DNA of 64,000 nucleotides from Cordylochernes scorpioides (lineage: Eukaryota > Arthropoda > Arachnida > Pseudoscorpiones > Chernetidae), in contig CP092880.1 of the NCBI GenBank assembly GCA_030710605.1, forward strand, positions 27,557,727-27,621,726, written 5' to 3'. How positions within the stretch are numbered: the first letter of the stretch is position 1; each line of letters begins with the position of its first letter. The notes under the pieces were generated by a model, which worked only from the letters and a program-made list of their open reading frames with translations, did no database searches and was not told the DNA's origin. This document shows, one piece after another, positions 1 through 64,000 of this stretch. Position numbers and translations under genes: made by a program.

Positions 1-125
1 AGGTTCTATGCTAAGACCTTCTGTTTCCATTTCAGGTTCTATGCTGAGACCTGTATCCATTTCAGGTTCTATGCTGAGACCTGTCTCCATTTCAGGTTCT
101 ATGCTGAGACCTGTTTCCGTTTCAG
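1..125 (-). repeat. 30-bp tandem repeat inside LTR-retroelement coding sequence
   Basis: About four copies of a 30-bp unit (ggttctatgctgagacctg plus a variable remainder). Read on the minus strand the unit encodes ten residues of the type ETGLSIEPEM, so it keeps frame and looks like an expanded acidic linker in a Gag-like protein. The array runs off the left edge of the window. Confidence 0.85.
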
Positions 126-475
126 GTTCTGATTTTTTCTCAACTAGAGATTTTAGGATCTTATCGATCTCTATCAGTACATCAATGTACATTTCCTCGT
201 AGTGCACCGTGGACTCCAGTTCTTTCAATATAGCCTCCCCGTCATATTCCCCTGTCCTAATCATATTCATCTCTATTCTTTCGTCAAGTTCCTTAATTTG
301 CTGGTGATGCTGGACGATGACCTCTTTCCTTTTCATCAATAAGCCCTCATCAGGGGAGACTCCCTTCAATTCTTCTAGAACTTCGCTTATTTTCCTGGTG
401 AAGATATCTCTCTCATTATAACTCTAGATTCCTTTAATATCTTCAAATTCGAAAAGTTCCCTTGAGTCTCCATCC
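1..475 (-). pseudogene. Gag-like N-terminus of an LTR retrotransposon, broken
   Basis: The minus strand from about position 420 down to 1 has a long open frame rich in Glu, Lys and Leu, with coiled-coil-like stretches (KELDERIEMNMIRTG, ILKELESTVHYEEMYIDVL) followed by the decapeptide repeat. This resembles the charged N-terminal domain of BEL/Pao-type Gag proteins, which is an inference from composition and layout. A possible start ATG at 473-471 lies in another frame that stops near 391, so the copy carries a frameshift near the start. It lies just downstream of a primer-binding-site-like sequence and an LTR. The rest of the element is outside the window. Confidence 0.5.
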
Positions 476-570
476 TGGAATCCTAGGATCTTCTAATCCT
501 GTAATCCTAGAATCTTCTGAAATATTTTTATCCTGGTATCTTATAATCCTGGCAGGCTCGCCACTAATAT

Positions 571-922
571 TGAGTCCAACTTTTTCTGAGGCCTTTTTAC
601 TCAATATTGGAAAGGTGTCTCCTCTTTAACCTCGGGAGACGACCTAATGCCTCTCTTTGTCCAGTCTTAGGTCACCAGCTATTTATATCTAAGAGGAAGG
701 CCTGAAGAACGGAAAACCACCACGCGTACACAGTCTCTTGATTTCAGAACTACATATTTTATTAAAAACTCGGTCAATTTATACACAAAATTTTACATAG
801 TAATCTATACAGCAAAGAAAATAACAATTTGTACAACAAAAGAGATTTACATACTTTCTTATCCAAGTTTCAAATTAAACATATTTGCATAACTAAAGAC
901 GACCAATTTAGTGGTCGTTACA
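571..922 (-). mobile_element. 5' LTR of the minus-strand retrotransposon
   Basis: Read on the minus strand, the segment starts TGTAACGACCAC (922 downwards) and ends near 571 in CA. It contains an AATAAA signal (near 757) and a TATA-like agatataaatag (near 690). Just inside it on the minus strand is TGGCGAGCCTGCCAGG, which starts with TGG as primer-binding sites do. The exact inner boundary and any target duplication cannot be checked because the other end is off the window. Confidence 0.5.
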
Positions 923-1699
923 ACATTATTCTAATATACCACATAAACACAAAAGATTGGTTGTCGAGGCCTTGCTATCTCTGAGGTATAATAGTATAAA
1001 CAGACATATTGATGTACCTGAGCCGTATATAAGCTTATTACATAAATAGCCATTGATGTACCCCATGGATTCCCTGTTTTGTTCATTTATTTTAATATCC
1101 TTTTAAACTGTTTTATCTTATAAATACTCATAGTTTTATCACAGTTTCCGTCGAACCGTAGGAACGTCCTTTTAGTCTTATTACGCTTTTATCTTAATAC
1201 CTTGTAATATTCGTATATTATTCTTCTTAACAAATTTTATTAATTTGCTTATGTCTCGATGTTCTTTTTAAACAAAAATCCTAAGTATTACCGATTATTT
1301 CAAAATTTTACAACTAATTTCTAATAATACATATGCAGATTTATTCTTCGTGTATTTAGTGTATCATTTTTCTTATACAATTGATCCTGTAGAAGGGCCA
1401 CGCTGTGCCCGAAAGCTTGATGTCCTAATAAATTAATGAAGAAACTTATCTCCTGAGTATTTTGTCCTTACCACGCATTTATGTCATTAGTTAATTCTGA
1501 AACACTTTCAGTCACATTCCAGAATATTTTGGCGATTTCTCGGCAGAGATTTGGCTGTTTTTGATCATATTTAGATGAGCTTGCAGCCCATTCTTTTGAT
1601 TTTCAGCCAATCACCCATAGGGGTTACAAATATCCATTGCGTCAATATCTATCCGATGAGAACGCGAAGCTCGCGCGCTGCGCGGCCGCACGGCCGAGA
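923..1699. other. AT-rich stretch, unclassified; GC-rich junction at its end
   Basis: No coding frame or terminal repeat is recognised. The last 40 bases switch abruptly to GC-rich sequence containing ggccgcacggccg, directly against the 55-bp minisatellite. The same motif stands between the LINE 5' end and the 55-bp array at 18958-18966, so this end may be a LINE 5' remnant. Confidence 0.4.
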
Positions 1700-2180
1700 G
1701 AGAGACCATGTGGCCCACCCTCAGTAGAGGAAGGCACTGAAGGAGGGAGATATGGAGAGACCATGTGGCCCACCCTCAGTAGAGGAAGGCACTGAAGGAG
1801 GGAGATATGGAGAGACTATCTGGCCCACCCTCAGTAAAGGAAGGCATTGAAGGAAGGAGATATGGAGAGACCATGTGACCCACCCTCAGTAGAGGAAGGC
1901 ATTGAAGGAGAGAGATATGGAGAGACCATGTGGCCCAACCTCAGTAGAGGAAGGCATTGAAGGAAGGAGATATGGAGAGACCATGTGGCCCACCCTCAGT
2001 AGAGGAAGGCATTGAAGGAGGGAGATATGGAGAGACCATGTGGCCCACCCTCAGTAGAGGAAGATATTGAAGGAGGGAGATATGGAGATACCATGTGACC
2101 CACCCTCAGTAGAGAAAGACATTGAAAGAGGGAGATATGGAGAGGCCATGTGGCCCACCCTCGGTAGAAGAAGGCATTGA
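1700..2180. repeat. 55-bp minisatellite, array 1
   Basis: About nine imperfect copies of a 55-bp unit containing ccatgtggcccaccctcag; successive 'ccatg' words fall at 1706 and 1761. The same unit forms arrays at 12779-13395 and 18966-19497. The unit matches the sequence that follows the reverse-transcriptase tail at 12640-12780, so it appears to be an expanded LINE 3' end. Confidence 0.9.
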
Positions 2181-2590
2181 ATCCCTCTAACAGACTGTTC
2201 CCACAGAAGTACTGTGAGTTTCAAGCTTTAGTTGAGGGAGGACATGTGTGTAGCACATAATACTGACCAGGTTTCTGATCTTTTTTTTTGGTAGAATCTG
2301 ACATACTTGCCATGTTCATTTATTTAAACTAACACGGAAATGGGATATTGAAATAATTATCAGAATCATTGTGGCTTCATTATACTGATTTTTTATTTTA
2401 AAAAGGAAAATACAGTAGAACCTCCTTGTAAAAAGGACACCTAATTACAGAACTAAAGTGTCCTTTAGGGAGAGGTGTCCTCTTACTGGAGAGTTGTTAA
2501 ATAGTAAAATGGTAATTTTGCAAAAGAAAATTGTTCTTTATAGAAAGGGGTGTCCGCGAAAGGGAGGTTCTGCTGTATTTATATTATATA
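2181..2590. repeat. Interspersed repeat ending in a Tigger-type MITE, copy 1
   Basis: From about 2210 to 2577 this stretch is closely similar to 21920-22306, including the shared words ggacatgtgtgtagcacata and cataatcattgtggc-like sequence. The second half is the short transposon described separately. Its non-MITE half has no coding frame that I recognise. Confidence 0.75.
2413..2575. mobile_element. Tigger/pogo-type MITE (163 bp)
   Basis: The ends are CAGTAGAACCTCC and GGAGGTTCTGCTG, an inverted pair of the type found in pogo/Tigger transposons, flanked on both sides by TA (2411-2412 and 2576-2577). It is too short to code for a transposase, so it is non-autonomous. Related copies lie at 21587-21761 and 22130-22304. 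Confidence 0.8.
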
Positions 2591-2642
2591 TATTAAAAAT
2601 GGCATATACTTACCAGAAGCACATGTTTTTACAGAAGGCAGA

Positions 2643-2656
2643 GCGCCATCTGGTGG
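2643..2656 (-). promoter_or_regulatory. CTCF-like motif in the retrozyme-like unit
   Basis: The minus strand reads CCACCAGATGGCGC, which fits the published CTCF core consensus CCASYAGRKGGCRS at every position. The match is seen in the sequence; binding is inference. The second unit has gcgcaatctggtgg at the equivalent place, one base off. Confidence 0.4.
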
Positions 2657-2737
2657 AACAGAAATCAACTAAACATTGATTTAGCCTGTTCCCTGATATT
2701 TGGCCAACCCAATTTCTTGATAAATAAAGAAAAGCCA

Positions 2738-2779
2738 TCCACGAACGCGTTTCGCGCTGTTGGCGCTCGTCAGCGTGGA
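2738..2779 (-). ncRNA. Type I minimal hammerhead ribozyme, unit 1
   Basis: On the minus strand: stem I 5' strand tCCACG, core CTGACGA, stem II GCGC-CAACA-GCGC, core GAAA, a two-base-pair helix III (AC/GT, loop GC), cleavage-site U, then CGTGGa completing a six-pair stem I. All conserved core nucleotides (C3 to A9, G12 to A14, the A15.1-U16.1 pair) are present and the position 17 base is U. Very short helix III is known from Penelope-like and retrozyme hammerheads, which are thought to act best as dimers. Cleavage is predicted between plus positions 2744 and 2743. Confidence 0.8.
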
Positions 2780-3150
2780 GTAGGCTGAACCACTGCGACC
2801 AAAAAATATTTTTTGATCCCAATGGCTTCCCGAAAAACCAAGAAATGAGTATTTAAGGCCAAACTTGCGTAAATACGCTTAGCACATTCACGCAAGCATC
2901 CCTTGCAGGGATATCGCGTCTGATTTGATAAATAAATAAATAGATACATTAAAAAACGAAAGAAAAAATAAAAGATAAAAAGATCAGGTGTTGAAATCAA
3001 TATTAAAAATGGCATATCCTGACCAGGAGCACATGTGCTTTACAGAAGGCAGAGCGCAATCTGGTGGAACAGAAATCAACTAATCATTAATTTAGCCTGT
3101 TCCCTGATATTTAGCCAACCCAATTTCTTGATAAATAAAAAAAAGCCATA

Positions 3151-3188
3151 CACGAACGCGTTTCGCGCTTTTGGCGCTCGTCAGCGTG
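3151..3188 (-). ncRNA. Type I minimal hammerhead ribozyme, unit 2
   Basis: The same core as the motif at 2738-2779 (CTGACGA, GCGC stem II with a different loop, GAAA, ACGCGTT), but stem I is reduced to four pairs because the distal base has changed. It lies exactly one 411-bp unit away from the first motif in the same orientation. Confidence 0.75.
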
Positions 3189-3323
3189 GAGTAGGCTGAA
3201 CCACTGCGACCAAAAAAGATTTTATGGTCCCAATGGCTTCCCGAAAAACCAAGAAATGGGTATTTAAGGCCAAACTTGCGTAAATACGCTTAGCACATTA
3301 AAAAACGAAAGAAAAAATAAAAG

Positions 3324-3555
3324 ACGAGCGCCAAAAGCGCGAAACGCGTTTGTGGATGGCTTTTCTTGATTTATCAAGAAATTGGGTTGGCCAAATATCA
3401 GGGAACAGGCTAAATAAATGTTTAGTTGATTTCTGTTCCACCAGATGGCGCTCTGCCTTCTGTAAAGCACATGTGCTCCTGGTCAGGATATGCCATTTTT
3501 AATATTGATTTCTACACCTGATCTTTTTATCTTTTATTTTTTTCTTTCGTTTTTT
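3324..3555 (+). repeat. Inverted third copy of the retrozyme-like unit
   Basis: This segment is the reverse complement of about 2950-3182, so the two form long inverted arms around a spacer of roughly 140 bp. The hammerhead here starts at gacgagcgcc: its CTGA start is cut off at the junction, so it lacks part of the core and stem I and should be inactive. The rest (gatggc block, CTCF-like word, gtcaggatatgcc) is well preserved. Confidence 0.8.
3438..3451 (+). promoter_or_regulatory. CTCF-like motif
   Basis: CCACCAGATGGCGC, a full match to the CTCF core consensus, in the inverted retrozyme-like copy. Confidence 0.4.
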
Positions 3556-4050
3556 AATATATATATATATAAATTTGAAATAACTAAAAATATATTTCTA
3601 TATTGTAAATTAAAAAAAGAAAAGATTATTATTCATTTCAAAGCGTTTGATTTCTAAACAGCCTGGGTAAAAAAACAATAACATTCACGACATTCACAAC
3701 GGCATTGCAAAGTGAAACTTAAACTGCCCAGAAACCAAAAGTGGGCAGGCGCGATCCTAAAGTTTGCTTTTCGGCGGATGCAACTCATCTCTGTAATACC
3801 TTGTTAGTGGTAAAGTTGTAGGTAAACAACAATCAACTGTCAAAATTTGAAGGATCGAGTTATCTGAAGTGTCGAATTATCGATAGGGTCGAATCACTGT
3901 TTGTTATTTTTATAGGCTGGAGGACGGGACATCAAACCATGGTCAAATTATCGTTAAGTGTCGAATTATCGTGTGTTGAATTAATATATATTAGGTTATA
4001 CTGTATATATTTATAGAGATCCTGCCCAAAAGTCCTCCTCTAAATGACGG
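3556..4050. other. AT-rich spacer with a pogo-type terminal remnant
   Basis: An (AT)n run lies near 3560. Around 3830-3899 the minus strand reads CAGTGATTCGACC, then repeated ATAATTCGACA words and TTGATTGTTGTTTA. The same word series occurs inside the Helitron copies at 22998-23090 and 25255-25325, and looks like the terminal inverted repeat of a pogo-type element. No coding frame is supported. Confidence 0.4.
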
Positions 4051-4239
4051 GCGGGAGAAGCAGTACAAGTAAGGGACTGCCCTGTAGTACGGTGTTGTGA
4101 GCCCCGAGCTGCTACGGTAACCGTGAACTGGGAACTCTGAAATGTGGCTGAATAATGGGGCAATGGCACCCTCCCTTTCCATTGAGCAACAATATCCTCT
4201 TAGAAGATAAAATTGCTAAAGAGTATAAAGTAAGAAAAT

Positions 4240-4427
4240 AAACAGTAGCAAGGTGTTTCTTTATTCGTGCAAAGTACAAACTTTCGGATCTTTATATTCC
4301 TTCTACAGACATAGCTTTAAGTTGATAGAATCATCATTTCCTCAACTTATAGCTATGTCTGTGGAAGGATTATAAAGATCCGAAAGCTTGCACTTTGCAC
4401 GAATAAAGAACCCCTTGCTACTGTTTA
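4240..4427. repeat. Palindrome with hammerhead-like cores on both strands
   Basis: Arms of about 85-90 bp (from aacagtagcaaggtg to cccttgctactgtt) face each other. The plus arm reads CTGTGGA-A-GGAT...ATCC-GAAAGCTT at 4359-4389, and the minus arm reads the same with CTGTAGA. This has the layout of a hammerhead core, but A6 is U and an extra A precedes stem II, so catalysis is doubtful. A paralogous palindrome lies at 50830-51022. Confidence 0.6.
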
Positions 4428-4770
4428 TTTTATTACAACATTTTCTATCTTGGTTGATTCCACATTAAAATAATTACTCATATTTTGAAACTCTCCACAA
4501 TGTGACGCAAATGTTGGTACCTTCATGGGTTTGGAAGTTCTGTTCAGACAGGGAATGAGTTGTCAGTTACAAACCGTGGTAATTATATGGAACATTGTCT
4601 ATGGATAATGGTATGTGCAATAGGACATTCCAGTTTTGTGCTTTTAACATGTTCTTGACCGCTTTTGTAACATGTGCCATGTGCATGGAAAATCACTTTG
4701 TCATCTGCTTTTATGTCTTTTGATATCTCCCTGATTTATTCCTCGCCAACTACTAATCCCTACATATCTA

Positions 4771-6107
4771 CGAGGGTTGTCCGTTAAATAAGTTCCACGG
4801 GACACCACTGTCATGAGGATCGCTTTTAGGCTCGAGCCGACTGCACGGGCTCGTAGCTTGTTCTCCCCACTCCAATTTCCCACCAAAGACACGTCGCTGG
4901 TAAGCTTAGTTTTGGCTGAGCAGCCGTTAGTGATGGAGCTTCCCCTCGTGTCTCCCGCCAGCTGCAAAATACGGTCAGTAATTCGCTTTTTGGCCGCAAA
5001 GAATAATTCGGCGAAGGACATTCATACTGAACTCTGTCAAGTGTATGGAGAAGGGTGTATGAGTTCAGGGATGGTGCGCAGATGGGGCAGAGAATTTAAA
5101 AACGGCCGAACAGACGTCCACGATGAACCGCGTGCTGGACGGCCATCGGTTTCGGACGAAACCATTGCCAAAGTCGAAGCGGCAATGCTTGAAGATCGAC
5201 GGGTTACTGTGCGGAAGCTCTGCGATTTGGTTCCTGATGTCAGTAAAACCACCATCGACAAGATTTTGCGTGAACATTTAGGGTATTCAAAGGTCTGTGC
5301 AAGATGGGTTCCGAAAATTCTGACTGAAGACCATAAACGGTAGCTGGTTGATGCGGCCCAGAAATTTCTCGATTGCCACAAAACTGACGGAGAGGAATTC
5401 TTGGATTCGATCGTTACTGGTGATGTGACCTGGGTACACTACACCACACCGGAGACAAAGGAGCAATCCAAGAAGTGGAAGCACACTTATTCGCCGAAAC
5501 CTCTAAAGTTTAAACAAACACTTTCTGCCGGGAAACTTATCGCTACCGTCTTTTGGGATCGAAAGGGTCTATTGTTGTGCGACTTTATGCGTCGGGGTAC
5601 AACAATCAATTCCGACCGGTACTGTGAAACCTTGAAACAACTTCGACGCGCGATTCAGAACAAGAGGAGAGGGATGTTAACCAAAGGGGTGCGTTCACAC
5701 CACGACAACGCTCGGCCGCACACCGCCCATCAAACCACTGCCCTCGTCGAAGAATTTGGATGGGAATTGGTGTCACACACACCCACCCTACAGCCCGGAC
5801 GTAGCTCCTAGTGACTTTCATTTCTTCCCCGAGTTGAAGAAAAACTTGGGTGGAACCCAATTCCAGGACGATGACGAGTTGGAAGAAGCGGTTTTAGGCT
5901 TTCTACGCGGCCAGGCGGCGGCAGGGTTCTTTGACTCTGGGCTTCATAAGTGGGTGTCCCGAATGCAAAAATGCGTCGAAAGAAACGAGGAATATGTAGA
6001 AAAATGAAAAAAAGTCTGATATTTTCGAAAATGTATAGTTCAGGGCAAATAAACCTGTTTTTCTGTATGAAAAACCTCTGTGGAACTTATTTAACGGACA
6101 ACCCTCG
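4771..6107 (+). mobile_element. Full-length mariner transposon (1,337 bp)
   Basis: Inverted termini CGAGGGTTGTCCGTTAAATA and its complement end at 6107, with TA on both sides (4769-4770, 6108-6109). The paralogous repeats at 34786 and 51366 keep the uninterrupted target (acatatctatctca), which proves the insertion. It encodes one transposase, now broken. Confidence 0.95.
4933..6007 (+). pseudogene. Mariner transposase, two inactivating changes
   Basis: The start chosen is the ATG at 4933 (MELPLVSPASC), since the upstream part of the frame is not transposase-like. The order is an N-terminal HTH region with the second helix around EFKNGRTDVHDEPRAGRPS, then the catalytic region: first Asp in TGDVTWVHY, second in HDNARPHT, third in YSPDVAPSDFHFF, giving a DDD triad of the mariner type. 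A TAG stop interrupts it at 5341-5343 after EDHKR, and a frameshift falls at about 5760-5790, just before the third catalytic Asp. It ends with TGA at 6007. The protein would have cut and pasted the element through its termini; this copy cannot make it whole. Confidence 0.95.
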
Positions 6108-7720
6108 TATCTCACAGATCATCCCATCTCCCATAGTGCCCCATTATCTAAAAAGGAGCCAGTGCTGCCGTCCCACCAGACCTACACTTTAAATGCATTT
6201 GAAACTCCGCCTTTGTCGGTCCCAAGCCCGGATGAAAAAGGAGGAGAGGGAGCAGTAACAAGCTTGCTAAAAACCTGGGTTCATCTGGCCTGGCTAATAG
6301 TACCTTGTAAGGGCTTCTAATCCAGGGATACAGGATGAGCAGCGTCTGTACTCCATGTTAGGAGCGGCTGCACATGGCGTCTGTTCCTCATGTCAGAGAC
6401 GGCCATTTCATTGGAGCTAAGTCGGCCTGCCACTGAGTAGCGCTCTTGATAACAAAGGTAGATGCATTCTACTTCACTCAGTCATGATGGTTGTCAATTC
6501 TACAAGCTTGATACCCTAATATGATTGAGGGAAAATAAGAAAGAAGAAGAGAAATACATTTGAAGTAATAATTAGATGCTCATTTACTGTAGTCGCACCC
6601 TACTTCATTGATGCCACAAATATTCTATTTCAAGATATTGAAAACCCTTCAAACATTTATTTACTCTTTTCCAAGGGAGTTAAAAATTTATATACCGCAT
6701 AAATGCCAAGTTATAAATAAGGGACTCGGTGACATAGGAAGGGACCTTAAAGAAAGACAATTACCTAAATGTTAACTAGACATGGTAAGGGCTCCAGGTG
6801 ATATCTAGATACATAACACAGAAGGGGTTAGATGTATACTATACTATCTCACACCGTCATGTATTGCTACACCCCTGACCCCAACTTCCCAATTCCGGCA
6901 GCTCGCTGTAGTGTTTCTATTGACAACAAAGTGGAATGGAGCGGACAAGAGACTGAAAACAGCACTGTTGGACACCGACAACGCTGAAAGCCGGACTTAC
7001 GTCTACACGCGAGGCCTCCCGTCGGAGTTTTGCGCCAGAGCCAACAGCCTAGTAATCAGTACCTAGTCCTAGGTCAGTGGAGCGAGCAAGCTATCGGAGG
7101 GGAAGTTGAGTATCATTCCACGCTATGTGAATACACAGGGTTAAAGTAGTAGGGTTCCCACCCCCCTTCCCAGCGTGGAAATGACCAATGACCAAAGCGG
7201 AATAGTCTAGGGCGGCTAATCGTCGCAGTGGCCACCACAGGGGTGTAAGCACTAAACACCGACCCGCTGTCAATGTCCAAGTACTGTCTAGTCACTATCT
7301 AGATCCTGCAACAATGGCATTAATAGAGCCAGATCGCAGGGAAGTCACACTGTGGGTCTCTCCATCTGGAACATCTGTTACACACAGCAGCCTAGAATTC
7401 AGACTTTACGTTTAACAGATTGTTATTGTCACCGAGTCCCTTTTTTATTCTTGGCATTCAAGCAGTTTGTGGGTTTTTTATCTTACCAGATTCTTGGTAA
7501 TTTGAATTAGAAAGGTTTAAACTTCACAATAAGAGCTTTCAACTAAGACAAATAACTAAACACATTTTTGTTGTTACCAACCAATTAATGGAGCAGTTCT
7601 AACAGCACCACAAGACACCAAATCCATCCAAGAACCACAAGAAATCTTACAACCTCTAGATTCAATTCGCATTTCTTCAAGGTATATATATGAAACTCGG
7701 TCGCAGTGGTACAGCCTGCT

Positions 7721-7760
7721 CCACGCTGACGAGCGCCAACAGCGCGAAACGCGTTCGTAG
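7721..7760 (+). ncRNA. Minimal hammerhead ribozyme motif in composite copy 1
   Basis: CCACG-CTGACGA-GCGCCAACAGCGC-GAAACGCGTT-CGTAG. The core and stem II are canonical and helix III is the two-pair type. Stem I has one mismatch (cgtag instead of cgtgg). It is followed by the same gatggctttt..ttggccaaatat block seen downstream of the motif at 2738-2779. Confidence 0.7.
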
Positions 7761-8046
7761 ATGGCTTTTCTTAATTTATCAATAGGTTGGCCAAATATTA
7801 GGGAACAGGTTATATCAATGTTTAGTTTATATCTGCTTCACTATATGGCGCTCTGCCATCTAAAAAGCACATGTGCTTCTGGTCAGGATATGCCATCTTT
7901 ATTTTTAATATATGAAACTATGTCAGGGATATGGTTAAAATAATGTAAAATGGTTTCCAATATATATGTGGATGATACCACCATTCTTCATTAAAAGGTA
8001 ACTGTATAGCCACAAGGTGTTAAGACCAAATCCAAATAAATAAATA

Positions 8047-8090
8047 TTTTTGACGTTTCTGTTACAGTGTTGTTACCATCATCAGACAAA
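8047..8090 (-). ncRNA. Hammerhead-like motif, CTGATGATGGTAAC family
   Basis: The minus strand reads TGT-CTGATGA-TGGTAAC...GTAACA-GAAACGTC. The core words CTGATGA and GAAA and the short helix III are present. An extra T lies between A9 and stem II, stem II has a mismatch and stem I is weak, so it is probably decayed. A half copy in the opposite orientation follows at 8102-8120. The family recurs at 28611, 29424, 29820, 30004 and 61759. Confidence 0.5.
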
Positions 8091-8271
8091 AGAACTGAAT
8101 CTGTCTGATGATGGTAACATGGTTATAGGATGTTAATAAAGTTAATTAAACAAATTATAATTAAATATTTACAATAACACATTAATATATAGTCACGACC
8201 GTCTGTCGTGGCCTCTGTCACGGATAATATACAGTTATCATCGTCATGCGTTATTAATTCTGTCACCGTTT

Positions 8272-8340
8272 GCTTTTGGTTCAGTGGTAGAATGCTCGCC
8301 TGCCACGCGGGCGCCCCGGGTTCGATTCCCGGCCGATGCA
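8272..8340 (+). pseudogene. tRNA-Gly(GCC)-like sequence inside a Helitron
   Basis: Box A (TGGTTCAGTGG), an anticodon arm with GCC, and box B (GGTTCGATTCC) are intact, and a T-run terminator follows. The 5' acceptor strand reads gctttt rather than the complement of the 3' strand ccgatgc, so the acceptor stem cannot form. It looks like a captured tRNA gene or a tRNA-derived promoter, not a working tRNA. Confidence 0.8.
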
Positions 8341-8619
8341 TTTTTTTTTTTTTTTTACAATTTTTAAAACTCATTTATATATTATACAAGAATGACATCC
8401 ACGGCGCCAATTTATAATTGTAACGAATAGTATTTGAATAAAAGCATTTAATCGGGTAAACCCCGGGCGTTGTAGATTATAAACACAAGGTAATAAGACC
8501 GCATCCATGATAAGGTACAGTTTGGAATATAGATTATATATAGTCACGACCGTCTTTCCTCAATTCCTCATCGCTGTCAAGGATGCGCGCGCATCATCAT
8601 TATGATCATTATCATTATC

Positions 8620-8672
8620 TAATGATAATAATAATAATTATTATTATTATATTATTATTATTATTTTATTAT
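8620..8672. repeat. (AAT/ATT)n microsatellite
   Basis: A run of aat units followed by att units, self-complementary and able to fold. It lies inside the second Helitron fragment. Confidence 0.9.
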
Positions 8673-8990
8673 CAACATATATAGTCACGACCGTCTTTCC
8701 TCAATTCCTCATCGCTGTCACGAATGCGCGCATCATCATTATGATCATTATCTTCTATAGAAGCTTCTATCTTTATAATTATGTATATTTACAAAAAGTC
8801 AATTCGCTCGCGACTCTAGCGGTAAAAATTAAGGTTAATACCAGCTGACCTAATGTACATGTAAAGTTTGGAGCGGGAGGTTTACAAGAGTGACATCCAC
8901 GGTTCCAATTTATAATTGTAACAAATAGTATTTGAATAAAAACATTCAATCGGGTAAAACACGGGCGTTGCCCGGGTCATTAGGCTAGTA

Positions 8991-9389
8991 GATTATAAAC
9001 ACAAGGTAATAAGACCACATCCATGATAAGGTACAATTTGGATTATAGATTATAAACACAAGGTAATAAGACAATATCCATGATAAGGTACAGTTTGGAT
9101 TATAGATTATAAACACAAGGTAATAAGACCACATCCATGATAAGGCACAATTTGAAATTTAGATTATAAACACAAGGTAACAAGACCACATCCATGATAA
9201 GGTACAATTTGGATTATAGATTATAAACACAAGGTAACAAGACCACATCCATGATAAGGTACAGTTTGGATTATAGATTATAAACACAAGGTAATAAGAC
9301 CACATCCATGATAAGGTACAATTTGGATTATAGATTATAAAGACAAGGTAACTAGACCACATCCATGATAAGGTACAGTTTGGATTATT
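8991..9389. repeat. 57-bp minisatellite, seven copies
   Basis: The word gattataaacacaagg recurs at 8991, 9048, 9105, 9162, 9219, 9276 and 9333, exactly 57 bp apart. The unit also occurs singly at 8474-8531, and its parts occur next to the hammerhead-like palindromes at 29505 and 30075. Because 57 is a multiple of three, it leaves a spurious repetitive open frame on the minus strand. Confidence 0.95.
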
Positions 9390-9397
9390 AATATATA

Positions 9398-10816
9398 CAC
9401 TGCGTGACATTGAAAATGGAACACCAAGAAATAGTGGCCAGAAAATTATGCAAATTTCAGGGTAGACGCGCCTAACCGAGTTATGCAAATGATGTAAAAT
9501 GCGCAGCTCTCGTGCGCACATGGAGTAAGATATAAGGGAAGGAACTTGCAGAAAGGACAGTATTCGTGTCATTATTTCTTCAAGGAAAATCATTGTAGAA
9601 ATTTTGTTCTTGTGTCAAAAGACACGTGTAATAACAGAGAATGCCAGGTCATCGTAAACGGAGACAGTTCAAGCAGACAGACGCTTTTACGAGGGGCATG
9701 GTGATCGGACTGAAAAGGTCAGGTTGGTCCATACGTCAAATCGCAGCTGATACACACCTTGGTGCGTCCACGGTGCACCGACTGTGGAGAAGATGGTTGG
9801 AACAAGGAAATGTGGCAATTTATAGGAATGTCGGTGCAACCAGAGTGACGTCAGCACGTGTGGATCGGCGTATCCTTCGACAAGCAGTGGCGGCCCCACA
9901 AGCCACTTGTACCGCCATCCTGCAACATGTGCAATACACCTTAGATCATTCCTTCTCGACCAGAACCATTTCCCGTCGATTGGTTGCTAATGGCTTGCAC
10001 TCATGCCGTCCGCTAAGAATACTGCCATTGACCCCACTGAATAGGCGCCAACGTTTGGAATGGTGCCGGGCTAGATCGACGTGGATGACGGAATGGCACA
10101 GGGTCGTGTTCTCAGATAAGTCGCGTTTCTGCTTGTCCAGTGATAGTCGCCGTGTACGCGTGTGGCGTCGACGTGGAGAAAGGTCCAATCCGGCAGCAAT
10201 TGTGGAACGCCCCACCGTGCGACAACGTGGAATCATGGTTTGGGGCGCAATCGCGTATGATTCCAGGTCACCTTTACTTCGTATTCAGGGCACTATGACG
10301 GTCCAACGATACGTTGATGATGTGCTGCGACCGGTGACACTCCCCTACCTTCAGGGGGTACCCAATGCCCTTTATCAGCAGGATAACGCCCGACCGCACA
10401 CTGCTCGCATTAGCCAACAAGCTCTGCAAGATGTACAGATGCTTCCCTGGCCACCGTACTCTCCTGATCTCTCACCAATCGAGCACGTCTGGGACATCAT
10501 TGGACGCCGTTTGCATGCCTTGCCACAGCCACGTTCAGAAGACGAACTGTGGCAAATGGTTGAGAGGGAATAGAGAGCCATCCCTCAGGACGCCATCCGC
10601 ACTCTGATTGACTCTCTACCTAGACGTGTTGCTGCGTGCATCGCCGTCCGCGGTGGTCCTACTTGCTACTAAGCCGACGCCGTTCTCGCTCTGTATTATG
10701 ACTATCATTTCGAAATAAAGATCACGTATTGTTCATCCCTGTCTCTCTATGTCTGCCGAGTTTCATCACTTTCTGGCCACTATTTCTTGGTGTTCCATTT
10801 TCAATGTCACGCAGTG
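9398..10816 (+). mobile_element. Tc1-type transposon (1,419 bp)
   Basis: The termini CACTGCGTGACATTGAAAAT and its complement end at 10816 and are flanked by TA on both sides. The inverted repeats continue as ggaacaccaagaaatag. The element separates the 57-bp array from a Helitron fragment that starts tagtcacgacc. Confidence 0.95.
9641..10672 (+). pseudogene. Tc1 transposase, one premature stop
   Basis: The frame starts at MPGHRKRRQF and reads without a break for 310 residues. It has a paired-type HTH (GMVIGLKRSGWSIRQIA, then GASTVHRLWRRW) and a catalytic triad: Asp159 in VVFSDKSRF, Asp248 in QQDNARPHTA and Glu281 in SPIEHVWD. I count 32 residues between the second and third catalytic residues. 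A TAG at 10571-10573 interrupts it after VERE; the frame then continues about 32 residues (RAIPQDAIRTLID) to TAA at 10672. All catalytic residues precede the stop, so the copy is nearly intact and looks young compared with its neighbours. Confidence 0.9.
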
Positions 10817-11116
10817 TATAGTCACGACCGTCTTTCCTCACCGGCCGCCTCTGTCACGGATAATATACAGTTATCATCGTCATGCGTTCTTAATTCTGTC
10901 ACCGTTTGCTTTTGGTTCAGTGGTAGAATGCTCGCCTGCCACGCGGGAGTTCGATTCCCGGCCGATGCATTTTTTTTTTTTTACATTTTTTAAAACTCAT
11001 TTATATATTATACAAGAATGCCATCAACGAGGCCAATTTAAAATTGTAACGAATAGTATTTGAATAAAAGCATTTAATCGGGTAAACCCCGGGCGTTGCC
11101 CGGGTCATTCGGCTAG
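10817..11116 (+). mobile_element. Helitron-type copy with a complete 3' end
   Basis: It starts tagtcacgaccgtc, shares the body of the copy at 8192, contains a tRNA-Gly-like segment, and ends with ccccgggcgttgcccgggt, cattcgg and CTAG at 11116 followed by T. Sequence after 11117 resumes the composite repeat found elsewhere without this insert. Confidence 0.75.
10908..10969 (+). pseudogene. tRNA-Gly-like remnant, deleted
   Basis: The same tRNA-like sequence as at 8272-8340 but lacking bases between gcggg and ttcgattccc, so part of the T arm is gone. It cannot fold as a tRNA. Confidence 0.8.
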
Positions 11117-12660
11117 TGTTATATATTTATCAATGTATGTAATTCTTCTGTTCTCAAAGCTAATGTCCATAGTTCATCTAAAATACCTATTCCAAGAGAC
11201 TAGCATCAGTATCACTATAAAAGTAAGATCAATAAATGCAATATAACAGCGGCATGGTAGATTACACTGGCAAAACCGCTTGGAGGGTTCACACCTGATG
11301 AGCCAGGCCCTTCCATTAATTTTTCCATTGCAGTTAGGGCAGTAGAGATGTTTATTTTTAAAATGAATCGTACGCGAGTATAATAGTTTCAAATTTTAAA
11401 CACATGTATTATTCGACAGAGTTCATAAAATTTATATAGACAAAGTGGCAGATGTAAGAGAGTTAAATGATTTAGATCAGGGAACAAATAATGTCTCACT
11501 TCTGTAGAGTTGAGTATGGTTTAGTTGAGATGTCTTCTGTGTGGATATATCTGATATAAAATCCTACCTGATTTCTTCAACATCGTTGATTTAAATTTGC
11601 ATTGAATTAATTGCTTTAACTTTTAAATTCTTGTTGGGATCTTATGTGCATATAATAATCTGGATTTTATTGATTTATCAAGAAAATGGGTTGGTCAAAT
11701 ATCAGGGAACAGGTCAAATTGTTCCACTAGATGGCGCTCTGACACCTAAAATCACATGTGCTCGTGGTCAGGATATGCCTTCATTATTTTTAATATCAAC
11801 ATCTGACCTTGTTTCTATTGTTTTTTTTTTTCATATAATAATCTATTGAGCTTCTTGCTGAATTTCTTAAGATTCCAACTTGAGATATCTTAATTCTTCT
11901 TATCACTATTAAAGATTTCAAGATCAGCGGAATTATACAGGTTCCATATTTGTTGTATGAATAGTTTCTGTTACCTATGGTACTTAATTCTTCCACGTTT
12001 TCTTATTAAATATTTCCATTTATTCTATATTTGTTGTCGTGAAGAATCCGATCTTCGAAATAAGTAAATTACAACAAAATATCACAGATAATCTCATAAT
12101 GTATCAATGTTTTCTTCTTCTTCAAAACTTGGTACTATGAATAAAGATTTCTTTTGTACTAAATACAAATTTTTTAACTCTAATAATTCGATTAGACAAA
12201 TTATAAAATAAAATTTAGAGAAAAAAGAGATATAAATATGATTAACTTTAATAGTTTGAAATTGTATCTTTTTTTCTCTAACTAAAAACTACCATTGTTG
12301 TTACACCAAATCTATGATTTTTTTAAATAAAATAAAGACATGGCTATAGACTTAAATATATTCATATTATTATTTTTACATGGATATTAAGAAATTGCCT
12401 AGTTCAGTAATGTTATTTTCCTCTAATATTGCGCTACATTAGTGGTCACTTCAAAGATATCAATCAAATCTAGTTCTTAAGATCTTTGGTATTTTTTAAT
12501 ATTTTAAATATGAAATTATCTGATTAATTTACACGAGATGATATCAAATATATGAAGGAAATAATTTTCCATAAGATTTTGCCAAAGCAAATACAAATTT
12601 TACTGCATTTAACTTTTACATAGATATAGGTTTGCCTATGTTTTATGAGAGACATTGCAG
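11117..12660 (+). repeat. Composite repeat, copy 1, second part
   Basis: The block 11130-11400 (ccattgcagttagggcag and neighbours) also appears at 36600-36850 and 62040-62320. The block 11430-12660 (gatatatctgatataaaatcc, attgagcttcttgctgaatt) also appears at 37265-38758, 39591-40675 and 62340-63230. A hammerhead-less fragment of the retrozyme-like repeat lies at 11640-11790. AT-rich; no protein recognised. Confidence 0.75.
11724..11737 (+). promoter_or_regulatory. CTCF-like motif
   Basis: CCACTAGATGGCGC, a full match to the CTCF core consensus, in a retrozyme-like fragment that lacks its hammerhead. Confidence 0.35.
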
Positions 12661-12780
12661 ACAGTGTTGGAGGGAAAGCTCCGGGGGAAGAGATCGAGGG
12701 GAAGGAGACGACAGGGATACATAGACGATCTAAAACAATGGACTGGACGACACGAGGAGATGAAGAGGATGGCGGAGGGA
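12640..12780 (+). pseudogene. C-terminal tail of a LINE reverse transcriptase
   Basis: One frame reads GKLRGKRSRGRRRQGYIDDL, followed by KQWTGRHEEMKRMAEGV and a stop. Arg-rich GxRxRGRxRxxWxDD-type tails followed by a WTG motif are typical of the C-terminal end of many LINE polymerases. Only this tail remains, directly before the 55-bp array, whose unit continues the same sequence. A second tail, cut by a Copia LTR, is at 63230-63294. Confidence 0.75.
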
Positions 12781-13395
12781 GTATAAGGAAACCATGTGGC
12801 CCACCCTCAGTAGAAGAAGGCACTGAAGGAGAGAGATATGGAGAGACCATGTGGCCCACCCTCAGTAGAGGAAGGCACTGAAGGAGAGAGATATGGAGAG
12901 ACAATGTGGCCCACCCTCAGTAGAGGAAGTCACTGAGGAGGGAGATATAGAGAGACCATGTGGACCACCCTCAGTAGAGGAAGTCACTGAAGGAGGGAGA
13001 TATAGAGAGACCATGTGGCCCACCCTCAGTAGAGGAAGGCACTGAAGGAGGGAGATATAGAGAGACCATGTGGACCACCCTCAGTAGAGGAAGGCACTGA
13101 AGGAGGGAGATATGGAGAGACCATGTGGCCCACCCTCAGTAGAGGGAGGCACTGAAGGAGGGAGATATGGAGAGACCATGTGGCCCACCCTCAGTAGAGG
13201 AAGGCACTGAAGGACGGAGATATGTAGAGACCATGTGGCCCACCCTCAGTAGAGGGAGGCACTGAAGGAGGGAGATATGGAGAGACAATGTGGCCCATCC
13301 TTAGTAGAAAAAGTCATTGAAGGAGAGAGATATGGAGAGACCATGTGGCCCATCCTTAGTAGAAGAAGGTATTGAAGGAGGGAGATAGGGAGACA
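12779..13395. repeat. 55-bp minisatellite, array 2
   Basis: About eleven copies of the unit found at 1700-2180, with variants in the ggaagg(c/t)a(c/t)tga segment. It follows the LINE tail without a break, and is followed by a Tigger and an internally deleted LINE. Confidence 0.9.
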
Positions 13396-13411
13396 ATTGA
13401 CAATTAACATA

Positions 13412-16105
13412 CACTTGGTTCTTTTTTTATGCGGTAGATGCGTTCCAGGGGAATCCGCATAAAAAAAATCGCACAAAAAAAGACATACATTTATATGTAA
13501 AATGATGGATACGTTCCATTTATTAAAAAATCGCATAAAACCTAAATAATGTTTTAAAATGCACCAGAAATCGCATAAAAAAGTTTATAAATAATAAGAT
13601 TTAATTTTTTTTCTCATCATATTTTAATAAATGGCACATATGTGTGTTAATAACAAAAACAAAACTTAATATGTAAAAAAAAAAACATAAACAAAACTTT
13701 ATTTAAAATCATATTAAGAATGTTTTCATCATTATTCGCTGTCTGATAATGTGCGAACCCGTTTGTGGATTGGTGCAAGATAACTTTCATCACTTGAAGA
13801 TAAAATTACGTCATCAGATCTACATGGTAATGCTTCTTTAGGAACTTCAGTGATTTTTTTTTTCTTTAACAAGGTAGTCAGTAATCAAACGCTGTGATGG
13901 CTTGACTAGTTCTTTGTAGAGTTCTCTGTAGCCAGACATATAAAATTTCAGATCACGTTGGAATTTTAAGGCGCGTTCTACATCATTATCATTTTGAATT
14001 TAAAAAATTTCCAATTTACCGGAAAGTTGAAGGCCTTCCCGAAGTAATTTTTCGTCCAGTGGAGTAACATCTTCCAGTTCGCTATCTACTGTTTCGAAAT
14101 CTTTAGTAGTATCTACCATACTTTCCAAAATATCATCATCATTTAGGGCTTCGTCCACAAGCAATTCTCCTATATCATGCTCGCCAAAATCATCAAAACC
14201 TTCCCCACCTATTTCCTTAGCAATTGAAATAATATCTGATGTTACTATTGTTGTTCTATTTGATTCATTTCTCTTTGATACGCATTCAGGCCAGGCAGCT
14301 TTCCAACATGCATTTAAAGTTTGTGATTTTATCTTGGCAATTGCTAACGCAACATGATCTACACAGTTCAAGATATTAAATTGTTTCCAGACTTCAGTAA
14401 CTGTTATTGTATCGGATTCCAGTTTATCGAAAATGAATTGGAAAGTGAATTTTACATAATATTTTTTAAATGTTGAAATAATTCCCTGATCTAATGGTTG
14501 AATTAGGCTCGTTGTGTTTGGAGGGAAAAAAAACTACCTTTATATTTGGATGTTCTAAGTTTGGATGACCTGGTGCATTGTTAAGAATTAATAAGATCTT
14601 AAATTCGAGACCCATCTCTTTCATATAATTTCTACTTCGGGTACGAAGCATTTATTGAACCATTCAGTGAAAATAGCCGTTGTTACCCAGGCCTTCTTGT
14701 TTGCCATCCAATGTACAGGCAATGTATTTAAGTCTTTTCCTTTTAATGCACGTGGTTTTAAAGATCGATTTACAAGCAGCGGTTTTAACATTCGATCGCC
14801 AGATGCATTGCTGCACAGCAATAAAGTAACTCGATCTTTAGCAGCTTTAAAACCACTGGCATTTTTTTCGGACTTTGAATGTAAGTACGGGTTGGCATTT
14901 TTTTCCAAAACAATCCTGTTTCATCAGCATTGAAGATTTGATGGGCACAATATCCTCCATCTTTAATAATTTTAGCCAACTTTTCAGGATATTTTCTAGC
15001 AGCTTCTTCATCTGCAGAAGCAACCTCACCTTTTATTTTTAGATTATGAAAATAATGTCTTTTTATAAAACCAGTTAACCACCCTGTGCTGGCAGAGAAT
15101 TGTGGATTACTTTCACGTGAAGATGTAGATGGCTCTGATTCTTTTAACTCCTTGAAAAATTTAAGGGCTTTCATCTTGATTAAATGTCCATCTAACGGAA
15201 CTCTTTTTTGAGTTAAATCTTCAATCCAAATTACGAGAGCCTTTTCTGTTTTTTCTATTAAAGTGCCTCTTGAATATGATGAAATTTTAGAACTCAAATT
15301 TGTACCAGATCTGACTGATCTTATTGCCGCTTCATTTTTTTTTATTGCTCTTATAGTAGATTCGCCTAAATTATAACGTTTACCTATTGCTGTTGATCTT
15401 TCTCCTTTCGCCAAGCAATCGAGAATTATAATTTTGGTTTCTAGCGAAATTGCACTTCTTTTTTGTTTTTTATTATTGTCACACATTTTCTTTAAGAGGA
15501 CTAAAAATTATAGAAAAACTTAATGTACAATTACGCACTAAAATTATTCAAAAAAACTTACAATTCACTTGAGTAAATTTATCTTCCGGTTTTCGGTAGT
15601 AACCTTCTTTCACAAAGTTTTATTTTCTAATGCTTTCCAATATGCAGGCTTTTTTAATTAGTTTCATACAAAAACAAAATGCAGCATAAAAACACGCAAT
15701 TTTAACGAGGTATTTTTGTTTTTGTCTCTTTTGTTTTTAAGAACAAATCAAGAGAAAACATGTCAATAAGAGAAAAAAGAAATTTGTAACGGCAGCTGGC
15801 ACGCCGGCGGGTTTTCAGTTTTGATTTCGGTTTTGCACGAGTTGTGTAAGACACCGGCAGGCGCGGAATAAAAGACATTGGAACTTCCCCTCTACTGTTT
15901 GTTGGATAACTTAACATACAACCGGGACGTTACAAAATTCTTTCTTTGTATTGATTGCGTAATAGTAGAGTTGTAGTTGTTATTCTTATTCGTTTTCAGA
16001 AAAAGTGAATCACCAAAAAAAAAATTTCGAAATTCGAATTTTTTTTTTCTTGCACCGCATAACTCCAAAACCGCATAAAAAACCGCATAAAAAGAGACCG
16101 AAGTG
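13412..16105 (-). mobile_element. Tigger/pogo transposon, full length (2,694 bp)
   Basis: Termini CACTTGGTTCTTTTTTTATG and (complement of the right end) CACTTCGGTCTCTTTTTATG are flanked by TA at 13410-13411 and 16106-16107. Repeated ccgcataaaa words occur near both ends. The single gene on the minus strand is broken. Confidence 0.9.
14000..15486 (-). pseudogene. Tigger-type transposase, frameshifted
   Basis: The start MCDNNKKQKR is followed by a CENP-B/Psq-type HTH (SLETKIIILDCLAKGERSTA, then GESTIRAIKKNEAAIR), a second DNA-binding half ending near SASTGWLTGFIKRH, and a DDE_1 domain. The first catalytic Asp is present (FNADETGLFW, Asp188). In the second motif the Asp has become Asn (ILNNAPGHP). 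Frameshifts fall near 14880 and 14640, and the region between 14371 and 14466 reads in another frame. The acidic C-terminus (EGFDDFGEHDIGELLVDEAL) matches the related intact gene at 40985-42469. Confidence 0.9.
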
Positions 16106-16209
16106 TATTTTTATTGACATCTTGTCAATACAGGAAAGTGCACAGTCCGCACTAATTATGAGAAATTAACATGAAGAAAAAAAAACGAAAAATTTATAAA
16201 AACAATATG

Positions 16210-17303
16210 CTATGTACAATGACATTGTACATGCCGCCTCAGACACCGCTGCAGAGTTTGATGGAAGATCGCCAGCGGGTCTCCAGCGATACCACGTATT
16301 TCGCGATCTATGAATAAAACATATATCTCATGCTTCGCCGCTAAGGAGATGGTGATGGCATGGTCCTCGAGAACAACTGGAAAGATCCAGGACTGCAGGT
16401 CCGGCGGCCGCCCGATGATGGAGAACACCTCTCGGATGAGAGGGCGGACGGCACTGCAGGACCAGTAGCGGTGGGCCAACGGCAGGTCGCTGGAGCCGCA
16501 GGTGATGCAGAAAGGCTGGCTTGACGCCGGGTGCCCCGGATGAGGCAGGGTCAGCCGCAAAGTGATGTCCGCTGCATGACCCCCGAAAGAGCAGCGACGG
16601 AGAGATGAAAACGCCAGGCTGGTGGAGGACACGTCGACGCCAGGCGCCCAGCGCCGGAGATACCGCGAGATGGGAACGGCGGCCAGGCGGGGACGCGCTA
16701 ACATGTGACGCGCAGTGCGTGTGCTGATGCGCAAGAACGGCGTAACCGTCCCGCGCAGCACCACGGCTTCCTCCAGGCTCCTCTCTTGATGCGAGCTCTC
16801 CACGTTTTCCGCCACCTGACGCCGGTAGAAAGGAAAAAGGGCGGCTGCATCGTCGCAGGTGTTCCTCGTCACTCTGGTGGTGAGCGACGGAGCAGGGCCT
16901 GCCAGGTCGCGGACGCGTACTCCACTCCACCTTGAGGGAGCTCGAAGCGATGGCGTCGCCAGGAACCTGCAGGCACCGACGAGAGGTAGGTTCAGAAGGG
17001 TGGGAGTGGGCACTACGCGGTGATTCAGGCCCAGGATGGGGGAGGCCTGTTCCCACAACTCCAGAGGACGGTGAATCCCGGCGCCACGACGACGGCAAGG
17101 CCGGATACCCTGGGTGTCGATGTTGGCGCGAAGACGGCGCTGTAGCCTAAGCAGAGATCCCGGATATTATTCAGAGCCAGCACGTTCGTTTCTTGCACAA
17201 ACGCGGCATCAACTGCATGTTGCTTAAGGAAACAGCACATCTCCACACTCCTAGCTCGAACGGCAATGCCGCGCACATTTAGACATGCCATGCGGAATCT
17301 CAT
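16210..17303 (-). pseudogene. LINE ORF2: endonuclease start fused to polymerase C-terminus
   Basis: ORF2 starts MRFRMACLNVRGIAVRARS, continues with FLKQHAVDAAFVQETNV (first catalytic Glu of the endonuclease) and is lost near 17040. The sequence then switches to a different frame that carries the end of ORF2, including the zinc-binding segment CITCGSSDLPLAHRYWSC, and stops near 16210. Everything between, including most of the endonuclease and the reverse-transcriptase palm, is deleted. Confidence 0.8.
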
Positions 17304-17478
17304 TACATTATCTTAGTTGTTTCTGCTCGAAAGGTGGTTAGTTTCTTGTAGACGGTACAGTTCTTGTCTTCTACAAGTGTTATTATTTTATCGATCAGGG
17401 TGTGCAGAGTCTTTGCTTGCCCTGCATTGATGGTTTCAATAAGAGTTTTTAGATGTGGAGCGGATGCGATAGCATCGA

Positions 17479-18910
17479 TTATCTTAACCTTTGCGATTCC
17501 CTCCTTTTCAGCACTCTCAAATAGGGAGTCGGGAGCATTTTCAGCGCTTCGTTGAGTTGATTATATGCCAATAGATTGACAGTAGCGGGATCTTCCTCCT
17601 GACTCCCAGAGGGTTTCCCGTTGATGTCTTTCGTCATTGAGCTAGGTTTTGAGCGCGAAGCGTGAGGTTTTTGTTTAGGTTTTGATGACGCTTCTTTAGG
17701 GGCTGGGCAGGGCGCCGCTGGTGTCAACACGCATCGTTGGAGTGAAGCGCTGGTTGGAGAGATGATTGCATCATTGGGATGATGCTTGGTTTTCAAGAAT
17801 CAGCCTCAAGGGCTGTAGACTCCGAGAGAGACTTGGAGAAGTTCGTCCGTGTTGGGGTTGTAGCAGGCTTCGAGGAGGGCTTGGGCAGGGCTTGTGGAGG
17901 CGACCCTAATTGACCTTGCGGGACAGATTGTTTTCTCAGCCGCTCCTCATTGGTCATTTGAGGGCAATTGGATCGCCGATGTCCATGGCGCTTGCACTTG
18001 GAGCACTTCAAGCTGTGCGTGATGAATGCGGGGGTGATCATTCCCTTGGACTTGATTTCAATCCGGGCCGGGAGTTGATGGATCTTGAGGCCTTCGTTTA
18101 AAAACACAAAGGCTTCTCTACGGCCGGAAGTCCAGGAGTATCTGTCCATTATCTTTAGTGGCTGTGTGATGGACACAACTTTACAATAAGGCCTTAAGGC
18201 CTCTGCGACGTCATCATCCTTCACCACGAATGGCAGGTTGTCGATGGTAATTTTTTCTGCCTTCTTCCAATAAGGATAGTTTCTCAGCAGGGTGTTGCCG
18301 ATGGTGAGGCCCTCTTCGACCAGGTGCTCCGCTTTTTCCACACTTGGAAGTCCAACCATTATTTGGCCGGACATTTTCATGAGCTCGTAAACCGAGCCTT
18401 TTCCCAACAGCGCACTAGAGCCTTGATATAGTCCAGGGGGCCGAAGTCCGCGCAGTGCTCGATGAAGCAGCACTGTTCGAAGGTGGCAGCTCCCGTCCGA
18501 GCCTTGCACTGGGCCTGTTGTTGTCTACTGGAGCGGATTTCTGTTGCTACACTTTGCTTCTTAGGCAATTGAGGTATTTTCCTTTGTGCACTTTTCTCGG
18601 CCGTAGCAGTCGCTCGAGGTAGGCGAGAGCCAGGGGTGGAAGTACCGCCCCTCTTCCTCTTGCGTCTGGGTTGAATAAAGCCATTTTCGTCGGCTTCACT
18701 GGACTCAATGATATCAGTCCAGTTTTGGGCCATGTTTGCTGACGTGTCAGCTGTCACAACGGCGCCCGCTGAAGACGACGCCCCTGTCACACATGGTTGA
18801 CCTTGAGCTGACCCTGAGGGGCGTCCCCACTCGTGGATGGAAGTTGCACCATCGTCTTCCCCATTCTCTTGGCTCTCCGCGAGTACTTGATAGGAGTTTG
18901 ATAACTCCAT
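17479..18910 (-). pseudogene. LINE ORF1 (nucleic-acid-binding protein), frameshifted
   Basis: It starts MELSNSYQVLAESQENG with a Ser/Lys/Arg-rich linker (QPRRKRKRGGTSTPG), then after a frameshift near 18400-18500 continues as an RRM-like region (ITIDNLPFVVKDDDVAEAL) and a single CCHC zinc knuckle CSKCKRHGHRRSNC. A stop near 17793 and another shift precede a Pro/Lys-rich tail ending near 17479. ORF1 proteins of this type coat the element RNA. Confidence 0.8.
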
Positions 18911-18965
18911 TTCGACCGTACCTTTTAGCGATAAGTGCAGAGCTCAAGCGCCGAGTGGCCGCACG

Positions 18966-19497
18966 GCCGTGACAACGTGAGAGAGAGATATGGAGAGACC
19001 ATGTGGCCCACCTTCAGTAGAGGAAGACATTGAAGGAAGGAGATATGGAGAGACCATGTGGCTCATCCTCAGTAGAGGAAGACATTGAAGGAGGGAGATA
19101 TGGAGAGACCATGTGGCCCACCTTCAGTAGAGGAAGACTTTGAAGGAACGAGATATGGAGAGACCATGTGGCCCACCTTCAGTAGAGGAAGACATTGAAG
19201 GAAGGAGATATGGAGAGACCATGTGGATCATCCTCAGTAGAGGAAGACATTGAAGGAGGGAGATATGGAGAGATCATGTGGCCCACCCTCAGTAGAGGAA
19301 GACACTGAAGGAGGGAGATATGGAGAGACCATGTGGCCCACCCTCAGTAGAGGAAGACATTGAAGGAAGGAGATATGGAGAGACCATGTGGCTCATCTTC
19401 AGTAGAGGAAGACATTGAAGGAGAGAGATATGGAGAGACCATGTGGCCCACCTTCAGTAGAGGAAGACATTGAAGGAAGGAGATATGGAGAGACCAT
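18966..19497. repeat. 55-bp minisatellite, array 3
   Basis: About ten copies of the same 55-bp unit as arrays 1 and 2, in the same orientation. Two sub-variants alternate (gcccaccttcagt and gctcatcctcagt), suggesting higher-order duplication of unit pairs or triplets. It begins directly after the LINE 5' end. Confidence 0.9.
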
Positions 19498-21586
19498 GGA
19501 AGCAGATTGACTAACCGCTAGATATTTATCAACCCCTTTTTGTTCGCACTTGAACAATCTGCATCGAGCGACACAGTTCGCCCCTTCTTCTCGCGCCACA
19601 CGTTCGCCACACGGACCCTGTCTTCAAATCTACGTTTGTCCATTGTCCAAACCAGCACGATATAGCCTACCTCCGATATTTCCCACGGAGGTACGTTAAA
19701 CATCGTCGCTGATTCTGTCCGGTCCTTCATCATTTCGCGCAGACATGGGTCTTACTTTCAACCCACCGCGAAATCATCGCCTTGCACAAGCTCCCACGAC
19801 GGTTCAAACACCTCGTGTCCGAGCAGCTTGTCACTTGTAACGGACAACGCAGTCCTTGTCCCAATTTTTGGCACTGTGCGCGCATACTTTCCGCAAATTG
19901 AATATAAGTCCGTTCGACTTCCTCACCTATAAAAGGGACTTTTCCCCTCGGACTCGCTACACAAGTAGCTACATAGATAAGTTAGATTGGCCCAAAGCAA
20001 GTCTCCCCTCGCTCTGTTCGCCGAAATTCTAACATTGTATGTAGTTTCGATATTTACCTCAGTCCTGAGCTCACACAATTGCCAGCCTCAATCTCATTTC
20101 TCGTACTCTACACCTATAGCATAGAAAGCCCATGACAAGTTTCCCCTTGCCATGTCCGCCTGAAAAATAGCTTAAAGTGTAGAGTTCCCCAGTCTTAATG
20201 ATCTTCAGAATTTCATCATATGTATGTGACTCTTCTTCTCGTTGTTCACACTCCTCCATATCACTTCCCTTATAGTACATTAGATTTTGTTGTATATAGC
20301 CTTTTATAACCTGGATATTTTCAAATATTTCCTTAAATGTCAAACTCCCCGGTGTTGTAAAACTGCTTGTAAATAATATTTACTTGTGTACAATACAATA
20401 TTTTATTTACATAAAACTATGTCACCATTACCTTAACTAATTTTAACTGTAAAACTATTTTCTCTATTCCTGGCTTCTCCAGCTTTAAATATACTTAAAC
20501 TATGTTCAGCCTTCTTCAACGGGGGCCATATGTCATAATATATGTTCTTCCAGGATTAATAAAACAAACCAACAGCCAACGAGAGAGAAATGGGCAGCTA
20601 AAGCGGGACACTTTAGACAACTAACTAACGACCATTTTTTGGCCACATTCCTGAGGGGGGCGTCACCACCTGGCGACTATCCTGATTAGCCCCCGGTTGT
20701 GTACACAGGAAAAACAGTCGTTCAGCAGATAACGTCTCGCTCGCTCTCTCTCGGCTGGCTGCCTGGATTATTGCTCTAACAACTCATCGTGTGATTATTT
20801 CTCACCTCACCACATCATTACCACTATATTGTCACATATATATATATATGGTAATATTTGAACCAGCAACCTCATATTGTTTAATACTTATAACAAGATT
20901 TTCATGTTGTATAATCGAAACACATCTGTAAATAATTATACGCATGATTGACCTGTGTCATTACATCACCATAGGTAATGTACTTTGTACAAACTGAGGA
21001 TAAATAAATAAAACTCTGTAATAGATTAAGAGTTGAGCTAAAGCGGAGATCGAGATGTAGCAGTTCCACAACAAAGTCTAAATATAGGAAATTGCCAGGG
21101 CATTGCCAGAGTATAAAATATCGCTTCCGATCCACGCTCTTGTTGCATCCGCTGAAATTCAATATTTCCTCTCTTAGCAAAGATATATAAGACCTTCGCC
21201 CTAGCTGAAAAAATAGTCACTTCACCATCAGCGTGAGCCCTCGTCGGTTGTACCCAGGTCCCCCTCATCGACCATGTAGAACAGTAAGAACTCTTCTATC
21301 TCCATCTTGCTCCTAGCTCGGCTCCTATCTGTTCACAGAACTTTCCTACTACAACTGTGTCTCTTCGTTTTTTGTTAATGGACATTCCCAAGCTTTCCAC
21401 TCTGCCTTGACCACGAGTGCCTGTACTCTGTGAGAACTGTAAAGGTCTTCCAAGGTGCAGAGAGGTACTGGAAAACTCTCCACGCCCTGACTGTTAATCT
21501 CGGTTATCACACTAGAGCGAGAGTCGACAGGATCGCACACCATAGATTAAGTCGACTGGATACCTCATCGCCTATACATATAAATA
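19498..21586. other. Poorly characterised stretch, possible unique DNA
   Basis: Two minus-strand open frames occur, 71 residues (19518-19733, starting MMKDRTESATMF) and 90 residues (20071-20343, starting MTFKEIFENIQVIK, acidic middle EECEQREEE). I recognise neither family. At 19836-20034 a segment starts TGTAACGGACAACGC, holds tataaaaggg and ends TTCTAACA, so it could be a solo LTR, but no convincing target duplication flanks it. A (TA)n run lies near 20838. This is the only long stretch here without clear paralogues elsewhere in the window, so it could be host intergenic or intronic DNA. Confidence 0.35.
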
Positions 21587-21761
21587 CAGTAGAACTTCCC
21601 TTTAACAGACAACCTGCTAGCAGACACCTCTATACAAAGGACAGTTTTCATTTGCAAAATTACCATTTTTACAATATAGCAACTCTCTGATAAGAGGACA
21701 TCTCTTCCTAAAGAACACTTTGGCTCTGCAATTGTATGTCCTTTACAGGGAGTTTCTACTG
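21587..21761. mobile_element. Tigger/pogo-type MITE (175 bp)
   Basis: Ends CAGTAGAACTTCCC and GGGAGTTTCTACTG, flanked by TA at 21585-21586 and 21762-21763. It belongs to the same family as 2413-2575. Confidence 0.85.
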
Positions 21762-21889
21762 TATATATATAAAAGATCTGATAGTGTATAGGTGAAGATA
21801 TTGTGATCTATAGGAAGGAATTGAAGTTAAGATGAGAGAACAACTGAATAATGGTTGTTAGATTATCTCTAAGTTAGATTATATAAATG

Positions 21890-22304
21890 GTCCTGCCCAA
21901 TTTATCCTCTAACAGATTATTACTACAGGAGTGCTGTGAGTTTCAAGCTTTAGTTGAGGAAGGACATGTGTGTAGCACATAATACTGACCACGTTTCTGA
22001 TCTTTTTTTTGGTAGAACCTGACATACTTGCCAAATCATTTATTTGAACACAGAAATGTAATATTGAAATAATTCTCATAATCATTGTGGCTTCATTATA
22101 ATGATATTTTTATTTTAAAAAGGAAAATTCAGTAGAACCTCCCTGTAAAGGACACCTAATTTCAGAGCCATACTGTCCTTTAGGGAGAGGTGTCCTTATA
22201 CCGGAGAGTTGTTAAATAGTAAAAATGGTAATTTTGCATATGAAAACTGTCCTTTATAGATAGGTGTCCTCTAGCGGGGTGTCCGCTAAAGGGAGTTTCT
22301 ACTG
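21890..22304. repeat. Interspersed repeat ending in a MITE, copy 2
   Basis: Paralogue of 2181-2577 over its length, including gtgagtttcaagctttagtt and the tract before the MITE. The shared flank shows that the MITE has been copied as part of the larger repeat rather than inserted twice. Confidence 0.75.
22130..22304. mobile_element. Tigger/pogo-type MITE (175 bp)
   Basis: Ends CAGTAGAACCTCCC and GGGAGTTTCTACTG. The right flank is TA; the left flank is TT, a changed target base. Confidence 0.8.
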
Positions 22305-22339
22305 TATATATACATTTAAAAATAACTAATAATTGTATT

Positions 22340-22437
22340 TCTATGTTGTAAATTAAAGTGCCCATTGCAGGAATCGAACCCAGGTCGTAGCGGTCGAAAA
22401 CCAACAGTTTAGACCATCCTTATATTATAAAATGAAA
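22340..22437 (-). mobile_element. tRNA-derived SINE-like repeat
   Basis: On the minus strand: box A-like ggtctaaactgttgg, then ttttcgaccgctacgacc and box B gggttcgattcct. It is related to 42476-42660. A degenerate tRNA body rather than a gene. Confidence 0.6.
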
Positions 22438-23593
22438 CTAGCCGAGTGACCCGGGCAACGCCCCGGGTTTACCCGAAGGACCCGCAGGTGAGAAACTATA
22501 GAAGAAATATTTTAACAAATCAGAAAATGAAATTGCAAACAACAGAACTACACTACTTTAAGGACATGAGAGCACATGCACTGTATCACCATACGTGTAC
22601 CATTTTCAAAGACCCTGCTTAGGATTAAAACTTCTCAGAAGCATAACAATAGTACCAACCTAGAGGTTAACTGGTGTGGATGCATTCCTCTGGGAGTGAG
22701 ACTATTGAGAAATTCAGTAGGGAGTTATTTTGCTTCTCCGCATTCTAACACTCCAACTGTTAACACTGTGGAAACACTGACTCATGTTTGGTAAGCAATT
22801 TCAGGGAAGAAACTATAGACATTGGATTAAATAAATTATTAATTAAATTGCATTAAATAAAAATTATTAGATTTAAATAAATATTATTAGAGTGAAAAAA
22901 AAAGAAAGAAATTAACAAATTAGAAAATAAAATTTCGAAAAATACAACTATATTGCAGATAAGATAAGAGGACCTTATTAAAAAATACATAAACAAACTG
23001 TAATTCGACACTCGATAATTCGACACTTTCGATAATTCGACACTTTCGATAATTCGACCATTTTAAAAATCAAATTTACAAGGTTGATTGTTGTTTAAAT
23101 ACAACTTTGGTTTTGCATGCATAAACACAGGCTCTTGTAGCAAGAACCCAAATATTATTTATAGTCATAGCAAAAGCCAACTTTAGTGAAAACTGATGCC
23201 TTTTCAGAATGAATGGAAGACTGAAATCTGAAGGAGCAGAAGATATGGGTCATTTATACTTTCACCAATGCCTTTAGGATCTTTGCGATGGAACGCGTAT
23301 GGTGTTTCAGCGCATGTGCTCTCATGTCCTTGAAGCACATATACTGACAGTGCCCAAAGTTGAACACACTGTATAGTGTCTGAAATATCTTTGGCCCCTT
23401 CGGATACCAACCTTCGCTTCATTCTAGAAAGGCGTTAGTTTTCAAGTCATATTTGTAATATAGTTTTGTTGTTTGCAATTTTCTTTTTTTTTTCCTTTCA
23501 AATATGTATCCACTCTGAAATATAGTTTGTAAATTTTTATTCCAATTTATTTTCTTATATATATATGCATTTTTTTTTCATTTCCAAAATATT
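22438..23593 (-). mobile_element. Helitron copy, left arm of a palindromic cluster
   Basis: The 3' terminus lies at the low coordinate: CTAG at 22438-22441 (minus), with the GC hairpin cccgggcaacgccccggg just inside. The body is the reverse complement of 24735-25882, forming arms of about 1.15 kb. It includes a pogo-type terminal remnant (22998-23090) and a decayed helicase segment around 23100-23190. Confidence 0.75.
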
Positions 23594-24719
23594 TATTTAT
23601 ACTTTCACCAATGCCTTTAGGATCTTTGCGATGGAACACGTATGGTGTTTCAGCGCATGTGCTCTCATGTCCTTGAAGCACATATACTGACAGTGCCCAA
23701 AGTTGAACACACTGTATAGTGTCTGAAATATCTTTGGCCCCTTCGGATACCAACCTTCGCTTCATTCTAGAGAGGCGTTATTTTCACTAAGGTTGGCTTT
23801 TGCTATGACTATAAATAAGGCTCAAGGCCAAACCTTGGCTACAAGAGCCTGTGTTTACGCACGGACAACTTTATATGTGGCTTTTTCAAGTGTGCGAACA
23901 TTGGATAGCATACATGTAAAGATGACCCATATCTTCTGCTCCTTCAGATTTCAGTCTTCCATCCATTCTGAAGAGGCATCAGTTTTCACTAAAGTTGGCT
24001 TTTGCTATGACTAAAAATAATATTTGGGTTCTTGCTACAAGAGCCTGTGTTTATGCATGCAAAAGCAAAGTTGTATTTAAACAACAATCAACCTTGTAAA
24101 TTTGATTTTTATAATGGTCGAATTATCGAAAGTGTCGAATTATCGAGTGTCGAATTACAGTTTGTTTATGTATTTTTTAATAAGGTCCTCTTATCTTATC
24201 TGCAATATAGTTGTAATTTTCGAAATTTTATTTTCTAATTTGTTAATTTCTTTCTTTTTTTTCACTCTAATAATATTTATTTAAATCTAATAATTTTTAT
24301 TTAATGCAATTTAATTAATAATTTATTTAATCCAATGTCTATAGTTTCTTCCCTGAAATTGCTTACCAAACATGAGTCAGTGTTTCCACAGTGTTAACAG
24401 TTGGAGTGTTAGAATGCGGAGAAGCAAAATAACTCCCTACTGAATTTCTCAATAGTCTCACTCCCAGAGGAATGCATCCACACCAGTTAACCTCTAGGTT
24501 GGTACTATTGTAATGCTTCTGAGAAGTTTTAATCCTAAGCAGGGTCTTTGAAAATGGTACACGTATGGTGATACAGTGCATGTGCTCTCATGTCCTTAAA
24601 GTAGTGTAGTTCTGTTGTTTGCAATTTCATTTTCTGATTTGTTAAAATTTTTCTTCTATAGTTTCTCACCTGCGGGTCCTTCGGGTAAACCCGGGGCGTT
24701 GCCCGGGTCACTCGGCTAG
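23594..24719 (+). mobile_element. Helitron copy, centre of the cluster
   Basis: 23594-23778 repeats 23256-23435 directly. From 23780 the orientation flips to plus, running through a helicase remnant and ending at CTAG (24719) after the hairpin ccggggcgttgcccggg. Successive insertion or recombination of Helitrons would give this arrangement. Confidence 0.7.
23793..23990 (+). pseudogene. Helitron helicase fragment (motif V/VI region)
   Basis: The frame MAFAMTINKAQGQTLATRAC, followed by LYVAFSSVRTLDSIHV, matches the pattern of the C-terminal motifs of Pif1-type helicases in Helitrons (FAMTINKxQGQT ... LYVAxSRV). Only this end remains. Damaged versions of the same words (KVGFCYD in another frame) recur at 23985 and 25130, showing that the copies derive from one autonomous element. 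Confidence 0.75.
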
Positions 24720-24734
24720 TAAATAAATATTTTG

Positions 24735-25882
24735 GAAATGAAAAAAAAATACATATATATATAAGAAAATAAATTGGAATAAAAATTTACAAACTATATT
24801 TCAGAGTGGATACATATTTGAAAGGAAAAAAAAAAAGAAAATTGCAAACAACAAAACTATATTACAAATATGACATGAAAACTAACGCCTTTCTAGAATG
24901 AAGCGATGGTTGGTATCCGAAGGGGCCAAAGATATTTCAGACACTATACAGTGTGTTCAACTTTGGGCACTGTCAGTATATGTGCTTCAAGGACATGAGA
25001 GCACATGCGCTGAAACACCATACGCGTTCCATCGCAAAGATCCTAAAGGCATTGGTGAAAGTATAAATGACCCATATATTCTGCTCCTTCAGATTTCAGT
25101 CTTCCATTCATTCTGAAGAGGCATCAGTTTTCACTAAAGTTGGCTTTTGCTATGACTATAAATAATATTTGGGTTCTTGCTACAAGAGCCTGTGTTTATG
25201 CATGCAAAAGCAAAGTTGTATTTAAACAACAATCAACCTTGTAAATTTGATTTTTAAAATGGTCGAATTATCGAAAGTGTCGAATTATCGAAAGTGTCGA
25301 ATTATCGAGTGTCGAATTACAGTTTGTTTATGTATTTTTTAATAAGGTCCTCTTATCTTATCTGCAATATAGTTGTATTTTTCGAAATTTTATTTTCTAA
25401 TTTGTTAATTTCTTTCTTTTTTTTTCACTCTAATAATATTTATTTAAATCTAATAATTTTTATTTAATACAATTTAATTAATAATTTATTTAATCCAATG
25501 TCTATAGTTTCTTCCCTGAAATTGCTTACCAAACATGAGTCAGTGTTTCCACAGTGTTAACAGTTGGAGTGTTAGAATGCGGAGAAGCAAAATAACTCCC
25601 TACTGAATTTCTCAATAGTCTCACTCCCAGAGGAATGCATCCACACCAGTTAACCTCTAGGTTGGTACTATTGTTATGCTTCTGAGAAGTTTTAATCCTA
25701 AGCAGGGTCTTTGAAAATGGTACACGTATGGTGATACAGTGCATGTGCTCTCATGTCCTTAAAGTAGTGTAGTTCTGTTGTTTGCAATTTCATTTTCTGA
25801 TTTGTTAAAATTTTTCTTCTATAGTTTCTCACCTGCGGGTCCTTCGGGTAAACCCGGGGCGTTGCCCGGGTCACTCGGCTAG
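24735..25882 (+). mobile_element. Helitron copy, right arm of the cluster
   Basis: Near-identical reverse complement of 22438-23590, ending at CTAG at 25882 followed by T. The 3' hairpin and the cactcgg spacer are identical to those of the centre copy. The satellite starts directly after its end. Confidence 0.75.
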
Positions 25883-28460
25883 TATGTATATAAAAAAGCA
25901 AAGCCCAATTCTAAACCCAAATATTTTTTTTTATGAGAAGAACATCAACATATTGCATGATTACGGCAGTCCATAGCTTCCCTGACAAAAATTCACCAAG
26001 AAAGTTAAATATTCCAAAATTTTTCTGTGTGTAAATTGCTAAATATGTAAAAAACATGTATACAAAAAAGCAAAGCCCAATTCCAAACCCAAATATTTTT
26101 TTTATGAGAAGAACATCAACATAATGCATGATTACGGCAGTCCATAGCTTCCCTTACAAAAATTCACCAAAAAAGTTAAATATTCCAAAAATATTTCTGT
26201 GTATATATTGCTAAATGTGTAAATAGCATGTATATAAAAAAGCAAAGCTTAATATTAAATTTCATTATCCTTTCCACAGGAAAAGCATCAAGATACTGCA
26301 TAAGTACGGCACTTTTGCAGCCGCATGATTACGGCAGTCCATAGCTTCCCTGACAAAAATTCACCAAGAAAGTTAAATATTCCAAAATTTTTCTGTGTGT
26401 AAATTGCTAAATATGTAAAAAACATGTATACAAAAAAGCAAAGCCCAATTCCAAACCCAAATATTTTTTTTATGAGAAGAACATCAACATAATGCATGAT
26501 TACGGCAGTCCATAGCTTCCCTGACAAAAATTCACCAAAAAAGTTAAATATTCCAAAAATATTTCTGTGTATATATTGCTAAATGTGTAAATAACATGTA
26601 TATAAAAAAGCAAAGCTTAATTTTAAATTTCATTATCCTTTCCACAGGAAAAGCATCAAAATACTGCATAAGTACGGCAATTTTGCAGCCGCATGATTAC
26701 GGCAGTCCATAGCTTCCCTGACAAAAATTCACCAAGAAAGTTAAATATTCCAAAATTTTTCTGTGTGTAAATTGCTAAATATGTAAAAAACATGTATACA
26801 AAAAAGCAAAGCCCAATTCCAAACCCAAATATTTTTTTTATGAGAAGAACATCAACATAATGCATAATTACGGCAGTCCATAGCTTCCCTGACAAAAATT
26901 CACCAAAAAAGTTAAATATTCCAAAAATATTTCTGTGTATATATTGCTAAATGTGTAAATAACATGTATATAAAAAAGCAAAGCTTAATTTTAAATTTCA
27001 TTATCCTTTCCACAGGAAAAGCATCAAAATACTGCATAAGTACGGCACTTTTGCAGCCGCATGATTACGGCAGTCCATAGCTTCCCTGACAAAAATTCAC
27101 CAAGAAAGTTAAATATTCCAAAATTTTTCTGTGTGTAAATTGCTAAATATGTAAAAAACATGTATACAAAAAAGCAAAGCCCAATTCCAAACCCAAATAT
27201 TTTTTTTATGAGAAGAACATCAACATAATGCATGATTACGGCAGTCCATAGCTTCCCTGACAAAAATTCACCAAAAATGTTAAATATTCCAAAAATATTT
27301 CTGTGTATATATTGCTAAATGTGTAAATAACATGTATATAAAAAAGCAAAGCTTAATTTTAAATTTCATTATCCTTTCCACAGGAAAAGCATCAAAATAC
27401 TGCATAAGTACGGCACTTTTGCAGCCGCATGATTACGGCAGTCCATAGCTTCCCTGACAAAAATTCACCAAGAAAGTTAAATATTCCAAAATTTTTCTGT
27501 GTGTAAATTGCTAAATATGTAAAAAACATGTATACAAAAAAGCAAAGCCCAATTCCAAACCCAAATATTTTTTTTATGAGAAGAACATCAACATAATGCA
27601 TGATTACGGCAGTCCATTGCTTCCCTGACAAAAATTCACCAAAAAAGTTAAATATTCCAAAAATATTTCTGTGTATATATTGCTAAATGTGTAAATAACA
27701 TGTATATAAAAAAGCAAAGCTTAATTTTAAATTTCATCATCCTTTCCACAGGAAAAGCATCAAAATACTGCATAAGTACGGCACTTTTGCAGCCGCATGA
27801 TTACGGCAGTCCATAGCTTCCCTGACAAAAATTCACCAAGAAAGTTAAATATTCCAAAATTTTTCTGTGTGTAAATTGCTAAATATGTAAAAAACATGTA
27901 TACAAAAAAGCAAAGCCCAATTCCAAACCCAAATATTTTTTTTATGAGAAGAACATCAACATAATGCATGATTACGGCAGTCCATTGCTTCCCTGACAAA
28001 AATTCACCAAAAAAGTTAAATATTCCAAAAATATTTCTGTGTATATATTGCTAAATGTGTAAATAACATGTATATAAAAAAGCAAAGCTTAATTTTAAAT
28101 TTCATTATCCTTTTCACAGGAAAAGCATCAAAATACTGCATAAGTACGGCACTTTTGCAGCCCCCCTGACAGAAATTCACTAAAAGAGGTAAGTATTCAA
28201 AAAAATATTTTGGTATATATATTGCTAAATGTGTAACAAACATGTATATAAAAAAGCAAAGCTTAATTCTAAGTTCTAATATTTTTTTTATAAGAAAAGC
28301 TACAAAAGCAAATAGGGAGAAGTGAAGCCATTTAGCCATTTTCAAAATCTGATTGTGAAAGAGTAAAAAAATGAGTAAATAAGAGCAAATATAAAGAAAA
28401 AGTATTGCTAAATGTGTAATAAACATGTATATAAAAAAGCAAAGCTTAATTCTAAGTTTT
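25883..28460. repeat. 368-bp satellite with two diverged half-units
   Basis: The period is 368 bp: the word gcagccgcatgattacggcag recurs at about 26318, 26686, 27054, 27422 and 27790. Each unit comprises two related halves of about 171 and 197 bp, both with gcaaagc(cc/tt)aat and ctgacaaaaattcacc. Adjacent units are nearly identical, so the array has been homogenised. The right end (28160-28460) decays into diverged half-units. The regular 79-residue minus-strand frames are by-products of the repeat and not genes. Confidence 0.95.
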
Positions 28461-28610
28461 AATATAAAGAAGAAATAAGACACAAAAATGGAGCTAAATT
28501 CAAATTAAAAACTATAACAAATTAATAAAAAAAAATAACACCTAATCCAAATGCCACCATCATCAGACAAAAGAAAAAATGAGATTTTATTCTTTAGTTC
28601 ATTTATTCTT

Positions 28611-28640
28611 CTGTCTGATGCTGTTGCTGAAACGTCACAC
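28611..28640 (+). ncRNA. Hammerhead-like remnant, stem II lost
   Basis: TGTCTGATGCTGTTGCTGAA followed by ACGTCACA: the CTGATG start, the GAAACGTC half and the TGT/ACA stem I are kept, but the GGTAAC arm of stem II is deleted. Inactive by inspection. Confidence 0.45.
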
Positions 28641-29423
28641 ACTATTAAATTATTTGGATTAGGTCTTATTAATGAGAAAAAAAAAAGATGCCAAAGAGAG
28701 ATGAAAAGATGCCAAAAAAGATAACCAGATACAAAAATTGTGCTAAATTCAAATGAAAAATTAAAACAAACACTTATAAAAGATAATTATTATAGAATAA
28801 AAGTAAAAATTCAATCTACAATTCGAAAAATTTATATATTTAAATGAAAAACTATAACAAAGTACTTACATAATAAAATGAATCAGAAATATATATTATT
28901 TCGAAACACATTTTTACGCATTTCAAAACAAATGAATTGATGATGATAAATGCAAAAAATCTACGATTGTAAAATAGATTAAATTAAAAAATAAAAATAA
29001 CTGTTAACATTAGGAAAATAAAAACAGGCCTATCATACGAAGAAAAAAATAACGAAAATTTTGGTATATAGATTGTTATGTGTAGTTCAGAATCTTCGGA
29101 GGAGATAGCTCAGGACTTTACAATGGAAAACTCTGTTACGGTATTATCTATATAGATGGTCAATATGTTAGGTACAAATGGCTAATATTCCCATCACTGA
29201 TATGCATCCAAAATGTTTCCAATATCGGGGCCACTACTTTAAAAAAAATGCTTATTATTTTGCTAAACTAATTCAAAGCTTCCGCTGTTTCTCTGAATAG
29301 TTAATAAAACAATGCAACATTAAAAATGGGAACATAACTTAGGAAGATTTATAATACAATAAAATAAGACCTAATCCAAATCCATCAACAGACAAAAGAA
29401 TAAATGAGAAAAAATATCATTTT

Positions 29424-29464
29424 GTCTGATCATGGTAACAATGCTGGTACTGAAACATTACACA
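29424..29464 (+). ncRNA. Hammerhead-like motif, core base changed
   Basis: TGT-CTGATCA-TGGTAAC...GGTACT-GAAACATT-ACA. The invariant G8 is C, which should abolish cleavage. Stem I (TGT/ACA) is kept. Confidence 0.5.
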
Positions 29465-29819
29465 TTAATTCATTTAGATTAGGTCTTGTTTTCTTGTATT
29501 ATAATCTATAATCCAAATTGTGCTTTATTATGAAGAAGATTTAATGTGAAAAAAATAAGAGAGCAATGTAAGGATTATTCACTAATGAAAATTTTAATTT
29601 GGATGAATGTGGCCATTGTATAATGTAGTGTTCAAAAAGTTATTGGAAAAATGGATCCTTCAGTTGGTAATAAAATTTACACAAAAAATTAAGTTTTAAA
29701 CCAACCTTTTAAAAAGCAAAGCACTTTTATTATTTTTTGGTCTGTTAGAAAATATTGGATATTACAAAGTATGTGAAAATTACAAGGTAAAAAGACCTAA
29801 TCCAAATAAATAAATAGTG

Positions 29820-29859
29820 TGTGATGTTTCAGTAACAGTGTTGTTACCATCATCAGACA
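29820..29859 (-). ncRNA. Hammerhead-like motif, left arm of palindrome
   Basis: On the minus strand: TGT-CTGATGA-T-GGTAAC-AACACT-GTTACT-GAAACATC-ACA. All core bases are present and the site would be AUC/A. One extra T lies between A9 and stem II, a departure from the consensus. Confidence 0.6.
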
Positions 29860-30003
29860 AAAGAATAAATGAGAAAAAATATCACAGCATGTTCTTATCA
29901 AGTATGTAACCAATAAATTAGAAGAAAGAAGAAAATAGTTTTCTGATACACTTGATAACAGTACTATTTAAGAACATGCTGTGATATTTTTCTTTTATTA
30001 TTT

Positions 30004-30043
30004 TGTCTGATGATGGTAACAATGCTGTTACCGAAACGTCACA
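30004..30043 (+). ncRNA. Hammerhead-like motif, right arm of palindrome
   Basis: TGT-CTGATGA-T-GGTAAC-AATGCT-GTTACC-GAAACGTC-ACA. Stem II pairs perfectly over six bases and the GUC cleavage triplet is the most favourable type. The same single extra T precedes stem II. It faces the motif at 29820-29859 on the opposite strand. Confidence 0.65.
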
Positions 30044-30121
30044 CACTATTAATTTATTTGGATTTGTTCTTATTATCTTTGTAGTTTTAATCTATAATCC
30101 AAATTGTACCCTTTCAAAGTA

Positions 30122-30298
30122 CAGTTAAACCTGTCTAAAGCACCCCCTCTAAATAGCGCCTCCCTCTCTATAGCGCCCGATTTTAAATACGTAGTACGAT
30201 GCGATTTACATTAAAAGTGACCTGTCTATAGCACCCCCTCTCTATAGCACCCTATTTTGGTGAGTCCCAAGAGGGGGCGCTATAGACAGGTTTAACTG
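30122..30298. mobile_element. MITE with long inverted ends (177 bp)
   Basis: The ends CAGTTAAACCTGTCTA and the complement are flanked by TA on both sides (30120-30121, 30299-30300). Internal repeats of ctctatagc(g/a)cc extend the inverted ends. A Tigger/pogo-like terminal form, but a different family from 2413-2575. Confidence 0.85.
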
Positions 30299-31490
30299 TA
30301 TATATGATAGTTTTCTTCCAATTAGTTTTCAAATAATAAGATTGCCTGACTTCACATATTATGAACAATACACGAGTCTATTCACACAATGATGAAATAA
30401 AATAGGACATGCAACAACTGGCCTGGTGTGGAACTAATACCTACTCACATATTCTCATGTCCAGCAATGGCCGCAGTCTTGCATAAAATTGACATAGACC
30501 CAGAGCAACAGTTTTACACACCCAAGATATTGGACATTGCTGCTGCTGTGATAGAGATACATGGAGACATCTGAGGCTCTTCATTGGACACGACAACAAC
30601 ATGAAATGAAATAAGAAAGTTATTTTATTTTGGGGCAATGTTTCAATTGCTCAATGCTCAATGGAAATGCTCCAATGGCCCCCAATTATTGCAAAAGTTT
30701 AACCCCACCAGCGAGTGCAAGTAACCAAACGGTGCTCTGGCATATTTGTAGATGCAAAGTCGAACTGCTTTTCACATGTGTAGACATGTGGTGCACTTAT
30801 GGATAGCTTTTTCAATTAATCAGGAAAGTGTATTTGTCCAATTCTGGAATTATCAAAAATCACCGTTAATTGAATATTTATTCTGATAGATGGTGCAGGC
30901 CATCAGCAACTTTCAGTTGAACTATAAGGAGTTACTTTTATCTTGATATCTCTAACCAGGTCCCAGTACAATGTCACTTTAGTACTATTTGACCATATAT
31001 TGGGTTGTAAAGAAAGTTCGTAAAAGATGGGTAAAAGTTGGTAGCTGATTTTACTATAAGTGCAGCACATGTTTACACATATGAAAATCAATTTGACTTT
31101 TGAACCTATAAGTGTGCCAGAGCCCTGTTTAGCCACTTGCACTCACTGGTGGGGTTGGAATTTTGCAATAATCGAAGGCCATTGGAGCATTATTTAAATT
31201 ATAGTTTGGTATTCTCATGTCCTCTTATGGCAATAAATACCAATTCCATAATTAATCAGGAAACCTTAAAGACCAACTTTGTTGGTCATAGAGATTAGAC
31301 TTGCAACACACAGATGAGAGCTAACAGCTTGAAATACATATATGGATATTGGCATGCATTAGCGCGCCATCTGTTATGAAAATTCGAAACTATTATAGAC
31401 GCGTATGATTTTTTAAAATATTAATTTTCCATTGCAGTAAGGGCAGTAGAAATTGGTTAACGCGTCTATAATAGTTTCGAATTTACATAT
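30299..31490. other. Repeat remnants arranged as an imperfect inverted repeat
   Basis: Segments near 30683-30790 and 31085-31190 are inverted relatives (accagcgagtgcaagtaacc against the cttgcactcactggtgggg side). The block 30800-30930 resembles the 199-bp insertion at 36854-37052 without its hammerhead-like start (ccatcagcaactttcagttg is shared). 31370-31490 holds another small inverted pair around gacgcgt. No gene is supported; the short frame at 30441-30638 has no recognisable features. Confidence 0.5.
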
Positions 31491-31496
31491 ATAAAA

Positions 31497-31575
31497 GTCG
31501 GTGGACGAGTGGGTAACACCCTCGATTCCCGAGTGTCATGAACCGGGATTGAATCCCGCGTTAACATTTTGTTTA
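31497..31575 (+). mobile_element. tRNA-derived SINE-like segment
   Basis: It reads gtcggtggacgagtgggtaa with a box A-like core, followed by box B-like gggattgaatccc at tRNA-like spacing. The arms do not fold into a good cloverleaf, so this is a SINE head or a decayed tRNA. Confidence 0.45.
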
Positions 31576-31899
31576 ATATGTGAATAACTCATATATATAT
31601 ATATTATTAATTGTTCCAATTATCATGAACTAGGTTGTTTTTGTTGAGCGGTACCTAATAAAGTTATTTTGGAACCGGAATTTACATATATGGATAGCTT
31701 TATACTTGATTAATTATGTATGGGTGTTTGCCCAATTCGGGAAAAAATCAAAATTTTGCTGAAAATTAGATATAAACCTCAAAGAAAAAAAAAACAGAAA
31801 TTGAAATATCTCAATACATCTTTGGATGCCAGTATATTAACGAAGAAAGAGAGATGTTCTTCTTAAAAGTAAAAACGACATCCAACTTACCTCGTGACA
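31571..31899. other. AT-rich spacer
   Basis: An (AT)n run near 31593 and otherwise no recognised feature before the LINE. Confidence 0.5.
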
Positions 31900-33700
31900 A
31901 TGCCTGTTGGCCAAAGGTGATAAAGAGACTGGATAAAGACAATGTCCACGCTTCGATTATTAAACTAATACAATCATTCTTTAACAACAGAACAGTGAAT
32001 TTCAGATATTCTTCCTCAATAAATATTACTAAAAAACTAACTAAAGGATGTCCACAAGGAGGACAACTATCTCCCACATACTGATTGAAGAATTGGTAAA
32101 CACCAATCTGGATGATAACAGTGAAACAGTTGGCTATGCTGACGACATAACTATAATATGCTGGAACAAAAGCCATGACAAACTAAAGACAACAATTAAC
32201 AATGTATAATACTTAGTAAAATTAATACCTGGTTTGAGAGCATTAAATTACAGATATCAAAGGACAAAACGAAAATATTATATTTATATAATTGCAAAAA
32301 GGATACAAAATCCCTTAATAACAATATAGCTAGACCTGTCGAAACCTGGGATTGACCTTGAAAAATCATCGAAGCAGGAACAAGCTGGACTTCATGCCAC
32401 ACATTAATGAAATCGTCGACAAAACTACTAGAGCTAGCGGTTACCTACTTAGTTTAATAAAGAAAGCATGGGGTCTAGAATGCAGACGAAAATTAACTTT
32501 ATACAAGTCAATATTCCGAAGCACAATAACATGTGGTCAAACAATATGGTTTCCATTTATAAACAAGAAAGCCAAAGACAAACTAAATTCCCTGCAGTAT
32601 AATATTCTAAAACACTGCATACAGGCCTATACCACAACATCGTCAAACTGTACACATATATTAACACAAGTACCAAAATTCACAGATTACATAGAATCCA
32701 GCATATTTAAAAATGAAAAAGGCTACAATAGATTAGACTACAATAGAACTATAAATGAAAGATAATTACAGGAATACTATGAAGAATACAACAATGTTTC
32801 AAACGTTTTTTCATCTCCTCTAAAATACCAGAATTTTTAAAACCGAATTTCTACAAAGTTCAAATCTTTACTGGGTGATGATAACTTCAAATCATATCTC
32901 TACAGAATTAAAAAAAAATATATATATATATAGATTCGCATAGATGCTCTTGTGGAGCGGAAGAAGAAACCCCCGAACGCATGCCCACTGGTGTCAAACC
33001 TAAGATAGCAGAGCATGATAGAAAAAAACCTATCTGGGTCAAATAGTTTATAATAGGGAAAGATATACCAAATTTAAAAGGTGCTTCAGACTTTTTATTA
33101 TAAATAGACAGCTTCATGCAGCTTGAGAAACTTTACTATGCGACTTGATTTACATCAATGTAAATAATTAATAAGTTACTTTAGAACATAGCTCATTGTA
33201 AATAGCTCAACTTGATCACCTTTCTCTCTCCACGATACTAATTATTACAGATAACTTCATTAAATCAACTTCCATCATTGCTCAACATATACCTTGCGAT
33301 TTCTTCTATCTGCTTATGTTGTTGCTTATTTGTTTAATATATATGTTTATATAATGCTCTTTTTCTTAATTGTTTATTTTCTTTTTGATAATTCTGTTAC
33401 CTACTCTACTACAATATGAACTATGGTAAATAGTTTCACTCGCAATTACCCAGATCGGATATAGCGTGTCTTATTTGTAACTGGTAATAAATAATAAACT
33501 TACCTCGTTATTATTCTCCTCAGTGGATTGATTATTTTTATTACCATTTCTATTCATTTACATACATGATTTTCTAAAATATATGTAAAGTGTTACACAT
33601 ATCTGCATATATCGAGAAATAAAAAAGAGCTTAGAAATAAATAGCACTTTTACAAATTAAAAGATTAAAAATATAAATCATATACATAAACTTTGTTTTA
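31900..33700 (+). mobile_element. Non-LTR retrotransposon fragment, copy 1
   Basis: Broken polymerase sequence (31910-33010) followed by a 3' region of about 650 bp that is closely shared with 49985-50640 (gatcggatatagcgtgtctt, ttgttgcttatttgtttaat). The 5' end is truncated: the endonuclease and N-terminal polymerase parts are absent. Confidence 0.8.
31910..33010 (+). pseudogene. LINE reverse transcriptase, multiple breaks
   Basis: In order: motif KGCPQGGQLSP (near 32050), then GYADDITII with the catalytic YADD at 32132-32158, then an open stretch at 32352-32762 with ECRRKLTLYKSIFRSTITCG and KKAKDKLNSLQYNIL, typical of the region after the palm in I/Jockey/R1-type LINEs. Near 32940 a CxC-type zinc motif (HRCSCGAEEETP) follows in another frame. 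Stops and shifts separate these parts. Confidence 0.8.
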
Positions 33701-33724
33701 AAATGTTTATCTGTATTTATAAAT

Positions 33725-34385
33725 ATACTTGTTACTACGTTTTCGGAATACTTCCTGCACTCTCACTCCTTACTGCGTCTTCGGATTACCTACTCCACTC
33801 TTTCTCCTTACTGCATCTTCAGAATTCCTACTTCACTCTTACTCCTTACTGCCTCTTCGGATTAACTACTGCACTCTTAATCTTTACTGCGTCTCCGGAT
33901 TACCAACTGCACTCTAACTCCTTACGGCGTCTTCGGATTAGCTACTGAACTCTTACTCCTTACTGCATTTTCGGATTACCTACTGCACTCTTACTTCTTA
34001 CTGCATCTTCGGATTAACTACTGCACTCTTAATCCTTACTGCGTCTCCGGATTACCTACTACACTCTTACTCCTTCTGCGTCTTCGGTTTACTTACTGCA
34101 CTCTAACTCCCCACCCCCCCCCCTTTCTGCGTCTTCGGAATAATTACAATACTCTTACTCCTTACAGCGATTTAGGATTACCTACTGCACTCTTACTCCT
34201 TACTGCATCTTCGGAATACTTACTGCACTCTAACTCCTTACTGCGTCTTCGGAATAATTATTGTACTCTTACCTCTTACTGCGATTTAGGATTATCTACT
34301 GCACTCTTACTCCTTATTATGTATTCAGATTCCCTACTGCCCTCTTACTCCTTACTGCGTTTTAGGATAACTTTCTGCACTCTAA
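33725..34385. repeat. Irregular ~38-bp minisatellite
   Basis: About seventeen degenerate copies of ttactgcgtcttcggattac, followed by a cctactgcactcttactc-type half. The period varies through small indels. It separates the LINE 3' end from composite copy 2; at 50640 the equivalent junction has only one partial unit, so the array expanded in this copy. Confidence 0.85.
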
Positions 34386-36416
34386 CTCCTTATAAAGATC
34401 CGAAAGCTTGCACTTTAAACGAATAAAGAAACGCATTGCTACGGTTTGTATTCTTACAATATTCTCTATCTTGGTTGATTCCTCATTAAAATAATGACTC
34501 ATCTCTTTTAGACTATCCCCAATGTGACACAAATGTTATTACCTTCATTGGATTGGAAATTCTTTTCAGACAGGAAATGAGTTGTCAGTTGCAATCCGTG
34601 ATAATTAGGTGAACATTGTCTAGGGATAATGGAATGTGCAATATGACATTCCAGTTATGCTCTTTTAACATGTCAATGACCACTTTTGCAACATGTGGCA
34701 TGTGCTGTAAAACCACTTTGTCATCTGCTTCTATGTATTTTGATATATCCCTGACCAATTCCTCGCCAACTACTGATCCATACATATCTATCTCAGATAT
34801 CATCCCATCTCCCATAGTGCCCAGTTATCTGAAAAGGATCCAGTGCTGCCGTCCCACCAGACCTACACTTTAAATGCATTTGAAACTCCGTCTTTTTCGG
34901 TCCCAAGCCCGGATGAAAAAGGAGGAGGGGGAGCAGTAACAAGCTCGCTAATAGACCTGGGCTCAGTTGGCCTGGCTTAAGTACCTTGTAATGGTTCCTG
35001 ATCAAGGGATACAAGATGAGTTTGTACTCCTTGTTAGGAGCGGCTGCACATGGTGTCTGTTCCTCATATCAAAGGCAGACGCATTCTACTTCACCCAGTC
35101 ATGATGGTTGTAAGCAGTTGCCAACTTCTACCCACCATGATTATTAAGGCCTGTACCACATATACTTGAGATAATAAAAATATGTTGGTTGTCAACCCTA
35201 CAAGCTTAATACCCTAATATGATTAAATGAAGATAAAAATAAGAAGAAGAGAGATGCATTTGAAGAAATAATAAGATGTTCATTTACTGTAGTCGCAACC
35301 TCCATCATTGTTGTCACAAATATTCTATTTTAAGATAATGGAAACCCTCCAAATATAAAGAGTAACATTTATTTACTCTTTTCCAAGGGTGTTAATAATT
35401 TATATTCCGCATGAATGCCAAGTTATAAATAAGGGACTCGGTGACATAAGAAAGGATCTTAAAGAAAGACAATTACCTAAATGTTAACTAGACATGGTGA
35501 AGGCTCCAGGTGATATCTAGATACATAACACAGAGGGAGGGTTAGAAGGTAGACTATCTCACCCTGTCATGTATTGCTACACCCCTGACGCCAACTTCTC
35601 AATTCCGACAGCTCGCTGTAAGGTTTCTATTGACAACAAAGTAGATTGGAGTGGACTAGAGACTGAAAACAGCACTGTTGGACACCGACAACGCTGAAAG
35701 CCGGACTTACGTCTACACGCGAGGCCTCCCATCGGAGTTTTGCGCCAGAGCCAACATCCTAGTAATCAGTACCTAGTCCTAGGTCAGTGGAGCGAGCAAG
35801 CTATCGGAGGGGAAGTTGAGTATCATTCCACGCTATGTGAATACACAGGGTTAAAGTAGTAGGGTCCCCACCCCCCTTCCCAGCGTGGAAATGACCAATG
35901 ACCAAAGCGGGATAGTCTAGGGCGGCTAATCGTCGCAATGGCCACCACAGGGGTGTAAGCACTAAACACCGACCCGCTGTCAATGTCCCAGTACTGTCTA
36001 TTCACTATCTAGATATTGCAACAATGAATTAGTAGAGCCGGATCGTTAGGGAAATCACATTGTGGGTCTCTCCATCTGGAACATCTGTTACACACAGCAG
36101 CCTAGCATTCAGACTTTATGTTCAACAGATTGCTATTGTCACCGAGTCCCTTTTTTATTCTTGGCATTCAAGCGATTTGTAGGTTTTTATTCCACCAGAT
36201 TCTTGGTAATTTGAATTAGAAAAGTTTAAAGTTCACAATAAGAAATTTCAACTAAGACAAAGAACTAAACATATTTTTGTTGTTATCAACCAATTAATGG
36301 AGCAGCTCTAACAGTAACACAAGACACCAAATCTATCCATGAACCACAAGGAATCATACAACCTCTAGATTCAATTCTTCTTGAAGGTATATTTATGTCG
36401 CAGTAGTACAGCCTTC

Positions 36417-36458
36417 TCCACGCTGACGAGTGCCAACAGCGCGAAACGCGTTCGTGGA
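36417..36458 (+). ncRNA. Type I minimal hammerhead ribozyme, composite copy 2
   Basis: tCCACG-CTGACGA-GTGC-CAACA-GCGC-GAAA-CGCGTT-CGTGGa. The six-pair stem I and all core bases are intact; stem II has one G-T wobble. Predicted cleavage after the second T of GTT. Confidence 0.8.
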
Positions 36459-36853
36459 TGGCTTTTCTTAATTTATCAATGGGTTGGCTAAATATCAGGA
36501 AACAGGTTATATCAACGTTTAGTTGATTTCTGTTCTACTAGATGGCGCTCTGCCATCTAAAAAATCACATGTGTTTTGGTCAGGATATGACTTCTTTATT
36601 TACTTATGTCCATAGTTCATCTAAAACACCTATTCCAAGAGCATTAGTATCACTATAAAAGGAATATCGAAAAATGCAATATAACAGCGGTATGGTAGAT
36701 TAAACTGGCGAAACCGCTGGGAGGGTTCACCACTGATGGGCAAGGCCCTGCCATCAATTTTTCCATTGCAGTAAAGGCAGTAGAAATTGTTTATTTTTAA
36801 AAAGAATCATACGCGTCTATAATAATTTAGAATTTTATAAACACATGTATTAT

Positions 36854-37052
36854 GTATATATTTATATATGATGAGGGACAACAGCCCGAAACGGATCCGA
36901 GGTTAGCTTTTCTTTATTAATCAAGAAGGGATATTTGGCCAATTCTGGAATAATTAAAAATCAACGAGAATAGTTGATATTTATTCCGATAGATGGCGCA
37001 TGCCATCAGCAACTTTCAGTTGCCGATAAGGAGATGCCTTTTTCATAACATC
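36854..37052 (+). mobile_element. 199-bp insertion with a hammerhead-like 5' end
   Basis: The paralogous copies at 11390-11410 and 62305-62325 lack this segment, and it is flanked by TATTAT on both sides (36848-36853, 37053-37058). Near its start it reads aTGATGA-GGG-ACAACAG-CCC-GAAAC, a hammerhead core with canonical stem II but with C3 replaced by A and no stem I partner. Its body (tctttattaatcaagaaggg, tagatggcgc, ccatcagcaactttcagttg) parallels the order of blocks in the 411-bp unit at 2587. A non-coding retroposed unit. Confidence 0.65.
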
Positions 37053-37557
37053 TATTATTCGACAGAGTTAATAAATAAAAGGTTGAATTACGTCGAGTTT
37101 TAAATAAGGCAAAATACAATATATATAAATTTTATGTAGATATTGATTTCAATTGTACCCCCTCCCCCACTAACATTTAAAACCTGTAACGACGTTTAGA
37201 TGACATAAAAAATATAGCTTTTGTTGTTTCAAAAAATCTAGATAATACAAGGTAAAAATAATTATATAGACAAAGTGGTAGATGTAAGAGAGTTAAATGA
37301 TTTAGATCAGGGAACAAACGATGTCTCACTTCTGTAAAATTCAGTATGGTTCAGTGTAGACGTCTTCTGTGCGGATATATCTGATATAAAATCCTACCTG
37401 ATTTCTTCAGCATCATTGATTTAAACTTGCATTGAAGTTGATAGTTGATACATGTAAATTCTTGTTGGGATCTTATATATATATATGCATATAATAATCT
37501 AGCTTTTATTGATTTAACAAGAAAATGGCCAAATATCAGGGAACAAGTTAAATTGTT

Positions 37558-37571
37558 CCACCAGATGGCGC
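37558..37571 (+). promoter_or_regulatory. CTCF-like motif
   Basis: CCACCAGATGGCGC, a full match to the CTCF core consensus, in a hammerhead-less fragment of the retrozyme-like repeat. Confidence 0.4.
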
Positions 37572-37677
37572 TCTGCCATCTAAAAATCACATGTGCTCGT
37601 GGTCAGGGTATGTGTTTATTATTTTTAATATCAAAACCTGAGCTTATTTTTCTATTGTTTTTTTTTTCATATAATAA

Positions 37678-39365
37678 TCTATTGAGCTTCTTGCTGAATT
37701 TCTTAGGATTCCAACCTGGGATATCTTAATTCTTCTTATCACCATTATAGATTAGATCAAGATCATCAGAACTATACAGGTTCCATATTTGTTGTGTGAA
37801 TAGTTTCTGTTACCCATTGTACTTAATTCTTCCATATTTTCTTTTCAAATATTTCCTTCTATTTTAAATTTGTTGTCGTGTTCTTCGAAATGAATATCAC
37901 AGATAATTTCATAATTCATCAATTATTTTTTCTTCAAAACTTGGTACTTTCAAAAAAATACTTCATTTCAATTGCGCAATATAAAAAAGTAACCAAATAT
38001 TTCGATGTGTGAAATTTTATAATATGTATTTAGAGAAAAAAATATGATTAATAGATTGAAATTGTATCTTTTCACGTTTTCTTTTTAAATATTTCCATGT
38101 ATTTTAGATTTGTTGTTGTGAAGAATCTGATCTTCTAAATAAGTGAATTTCAACAAAATATCACAGATAATCTCATAATTTATCAATGATTTTTCTTCTT
38201 CAAAACTTGGTACTTTGAATAAAGATTTCTTTTGTACTAAATAATTTTTTGAACTAATAATTTGATTAGACAAATTTTAAATTATATTTTGAGGAAAAGA
38301 GATATAAATATGATTAACTTTAATAGTTAAAATTGTATCTTTTCTTTACTAAAAATTGCCATTGTTGTTATACCAAACCTTTGAAATTTTCAAATAAAAT
38401 AAAATCATGGGTAAAAATGGTCTTAAATATCTCCATATTATTCTTTTTACATGTATATTAAGAATTTGCCTATTTCAGGAACGTCATTTTATTCTAGGAT
38501 GTCTACAATAGTGGTCAGTTTTAAATATTTCAATCAAATCTAGTTCTTAAGATATTTTGTCCCGGACGTGCCTTTTTTTTTTTGGGGGGGGGGGCTCAAA
38601 AATCATAAACTTTGGTAAATAGCCGTGAAACCATATTTCTCTTAAGATCTTTGGTATTTAAAAATATTTTAAATATGAAATTATCTGATTAATTTACATG
38701 GAATCATATAAAGTCTATGAAGGAAATGATTTTCCATAAGATTTTGTCAAGGCAAATACACCTATCCCCCGATTTACACGGTACTTGTTTTACACGTTTT
38801 CGCTTTTACACGGTTTTCCAAATAAGTTTCTTTTTTATTGCCATTTTTATAGCGGGAAAAAATGCGGGAAATTTTGGAGGAAAATGATGGCAATTTACCA
38901 AATAGGTTCAATTAAAATAAAAAAAATTAAAACATTTTAATTTGAATAAAAAATATAATATAAAAAAAAAATTTCAATCTTCCCTCCAAAATTTCCCGCA
39001 TTTTTTCCCTCTGAATTTTACTTTAATCACAGCCAAATTAACATAAATAAAAAAATATAGGCTTATAATGAAGAAAGAAGTTAAAAGAAAGGTTATTTCT
39101 TTAGAAACTAAAATCGAAATTTTGGATCGCTTACGAAAGGGAGATAGAGTAGTAGATGTTGCAAAATCATATAGCATGAATGAAGCTACAATAAGAACTA
39201 TTAGAACAAATGAAAACACAATTAGAAAGAGTGTTGCAGCTGGCAATACAACGAGTATGGGCACAACATCATACACCAGAAATATCGCAATTGAAAAAAT
39301 GGAGCAAGCGTTAATGCTTTGGATAGAAGATCAAACACAAAAAAGAGTACCCATTGATACGGCCG
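37678..39365 (+). repeat. Tandem duplication, copy 1
   Basis: Nearly identical to 39591-41282; only scattered single-base and homopolymer differences are seen (for example the poly-G tract near 38583). It begins in composite-repeat sequence at ctattgagcttcttgctg and ends inside the Tigger transposase at gatacggccg. Confidence 0.9.
38759..39365 (+). mobile_element. Tigger 5' end, truncated by the duplication
   Basis: The left terminus CACCTATCCCCCGATTTACA is preceded by TA in composite-repeat sequence; paralogues at 12590 and 63180 show the uninterrupted target. The element stops at the BEL junction at 39365. Confidence 0.8.
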
Positions 39366-39400
39366 TGCCTGGTCACGTGTGTGTGTTTGATTGTATATAG
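39068..39400 (+). pseudogene. Truncated Tigger transposase N-terminus
   Basis: The first 99 residues are identical to the start of the gene at 40985 (HTH with SLETKIEILDRLRKGDR). The frame then runs into BEL LTR sequence (VPGHVCVFDCI) and stops. It lacks the catalytic domain. Confidence 0.9.
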
Positions 39401-39590
39401 GGTGTGTTTGGAAATAAAATGCGTGTTAAGTTGAGCTTTGTGAGACTGGTGTTTTCACAGTAGTTAGAGCTCGGAAAGCCCGCTTCATTTAGGACAAGAC
39501 CTCGGCGCTTACTATACCTCTAGGCGGAGGAGTAAAAGGAAGGAAACCAGCCAGAAGAAGATCGGCTAACATTTTGGTCCCTCGAGCTGG
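39366..39590 (+). mobile_element. BEL LTR/leader fragment at the duplication junction
   Basis: It matches the BEL LTR from about its 57th base (gcctggtcacgtgtg) through the LTR end (ggctaaca) and on into the primer-binding-site region ttttggtccctcgagc. It is therefore a piece of an element spanning LTR and leader, not a solo LTR. It differs from both LTRs of the element at 43336, so it came from another copy. Confidence 0.85.
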
Positions 39591-41282
39591 ATCTATTGAG
39601 CTTCTTGCTGAATTTCTTAGGATTCCAACCTGGGATATCTTAATTCTTCTTATCACCATTATAGATTAGATCAAGATCATCAGAACTATACAGGTTCCAT
39701 ATTTGTTGTGTGAATAGTTTCTGTTACCCATTGTACTTAATTCTTCCATATTTTCTTTTCAAATATTTCCTTCTATTTTAAATTTGTTGTCGTGTTCTTC
39801 GAAATGAATATCACAGATAATTTCATAATTCATCAATTATTTTTTCTTCAAAACTTGGTACTTTCAAAAAAATACTTCATTTCAATTGCGCAATATAAAA
39901 AAGTAACCAAATATTTCGATGTGTAAAATTTTATAATATGTATTTAGAGAAAAAAATATGATTAATAGATTGAAATTGTATCTTTTCACGTTTTCTTTTT
40001 AAATATTTTCATGTATTTTAGATTTGTTGTTGTGAAGAATCTGATCTTCCAAATAAGTGAATTTCAACAAAATATCACAGATAATCTCATAATTTATCAA
40101 TGATATTTCTTCTTCAAAACTTGGTACTTTGAATAAAGATTTCTTTTGTACTAAATAATTTTTTGAACTAATAATTCGATTAGACAAATTTTAAATTATA
40201 TTTAGAGGAAAAGAGATATAAATATAATTAACTTTAATAGTTAAAATTGTATCTTTTCTTTACTAAAAATTGCCATTGTTGTTATACCAAACCTTTGAAA
40301 TTTTCAAATAAAATAAAATCATGGGTAAAAATGGTCTTAAATATCTTCATATTACTCTTTTTACATGTATATTAAGAATTTGCCTATTTCAGGAACGTCA
40401 TTTTCTTCTAGGATGTCTACAATAGTGGTCAGTTTTAAATATTTCAATCAAATCTAGTTCTTAAGATATTTTGTCCCGGACGTGCCTTTTTTTTTGGGGG
40501 GGGGGGGGGGGCTCAAAAATCATAAACTTTGGTAAATAGCCGTAAAACCATATTTCTCTTAAGATCTTTGGTATTTTAAAATATTTTAAATATGAAATTA
40601 TCTGATTAATTTACATGGAATCATATAAAGTCTATGATGGAAATGATTTTCCATAAGATTTTGTCAAGGCAAATACACCTATCCCCCGATTTACACGGTA
40701 CTTGTTTTACACGTTTTCGCTTTCACACGGTTTTCCAAATAAGTTTCTTTTTTATTGCCATTTTTATAGCGGGAAAAAATGCGGGAAATTTTGGAGGAAA
40801 ATGATGGCAATTTACCAAATAGGTTTAATTAAAATAAGAAAATTTAAAACATTTTAATTTGAATAAAAAATATAATATAAAAAAAAAATTGTAATCTTCC
40901 CTCCAAAATTTCCCGCATTTTTTCCCTCTGAATTTTACTTTAATCACAGCCAAATTAACATAAATAAAAAAATATAGGCTTATAATGAAGAAAGAAGTTA
41001 AAAGAAAGGTTATTTCTTTAGAAACTAAAATCGAAATTTTGGATCGCTTACGAAAGGGAGATAGAGTAGTAGATGTTGCAAAATCATATAGCATGAATGA
41101 AGCTACAATAAGAACTATTAGAACAAATGAAAACACAATTAGAAAGAGTGTTGCAGCTGGCAATACAACGAGTATGGGCACAACATCATACACCAGAAAT
41201 ATCGCAATTGAAAAAATGGAGCAAGCGTTAATGCTTTGGATAGAAGATCAAACACAAAAAAGAGTACCCATTGATACGGCCG
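39591..41282 (+). repeat. Tandem duplication, copy 2
   Basis: Second copy of 37678-39365. It continues past gatacggccg into the remainder of the Tigger gene, so this is the parental version at its right end. The word atctattgag is shared at the left junction. Confidence 0.9.
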
Positions 41283-42475
41283 CTATAACAAATAAAGCAT
41301 TACGAATTTACGAAAAGATTGTAGAGCAATTGCTATCTTCTTCTTCAACTGAAAAGAAGCCAAATATTTTGGCAAGTCATGGCTGGTTTGAAATATTTAA
41401 AATAAGACATTCTTTACACAGCTTAAAATTAAAAGGTGAACTGGCTTCTGGCGACGTAGATGCAGCCCAAGAATATCCAGCAAAATTTGCAGAAATTATT
41501 AACGACAATTCATGCACCCCTGATCAGGTTTTCAATGCTGGTGAGTCAGGGTTATTCTGGGAAAAAATGCCTGAAAGGACTTATGTCTCAAAATTTTATA
41601 TATCGGCTAGTGGTCATAAAGCAGCAAAAGATCGCATAACAATTATTTTCTGTAGCAATGCTTCAGGAGATTATATTATGAAACCATTAGTGATTAACAA
41701 ATTAAAAATGCCCCGTGCCTTTAAAGGAGTAAACATCAATAATCTTCCCGTTTATTGGAGGGCTAATAAGAAAGCGTGGGTTACTGCTGCAATGTTTACT
41801 GAATGGTTTCATGAATGTTTTATCCCAGATGCCAAAAAATATTTAAGTTCAAAGGGATTGCCTTTTAAAGTGCTTTTGTTAATTGACAATGCGCCGGGTC
41901 ACCCACAAGATCTAGAATATGAGAACGTTAAAGTAAAAATTTTTCCAAAAAATACAACTTCATTAATACAACCATTGGACCAAGGCATAATTTCTACTTT
42001 TAAAGCTTTGTGCATAAAACGAGCCTTTACATATATTTTGGAACAAATGGAGAACAATGAATCTTTAACAGTTATTAGTGCTTGGAAAGTTTTTACAATG
42101 TTAGACTGTGTGAAGCATATCGCCTTATCATACACTGCGATTAAGCAAACAACGCTCAATAGCTGTTGGAAAAAAATTAGGCCAAATGTAGTCAAAAATG
42201 AAAATTCCATTTCAACGTTAAATGAATATTCGCAGATAGTACAGATGGCGTATTCATTGGGCGGAGAAGGTTTTGATGATTTTACTGATGTTGATATCGC
42301 AGAGTTAATGGTTGATAAAGACCTAAGTGAAGATGATTCAGTTAACTTAGTTTGCGTAAGTGAGTCTGACAAATCTGATGAAGAGGAATTCGTTTCAGTA
42401 ACATTCACTGCTAAAGTCATCCGCGAAGGACTCGCATTGGGAAGAAAGCTGGATGATCATTTTGCATAAGAGCCC
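40676..42475 (+). mobile_element. Tigger transposon with the 3' end missing
   Basis: The left terminus is CACCTATCCCCCGATTTACA after TA. I find no matching right terminus; sequence just after the stop codon is a SINE-like repeat. The element is therefore probably immobile by itself. Confidence 0.75.
40985..42469 (+). CDS. Tigger/Jerky-type transposase, full-length open frame
   Basis: 494 residues without interruption, the longest apparently complete transposase frame here. Residues 1-60 hold a CENP-B/Psq HTH (SLETKIEILDRLRKGDR, NEATIRTIRTNE), about 75-150 a second helix-turn-helix half (EQALMLWIEDQTQKR, SHGWFEIFKIRH), about 180-400 a DDE_1 catalytic domain, and the C-terminus is acidic (EGFDDFTDVDIAELM). 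The second and third catalytic Asp are Asp301 (LLIDNAPGHP) and Asp332 (IQPLDQGI). The first has become Gly186 (FNAGESGLFW, where relatives have NADETG), so strand cleavage should fail. The start follows a short AT-rich leader after the terminus. The intact frame despite a dead active site fits either a recent mutation or retention as a DNA-binding protein. Confidence 0.9.
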   Translation: MKKEVKRKVISLETKIEILDRLRKGDRVVDVAKSYSMNEATIRTIRTNENTIRKSVAAGNTTSMGTTSYTRNIAIEKMEQALMLWIEDQTQKRVPIDTAAITNKALRIYEKIVEQLLSSSSTEKKPNILASHGWFEIFKIRHSLHSLKLKGELASGDVDAAQEYPAKFAEIINDNSCTPDQVFNAGESGLFWEKMPERTYVSKFYISASGHKAAKDRITIIFCSNASGDYIMKPLVINKLKMPRAFKGVNINNLPVYWRANKKAWVTAAMFTEWFHECFIPDAKKYLSSKGLPFKVLLLIDNAPGHPQDLEYENVKVKIFPKNTTSLIQPLDQGIISTFKALCIKRAFTYILEQMENNESLTVISAWKVFTMLDCVKHIALSYTAIKQTTLNSCWKKIRPNVVKNENSISTLNEYSQIVQMAYSLGGEGFDDFTDVDIAELMVDKDLSEDDSVNLVCVSESDKSDEEEFVSVTFTAKVIREGLALGRKLDDHFA

Positions 42476-42660
42476 CGTATGGTTACTTGCACTCGCTGGT
42501 GGGGCTGGACTTTTGCAAGAATCGGGGGCCATTGGCGATTTTTATTTTTTATTTTAAAAACAGAAAAAAAGTGTTCAATGCGGGAATCGAACCCGGGTCG
42601 TAGTGGTCGAAAACCAAACGGTTTAACCAGCCTTCCAACTAACCCCATGTATGTATTGTA
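42476..42660 (-). mobile_element. tRNA-derived SINE-like repeat
   Basis: The minus strand reads ctggttaaaccgtttgg (box A), ttttcgaccactacgacc and gggttcgattcccgc (box B), a tRNA-like head. The tail towards 42476 (ccccaccagcgagtgcaag) also occurs at 30690 and, inverted, at 31137. A relative of 22340-22437. Confidence 0.65.
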
Positions 42661-42752
42661 ATTATATAAAAATAGCAATATACAAGGTGGGATCAATAAA
42701 TGAGGTGAATTATAATTTATAAAAAAAACAATATTAAAAATTAGGACTTGAT

Positions 42753-43335
42753 TTATTCAAAATAATCACCTTGGCTTTCTATACATCGTCTCCATCGTTC
42801 TGGCAACTTGTAAATACCCTCTTTATAGGCACTCTTAGGAAGCGTGTGAAAAAAATCTTGCACCACTTTCTGGACATCTTCATCCAAGTCAAATCGCTTT
42901 CCCTTTAACTCCTTCTTTAGTAGTCCAAAAAGGAAATAGTCAGAGAGGGCTAGGTCTGGACTATATGCAGGATGTGTGTGTGTGTTCTAAAACTTCAAAA
43001 CCTAATTTAATGATTGTAGATACAGTTTTACATGATGTATGCGGCCTTGCATTATCATGAAGGAAGAGAACACCTTTACTAAGCTTCCCTCTTCTTTTGT
43101 TTCTTATACCGGGCTTTAGCTTATTTACAAGAATGTCACAATAAAGGTCGCTGTTCATACGTTGCCTTGAGGATAAAAAATCAAGACAGATTGGTCCATC
43201 AACAACCCAAAAAATTGTTAACAAAACTTTACCGGCCGAACGTTGAGACCTGATTTTTTTTTGGTCTTGGAGAGTCGCCTCGTTTCCATTCCATAGATGC
43301 ACGTTTTGTCTAAGAATCATAATGATAACACCAAC
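42753..43335 (-). pseudogene. Mariner transposase, C-terminal half
   Basis: The minus strand encodes NEATLQDQKKIRSQRSAGKV, then LHDNARPHTS (second catalytic Asp) and, after a frameshift near 42985 at a (gt)n tract, AYSPDLALSDYFLFGLLKK (third catalytic Asp, mariner DDD type), ending ESQGDYFE and TAA at 42753-42755. The BEL insertion at 43336 removes continuity with the N-terminal half. Confidence 0.9.
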
Positions 43336-43600
43336 TGTTAGAGTTTATTTTGATTGTTACTCGGTGTAAATGTTTTATTATATTTGACCAGGAGTGCCTG
43401 GTCACGTGTGTGTGTTTGATTGTATATAGAGTGTGTTTGGAAATAAAATGCGTGTTAAGTTGAGCTTTGTGAGACTGGTGTTTTCACAGTAGTTAGTGCT
43501 CGGAAAGCCCGCTTCATTTAGGACAAGACCTCGGCGCTTACTATACCTCTAGGCGGAGGAGTAAAAGGAAGGAAACCAGCCAGAAGAAGATCGGCTAACA
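43336..43600 (+). mobile_element. BEL 5' LTR
   Basis: 265 bp starting TGTTAGAGTTTATT and ending GATCGGCTAACA. It contains an AATAAA (ggaaataaaatgcg). The next bases, ttttggtccctcgagccgg, form a primer-binding-site region of the form usual in BEL elements. Confidence 0.95.
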
Positions 43601-43624
43601 TTTTGGTCCCTCGAGCCGGATCTA

Positions 43625-43800
43625 GGCTAAGGTTAAAGTTATAGAGGTTAAAGAAGTTGAAGAAGCCTAAAGAGGTTAAAGAAGTTGAAGAAGCCTAAAG
43701 AGGTTAAAGAAGTTGAAGAAGCCTAAAGAGGTTAAGAAGTTGAAGAATCCTAAAGAGGTTAAAGGAATTGAAGAAGATAAAGATAAAGAAGGCTTATGCA
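43625..43800 (+). repeat. Purine-rich 28-bp tandem repeat in the BEL leader
   Basis: Four decaying copies of gaggttaaagaagttgaaga with an agcctaaa spacer in the untranslated leader between the primer-binding region and Gag. Its role is unknown. Confidence 0.8.
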
Positions 43801-43935
43801 AATTTAAGCAAGATTCGAAAAAGAAGAATTTATGCAAATAAGGTTTTAGGAAAGTTTTGCAAATTGGATTAAAAAGATAAAACGTAGGTATAGTGCGTTA
43901 AGTTACGTCAGGTTAAGAACAAAAGCAAGTCTAGA

Positions 43936-45365
43936 ATGAAGCGGGCATTAAGAAGTAGAGCCGTTCAAAGAACGATTATTTCCAAGTTGATCAAAAGGGC
44001 AGAAGCGGAGTTGGATGAAGAAACTCCTTCTGAAATTATGGTAGGAACGAATTATACACTCATCGAAAAGAATATAGCAGATCTTCGGGAAGAAGATGAG
44101 TTGATCTGGAAGTTGATGCTAGAAGATAAGGAGAATGATGGCAGGGTGCTAGAGGAGGAGAAGGATACAGTGATCCATTTTATTATGAGAAGTGGATAGA
44201 TCTTGAAATTAAGACAAATCACTTCCTCAGCTCTCTGATGAAGGATACGGAAGCCCTCCATGGTGCTAGTTTGAAAAAGGGCTCGCTGCCTGGAACGGAA
44301 GTTTGCCGACTGCCCAACTTGGATTTGATAATCTGCGATGGAAGCAGTTTGGAATTCAGGATGAGTGAGAAGCCAAGGGTTGTAGGAATTACCTTGATGA
44401 AGGGAGTTGATCCAGCTTCTATTAAGGAAGATGCTGGGATTATGGTATCATCCGAGCAAATGGTAGAAGAGACATCCAAGCAGATTGTCGTTGAAGAAAG
44501 TAAAAAGGCTCAAGTAGTAAAAGGGCATTTTGCTGAAGAAAGTAAAAATTCTCAAGTCGAGAAAAAATCTGTTGTGGAAGTTGACGAAAGTCATAGGGCT
44601 GAAGTTAAGAAAGAATTCGTTGAAGCAGATGAAGAGAAAGGGCTGGATGTGGAACAAGGAATGGATTCAAAGAACACTGAAGAAGTGAAGCTGCTATATG
44701 CAGAACAAGGTACTGATTCAAAGATGGCAGAAAAGCTAGATGCAGAAAAAGGCACTGATTCAGAGGTGGCAGAAAAGCTAGATGCAGAACAAGGTACCGA
44801 TTCAAAGGTGGCGGAAAGGCAAGACGAAGATTTAGAGAATGGGAAAGACTCAGAAGCTGAAACCAAGGACAGTGAAGTAGGGGATTCTAAGGCTGCAATT
44901 GAGGCTTATGAATCGGTGAGCAATTCTAAAGCGGTAGCTGAGGGCGCTAATCAAGTGGAGATTTCAGATGGTGAAACTGAGTCCATTGATGATATTGAGG
45001 AAAGAGTTGTCAGAGTTCCAGCATCGAGGAAATTGGTGGAAGCGGGACAGACTGGAGATGTGGAATTTAAAGTAAAAGGATACTATTTGCCCGATCCCCC
45101 TGTATTTGAGTGTGGGTCCAAAACGACGCCTATACGGCCAGTATTTGACGACGCTTCCTGTCGAGGACGCAACGGACTCTCGTTGAAACGATATTTAAGG
45201 AGGAGACCCAGTCTATTGAGAGGAATCCCTGAGATAAGGATAAAACTTCGGGAAAATAAATTTGGAGTTTTGGCCGACATGGGAAGATATTTCCGGATGA
45301 TCACCATTAAGGAAAATGATTGGGACTACCTTAGATTTATTTGGAAGAAGAAGATGGACAACTGA
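43936..45365 (+). pseudogene. BEL Gag-like protein, frameshifted
   Basis: It starts MKRALRSRAVQRTIISKLIK with a charged N-terminal region (EDELIWKLMLEDKENDG) and stops at 44199. A second frame, 44238-45365, continues for 375 residues: a Val/Lys/Glu-rich part, three to four copies of an AEQGTDSKVAE-type repeat (residues about 130-195), a long acidic stretch and a basic C-terminus (CRGRNGLSLKRYLRRRPSL). I see no zinc knuckle. Assignment to Gag rests on position and composition. Confidence 0.65.
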
Positions 45366-45444
45366 TGATATCTGGGCGGGAAATCGTTGTAGACGATTTT
45401 AATTAAGTGCCCCGTACCTCAAAATCCTGAAGAAAAGGAAAGTA

Positions 45445-46260
45445 TTGAATGATGATGCAAAGGTTGGAGAAAGTAAAACGCTTTCTAAACAGGGTTGTAC
45501 CATCCAGATCACCTATGTGAAGAGAGAACCAATAGAAAAGGGTTCAATTGGCAAATATCTTCCAAACAATAAAATGCAACTTGTATCGAAGGAAACTGTT
45601 TCTGGAGCTGTAGTAACTCCAATATTATATACTCCGGCCAGTTCTCCAAAGGGGCAAGTGCCTACTCCAGCGGAAAATCTTAATTTAGGAGACAAGTCTC
45701 CAGAAAAGTCTGGTAAAAGTGCTAAACTGGAAAGGATTGCGAATCCGGTAGATTATAGGAATATTATGTTGAGTGGTTTGAGATCTCTAAAGAAGATTTC
45801 GGAATCCTATGACTGCTCTAAGCCTGCAGACGATACCTCTGGGCCTTCAGACGATGCCTCTAGGCCTGCAGACGATGCCTTAGCATCAGATCCTGATACT
45901 TCAGGGGGTAAAGCTCAAGGTTCTCAAGAGGTTCCAGAAATTGCAGTGGAGGATTCTGACGAAAGGTCTGCAATTGAAGATTCTCAACCTTCAGGGCCTC
46001 TTGATTTGGAGGGTTCTGGAGTGGGGGCTTCAAGCGATGTAGAGGTAAGAGCTCAAACAAAGAGCCCTAGAGCCATATCTTCCGAAATACTTTGCATGAA
46101 GAAAGAGGAATCCAGCATAGACTTGGAAGAGGAAGACACTGGAAGAAACGAACCCTCTCCGGGCTCAATCACCTTCAAAGCCCTAGAAACCACAGATTCT
46201 AAAGAAATTGATCTGACGATTTTGGGCAACATTGCGAGAGAACATTGCGCACAAAAGATT
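45445..46260 (+). pseudogene. BEL Gag/Pol linker region, unrecognised
   Basis: Open frame starting MNDDAKVGESKTLSKQGC, Ser/Pro/Asp-rich (SKPADDTSGPSDDASRPADD), with no domain I recognise. It reads in frame into the polymerase fragment at about 46270, where a family comparison indicates that the protease and reverse-transcriptase core were deleted. Confidence 0.45.
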
Positions 46261-46269
46261 GCATTTGAA

Positions 46270-48308
46270 CAGTCCAATGTTATAGGGACATTGGGTTTGG
46301 GATGGACCCAAGGTGAAGACTGTTTCTTGTGTGAAGTTCAGTCGTTGGAAAAGACATCGGCGACTACCACGAGCGAAATGCTTTCCTTCATCGCCAAGTT
46401 AGAAGATCCCTTAAGATGGTTGGCACCTGTCCTTGTAACAGGAAAAATAATGGTTCAAAGGTTGTAGTTAACGGAATTACATTGGGATGATCCGATGGAT
46501 GAATCATTGATTGAGACATGGACTACTTTAAGAAAGGAATTGAATTTCATAGGAAGATTGAGAATACCCCGATGGTTGGGTCTCGGAAGGAATACCCAGG
46601 GAGTAAAATTGCATGGATTCGGTAATGACTCTGAAGACGCCTATGCGGCAGCTGTTTACATAAGAATTCCCACTGATGATGGAGTCAGTGTAGGACTGTT
46701 GGCATCAGGGACTGAGTTGGCTCTCATGCGGAAGATGTCAGTTCCACGCTTGGAGTTGTGCGCGGCTCTTCTCCTAACCAGACTAATGAAATATATACTG
46801 GAAGAGTTAAATATCAAAATGGAGAGTGCTACCTGTTGGTCCGATTCTACCATAGTCTAGAGTTGGTTAAGAACTATGTCTGGAAATCTCCCCACTTTCA
46901 TCGGCAATCGTGTCGCGTAGATTCAGAGTTGTCCACAGGTCAGGGAGTGGAGCTATGTTCCCACAGGAGGTAGTCCAGCGGATATTGCCAAGCGGGGAAT
47001 TCTGGGGTCCGAGCTGAAACGGTCTTCCATCTGGTGGACAGGACCTACCTGGTTATCAGCGGAATCAACAGAATGGCCTAGAATGCCTCCTGTGTTTGAG
47101 AACCAAAGTCAAACTGAGTTCCTGAGTGTTCATGCCCTCAGTGAAACACCTTTCTTGGTGGCCATCGGAGAGATGAGCTCGACCTATGATGGATATATCC
47201 GAAAAGTGGCTTGGATATTGCGTTGTTGCCATAACTGCCGCTACAGTGCGGAGCGATATCAGTCGCACTTAACCCCAGCCGAACTGAGAAATGCTCATAG
47301 GAGAATACTTCAAGCAATTCAGTGCCAGCATTTCAGGGAATAAATAAGAAGTTCGACCACTTTAGGATCAGTAAAGCGCACGAGCAAGATTTATGGTTTA
47401 GCACCGTTCCTCGACGATCAAGGAATCATTGGAGTCGGCGGTAGATTAAAATGGGCTCCATCTATGACATATGAACGAAAACATCCTGCGCTATTGCCTT
47501 CATCAGGAAAGGTGGCTCAGATGATTGTTCAAGTGGTTCATATGCGGACTTTGCACGGAAGTGTGCACCTGATGCTGTCCACATTGAGGCAGAAGTATTG
47601 GATGCTGAGAGCAAAAGATCAGGTGAAGAGATGCATTCGAGAGTGCGTGACATGCTGTCGATACAATCGCGTCACTCAAGGCCAGCTAATGAGCGATTTA
47701 CCCAAGGAGAGATTAACACCGGGTAAACCCTTCTCAATAAGTGGTGTAGATTATGCTGGACCTGTGAACCTTCGAATGTCCAAGGGTAGAGTTCGAAAGA
47801 CGGAAAAGGGCTACATCTGTCTATTTGTGTGCTATGTGACCCGAGCCGTACATCTTGAATTAGTCCCAGATGCCTCTACACCCACCATCATGTCGGCTCG
47901 GCTTTTAAGCGATTTGTAGCTCGAGGAGGGCACTGCACTCAGCTATATGGTGATCAAGGAACAAGTTTTGTAGGAGCTGCACGACAATTACGTTCACGTT
48001 TCTATCTGACTCAGGATTAATTAAAAGAACTAGCTGCCGTGTTAGCTAATGATGGAACTAAGTGGAAGACCATCTCTCCCAATGTCGACATCAATACGTT
48101 AGTATTGATAAAAGAGGAAAGAATGCCCCCTGCACGGTGGCTTATGGACAGAGTGGTGGAGACACATCCTGGGAAGGACGGCCTGGTACGGGTTGTTTCG
48201 GTGCGGACATTGGTTAGAGAGCTCCGAAGACCCTTGGTGAAGCTGGTGCTGCTTCTGGTGGCCCCTCCGGAACTTGATGTGACCCATCAACTCGGGGAGG
48301 AATGTTAG
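46270..48308 (+). pseudogene. BEL Pol remnant: RT end, RNase H, integrase
   Basis: It begins IGTLGLGWTQGEDCFLCEV and LEDPLRWLAPVLVTGKI, the segments after the Pao polymerase palm, then PRWLGLG and LHGFGNDSEDAYAAAVYIR with SVPRLELCAALLLTRLM, the Pao RNase H. TAG stops interrupt at 46465 and 46858. The integrase part has a HHCC-type zinc region (HMRTLHGSVHLM, CVTCCRYNR) and the first two catalytic Asp (SGVDYAGPVNL, LYGDQGTSF), but the third catalytic residue is deleted between 48060 and 48090. The C-terminal domain (ARWLMDRVVETHPGKDG, VRVVSVRTLVREL) is present. This copy cannot encode functional enzymes. Confidence 0.9.
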
Positions 48309-48567
48309 AGTTTATTTTGATTGTTACTCGGTGTAAATGTTTTATTATATTTGACCAGGAGTGCCTGGTCACGTGTGTGTGTTTGATTGTATATAGAGTG
48401 TGTTTGGAAATAAAATGCGTGTTAAGTTGAGCTTTGTGAGACTGGTGTTTTCACAGTAGTTAGAGCTCGGAAAGCCCGCTTCATTTAGGACAAGACCTCG
48501 GCGCTTACTATACCTCTAGGCGGAAGAGTAAAAGGAAGGAAACCAGCCAGAAGAAGATCGGCTAACA
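48303..48567 (+). mobile_element. BEL 3' LTR
   Basis: 265 bp, TGTTAG...CTAACA, nearly identical to the 5' LTR. The last codons of the Pol remnant (GEEC and stop) run into its first bases. The target copy ccaac follows at 48568. Confidence 0.95.
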
Positions 48568-49071
48568 CCAACTCACATCTCCAGTTACAATTTGGTCAAG
48601 GAAATGATCACCTTCCTCTTCATACCGCTTTAACAGAGCCTTTGAAACCCGAATACGGTTAAGTTTTTAGTCTAAATTAAGGAAATGTGGAATCCATCTG
48701 CAGCATATTTTTCTAAATTGCAATTGTTCATTGATAACGGTGTGCATAGTTCCATTAGCTTATATTCAAATTGTCGTCTATGGTAAAAATGGATATTTTT
48801 CTATCCTCCAAAATTAAGTTTTCAACCGCATTTATCGTGCTTGGCGTCGCTGTAACACTTGGTCGTCCAGGTCGCTCAATATCGGAACATGTAATTGGTC
48901 CATTTTTGAACTCGTTAACCCATTTATAATTTTTTTTTTAGACAAACAAGACTCACCATAGATATTTTTCATTCTTTGGCATATTTGAGATGTTTGAATA
49001 CATTCTGCATTCAAGAAACGAATAACTGCACGTTGTTCAAGCGTGGTGCGATCCTTCAAGGGAGCTTCCAT
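48568..49071 (-). pseudogene. Mariner transposase, N-terminal half
   Basis: The minus strand starts MEAPLKDRTTLEQRAVIRFL, then SQICQRMKNIYGESCLSKKK (HTH region). The frame breaks near 48910 at a T-run and continues in another frame with a middle segment containing LILEDRKISIF up to the BEL insertion. Together with 42753-43335 it gives one mariner transposase. Confidence 0.85.
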
Positions 49072-49236
49072 TTTAGTTTATTTATAAGTCTCGCGCCGCG
49101 CGTGGGAAAAAAGAACAGAACACCTTAAATAGTCTCTCAATGTTATATTTTAATATTCTGTGGTTTGAATTATTTTTGCTTTTTTAAAATTTTAAGAAAT
49201 AAGATAATTCACCTTATTTATTGATCCCCCCTTGTA

Positions 49237-50651
49237 GCTAGACCTGTTGCATCGAAGCAGGAACAAGCTGGCCACACATGCCACAGCACACATGTCACAG
49301 CATGCCACACATTGATGAAATCGTCGACAAAACTACTAGAGCTAGTTGTTACCTACTCAGTTTAATAAAGAAAGCATGGGGTCTAGAATGCAGACGAAAA
49401 TTAACTTTATACAAGTCAATATTCCGAAGTACAATAACATATGGTTTCCATTTATAAGCAAGAAAGCTAAAGACAAACTAAATTCCCTGCAGTATAATAT
49501 TCTAAAACACTGCATACAGGCCTATACCACAACATCGTCAAACTGTACAAATATACTAAAACGAATACCAAAACTCACAGATTACATAGAATCAAAAATA
49601 TTAAAAAGTGAAAAGGCCACAATAGAATTATCAAACAGAAAAGAAATTGCTAACTATAATGAAAGAAAATTACAGGAATACTATGAAGAAACCAAAAATA
49701 ATTTCAAACGTTTTTTTTTCATCCCCTTTAAAATACGAAAATAGATCAAACCAAATTTCTACAATGTTTAATTCTTTACAGGTCATGGTAACTTCTAATC
49801 ATATCTCTTCAGAATTAGAAAAATAGATTCACTTCAGATGCTATTGTGGAGCGGAAGAAGAAACCCCCAAACACATTCTGAACTCCTGCCCACTGGTGTC
49901 AAACCTAAGACAGCAGAGCAAGATGGAAAGAACCTATTTGGGTCAAATAGTTTATAATAATGAAAGATATATAGGAAAATAAATAGGTTCTGCAGATTTA
50001 TAAATAGATAGCTTCCTGCGGCTTGAGGAACTACACTAATATGCGACTTGATTTACATCAATGTATATAATAAATATTTTAATTTAGAATATAACTCATT
50101 GTAAATAGCTCAACTTGATCAACTTTCTCTTTCCACGATACTAATTATTACAGATACCTTCATTAAATCAACTTCCATCATTGCTCAACATATTGTAAAT
50201 AACTACCTTTCGGTTTCTTCTATCTGCTTATGTTGTTGCTTATTTGTTTAATGTATATGTTTATTCAATGCTCTTTTTCTTAATTGCTTATTTTCTTTTT
50301 GACAATTCTGTTACCTACTCTCCTACAATATGAATTATTTTAAATAGTTTCACGCGCAATTATCCAGATCGGATATAGCGTGTCTTATTTGTAACTGGTA
50401 ATAAATAATAAACTTACCTCGTTATTTTTCTCCTCAGTGGAATGGTTATTTTCATACTATTTCTACTTATATACATACATGATTTTCTAAAATATATGTA
50501 AAGCGTTATACACATATCTGCATATAACGAGAAATAATTAAGAGCTTAAAAATAAAAGGCCCTTCTGCGAATTAAAAAAAAATATATATAAATTATATAC
50601 ATAAACTTTGTTTCATAATATTTGTCTGTATTTACATATATACTTATTACT
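49237..50651 (+). mobile_element. Non-LTR retrotransposon fragment, copy 2
   Basis: Close paralogue of 32326-33700: same polymerase tail and same 3' region. Small deletions (for example within the ggtcaaacaatatgg segment) distinguish it. It ends at the same junction, followed directly by the composite repeat. Confidence 0.85.
49240..49981 (+). pseudogene. LINE polymerase C-terminal region
   Basis: From 49440 the frame reads NIWFPFISKKAKDKLNSLQY and on to TTSSNCTNILKRIPK. After shifts, near 49826, HFRCYCGAEEETPKHILNSC forms the CxC...H...C zinc motif found at the C-terminus of I/Jockey/R1-type polymerases, ending NNERYIGK at a stop near 49981. Better preserved at this end than the copy at 32940. 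Confidence 0.8.
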
Positions 50652-51913
50652 GCGGGAGAAGCAGCACAAGTAAGGGACTGCCCTGTAGTACGGTGTCGTG
50701 AGCCCCGAGCCGCTACGGTAACCGTGAACTGGGAACTCTGAAATGTGGCTGACTAACGAGGCAATGGCAACCCCCTTTCCATGGAGCAACAATATCCTCT
50801 TAGAAGAAAAAATTGCTATAAAGTATAAAATAAGAGTATAAACAATAGCAATGCGTTTCTTTATTCGGGTAAAGTACAAGTTCACAGTTCTTTATAATCC
50901 TTCTACAGACATAGCTGTAAGTTGAGAAAATCCTCATTCTCTCAACTTATAGCTATGTCTGTGGAAGGATTATAAAGATCCGAAAGCTTGCACTTTGCAC
51001 GAATAAAGAACCCCTTGCTACTGTTTATTTTCTTATAACATTTTCTATCTTGGTTAATTCCACATTAAAAGAATTACTCATATTTTGAAACTATCCACAA
51101 TGTGACGCAAATGTTGGTACCTTCATGGGATTGGAAGTTTTGTTCAGACAGGGAATGAGTTGTCAGTTGCAAGCCGTGATAAATAGGTGGAACATTGTCT
51201 ATGGATAATGGCATGTGCAATAGGACATTCCAGTTATGTGCTTTTTAACGTGTTCTTGACCACTTTTGAAACATGTGGCTTATGCTGGAAAACCACTTTG
51301 TAAACTGCTTTTATGTTTTTTGATATATCCCTGATCCATACCTCGCCAACTCCTGATCCCTACATATCTATCTCACAGAGCATCCCATCTCCCATAGTGC
51401 CCCGTTATCTAAAAGGGAGCCAGTACTGCCGTCCTACCAGACCTACAATTTAAATGCATTTGAAACTCTGCCTTTGTCGGTCCAAAGCCTGGTTGAAAAA
51501 GGAGGAGAGGGAGCAGTAACAAGCTCGCTATAAACCTGGGCTAAGCTGGCCCGGTTGATAGTACCCTGTAAGGGCTTCTGATCCAGGGATACAGGATAAG
51601 TCTGTACTCCATGTTAGGAGCGGCTGCAAATGGTGTCTGTTCCTCATGTCAGAGACGGCCATTTCTTTGGAGCTAAGTCGGCCTGCCACTGAGTAGCGCT
51701 CTTGATAACAAAGGCAGATGCATTCTACTTCACTCAATCATGATGGTTGTCAATTCTACAAGCTAGATCCCCTAATATGATTGAGGGAAAACAAGAAGGA
51801 AGAAGAGATATGCATTTAAATAAATAATTGGATGCTCATTTACTGTAGTCGCACCCTCCTTCATTGATGCCACAAATATTCTAATTTCAAGATATTGAAA
51901 ACCCTCCAAATAT
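50652..51913 (+). repeat. Composite repeat, copy 3, part left of the Gypsy
   Basis: Paralogue of 4051-4770 plus 6108-6660 and of 34386-35355. It includes a palindrome at 50830-51022 with the hammerhead-like CTGTGGA...GAAAGCTT core. The mariner target at about 51366 is uninterrupted here. It ends at the Gypsy target duplication AAATAT (51908-51913). Confidence 0.8.
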
Positions 51914-52272
51914 TGTTGCACCAGGTTGCGGCTTGGCAGACTCTTCAGCCTTGACTCTCCTGTGCTGGGTTTTGGATCTTACCAGAGCGTGTTTCAACCA
52001 TCCTATAAATTTATATAAGGGAATAATGAGATAACTCTACTTTGAGTAGCCTCCAGAATAATTTATTTATTTCTTGACATCAAAGAGAGCAGTGAAGTCA
52101 CACAGTTTACCTAAATACAAATGATGATTCTATAATACATATATTCTGTTTATAATACATATATTCTGTTTAATAAAATAAATATAAATATAAAATATAT
52201 TTTGAATTTAAAATATATGAAAAATAATATTACAAATTAAAATAAAATAGGTTCATTAGCCATGATGCAGCA
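51914..52272 (-). mobile_element. Gypsy 3' LTR
   Basis: About 359 bp matching 56729-57045 plus 60287-60330. On the minus strand it begins TGCTGCATCATGGC (TGTTGCATCATGG in the other LTR) and ends GGTGCAACA. It contains the last five codons and stop of Pol (VLHHG) and a copy of the first Gag codons, so it overlaps coding sequence at both ends. It differs from the 5' LTR by a few substitutions and a 2-bp indel. Confidence 0.85.
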
Positions 52273-54900
52273 CTTCCCTCTCTCCAGAAGTCGTCACGTC
52301 CTCGTGAGTTATCTCATCAATTCTCTCAAAATAGGGTTTGAGTCTTGAGACATGGACAATCAATGAGTCTTGGCCAGGATTATATTTCGGCTCAATTAAG
52401 TAATTTACGTTAGACAGCTTCTTTAATATTCGATATGGGACAAAATATTTTTTCAATAGTTTTTCACATTTTCCGATTTTCCTGACTGGTGTCCAAACTG
52501 CCACTAAATGTCCTGGTTCATAGATTTTCTCATTGTGTTTTTGTCATAGTTTCTTTTCATTCTTTCCTGAGTCTTCTCTGTGTTTTTAATGACTACCTGT
52601 CTCGTCCTTGCTATTTTATCCAAGTAGTTTTCTATATATTTGTCGTAATCGTCCATGTTACTGTCCGTTGGGATATTCTCGTCGTCTAAAAGGGACATGG
52701 GTTCCCTTCCAAACAACAGGAAAAATGGAGAGTAGCCTGTGGTTTCTTGAATCGTGGTATTATACGCGTGGGTGATAAAAGGGAGGATTTCGTCCCAGTT
52801 CTTCTGGTCTGTGTTCACATACATGCTGATCATATTGATTAAAGTTCTATTTAGCCGTTCCGTTAGTCCGTTAGTCTGGGGGTGGTAGCTCGTTGTGAAG
52901 CAGTGTTTAACTTTGCACATTTTCATTACCTCCTTCATCAAATTGCTAGTGAATTGTGAACCTCTATCGCTAATAAGAAATCTTGGGGCCCCGTGACGTA
53001 AAATAATATGTTCGATTAAAAATGTAGAGACTTCTTTCACAGTTGCTTCTGATACTGCCTTTGTTTCAGCATACTTGGTATAATAATCAGTCAACACAAT
53101 TATCCACTTCCTTCTTCTTTTCGTTGATGGCAAGGGGCCAACAAAGTCAATTCCAATTCTTTCAAAAGGGTAGTTAGCTGGGGGAATAGGTTGTAAAAGT
53201 CCAGAAGGCAAGTGATTTGAACCTTTCCGACTTTGGCAAAGGTGGCATGTCTTTACAAATTCTGAAACATCTTTCAACATGGAAGACCAATAGTATTTAT
53301 TCTTCAATCGGTAAGTGGTTCTGGCGGCGCCCAGATGGCCATTCAGCATATGGTTGTGGCATTCACTCATGATTTCCTTCCTTCTCTTCTTTGGCACTAC
53401 CAGCAACCATACCCTACCTTCAGGATTTGGATTTTTCTTGTAGAGACACCCATCTTCTTCTTTGAAGTTCTGTTTAATTGAACGCTTGTTTGCACTAAGG
53501 TTCTCCTTAATATTCTCAATAAAATCATCCTTTTCGTCTATTATTTGATTCAGAAATAGTCTTTCATAATCTTCGTCCCATTCGTTTTCCGGTAAGGGTC
53601 CTCTAGATAGACCATCAGCGTCCAGATGTTTTTTACCATATTTGTGTATAATTTCGAAATTATATTCCTGAATCTTCAGTGCCCATCGTGCTAATCGGCC
53701 GGTCGGATCTTTCAGATTCTTAAGCCAGCATAGTGCGTGATGATCAGTTACGATTTTGAAGTGCCTTCCATATAGGTAGGGTCGTAACTTGGACATTGAC
53801 CACACAACAGCTAGACATTCTTTTTCGGTAGTCGAATAATTTTGCTCAGGTTTGCTCAGTGTTCGACTTAAATATGAGATCACTTTTTCTTTATCGCCGA
53901 ACTTTTGGACTAATGTTGCACCCAGGCCGATGTTAGATGCGTTAGTATGAATGTAAGTAATTGCATTCGGGTCAAAGTGCCCTAAGATTGGGGGATTTAT
54001 CAATGCTACTTTAAGGGTTTGAAATGCTTTTTCTTGATTTTCTGTCCAGGTGAAAGGTACATTCTTTTTTTATAAGACTGGTTAATGGATCGGCAATTTT
54101 TGAAAAACCTTTGGTAAATTTTCTATAATATGAGCACATTCCTAAAAATGATTGAACTTCTTTTATCTTTTTGGGCTGAGGAAAATCTCTAATAGCCTTG
54201 ATATTATGCTCCGCTGGTTTTATACCATGTTGATTAGTTATATGGCCAAGAATCTCCAGTTCTTCGAAAGCAAATTGGCATTTTTTGTTGTTCAATTTTA
54301 AATTAGCCTCGCGAAAACATCTTAAAACAGCTTCTATTCTTTTGAGATGTGTTGAAAAATCCGAGCTATAAATGATTACGTCATCTAGATAACATAAGCA
54401 AATTTGCCATCTAAGATTACCAAGCATATTTTCCATGTTCCTCTCAAATGTAGCAGGGGCATTTAATAGACCAAAGGGCATTACGTTGAACTCATATAGG
54501 CCATGTGCTGTAGTGAAGGCTGTCTTTTCTTTATCTTTCTCCTCAACCTCTACTTGCCAATATCCTGATTTTAGGTCAATTGCTGAAAAGTATTTGGATC
54601 CATGAAGTGTATCCAATACTTCATCAATTCTGGGAATTGGGTAAACATCCTTCACTGTTCCATCATTCAATTTTCTGTATTCAACGCAAAATCTGTACTT
54701 ACCATCTCGCTTCTTGACCAAGATTACAGGGAAGGACCATGGACTCGAGGATGGTCTAATTATGCCGTCTCTGAGCATTTCATCAATTTGCTCTTTTATG
54801 ATATCTCGCTCTTTTGCGCTCACCCTATGCGGCTTGTGTTTGATCGGTTTCGCGCCTTCTGTATCAATCCGATGTTTCGCTAAGTTGGATCTTCTTAATC
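52256..54900 (-). pseudogene. Gypsy Pol: reverse transcriptase, RNase H, integrase
   Basis: From high to low coordinate: reverse transcriptase with DKEKTAFTTAHGLYEFNVMP, FGLLNAPATFERNME and the catalytic CYLDDVIIYSSDF; then, after a frameshift near 54005, RNase H (TYIHTNASNIGLGATLVQK; the usual first Asp is Asn) and an integrase with an HHCC region (CHNHMLNGHLGAAR, CHLCQSRK) and the triad in GIDFVGPLP, LISDRGSQFTS and GLTERLNRTLI. A further frameshift near 52504 precedes the C-terminal part WTPVRKIGKCEKLLKKY, ending VLHHG and stop at 52256. A member of the Ty3/Gypsy group; no chromodomain or envelope gene is seen. Confidence 0.95.
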
Positions 54901-55044
54901 ACGACGAAAACAAATCCGCGTACTTTAAGATTCTTCTATAAGATTATATATCTCTTCTATAAGATTCACTTCGGCTGGCTGGCTTCCAAAGCACAATGTT
55001 TGGTTTTTTAATATTTTCAATGGTCGAGGGTAAGGGTTTGTTAT

Positions 55045-55599
55045 CTAGATATACGTTTCCTTATTCACAACATTTATTAAGCTTCTCGCTAGTCGAAGTC
55101 CATTTGTTTGAAACATTTTATGGTTCTCCTCGATGATGTATTCGCCATCCTCTGCTTCTACAAATGCATTAATCAATTTAATAGAAAGTTCTGGTATAAT
55201 GGCATCCTTTGCACCTTTTATTTTCTTCTGTTGATATTTGATTACGTCACGATTTTCTGTCAAGTCATATTTGATTATTTCACGCTGACAATCAATTTTT
55301 GCGTTCATTTTCTTAAGAAAATCTCGTCCAAGTATAAATATTCGCAAATGTGTTCTCATTATCACAAATTTATGTGTAATTGTTTTGTCATCGAATTTTA
55401 TATTTAAAATAATATTTCCTACGATATCTAATTCTTTGCCATCGGGTCCGGAGCACATTTTATCAGGATTTATTATTTCAAGACCTGTGTTAAGTGCTGT
55501 ACTAAGGTCGACCACTGAAAGATCGGCGCCTGTATCAATCAAAGCTTCGCAGATACCGATTCTATCCACGTTAATGTTCATTTTATATTTGGGGTCCAA
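55045..55599 (-). pseudogene. Gypsy retroviral-type aspartic protease
   Basis: Minus-strand frame with the active-site motif ALIDTGADLSVVDL near residue 20 and the second conserved loop FVIMRTHLRIFILGRDFLKK (IFILGRDF). It is separated from the zinc knuckle of Gag and from the reverse transcriptase by shifts near 55620 and 54900. Confidence 0.9.
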
Positions 55600-55759
55600 C
55601 TTTTTAATTCCATTTATGGTCGACTTGCTTTGATTGACGGACTCAGGCGCGATGCTTAGTTTGAATCTTCTAATGCGGCATATCTATTCCTTGTAGGGAT
55701 ACCAGAGTACGTGCTATTACTTACGTCAGCGTAGAGCAGAGGTCTCGACTTCTCAGTTC

Positions 55760-56818
55760 CATTATCCATTCGGATTTCTTCTTCGACCTTGTCTTGTGTA
55801 ACTATGGGGTCCTCTTCCACAATTCTTACAAACCTGACTCTGCAATACCGCGCTACGTGTCCTGGCTTGTTACACTTGAAACATATTGGTCTCCCGTCTT
55901 CTGTCCTATTCCGGTTTGAATTTGGACTCTTATTGTATGTTTTACTCGTGAAAACCGGTTTTGGCTCAGGATTGGGAGTGTAAGATCGTCTAGGGACAAA
56001 TATCTGGGGCAGAGGCTTGTTCTGGTAGTACCTCGGAGTGGGGGCCTGGGGCTTGGAGGTGTTCTGGTAGTACCTCGGAGCGGGGACTTGGGGCTTGGAG
56101 GTGTTCTGGTATGGTCTTCTGAACGACGGAGCGTTCTTCCATTGCTCTTGATGATGGGGACGAGGAGAGCGTGGTCCATTATAAAGAGCTTTTGATTTTC
56201 TACACGTTCTTGGTAATTATTTTCGAACAAATCCAGCTTTTTACAAATTTCAAGAAGTTCATTGGTATTTTTAGGAGGGTTTAGGTGAAGGGCAAAATAG
56301 TATTCTTTCTTTAACCCTCCAATAACCCAGTTTATTTTAGTCTCTTCTTCCATTTGGGGGTCGACCTTGTTGCACAGTACAAGGATATCCTCTGCGAACC
56401 TGATTGCAGGTTCATTCCACTGTTGCATCCTGTTTAATCTCATCCTCATTTATTCTTTGTTGACGTCTGAGGCAAAATCCTCAATTAGGCGGCTCTTGAA
56501 ATTTTCCCAGCTGGAGAAACTTATCATGTGTAGGTTCAACCAGGTTTTGGCGCTACCAATCATATTCATGGCAGCATAACGAGAGATAATGTAGTCTGCC
56601 CAATGGTACAGGTAGCCAATTTCTTCAAGAGATTCAATCCATGGGCGAGGGTCTTCTGTTCCATCATACTTAGGGATGTCGATGTTGGGATTCAGGACAA
56701 CTGGGTCGCAACTAGCATCTCTACCAATTGTTGCACCAGGTTGCGGCTTGGCAGACTCTTCAGCCTTGATTCGCTCCTGTGCTGGGTCTTGGATCTTACC
56801 AGAGCGTGTTTCAACCAT
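55760..56818 (-). pseudogene. Gypsy Gag, stop and frameshifts
   Basis: It starts MVETRSGKIQDPAQERIKAE at 56818; the first 30 or so codons lie inside the LTR. The capsid-like part includes WIESLEEIGYLYHWADY and a TAA stop at 56448-56450 between DVNKE and MRMRLNRMQQW. After further shifts an Arg/Pro-rich repeat (SPRPPLRGTTRT, 56010-56115) and a CCHC zinc knuckle CFKCNKPGHVARYC (near 55880) follow. The Gag would package the element RNA. Confidence 0.85.
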
Positions 56819-57045
56819 CCTATAAATTTATATAAGGGAATGATGAGATAACTCTACTTTGAGTAGCCTCCAGAATAATTTATTTATTTCTTGACATCAA
56901 AGAGAGCAGTGAAGTCACACAGTTTACCTGAATACAAATGATGATTCTATAATACATATATTCTGTTTATAATACATATATTCTGTGTAATAAAATAAAT
57001 ATAAATATAAAATATATTTTGAATTTAAAATATATGAAAAATAAT
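56729..57045 (-). mobile_element. Gypsy 5' LTR, larger part
   Basis: It continues at 60275-60330 beyond the Penelope-like insertion. On the minus strand a TATA-like tatataaat lies only about 15 bases before the Gag ATG at 56818. Inside, ATTGGTAGAGATGC begins with TGG two bases after the LTR end and could be the primer-binding site. Confidence 0.85.
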
Positions 57046-57124
57046 CGTAAATATTGAGGCTGCCTGGCCGGCATTCATATTTCTTGAAAATGAAGATACT
57101 TCGGCCAGTGAATCTTTTTATTAC

Positions 57125-57163
57125 CTCGACGTTTCGACAAAAAGCTTTTGTCCTCGTCAGGAG
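57125..57163 (-). ncRNA. Terminal hammerhead-like motif, minus copy
   Basis: Minus strand: CTC-CTGACGA-G-GACAAAA-GCT-TTTTGTC-GAAACGTC-GAG. Core bases are all present, stem I has three pairs, stem II seven, and the GUC site follows a one-pair helix III. One extra G lies between A9 and stem II. Hammerheads in Penelope terminal regions are known. Confidence 0.65.
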
Positions 57164-57583
57164 CAAACAAAATTCAAACATTCGGCAAGGCGTTAAAAAT
57201 CTTTCTAAAGTTCCAAGGGCGTTCTCACGCGATATTCAAAATTTGTGTACAACATCTAAAGCACGAGTCAAATATTTATATTCAGGACATAGGCCAAATT
57301 GGAATGTTATTGAGATATTTCATAGGAATATAAAATTTAAAAAGGAAAGATTATTTTTAGAGGGATGGGTATCACGGGAAATGGGGGCAAGAAGTATAAA
57401 TGTATTTGAAGATATTCCACTACAATACAATTCGTTTATAAATTTAAAAAGTAGTTAAAAGTATAAGTATAAATTGTAAGTAATAGATATCGATTTATAT
57501 ATACTATAGGAAAATCTTTGTAAATATTATTATTTTGTTCAAATCAATAGGCTTGAGGGATAAGTCTCTTTTATATACCTTTA

Positions 57584-57621
57584 TTTCAAGCTTTCGGGCT
57601 CAACCGCCCTTCGACAGGAAA
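57584..57621 (-). ncRNA. Degenerate hammerhead, minus copy
   Basis: Minus strand: TTTC-CTGTCGA-A-GGGC-GGTTGA-GCCC-GAAAGCTT-GAAA. Stems I and II pair well, but A6 is U and an extra A precedes stem II. The overall fold survives without a good active site. Confidence 0.5.
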
Positions 57622-57801
57622 AATTATTTTAGCTACTAAAGTTTGCAGATCCAATCTAAATATAAATTTAAATTTGTGAGTCGCCTGTGTCTCGAGTGTA
57701 ATGCGAGGCTTGCCGCGGGAGGGGGTGAGATCTTTGAAAAAGATGGCCGTTTAGCCCATTGAAATATCGGAAATAAAAGATTATTTGTTGAATCGCAAAG
57801 T

Positions 57802-58745
57802 TCATGATACCGTGGGGGGTGTGGTGGCTGCAGGGAATATTACATTGTAAATTTCAGGTAAATCAATTTTTCTATTGAGGCTATGTAATTTGCTTGATAG
57901 GATAGATTCAATGATAAGTCTTTGGTGTTTGTTGGCAATATTGGAATAGTGAATTTTCGGTGATGTAATGTTGAAGGAATGGCCAGTTTCGTTTATGTGC
58001 TGTACTATTAAGGATTTATGGTCTAAGTTATCAATATTTCTTTTGTGTTCACGAATTCTAATATTGACTTGTCTCCCGGTTTCGCCTACGTAGACTTTTG
58101 GGCAGTTCAAACATTCTATGGAGTAAATAGCGTTTCTTGGTGTGCTGCTAGGTTCATTGAGTTTCATGATCTGGTTTCGGAGAAGGGATCCAGAGGTAGG
58201 TGCGCAGGTGAAGTAGGTTTTGATTCCAAATTTCAATAAGAATTTCGCTATTGTGGAGGATAATGGTGAATATGGCATATTGCAGATAGATCTGTATATT
58301 GGAGACTGTGTCTTTTTAGTTGGGTCATAAAAGTGTCGCAATATAAAGGATATCGGGTATGCGCAGTCCCTGAGGTTAGCTAATATGTTCTGTGTTTCGA
58401 GGTTCTTGTACATCTGGAGGGAGCAGTGGGTATGGACTCGTTTTGATAGAGCAATGACTGTGTTGATTTTGTGACTGATAGGACAAAAGGACGAGTATTG
58501 AACATAATTAGGACGGAAGGATGGTTTATAATAAACGGTGGTGTGCAATTCATGATGGTGCGGATGATTTTAACGTCGAGAAATGGAAGGGTATTATTGG
58601 TTTCTTTTTCAACAGTAAAGTGAAGATCAGGGTGATAATTGTTTAGATTGTAGAGGATGTCATCGGTTTTGGTGGTGGTGCAAATGCAAAAGATGTCATC
58701 GATGTACCTGCGCCAAAAGAATATATCATTGGGGATATTTTTGGT
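57802..58745 (-). pseudogene. Penelope-like RT/GIY-YIG fragment, minus copy
   Basis: It begins near 58745 with PNDIFFWRRYIDDIFCIC, where YIDD is the polymerase catalytic motif; a one-base deletion near 58570 (atccgcacc for atccggcacc) shifts the frame. From 58548 it reads 248 residues to TGA, ending in a GIY-YIG nuclease: AIYSIECLNCPKVYVGETGR, then Arg and EHKRNIDN. The Cys-x2-Cys next to GIY is kept. Confidence 0.9.
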
Positions 58746-58754
58746 ATTTTTGGC

Positions 58755-59665
58755 GCAGGTACATCGATGACATCTTTTGCATTTGCACCACCACCAAAAC
58801 CGATGACATCCTCTACAATCTAAACAATGATCACCCTGATCTTCACTTTACTGTTGAAAAAGAAACCAATAATACCCTTCCATTTCTCGACGTTAAAATC
58901 ATCCGGCACCATCATGAATTGCACACCACCGTTTATAATAAACCATCCTTCCGTCCTAATTATGTTCAATACTCGTCCTTCTGTCCTATCAGTCACAAAA
59001 TCAACACAGTGATTGCTCTATCAAAACGAGTCCATACCCACTGCTCCCTCCAGATGTACAAGAACCTCGAAACACAGAACATATTAGCTAACCTCAGGGA
59101 CTGCGCATACCCGATATCCTTTATATTGCGACACTTTTATGACCCAACTAAAAAGACACAGTCTCCAATATACAGATCTATCTGCAATATGCCATATTCA
59201 CCATTATCCTCCACAATAGCGAGATTCTTATTGAAATTTGGAATCAAAACCTACTTCACCTGCGCACCTACCTCTGGATCCCTTCTCCGAAACCAGATCA
59301 TGAAACTCAATGAACCTAGCAGCACACCAAGAAACGCTATTTACTCCATAGAATGTTTGAACTGCCCAAAAGTCTACGTAGGCGAAACCGGGAGACAAGT
59401 CAATTTTAGAATTCATGAACACAAAAGAAATATTGATAACTTAGACCATAGATCCTTAATAGTACAGCACATAAACGAAACTGGCCATTCCTTCAACATT
59501 ACATCACCGAAAATTCACTATTCCAATATTGCCAACAAACACCAAAGACTTATCATTGAATCTATCCTATCAAGCAAATTGCATAGCCTCAATAGAAAAA
59601 TTGATTTACCTGAAATTTACAATGTAATATTCCCTGCAGCCACCACACCCCCCACGGTATCATGA
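58755..59665 (+). pseudogene. Penelope-like RT/GIY-YIG fragment, plus copy
   Basis: Frame open from the palindrome centre: WRRYIDDIFCIC, LPFLDVKIIRHHHELHTTVY, a linker, then the GIY-YIG nuclease (IYSIECLNCPKVYVGETGRQ, HEHKRNIDNLDHRS), ending at TGA 59665. It is 5'-truncated, lacking the N-terminal two thirds of the polymerase. Unlike the minus copy it has no frameshift; only a handful of residues differ between the two. Confidence 0.9.
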
Positions 59666-59845
59666 ACTTTGCGATTCATCAAATAATCTTTTATTTCCGA
59701 TATTTCAATGGGCTAAACGGCCATCTTTTTCAAAGATCTCACCCCCTCCCGCGGCAAGCCTCGCATTACACTCGAGACACAGGCGTCTCACAAATTTAAA
59801 TTTATATTTAGATTGGATCTGCAAACTTTAGTAGCTAAAATAATT

Positions 59846-59883
59846 TTTCCTGTCGAAGGGCGGTTGAGCCCGAAAGCTTGAAA
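59846..59883 (+). ncRNA. Degenerate hammerhead, plus copy
   Basis: Identical in design to 57584-57621: TTTC, CTGTCGA, stem GGGC/GCCC, GAAAGCTT, GAAA. A6 is U. Confidence 0.5.
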
Positions 59884-60189
59884 TAAAGGTATATAAAAGA
59901 GACTTATCCCTCAAGCCTATTGATTTGAACATAATATTATGGGATTACCTATTAATTGTTAACCAAAATAATTAAATATTATTATTATTTTTATATTTAT
60001 TTTTTATAATTTCTCATTATATATATGTATATTATAATTTATTTCAAAGAACATAGTCTTTTGTGAGTTAAATATTTATTTTTGACTCGTGCCTTAGATG
60101 TTGTACACAAATTTTGAATATCGCGTGAGAACACCCTTGGAACTTTAGAAAGATTTTTAACGCCTTGCTGAATGTTTGATTTTTGTTTG

Positions 60190-60228
60190 CTCCTGACGAG
60201 GACAAAAGCTTTTTGTCGAAACGTCGAG
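60190..60228 (+). ncRNA. Terminal hammerhead-like motif, plus copy
   Basis: The same sequence as 57125-57163 in the opposite orientation, 46 bp from the end of the insertion. Core bases and the GUC site are intact, with the extra G before stem II. Confidence 0.65.
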
Positions 60229-61420
60229 GTAATAAAAGGATTCACTGGCCGAAGTATCTTCATTTTCAAGAAAAATGAAAAATAATATTACAAATTAAAA
60301 TAAAATAGGTTCATTAGCCATGATGCAACAAAATATAAAGTAATATTTATTTACTCTTTTCCAAGGGAGTTAAAAATTTATATACCGCATAAATGCCAAG
60401 TTATAAATAAGGGACTCGGTGACATAGGAAGGGACCTTAAAGAAAGACAATTACCTAAATGTTAATTAGACATGGTGGGGGCTCCAGGTGATATCTAGAT
60501 ACATAACACAGAGGGGGTTAGATGTATACTATACTATCTCACCCCGTCATGTATTGCTACACCCCTGACCCCAACTTCCCAATTCCGACAGCTCGCTGTA
60601 GAGTTTCTATTGACAACAAAGTAGAATGGAGTGGACTAGAGACTGAAAACAGCACTGTTGGACACTGACAACGCTGAAAGCCGGACTTACATCTACACGC
60701 GAGGCCTCCCGTCGGAGTTTTGCGCCAGAGCCAACAGTCTAGTAATCAGTACCTAGTCCTAGGTCAGTGGAGCGAGCAAGCTATCGGAGGGGAAGTTGAG
60801 TATCATTCCACGCTATGTGAATACACAGTGTTAAAGTGGTAGGGTCCCCACACCCCCCCCCCCCCCCCCTCCCAGCGTGGAAATGACCAATGACCAAAGC
60901 GGGATAGTCTAGGGCGGCTAATCGTCGCAGTGGCCACCACAGGGGTGTAAGCACTAAATCCCGACTCACTGTCAATGTCCCAGTACTGTCTAGTCACTAT
61001 CTAGATTCTGCAACAATGGCATTAGTAGAGCCGGATCTCAGGGAAGTCACATTGTGGGTCTCTCCATCTGGAACATCTGTTACACACAGCAGCCTAGAAT
61101 TCAGAATTTATGTTCAACAGATTGCTATTGTCACGGAGTCCCTTTTTTGTCCTTGGCATTCAAGCGGTTTGTACGTTCTCATTCTACCTGATTCTTGGTA
61201 ATTTGAATCAGAACAGTTTAAAGTTCACAATAAGAGATTTCAACTAAGACAAAGAACTAAAGACATTTTTGTTGTTACCAACCAATTAATGGAGCATTTC
61301 TAGCAGCAACACAAGATACCAAATTCCTCCAAGAACCACAAGAAATCTTACAGCCTCTAGATTCAATTCGCATTTCTTCAAGGTATATATATGAAACTCG
61401 TTCGCAGTGGTAGAACCTAC

Positions 61421-61462
61421 TCCACGCTGACGAACGCCAATAGCGCGAAACGCGTTCGTGGA
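61421..61462 (+). ncRNA. Type I minimal hammerhead ribozyme, composite copy 3
   Basis: tCCACG-CTGACGA-ACGC-CAATA-GCGC-GAAA-CGCGTT-CGTGGa. Core and six-pair stem I are intact; the first pair of stem II is an A-C mismatch, leaving three pairs. Confidence 0.75.
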
Positions 61463-61758
61463 TGGCTTTTCTTAATTTATCAAATTTATCAATGGGTTGG
61501 TCAAATATCAGGGAACAGGTTATATCAATGTTTAGTTGATTTCTGTTTCGCTAGGTGGCGCTCTGCCATCTAAAAAGCACATGTGCTTTAGGTCAGGATA
61601 TGCCTTCTTTGTTTTTAATATATGAAACTATATCAGGTATTATTTAAAAACATGTAAAATGGTTTCCAATATATTTGTGACTGATACCATTATACTTTAT
61701 TAAAAGGTAACTTTATAGACACTAGGTAATAAGACCAAATCCAAATAAATAAATAGTT

Positions 61759-61798
61759 TATGACGTTTTTGTAACAGTGTTGTTACCATCATCAGACA
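61759..61798 (-). ncRNA. Hammerhead-like motif, core base changed
   Basis: Minus strand TGT-CTGATGA-TGGTAAC...GTTAC-AAAAACGTC: the invariant G12 of GAAA is A, so cleavage is not expected. Orthologous to 8047-8090 in composite copy 1. Confidence 0.45.
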
Positions 61799-61922
61799 AA
61801 AGTACTGAATCTGTCTGATGAGGGTAACATGGTTATAGGATGTTAATAAATTTAATTAAACAAATTAGAACCTAGAATTATATTTTTACAAAAACACATT
61901 TTATATATTTATAATTGTATGT

Positions 61923-62006
61923 AAATGAATAAAACAAAGCATCAAGGGCTGTGTATCTTTATTATAATAAAGATACGCAGCCCTTGATGCTTTGTTTTAT
62001 TCATTT
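61923..62006. repeat. Near-perfect 41-bp hairpin
   Basis: Arms 61923-61963 (aaatgaataaaacaaagc start) and 61966-62006 are complementary except for one T/C difference, with a 2-bp spacer. Composite copy 1 lacks it at the equivalent place, so it is an insertion or a local fold-back product. Confidence 0.9.
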
Positions 62007-63294
62007 ATAAATCGTACAGGGCTTTTGCAATTGATAATTGTATGTAATTCTGCTGTCCTCAAAGCTTATGTCCATAGATAATCTAATAGACCCCTTCCAA
62101 GAGTCTAGCATCAGTATCACTATAAAAGGAAGATAGAAAAAAGCAATATAACAGCGGTATGGTAGATCAAACTGGCGAAACCGCTGAGAGGTTTCACCAC
62201 TGATGAGCCATGCCCTCCCATTAAATTTTCCATTGCAGTAAGGGCAGTAAAAATTTTTATTTTTAAAAATAATCATACGCGTCTATAATAGTTTTGAATT
62301 TTAAAAATACATGTATTATTCGACATAGTTCATAAAATTTATATAGACAAAGTGACAACTGTAAGAGAGTTAAATGTTTAAGATCAGGGAACAAACGATG
62401 TCCCACTTCTGTAAAGTTGAGTATGGTTTAGTTGAGATGTCTTCTGTGTGGATATATCTAATATAAAATCCTACCTGATTTATTCTGCATTATTGATTTA
62501 AACTTACATTGAAGTTAATTGCTTTTGCTCTAATATTCAATATTTTACTTGTAAATTCGTTGATTTAAATTTGAATTGAAGTTAATTCCTTTTTCTAATA
62601 TTTAATATTTTACTTGCAGATTCTTGTTGGAATCTTATATGCATATAATTATCTGATTTTTATTGATTTATCAAGAAAAGGGATTGGCCAAATATCGAGG
62701 AAGCAGGCTAAATTGTTCCACTAGATGGCGCTCTGCCATCTAAAAAGCACATGTGCTCGTGGTCAGGATATGCCTTCATCATTTTTAATATCAACATCTG
62801 ACCTTTTATTTTCTATTGTTTTTTCATAAATTAATCTATTGAGCTTCTTGCTGAATTTCTTAAGATTCCAACTTGAGAAATCTTAATTCTTCTTATCACT
62901 ATTATAGATTTCAAGATCATCGGAATTATACAGGTTCCATATTTGTTGTATGAATACTTTCTGTTACCCATGGTACTTTATCTTCCACGTTTTCTTTCTA
63001 AATATTTCCTTGTGTTTCAGATTTATTGTCGTGAAGAATCTGGATTTCTAAATAAGTAAATTTCAACAAAATATCACAGATAATTTCATAATTTATCGAT
63101 GTTTTGTGATGTCAAATTACATGGGATGATATATACTCTATGAAGTAAACGATTTTCAATAATATTTTGCCAAAGCAAATACAAATTTCATCGCATTTTA
63201 CTTTTACATTGATATACGTATGCCTATAGTTGATTGGAGACATTGCTGACAGTGTTGAAGGGAAATCTCCTGGGGAAGAGATCGAGGGGAAGGA
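62007..63294 (+). repeat. Composite repeat, copy 3, right end
   Basis: Paralogous to 11130-12700: the ccattgcagtaagggcag block, then the gatatatctaatataaaatcc and attgagcttcttgctgaat blocks, ending in a LINE tail (63230-63294, ggggaagagatcgagggg) cut by a Copia LTR. Confidence 0.75.
62718..62731 (+). promoter_or_regulatory. CTCF-like motif
   Basis: CCACTAGATGGCGC, a full match to the CTCF core consensus, orthologous to 11724-11737. Confidence 0.35.
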
Positions 63295-63502
63295 TGTTGA
63301 CTTTGCTTAGAATTTTCAATGAAACAGATTCCAAGAATTATTAATTAAACATTATATTTATTGATTAACAAGAGAGAGAACAAAATATAAAAGAGAAACC
63401 AATATTAAACCAAAGGAACCTTTTTTTTCTTCCGGTTAGCGCCTATTTACCTGTGAGCTTACTCACACTATGTGGTAACAAATAATTAATATATGTCCAA
63501 CA
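63295..63502 (-). mobile_element. Copia 3' LTR (208 bp)
   Basis: Minus strand: TGTTGGACATAT...AAGTCAACA, with the inverted TGTTG/CAACA ends. Directly upstream on the minus strand is acacaggggcgcgtg, a polypurine tract of the form common in Copia elements. It is inserted in a LINE tail. The other end is off the window. Confidence 0.85.
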
Positions 63503-63524
63503 CACGCGCCCCTGTGTGTAAGCC

Positions 63525-64000
63525 CTAATCAGCAAGTCCAAGGCTATCTGAACATTTCCGTAGCCTGTCCTTAGGGAGTCTCTTCGTTAGTATATCCGCC
63601 TCCATGTCTTCACTTTTAGTGTATGCCAGTTTGATTCCATTTTGAATTTCCTCTTTCACAAAATAATACTTTCGGTTTATGTGCTTTGTTCGTGATGTAA
63701 TTTTGTCGGTTTGTATCTAGTATATTGCAGCCTGGCTGTCACTTTTCAAGGTAATTGGGAAAGTTACATTGTCACAAAGTTCTTCTAGTAATCCCTTTAA
63801 CCATAATACTTCTGAAATGCCTTCACATATTGAAATAAGTTCTGCTTCACATGTAGACAAGGCTACTTAATTTTGCCCTCTACTTCTCCAGTTTATTAAG
63901 TTGTTGCCAAGTTTGACTGTATAGCCTGAATAGGATTTTGCGTCTTGGGTTGTACACCAGCTCGCATCAGTACTTATTGTGATATTGTTGTCTTTTGACT
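63525..64000 (-). pseudogene. Copia RNase H, C-terminal end
   Basis: Minus strand reads from the window edge: ITISTDASWCTTQDAKSYSG, NNLINWRSRGQN, a stop, VALSTCEAELISICEGISEV, LKSDSQAAIY, a stop, then DMEADILTKRLPKDRL and the natural end SLGLAD at 63525-63527. DAS, the CEAE segment and DSQAAI are the Copia RNase H motifs. The in-frame TAA (near 63870) and TAG (near 63720) mark it as dead. Confidence 0.9.

Follow-up and report, generated by a model that had tools for sequence, protein, structure and literature searches.

Penelope elements have been proposed, as candidates only, to be the mobilisers of retrozymes in the available parts of PMC7229834, PMC7761336 and PMC8969392, and mobilisation of retrozymes by Penelope is also proposed in PMC11722881. 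As far as the accessible text of PMC3846280 describes it, a typical Penelope copy consists of an ORF between two direct pseudo-LTRs (pLTRs) and an adjacent inverted pLTR, head to head being the commonest inverted arrangement; one inverted pLTR optionally carries a 31-bp tail, and the copies described with a target duplication have one of 8-10 bp, some copies being without one. Penelope protein in purified form has been shown to cut the two DNA strands and to extend each of them, favours AT-rich DNA and starts copying inside the RNA, where two adjacent sites account for the tail (PMC11167929).

The locus considered here lies in a 64-kb window (the whole stretch of DNA that was analysed) from the arachnid Cordylochernes scorpioides, in which the insert at about 2590-3557 consists of two direct units and an adjacent inverted partial copy, placed head to head. 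Its features are:

2585-2593: left border of the array, TATATATAT, with an overlap of 4 nt into the end of the unit; possible target duplication (9 bp) of low complexity
2590-2997, minus strand: unit 1 (u1), with the 3′ end at site 1 = GCCATTTTTAATAT
2998-3322, minus strand: unit 2 (u2), a direct tandem copy that has lost 62 nt internally, ending at the inverted junction at about 3310-3323
3323-3557, plus strand: unit 3 (u3), an inverted partial copy ending at site 2 = CGTTTTTTAAT
3558-3566: right border of the array, TATATATAT; possible target duplication of low complexity
2724-2789, minus strand: hammerhead 1, with its core at 2744-2773 and cleavage predicted to fall after 2744 in the minus-strand reading
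3135-3200, minus strand: hammerhead 2, with its core at 3155-3184 and cleavage predicted to fall after 3155

The direct repeat (2628-2888 and 3039-3299) has a spacing of 411 and an identity of 96%, with blastn giving 94.7% identity over 300 positions. The 62 nt absent from u2 are present in u1, and two repeat families are found, spaced 411 and 349. The inverted copy u3 starts inside the hammerhead core (GACGAG), is 95% identical to u1 across 183 bp and extends past the end of u1, while at the junction about two bases, as judged by eye, are common to both sides. The longest stop-to-stop frame is at most 89 codons, no frame of at least 130 aa was found in 2590-3557, and the array has no RT or GIY-YIG ORF that would mark a Penelope-like element. 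The two head-to-tail non-coding minus-strand units reported in an earlier note on this DNA are thus borne out, but its account of two copies holds only for the tandem pair, as the inverted third copy (3323-3557) of the same insertion was overlooked. The GC content of the unit (38.4%) and of the array (38.9%) is below 50%, but as that of the window is 37.7% this is not distinctive. Taken as a circle (410 nt), the unit is predicted to fold with 58.5% of its bases paired. In a comparison of shared variants among u1-u3, aimed at deciding whether the template was circular or a linear oligomer, 15 of the 184 shared columns are variable; only two of these join u2 and u3 against the outgroups, one of the two with the outgroups split.

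Both hammerheads align with the whole of the Rfam model Hammerhead_HH9 (RF02275, 1-77 of 77), the match at 3135-3200 scoring 30.2 bits and that at 2724-2789 scoring 28.9 (E-values 3.5e-5 and 8.7e-5 in a scan of 1.4 kb, 0.0016 and 0.004 in that of the whole window), but neither reaches the gathering score of 52, and a default Rfam scan therefore omits both. Two microRNA-precursor models outscore HH9 in the 1.4-kb scan (44.3 and 42.2 bits, far below gathering); it is the long inverted repeat that these models match. A descriptor of the motif, made up of CUGANGA, stem II, GAAA, UH and a stem I of at least four pairs, has three matches in the window, in both units and in a relative at 36423, compared with two in 60 random 64-kb sequences of the same dinucleotide frequencies; when it is relaxed to a three-pair stem I, the window has four. 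The hammerhead claimed for each unit, with cleavage sites 411 nt apart, is borne out by the HH9 matches together with the descriptor, and the RNA predicted to be released is therefore 411 nt long.

The core of motif 1, found by the descriptor, its stem II of GCGC/GCGC, which has a five-base loop, and its stem I of six pairs (four in motif 2) are also as the earlier note gave them. The two-pair helix III that it proposed is rejected, since two bases are too few for the loop of such a hairpin; GAAA is followed by CGCGUU, and helix III is actually one A-U pair capped by CGCG, which sits within the self-complementary AACGCGUU. According to the part of PMC7229834 available, invertebrates typically have a longer helix III, and a short one of this kind is found in the axolotl ribozyme HHR_Amex1, whose cleavage is poor in the single form and improved in dimeric constructs. 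The two are alike in the one-pair helix III with a palindromic tetraloop, for which a dimer is expected to be needed (PMC7229834), and differ in the host, an amphibian as against an arachnid here, the likeness being one of described structure. The double-hammerhead fold of u1 and u2 is predicted at -28.9 kcal/mol and the single hammerhead folds at -13.3 and -8.3; non-hammerhead folds are predicted to be more stable, both for the single motifs (-20.3 and -18.2) and for the pair (-47.4 kcal/mol). The hammerheads would most likely act pairwise via the self-complementary AACGCGUU, which suggests that dimer-type hammerheads, known from amphibians, may occur in an arachnid retrozyme too.

A profile search of the window returned 12 matches at E ≤1, 11 of them at E ≤1.6e-9, ten of the 12 having belonged to the training set of the profile; the two exceptions are 30799 (E4) and a weak further match to the retrozyme profile at 31278-31346 (E 0.0015). 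The relatives of the array are single copies, not tandems, and the four further ones (E1-E4) are probably separate insertions:

7699-7911, plus strand: E1a, a single-copy relative with a hammerhead and the duplication ATATATGAAACT, its 3′ end lying at site 1
36388-36601 and 61402-61623: paralogues of E1a
11661-11831, plus strand: E2a, a relative that has no hammerhead but the duplication CATATAATAATCT, its 3′ end falling within the T-rich stretch that precedes site 2
from 37502 and from 62658: paralogues of E2a
36869-37053, plus strand: E3, a diverged relative with a decayed hammerhead-like core (by eye)
30799-30951, plus strand: E4, a diverged, tail-only relative

Self-comparison of the window revealed paralogous blocks in collinear order at three places (approximately 4051-12706, 32393-38560 and 49301-63294), so the E1 copies (7699, 36388, 61402) represent one insertion and the E2 copies (11661, 37502, 62658) another, and the three plus-strand hammerheads are one old insertion duplicated. 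A hammerhead forming the 3′ end of a 1.8-4 kb twister-carrying element was considered and rejected, as the long matches are these blocks. Also rejected was the unit as the start of a Penelope ORF, the frame being open in u1 and interrupted by stops in u2, E1d and E3, with other frames of E1c also stopped. By eye, E2 starts 3-7 nt after the hammerhead cleavage point and E4 near it, starts that would fit a cleaved template, though the boundaries of both are too soft to carry such a reading. A conserved fold of the tail is suggestive only: among 11 rows standing for five insertion events, two-sided change was seen in 4 of 19 pairs and the covariation score of 0.208 was reached by none of 500 shuffles, while the pairs with two-sided change were matched in 31 of the 500 and the further pair types in 121, and the z-scores of single rows range from -3.03 to +0.38.

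The window contains several other repeats. The paralogous blocks are interrupted by later insertions (mariner, minisatellite, Gypsy and Penelope). Twister-P1-like matches occupy the same place in the three blocks on the plus strand (6198-6252, 34879-34933 and 51459-51513; 40.9, 36.6 and 28.9 bits, gathering score 67.2) and are possibly an RTE relic, RTE retrotransposons being described as carrying a twister at the 5′ end in the accessible text of PMC7761336. A 368-bp unit is repeated six times at 25955-28162 with matches of 99%, inverted copies adjoin it in 22437-25892, and no Rfam match was found in this region at E ≤0.5. The same 55-bp minisatellite occurs at 1700-2181, 12774-13393 and 18985-19498.

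A Penelope-like insertion is present in the same window:

57046-60274: Penelope-like fragment lying inside a Gypsy element, in the second of its LTRs; 12-bp duplication ATGAAAAATAAT
52198-52272, plus strand: empty target site of the Penelope insertion, its intact counterpart in the first LTR

The 12-bp duplication was verified against this intact empty site. The fragment is a near-perfect palindrome made of two head-to-head arms, which are 98.8% identical over 1192 bp and each have a minimal hammerhead-like core (by eye); the left arm carries a one-sided tail of about 34 nt absent from the right one, and the copy starts lie about 48 and 82 nt after cleavage, as counted from the strings. The GIY-YIG domain was matched with E-values of 3.2e-4 and 1.6e-3 (21.4 and 19.2 bits, under the Pfam cut-off of 22.6). 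Being truncated, the fragment is not itself the helper. Of the 16 matches in a search with it, 15 are in C. scorpioides, with an RT domain in eight of the 16, a GIY-YIG domain in three and both in two, so Penelope relatives abound in the host; in the search with the Pao fragment, all five matches are in the same species. No match between the unit and this Penelope was found in the window self-comparison (E ≤1e-10), and the unit's own search gave a single 19-base AT-rich match to it with an E-value of 0.16.

Target duplications were assessed against 3000 random placements of the same spacing in the window, minisatellites included, by counting those with a repeat as long or longer. The 9-bp border repeat of the array is AT-only and ambiguous (10 of 3000). 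The 12-bp duplication ATATATGAAACT of E1 is found in two of the three paralogues (57 of 3000 for E1a and 36 for E1d), with no exact duplication in E1c (541), and the 13-bp duplication CATATAATAATCT of E2 likewise in two of three (27 for E2a and 18 for E2c), with no exact one in E2d (1492). E3 and E4 have no exact duplication (569 and 2996 of 3000), and for the 12-bp duplication of the Penelope fragment none of the 3000 placements gave one as long.

As to the 3′ ends, u1 and E1 share exactly the end TTTTTAATAT, termed site 1, 154-165 nt after the cleavage point. As counted from the strings, the end of u3, site 2, lies 50-53 nt beyond it, and E2 ends in the same T-rich stretch, 33-36 nt beyond site 1 and 14-20 nt from the end of u3. 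Site 1 is therefore exact in two insertions and site 2 is common only approximately, the array contributing one end to each. Both u2 and u3 read straight through site 1, which therefore lies within the unit.

As far as sequence can be used to judge it, the array is to be classed as an animal (non-LTR) retrozyme, and the retrozyme-like identity put forward for it in the earlier note is supported by the features of that class that can be examined at this level. The non-coding units are in tandem at a spacing of 411 nt, within the 150-450 bp or so of the class, and their frames are unconserved; a type I hammerhead with a conserved core is present per unit, at a score below Rfam gathering; and duplications of more than 4 bp accompany E1 (12 bp) and E2 (13 bp). 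In plant LTR retrozymes, a class also marked by a PBS and a PPT, the hammerhead is of type III and is carried in the LTRs and the duplications are of 4 bp, as against type I and 9-13 bp here. In viral contigs the 30-base hammerhead pattern had no match and the 17-base tail pattern had two (L001, L002), the matches covering only 14-24 bases. In the accessible text of the open-licence literature searched, neither retrozymes inserted in inverted form nor retrozymes of arachnids were found to be described, which is weak evidence of absence.

The insertion anatomy, the exact reuse of site 1, the target duplications and the similar build of the Penelope fragment nearby are seen in the DNA itself, in a few independent insertions (the array, E1, E2 and two old ones) of one window. 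It is, on the whole, somewhat better than an even bet that the retrozyme was inserted here as one event, giving two direct units and one inverted unit, and was copied by a reverse transcriptase with Penelope-like habits. That the element is transcribed, cleaved and circularised, and which enzyme copies it, we infer along the following lines. A transcript of at least two units would fold its hammerheads, most likely pairwise via AACGCGUU, and cleavage would release a 411-nt RNA, which a host tRNA ligase could circularise. The enzyme would then start copying inside the unit, primed from AT-rich nicked DNA, either at site 1, about 155 nt after cleavage, or in the T-rich stretch 33-53 nt further (site 2). 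If both target strands primed a copy, the cDNAs would meet head to head, leaving direct copies and an inverted copy.

A LINE instead of Penelope may have mobilised the retrozyme, the inverted copy then being due to twin priming on an oligomeric transcript during target-primed reverse transcription. LINE twin priming yields inverted 5′ parts and similar duplications, and here the order in the RNA sense is the inverted part and then the direct part, the duplications are of 12-13 bp, and RT-like frames near 31800-32800 resemble, by eye, a LINE remnant. Twin priming has no fixed second site, however, whereas the outer end of the inverted arm falls in the T-rich stretch where E2 independently has its 3′ end, 14-20 nt away; the local Penelope shows the same plan, and the frame 32334-32762 has no match to any Pfam family, which leaves the LINE unconfirmed. 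A LINE origin is accordingly regarded as unlikely, though well worth keeping in mind. Somewhat further from the evidence is the suggestion that the unit is a pLTR of an unseen Penelope family, an ORF-less derivative and not a retrozyme in its own right. Its size, hammerhead, inverted extra copy and tail would fit a pLTR as the available part of PMC3846280 describes it, and retrozymes have been suggested to arise by Penelope reduction (PMC11722881, in the part accessible), but the direct copies follow each other at 411 nt and enclose no ORF, the hammerhead has a four-pair stem II, a six-pair stem I and an outer stem as against the minimal Penelope-type one, no conserved frame runs through it, the frame being broken in several copies, and the unit has no match to the Penelope of the window in the self-comparison, so such a derivation is improbable. 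Tandem and inverted duplication at the DNA level (satellite growth or an assembly artefact) with no RNA step is very improbable despite the richness of the window in minisatellites and palindromes, as one outer end of the array lies exactly, and the other roughly, where independent insertions end beside target duplications, and dispersed single relatives exist.

For copying by an enzyme with Penelope-like habits, then, the insertion anatomy lends circumstantial support by analogy, both to the published proposal that Penelope mobilises retrozymes and to the earlier naming of Penelope-like elements as candidate helpers. It is tentatively suggested, at a little less than an even chance, that animal retrozymes in general are short interspersed parasites of Penelope-like elements, made up of a hammerhead and, after it, a folded module of RNA to which the Penelope enzyme would bind. 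Copying would start at preferred sites inside the unit, and their insertions would therefore copy the direct-plus-inverted plan and one-sided tail of Penelope. Were this true, the window would provide evidence for such a link at the level of insertions, and insertion ends together with inverted copies offer a signature by which the Penelope-helper proposal is testable in a genome assembly.

The array invites comparison with two known kinds of element. With the animal non-LTR retrozymes of Cervera and de la Pena (2020, PMC7229834, in the part available) it has in common short non-coding tandem units, type I hammerheads, a GC content below 50%, the absence of LTR features, duplications of more than 4 bp and co-existing Penelope elements; its 411 nt are at the top of their size range, and an inverted third copy is not described in that part of the report. 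From Penelope it differs in having no ORF, a fuller hammerhead and no sequence match to the Penelope of the window, in its tail of 50-53 nt as against the published 31 bp (PMC3846280, accessible part), and in its copy starts at about 155 and 205-208 nt after cleavage as against about 48 and 82 in the local fragment. Its plan of direct and adjacent inverted terminal copies with an optional tail is nevertheless that of Penelope, e.g. of Pen2a_Av (PMC3846280, as far as accessible) and PAc (PMC11167929), which the array resembles in the two direct copies and one adjacent inverted copy placed head to head, the optional tail at one end, the short target duplications, the AT-rich targets and the hammerhead upstream of the copy start.
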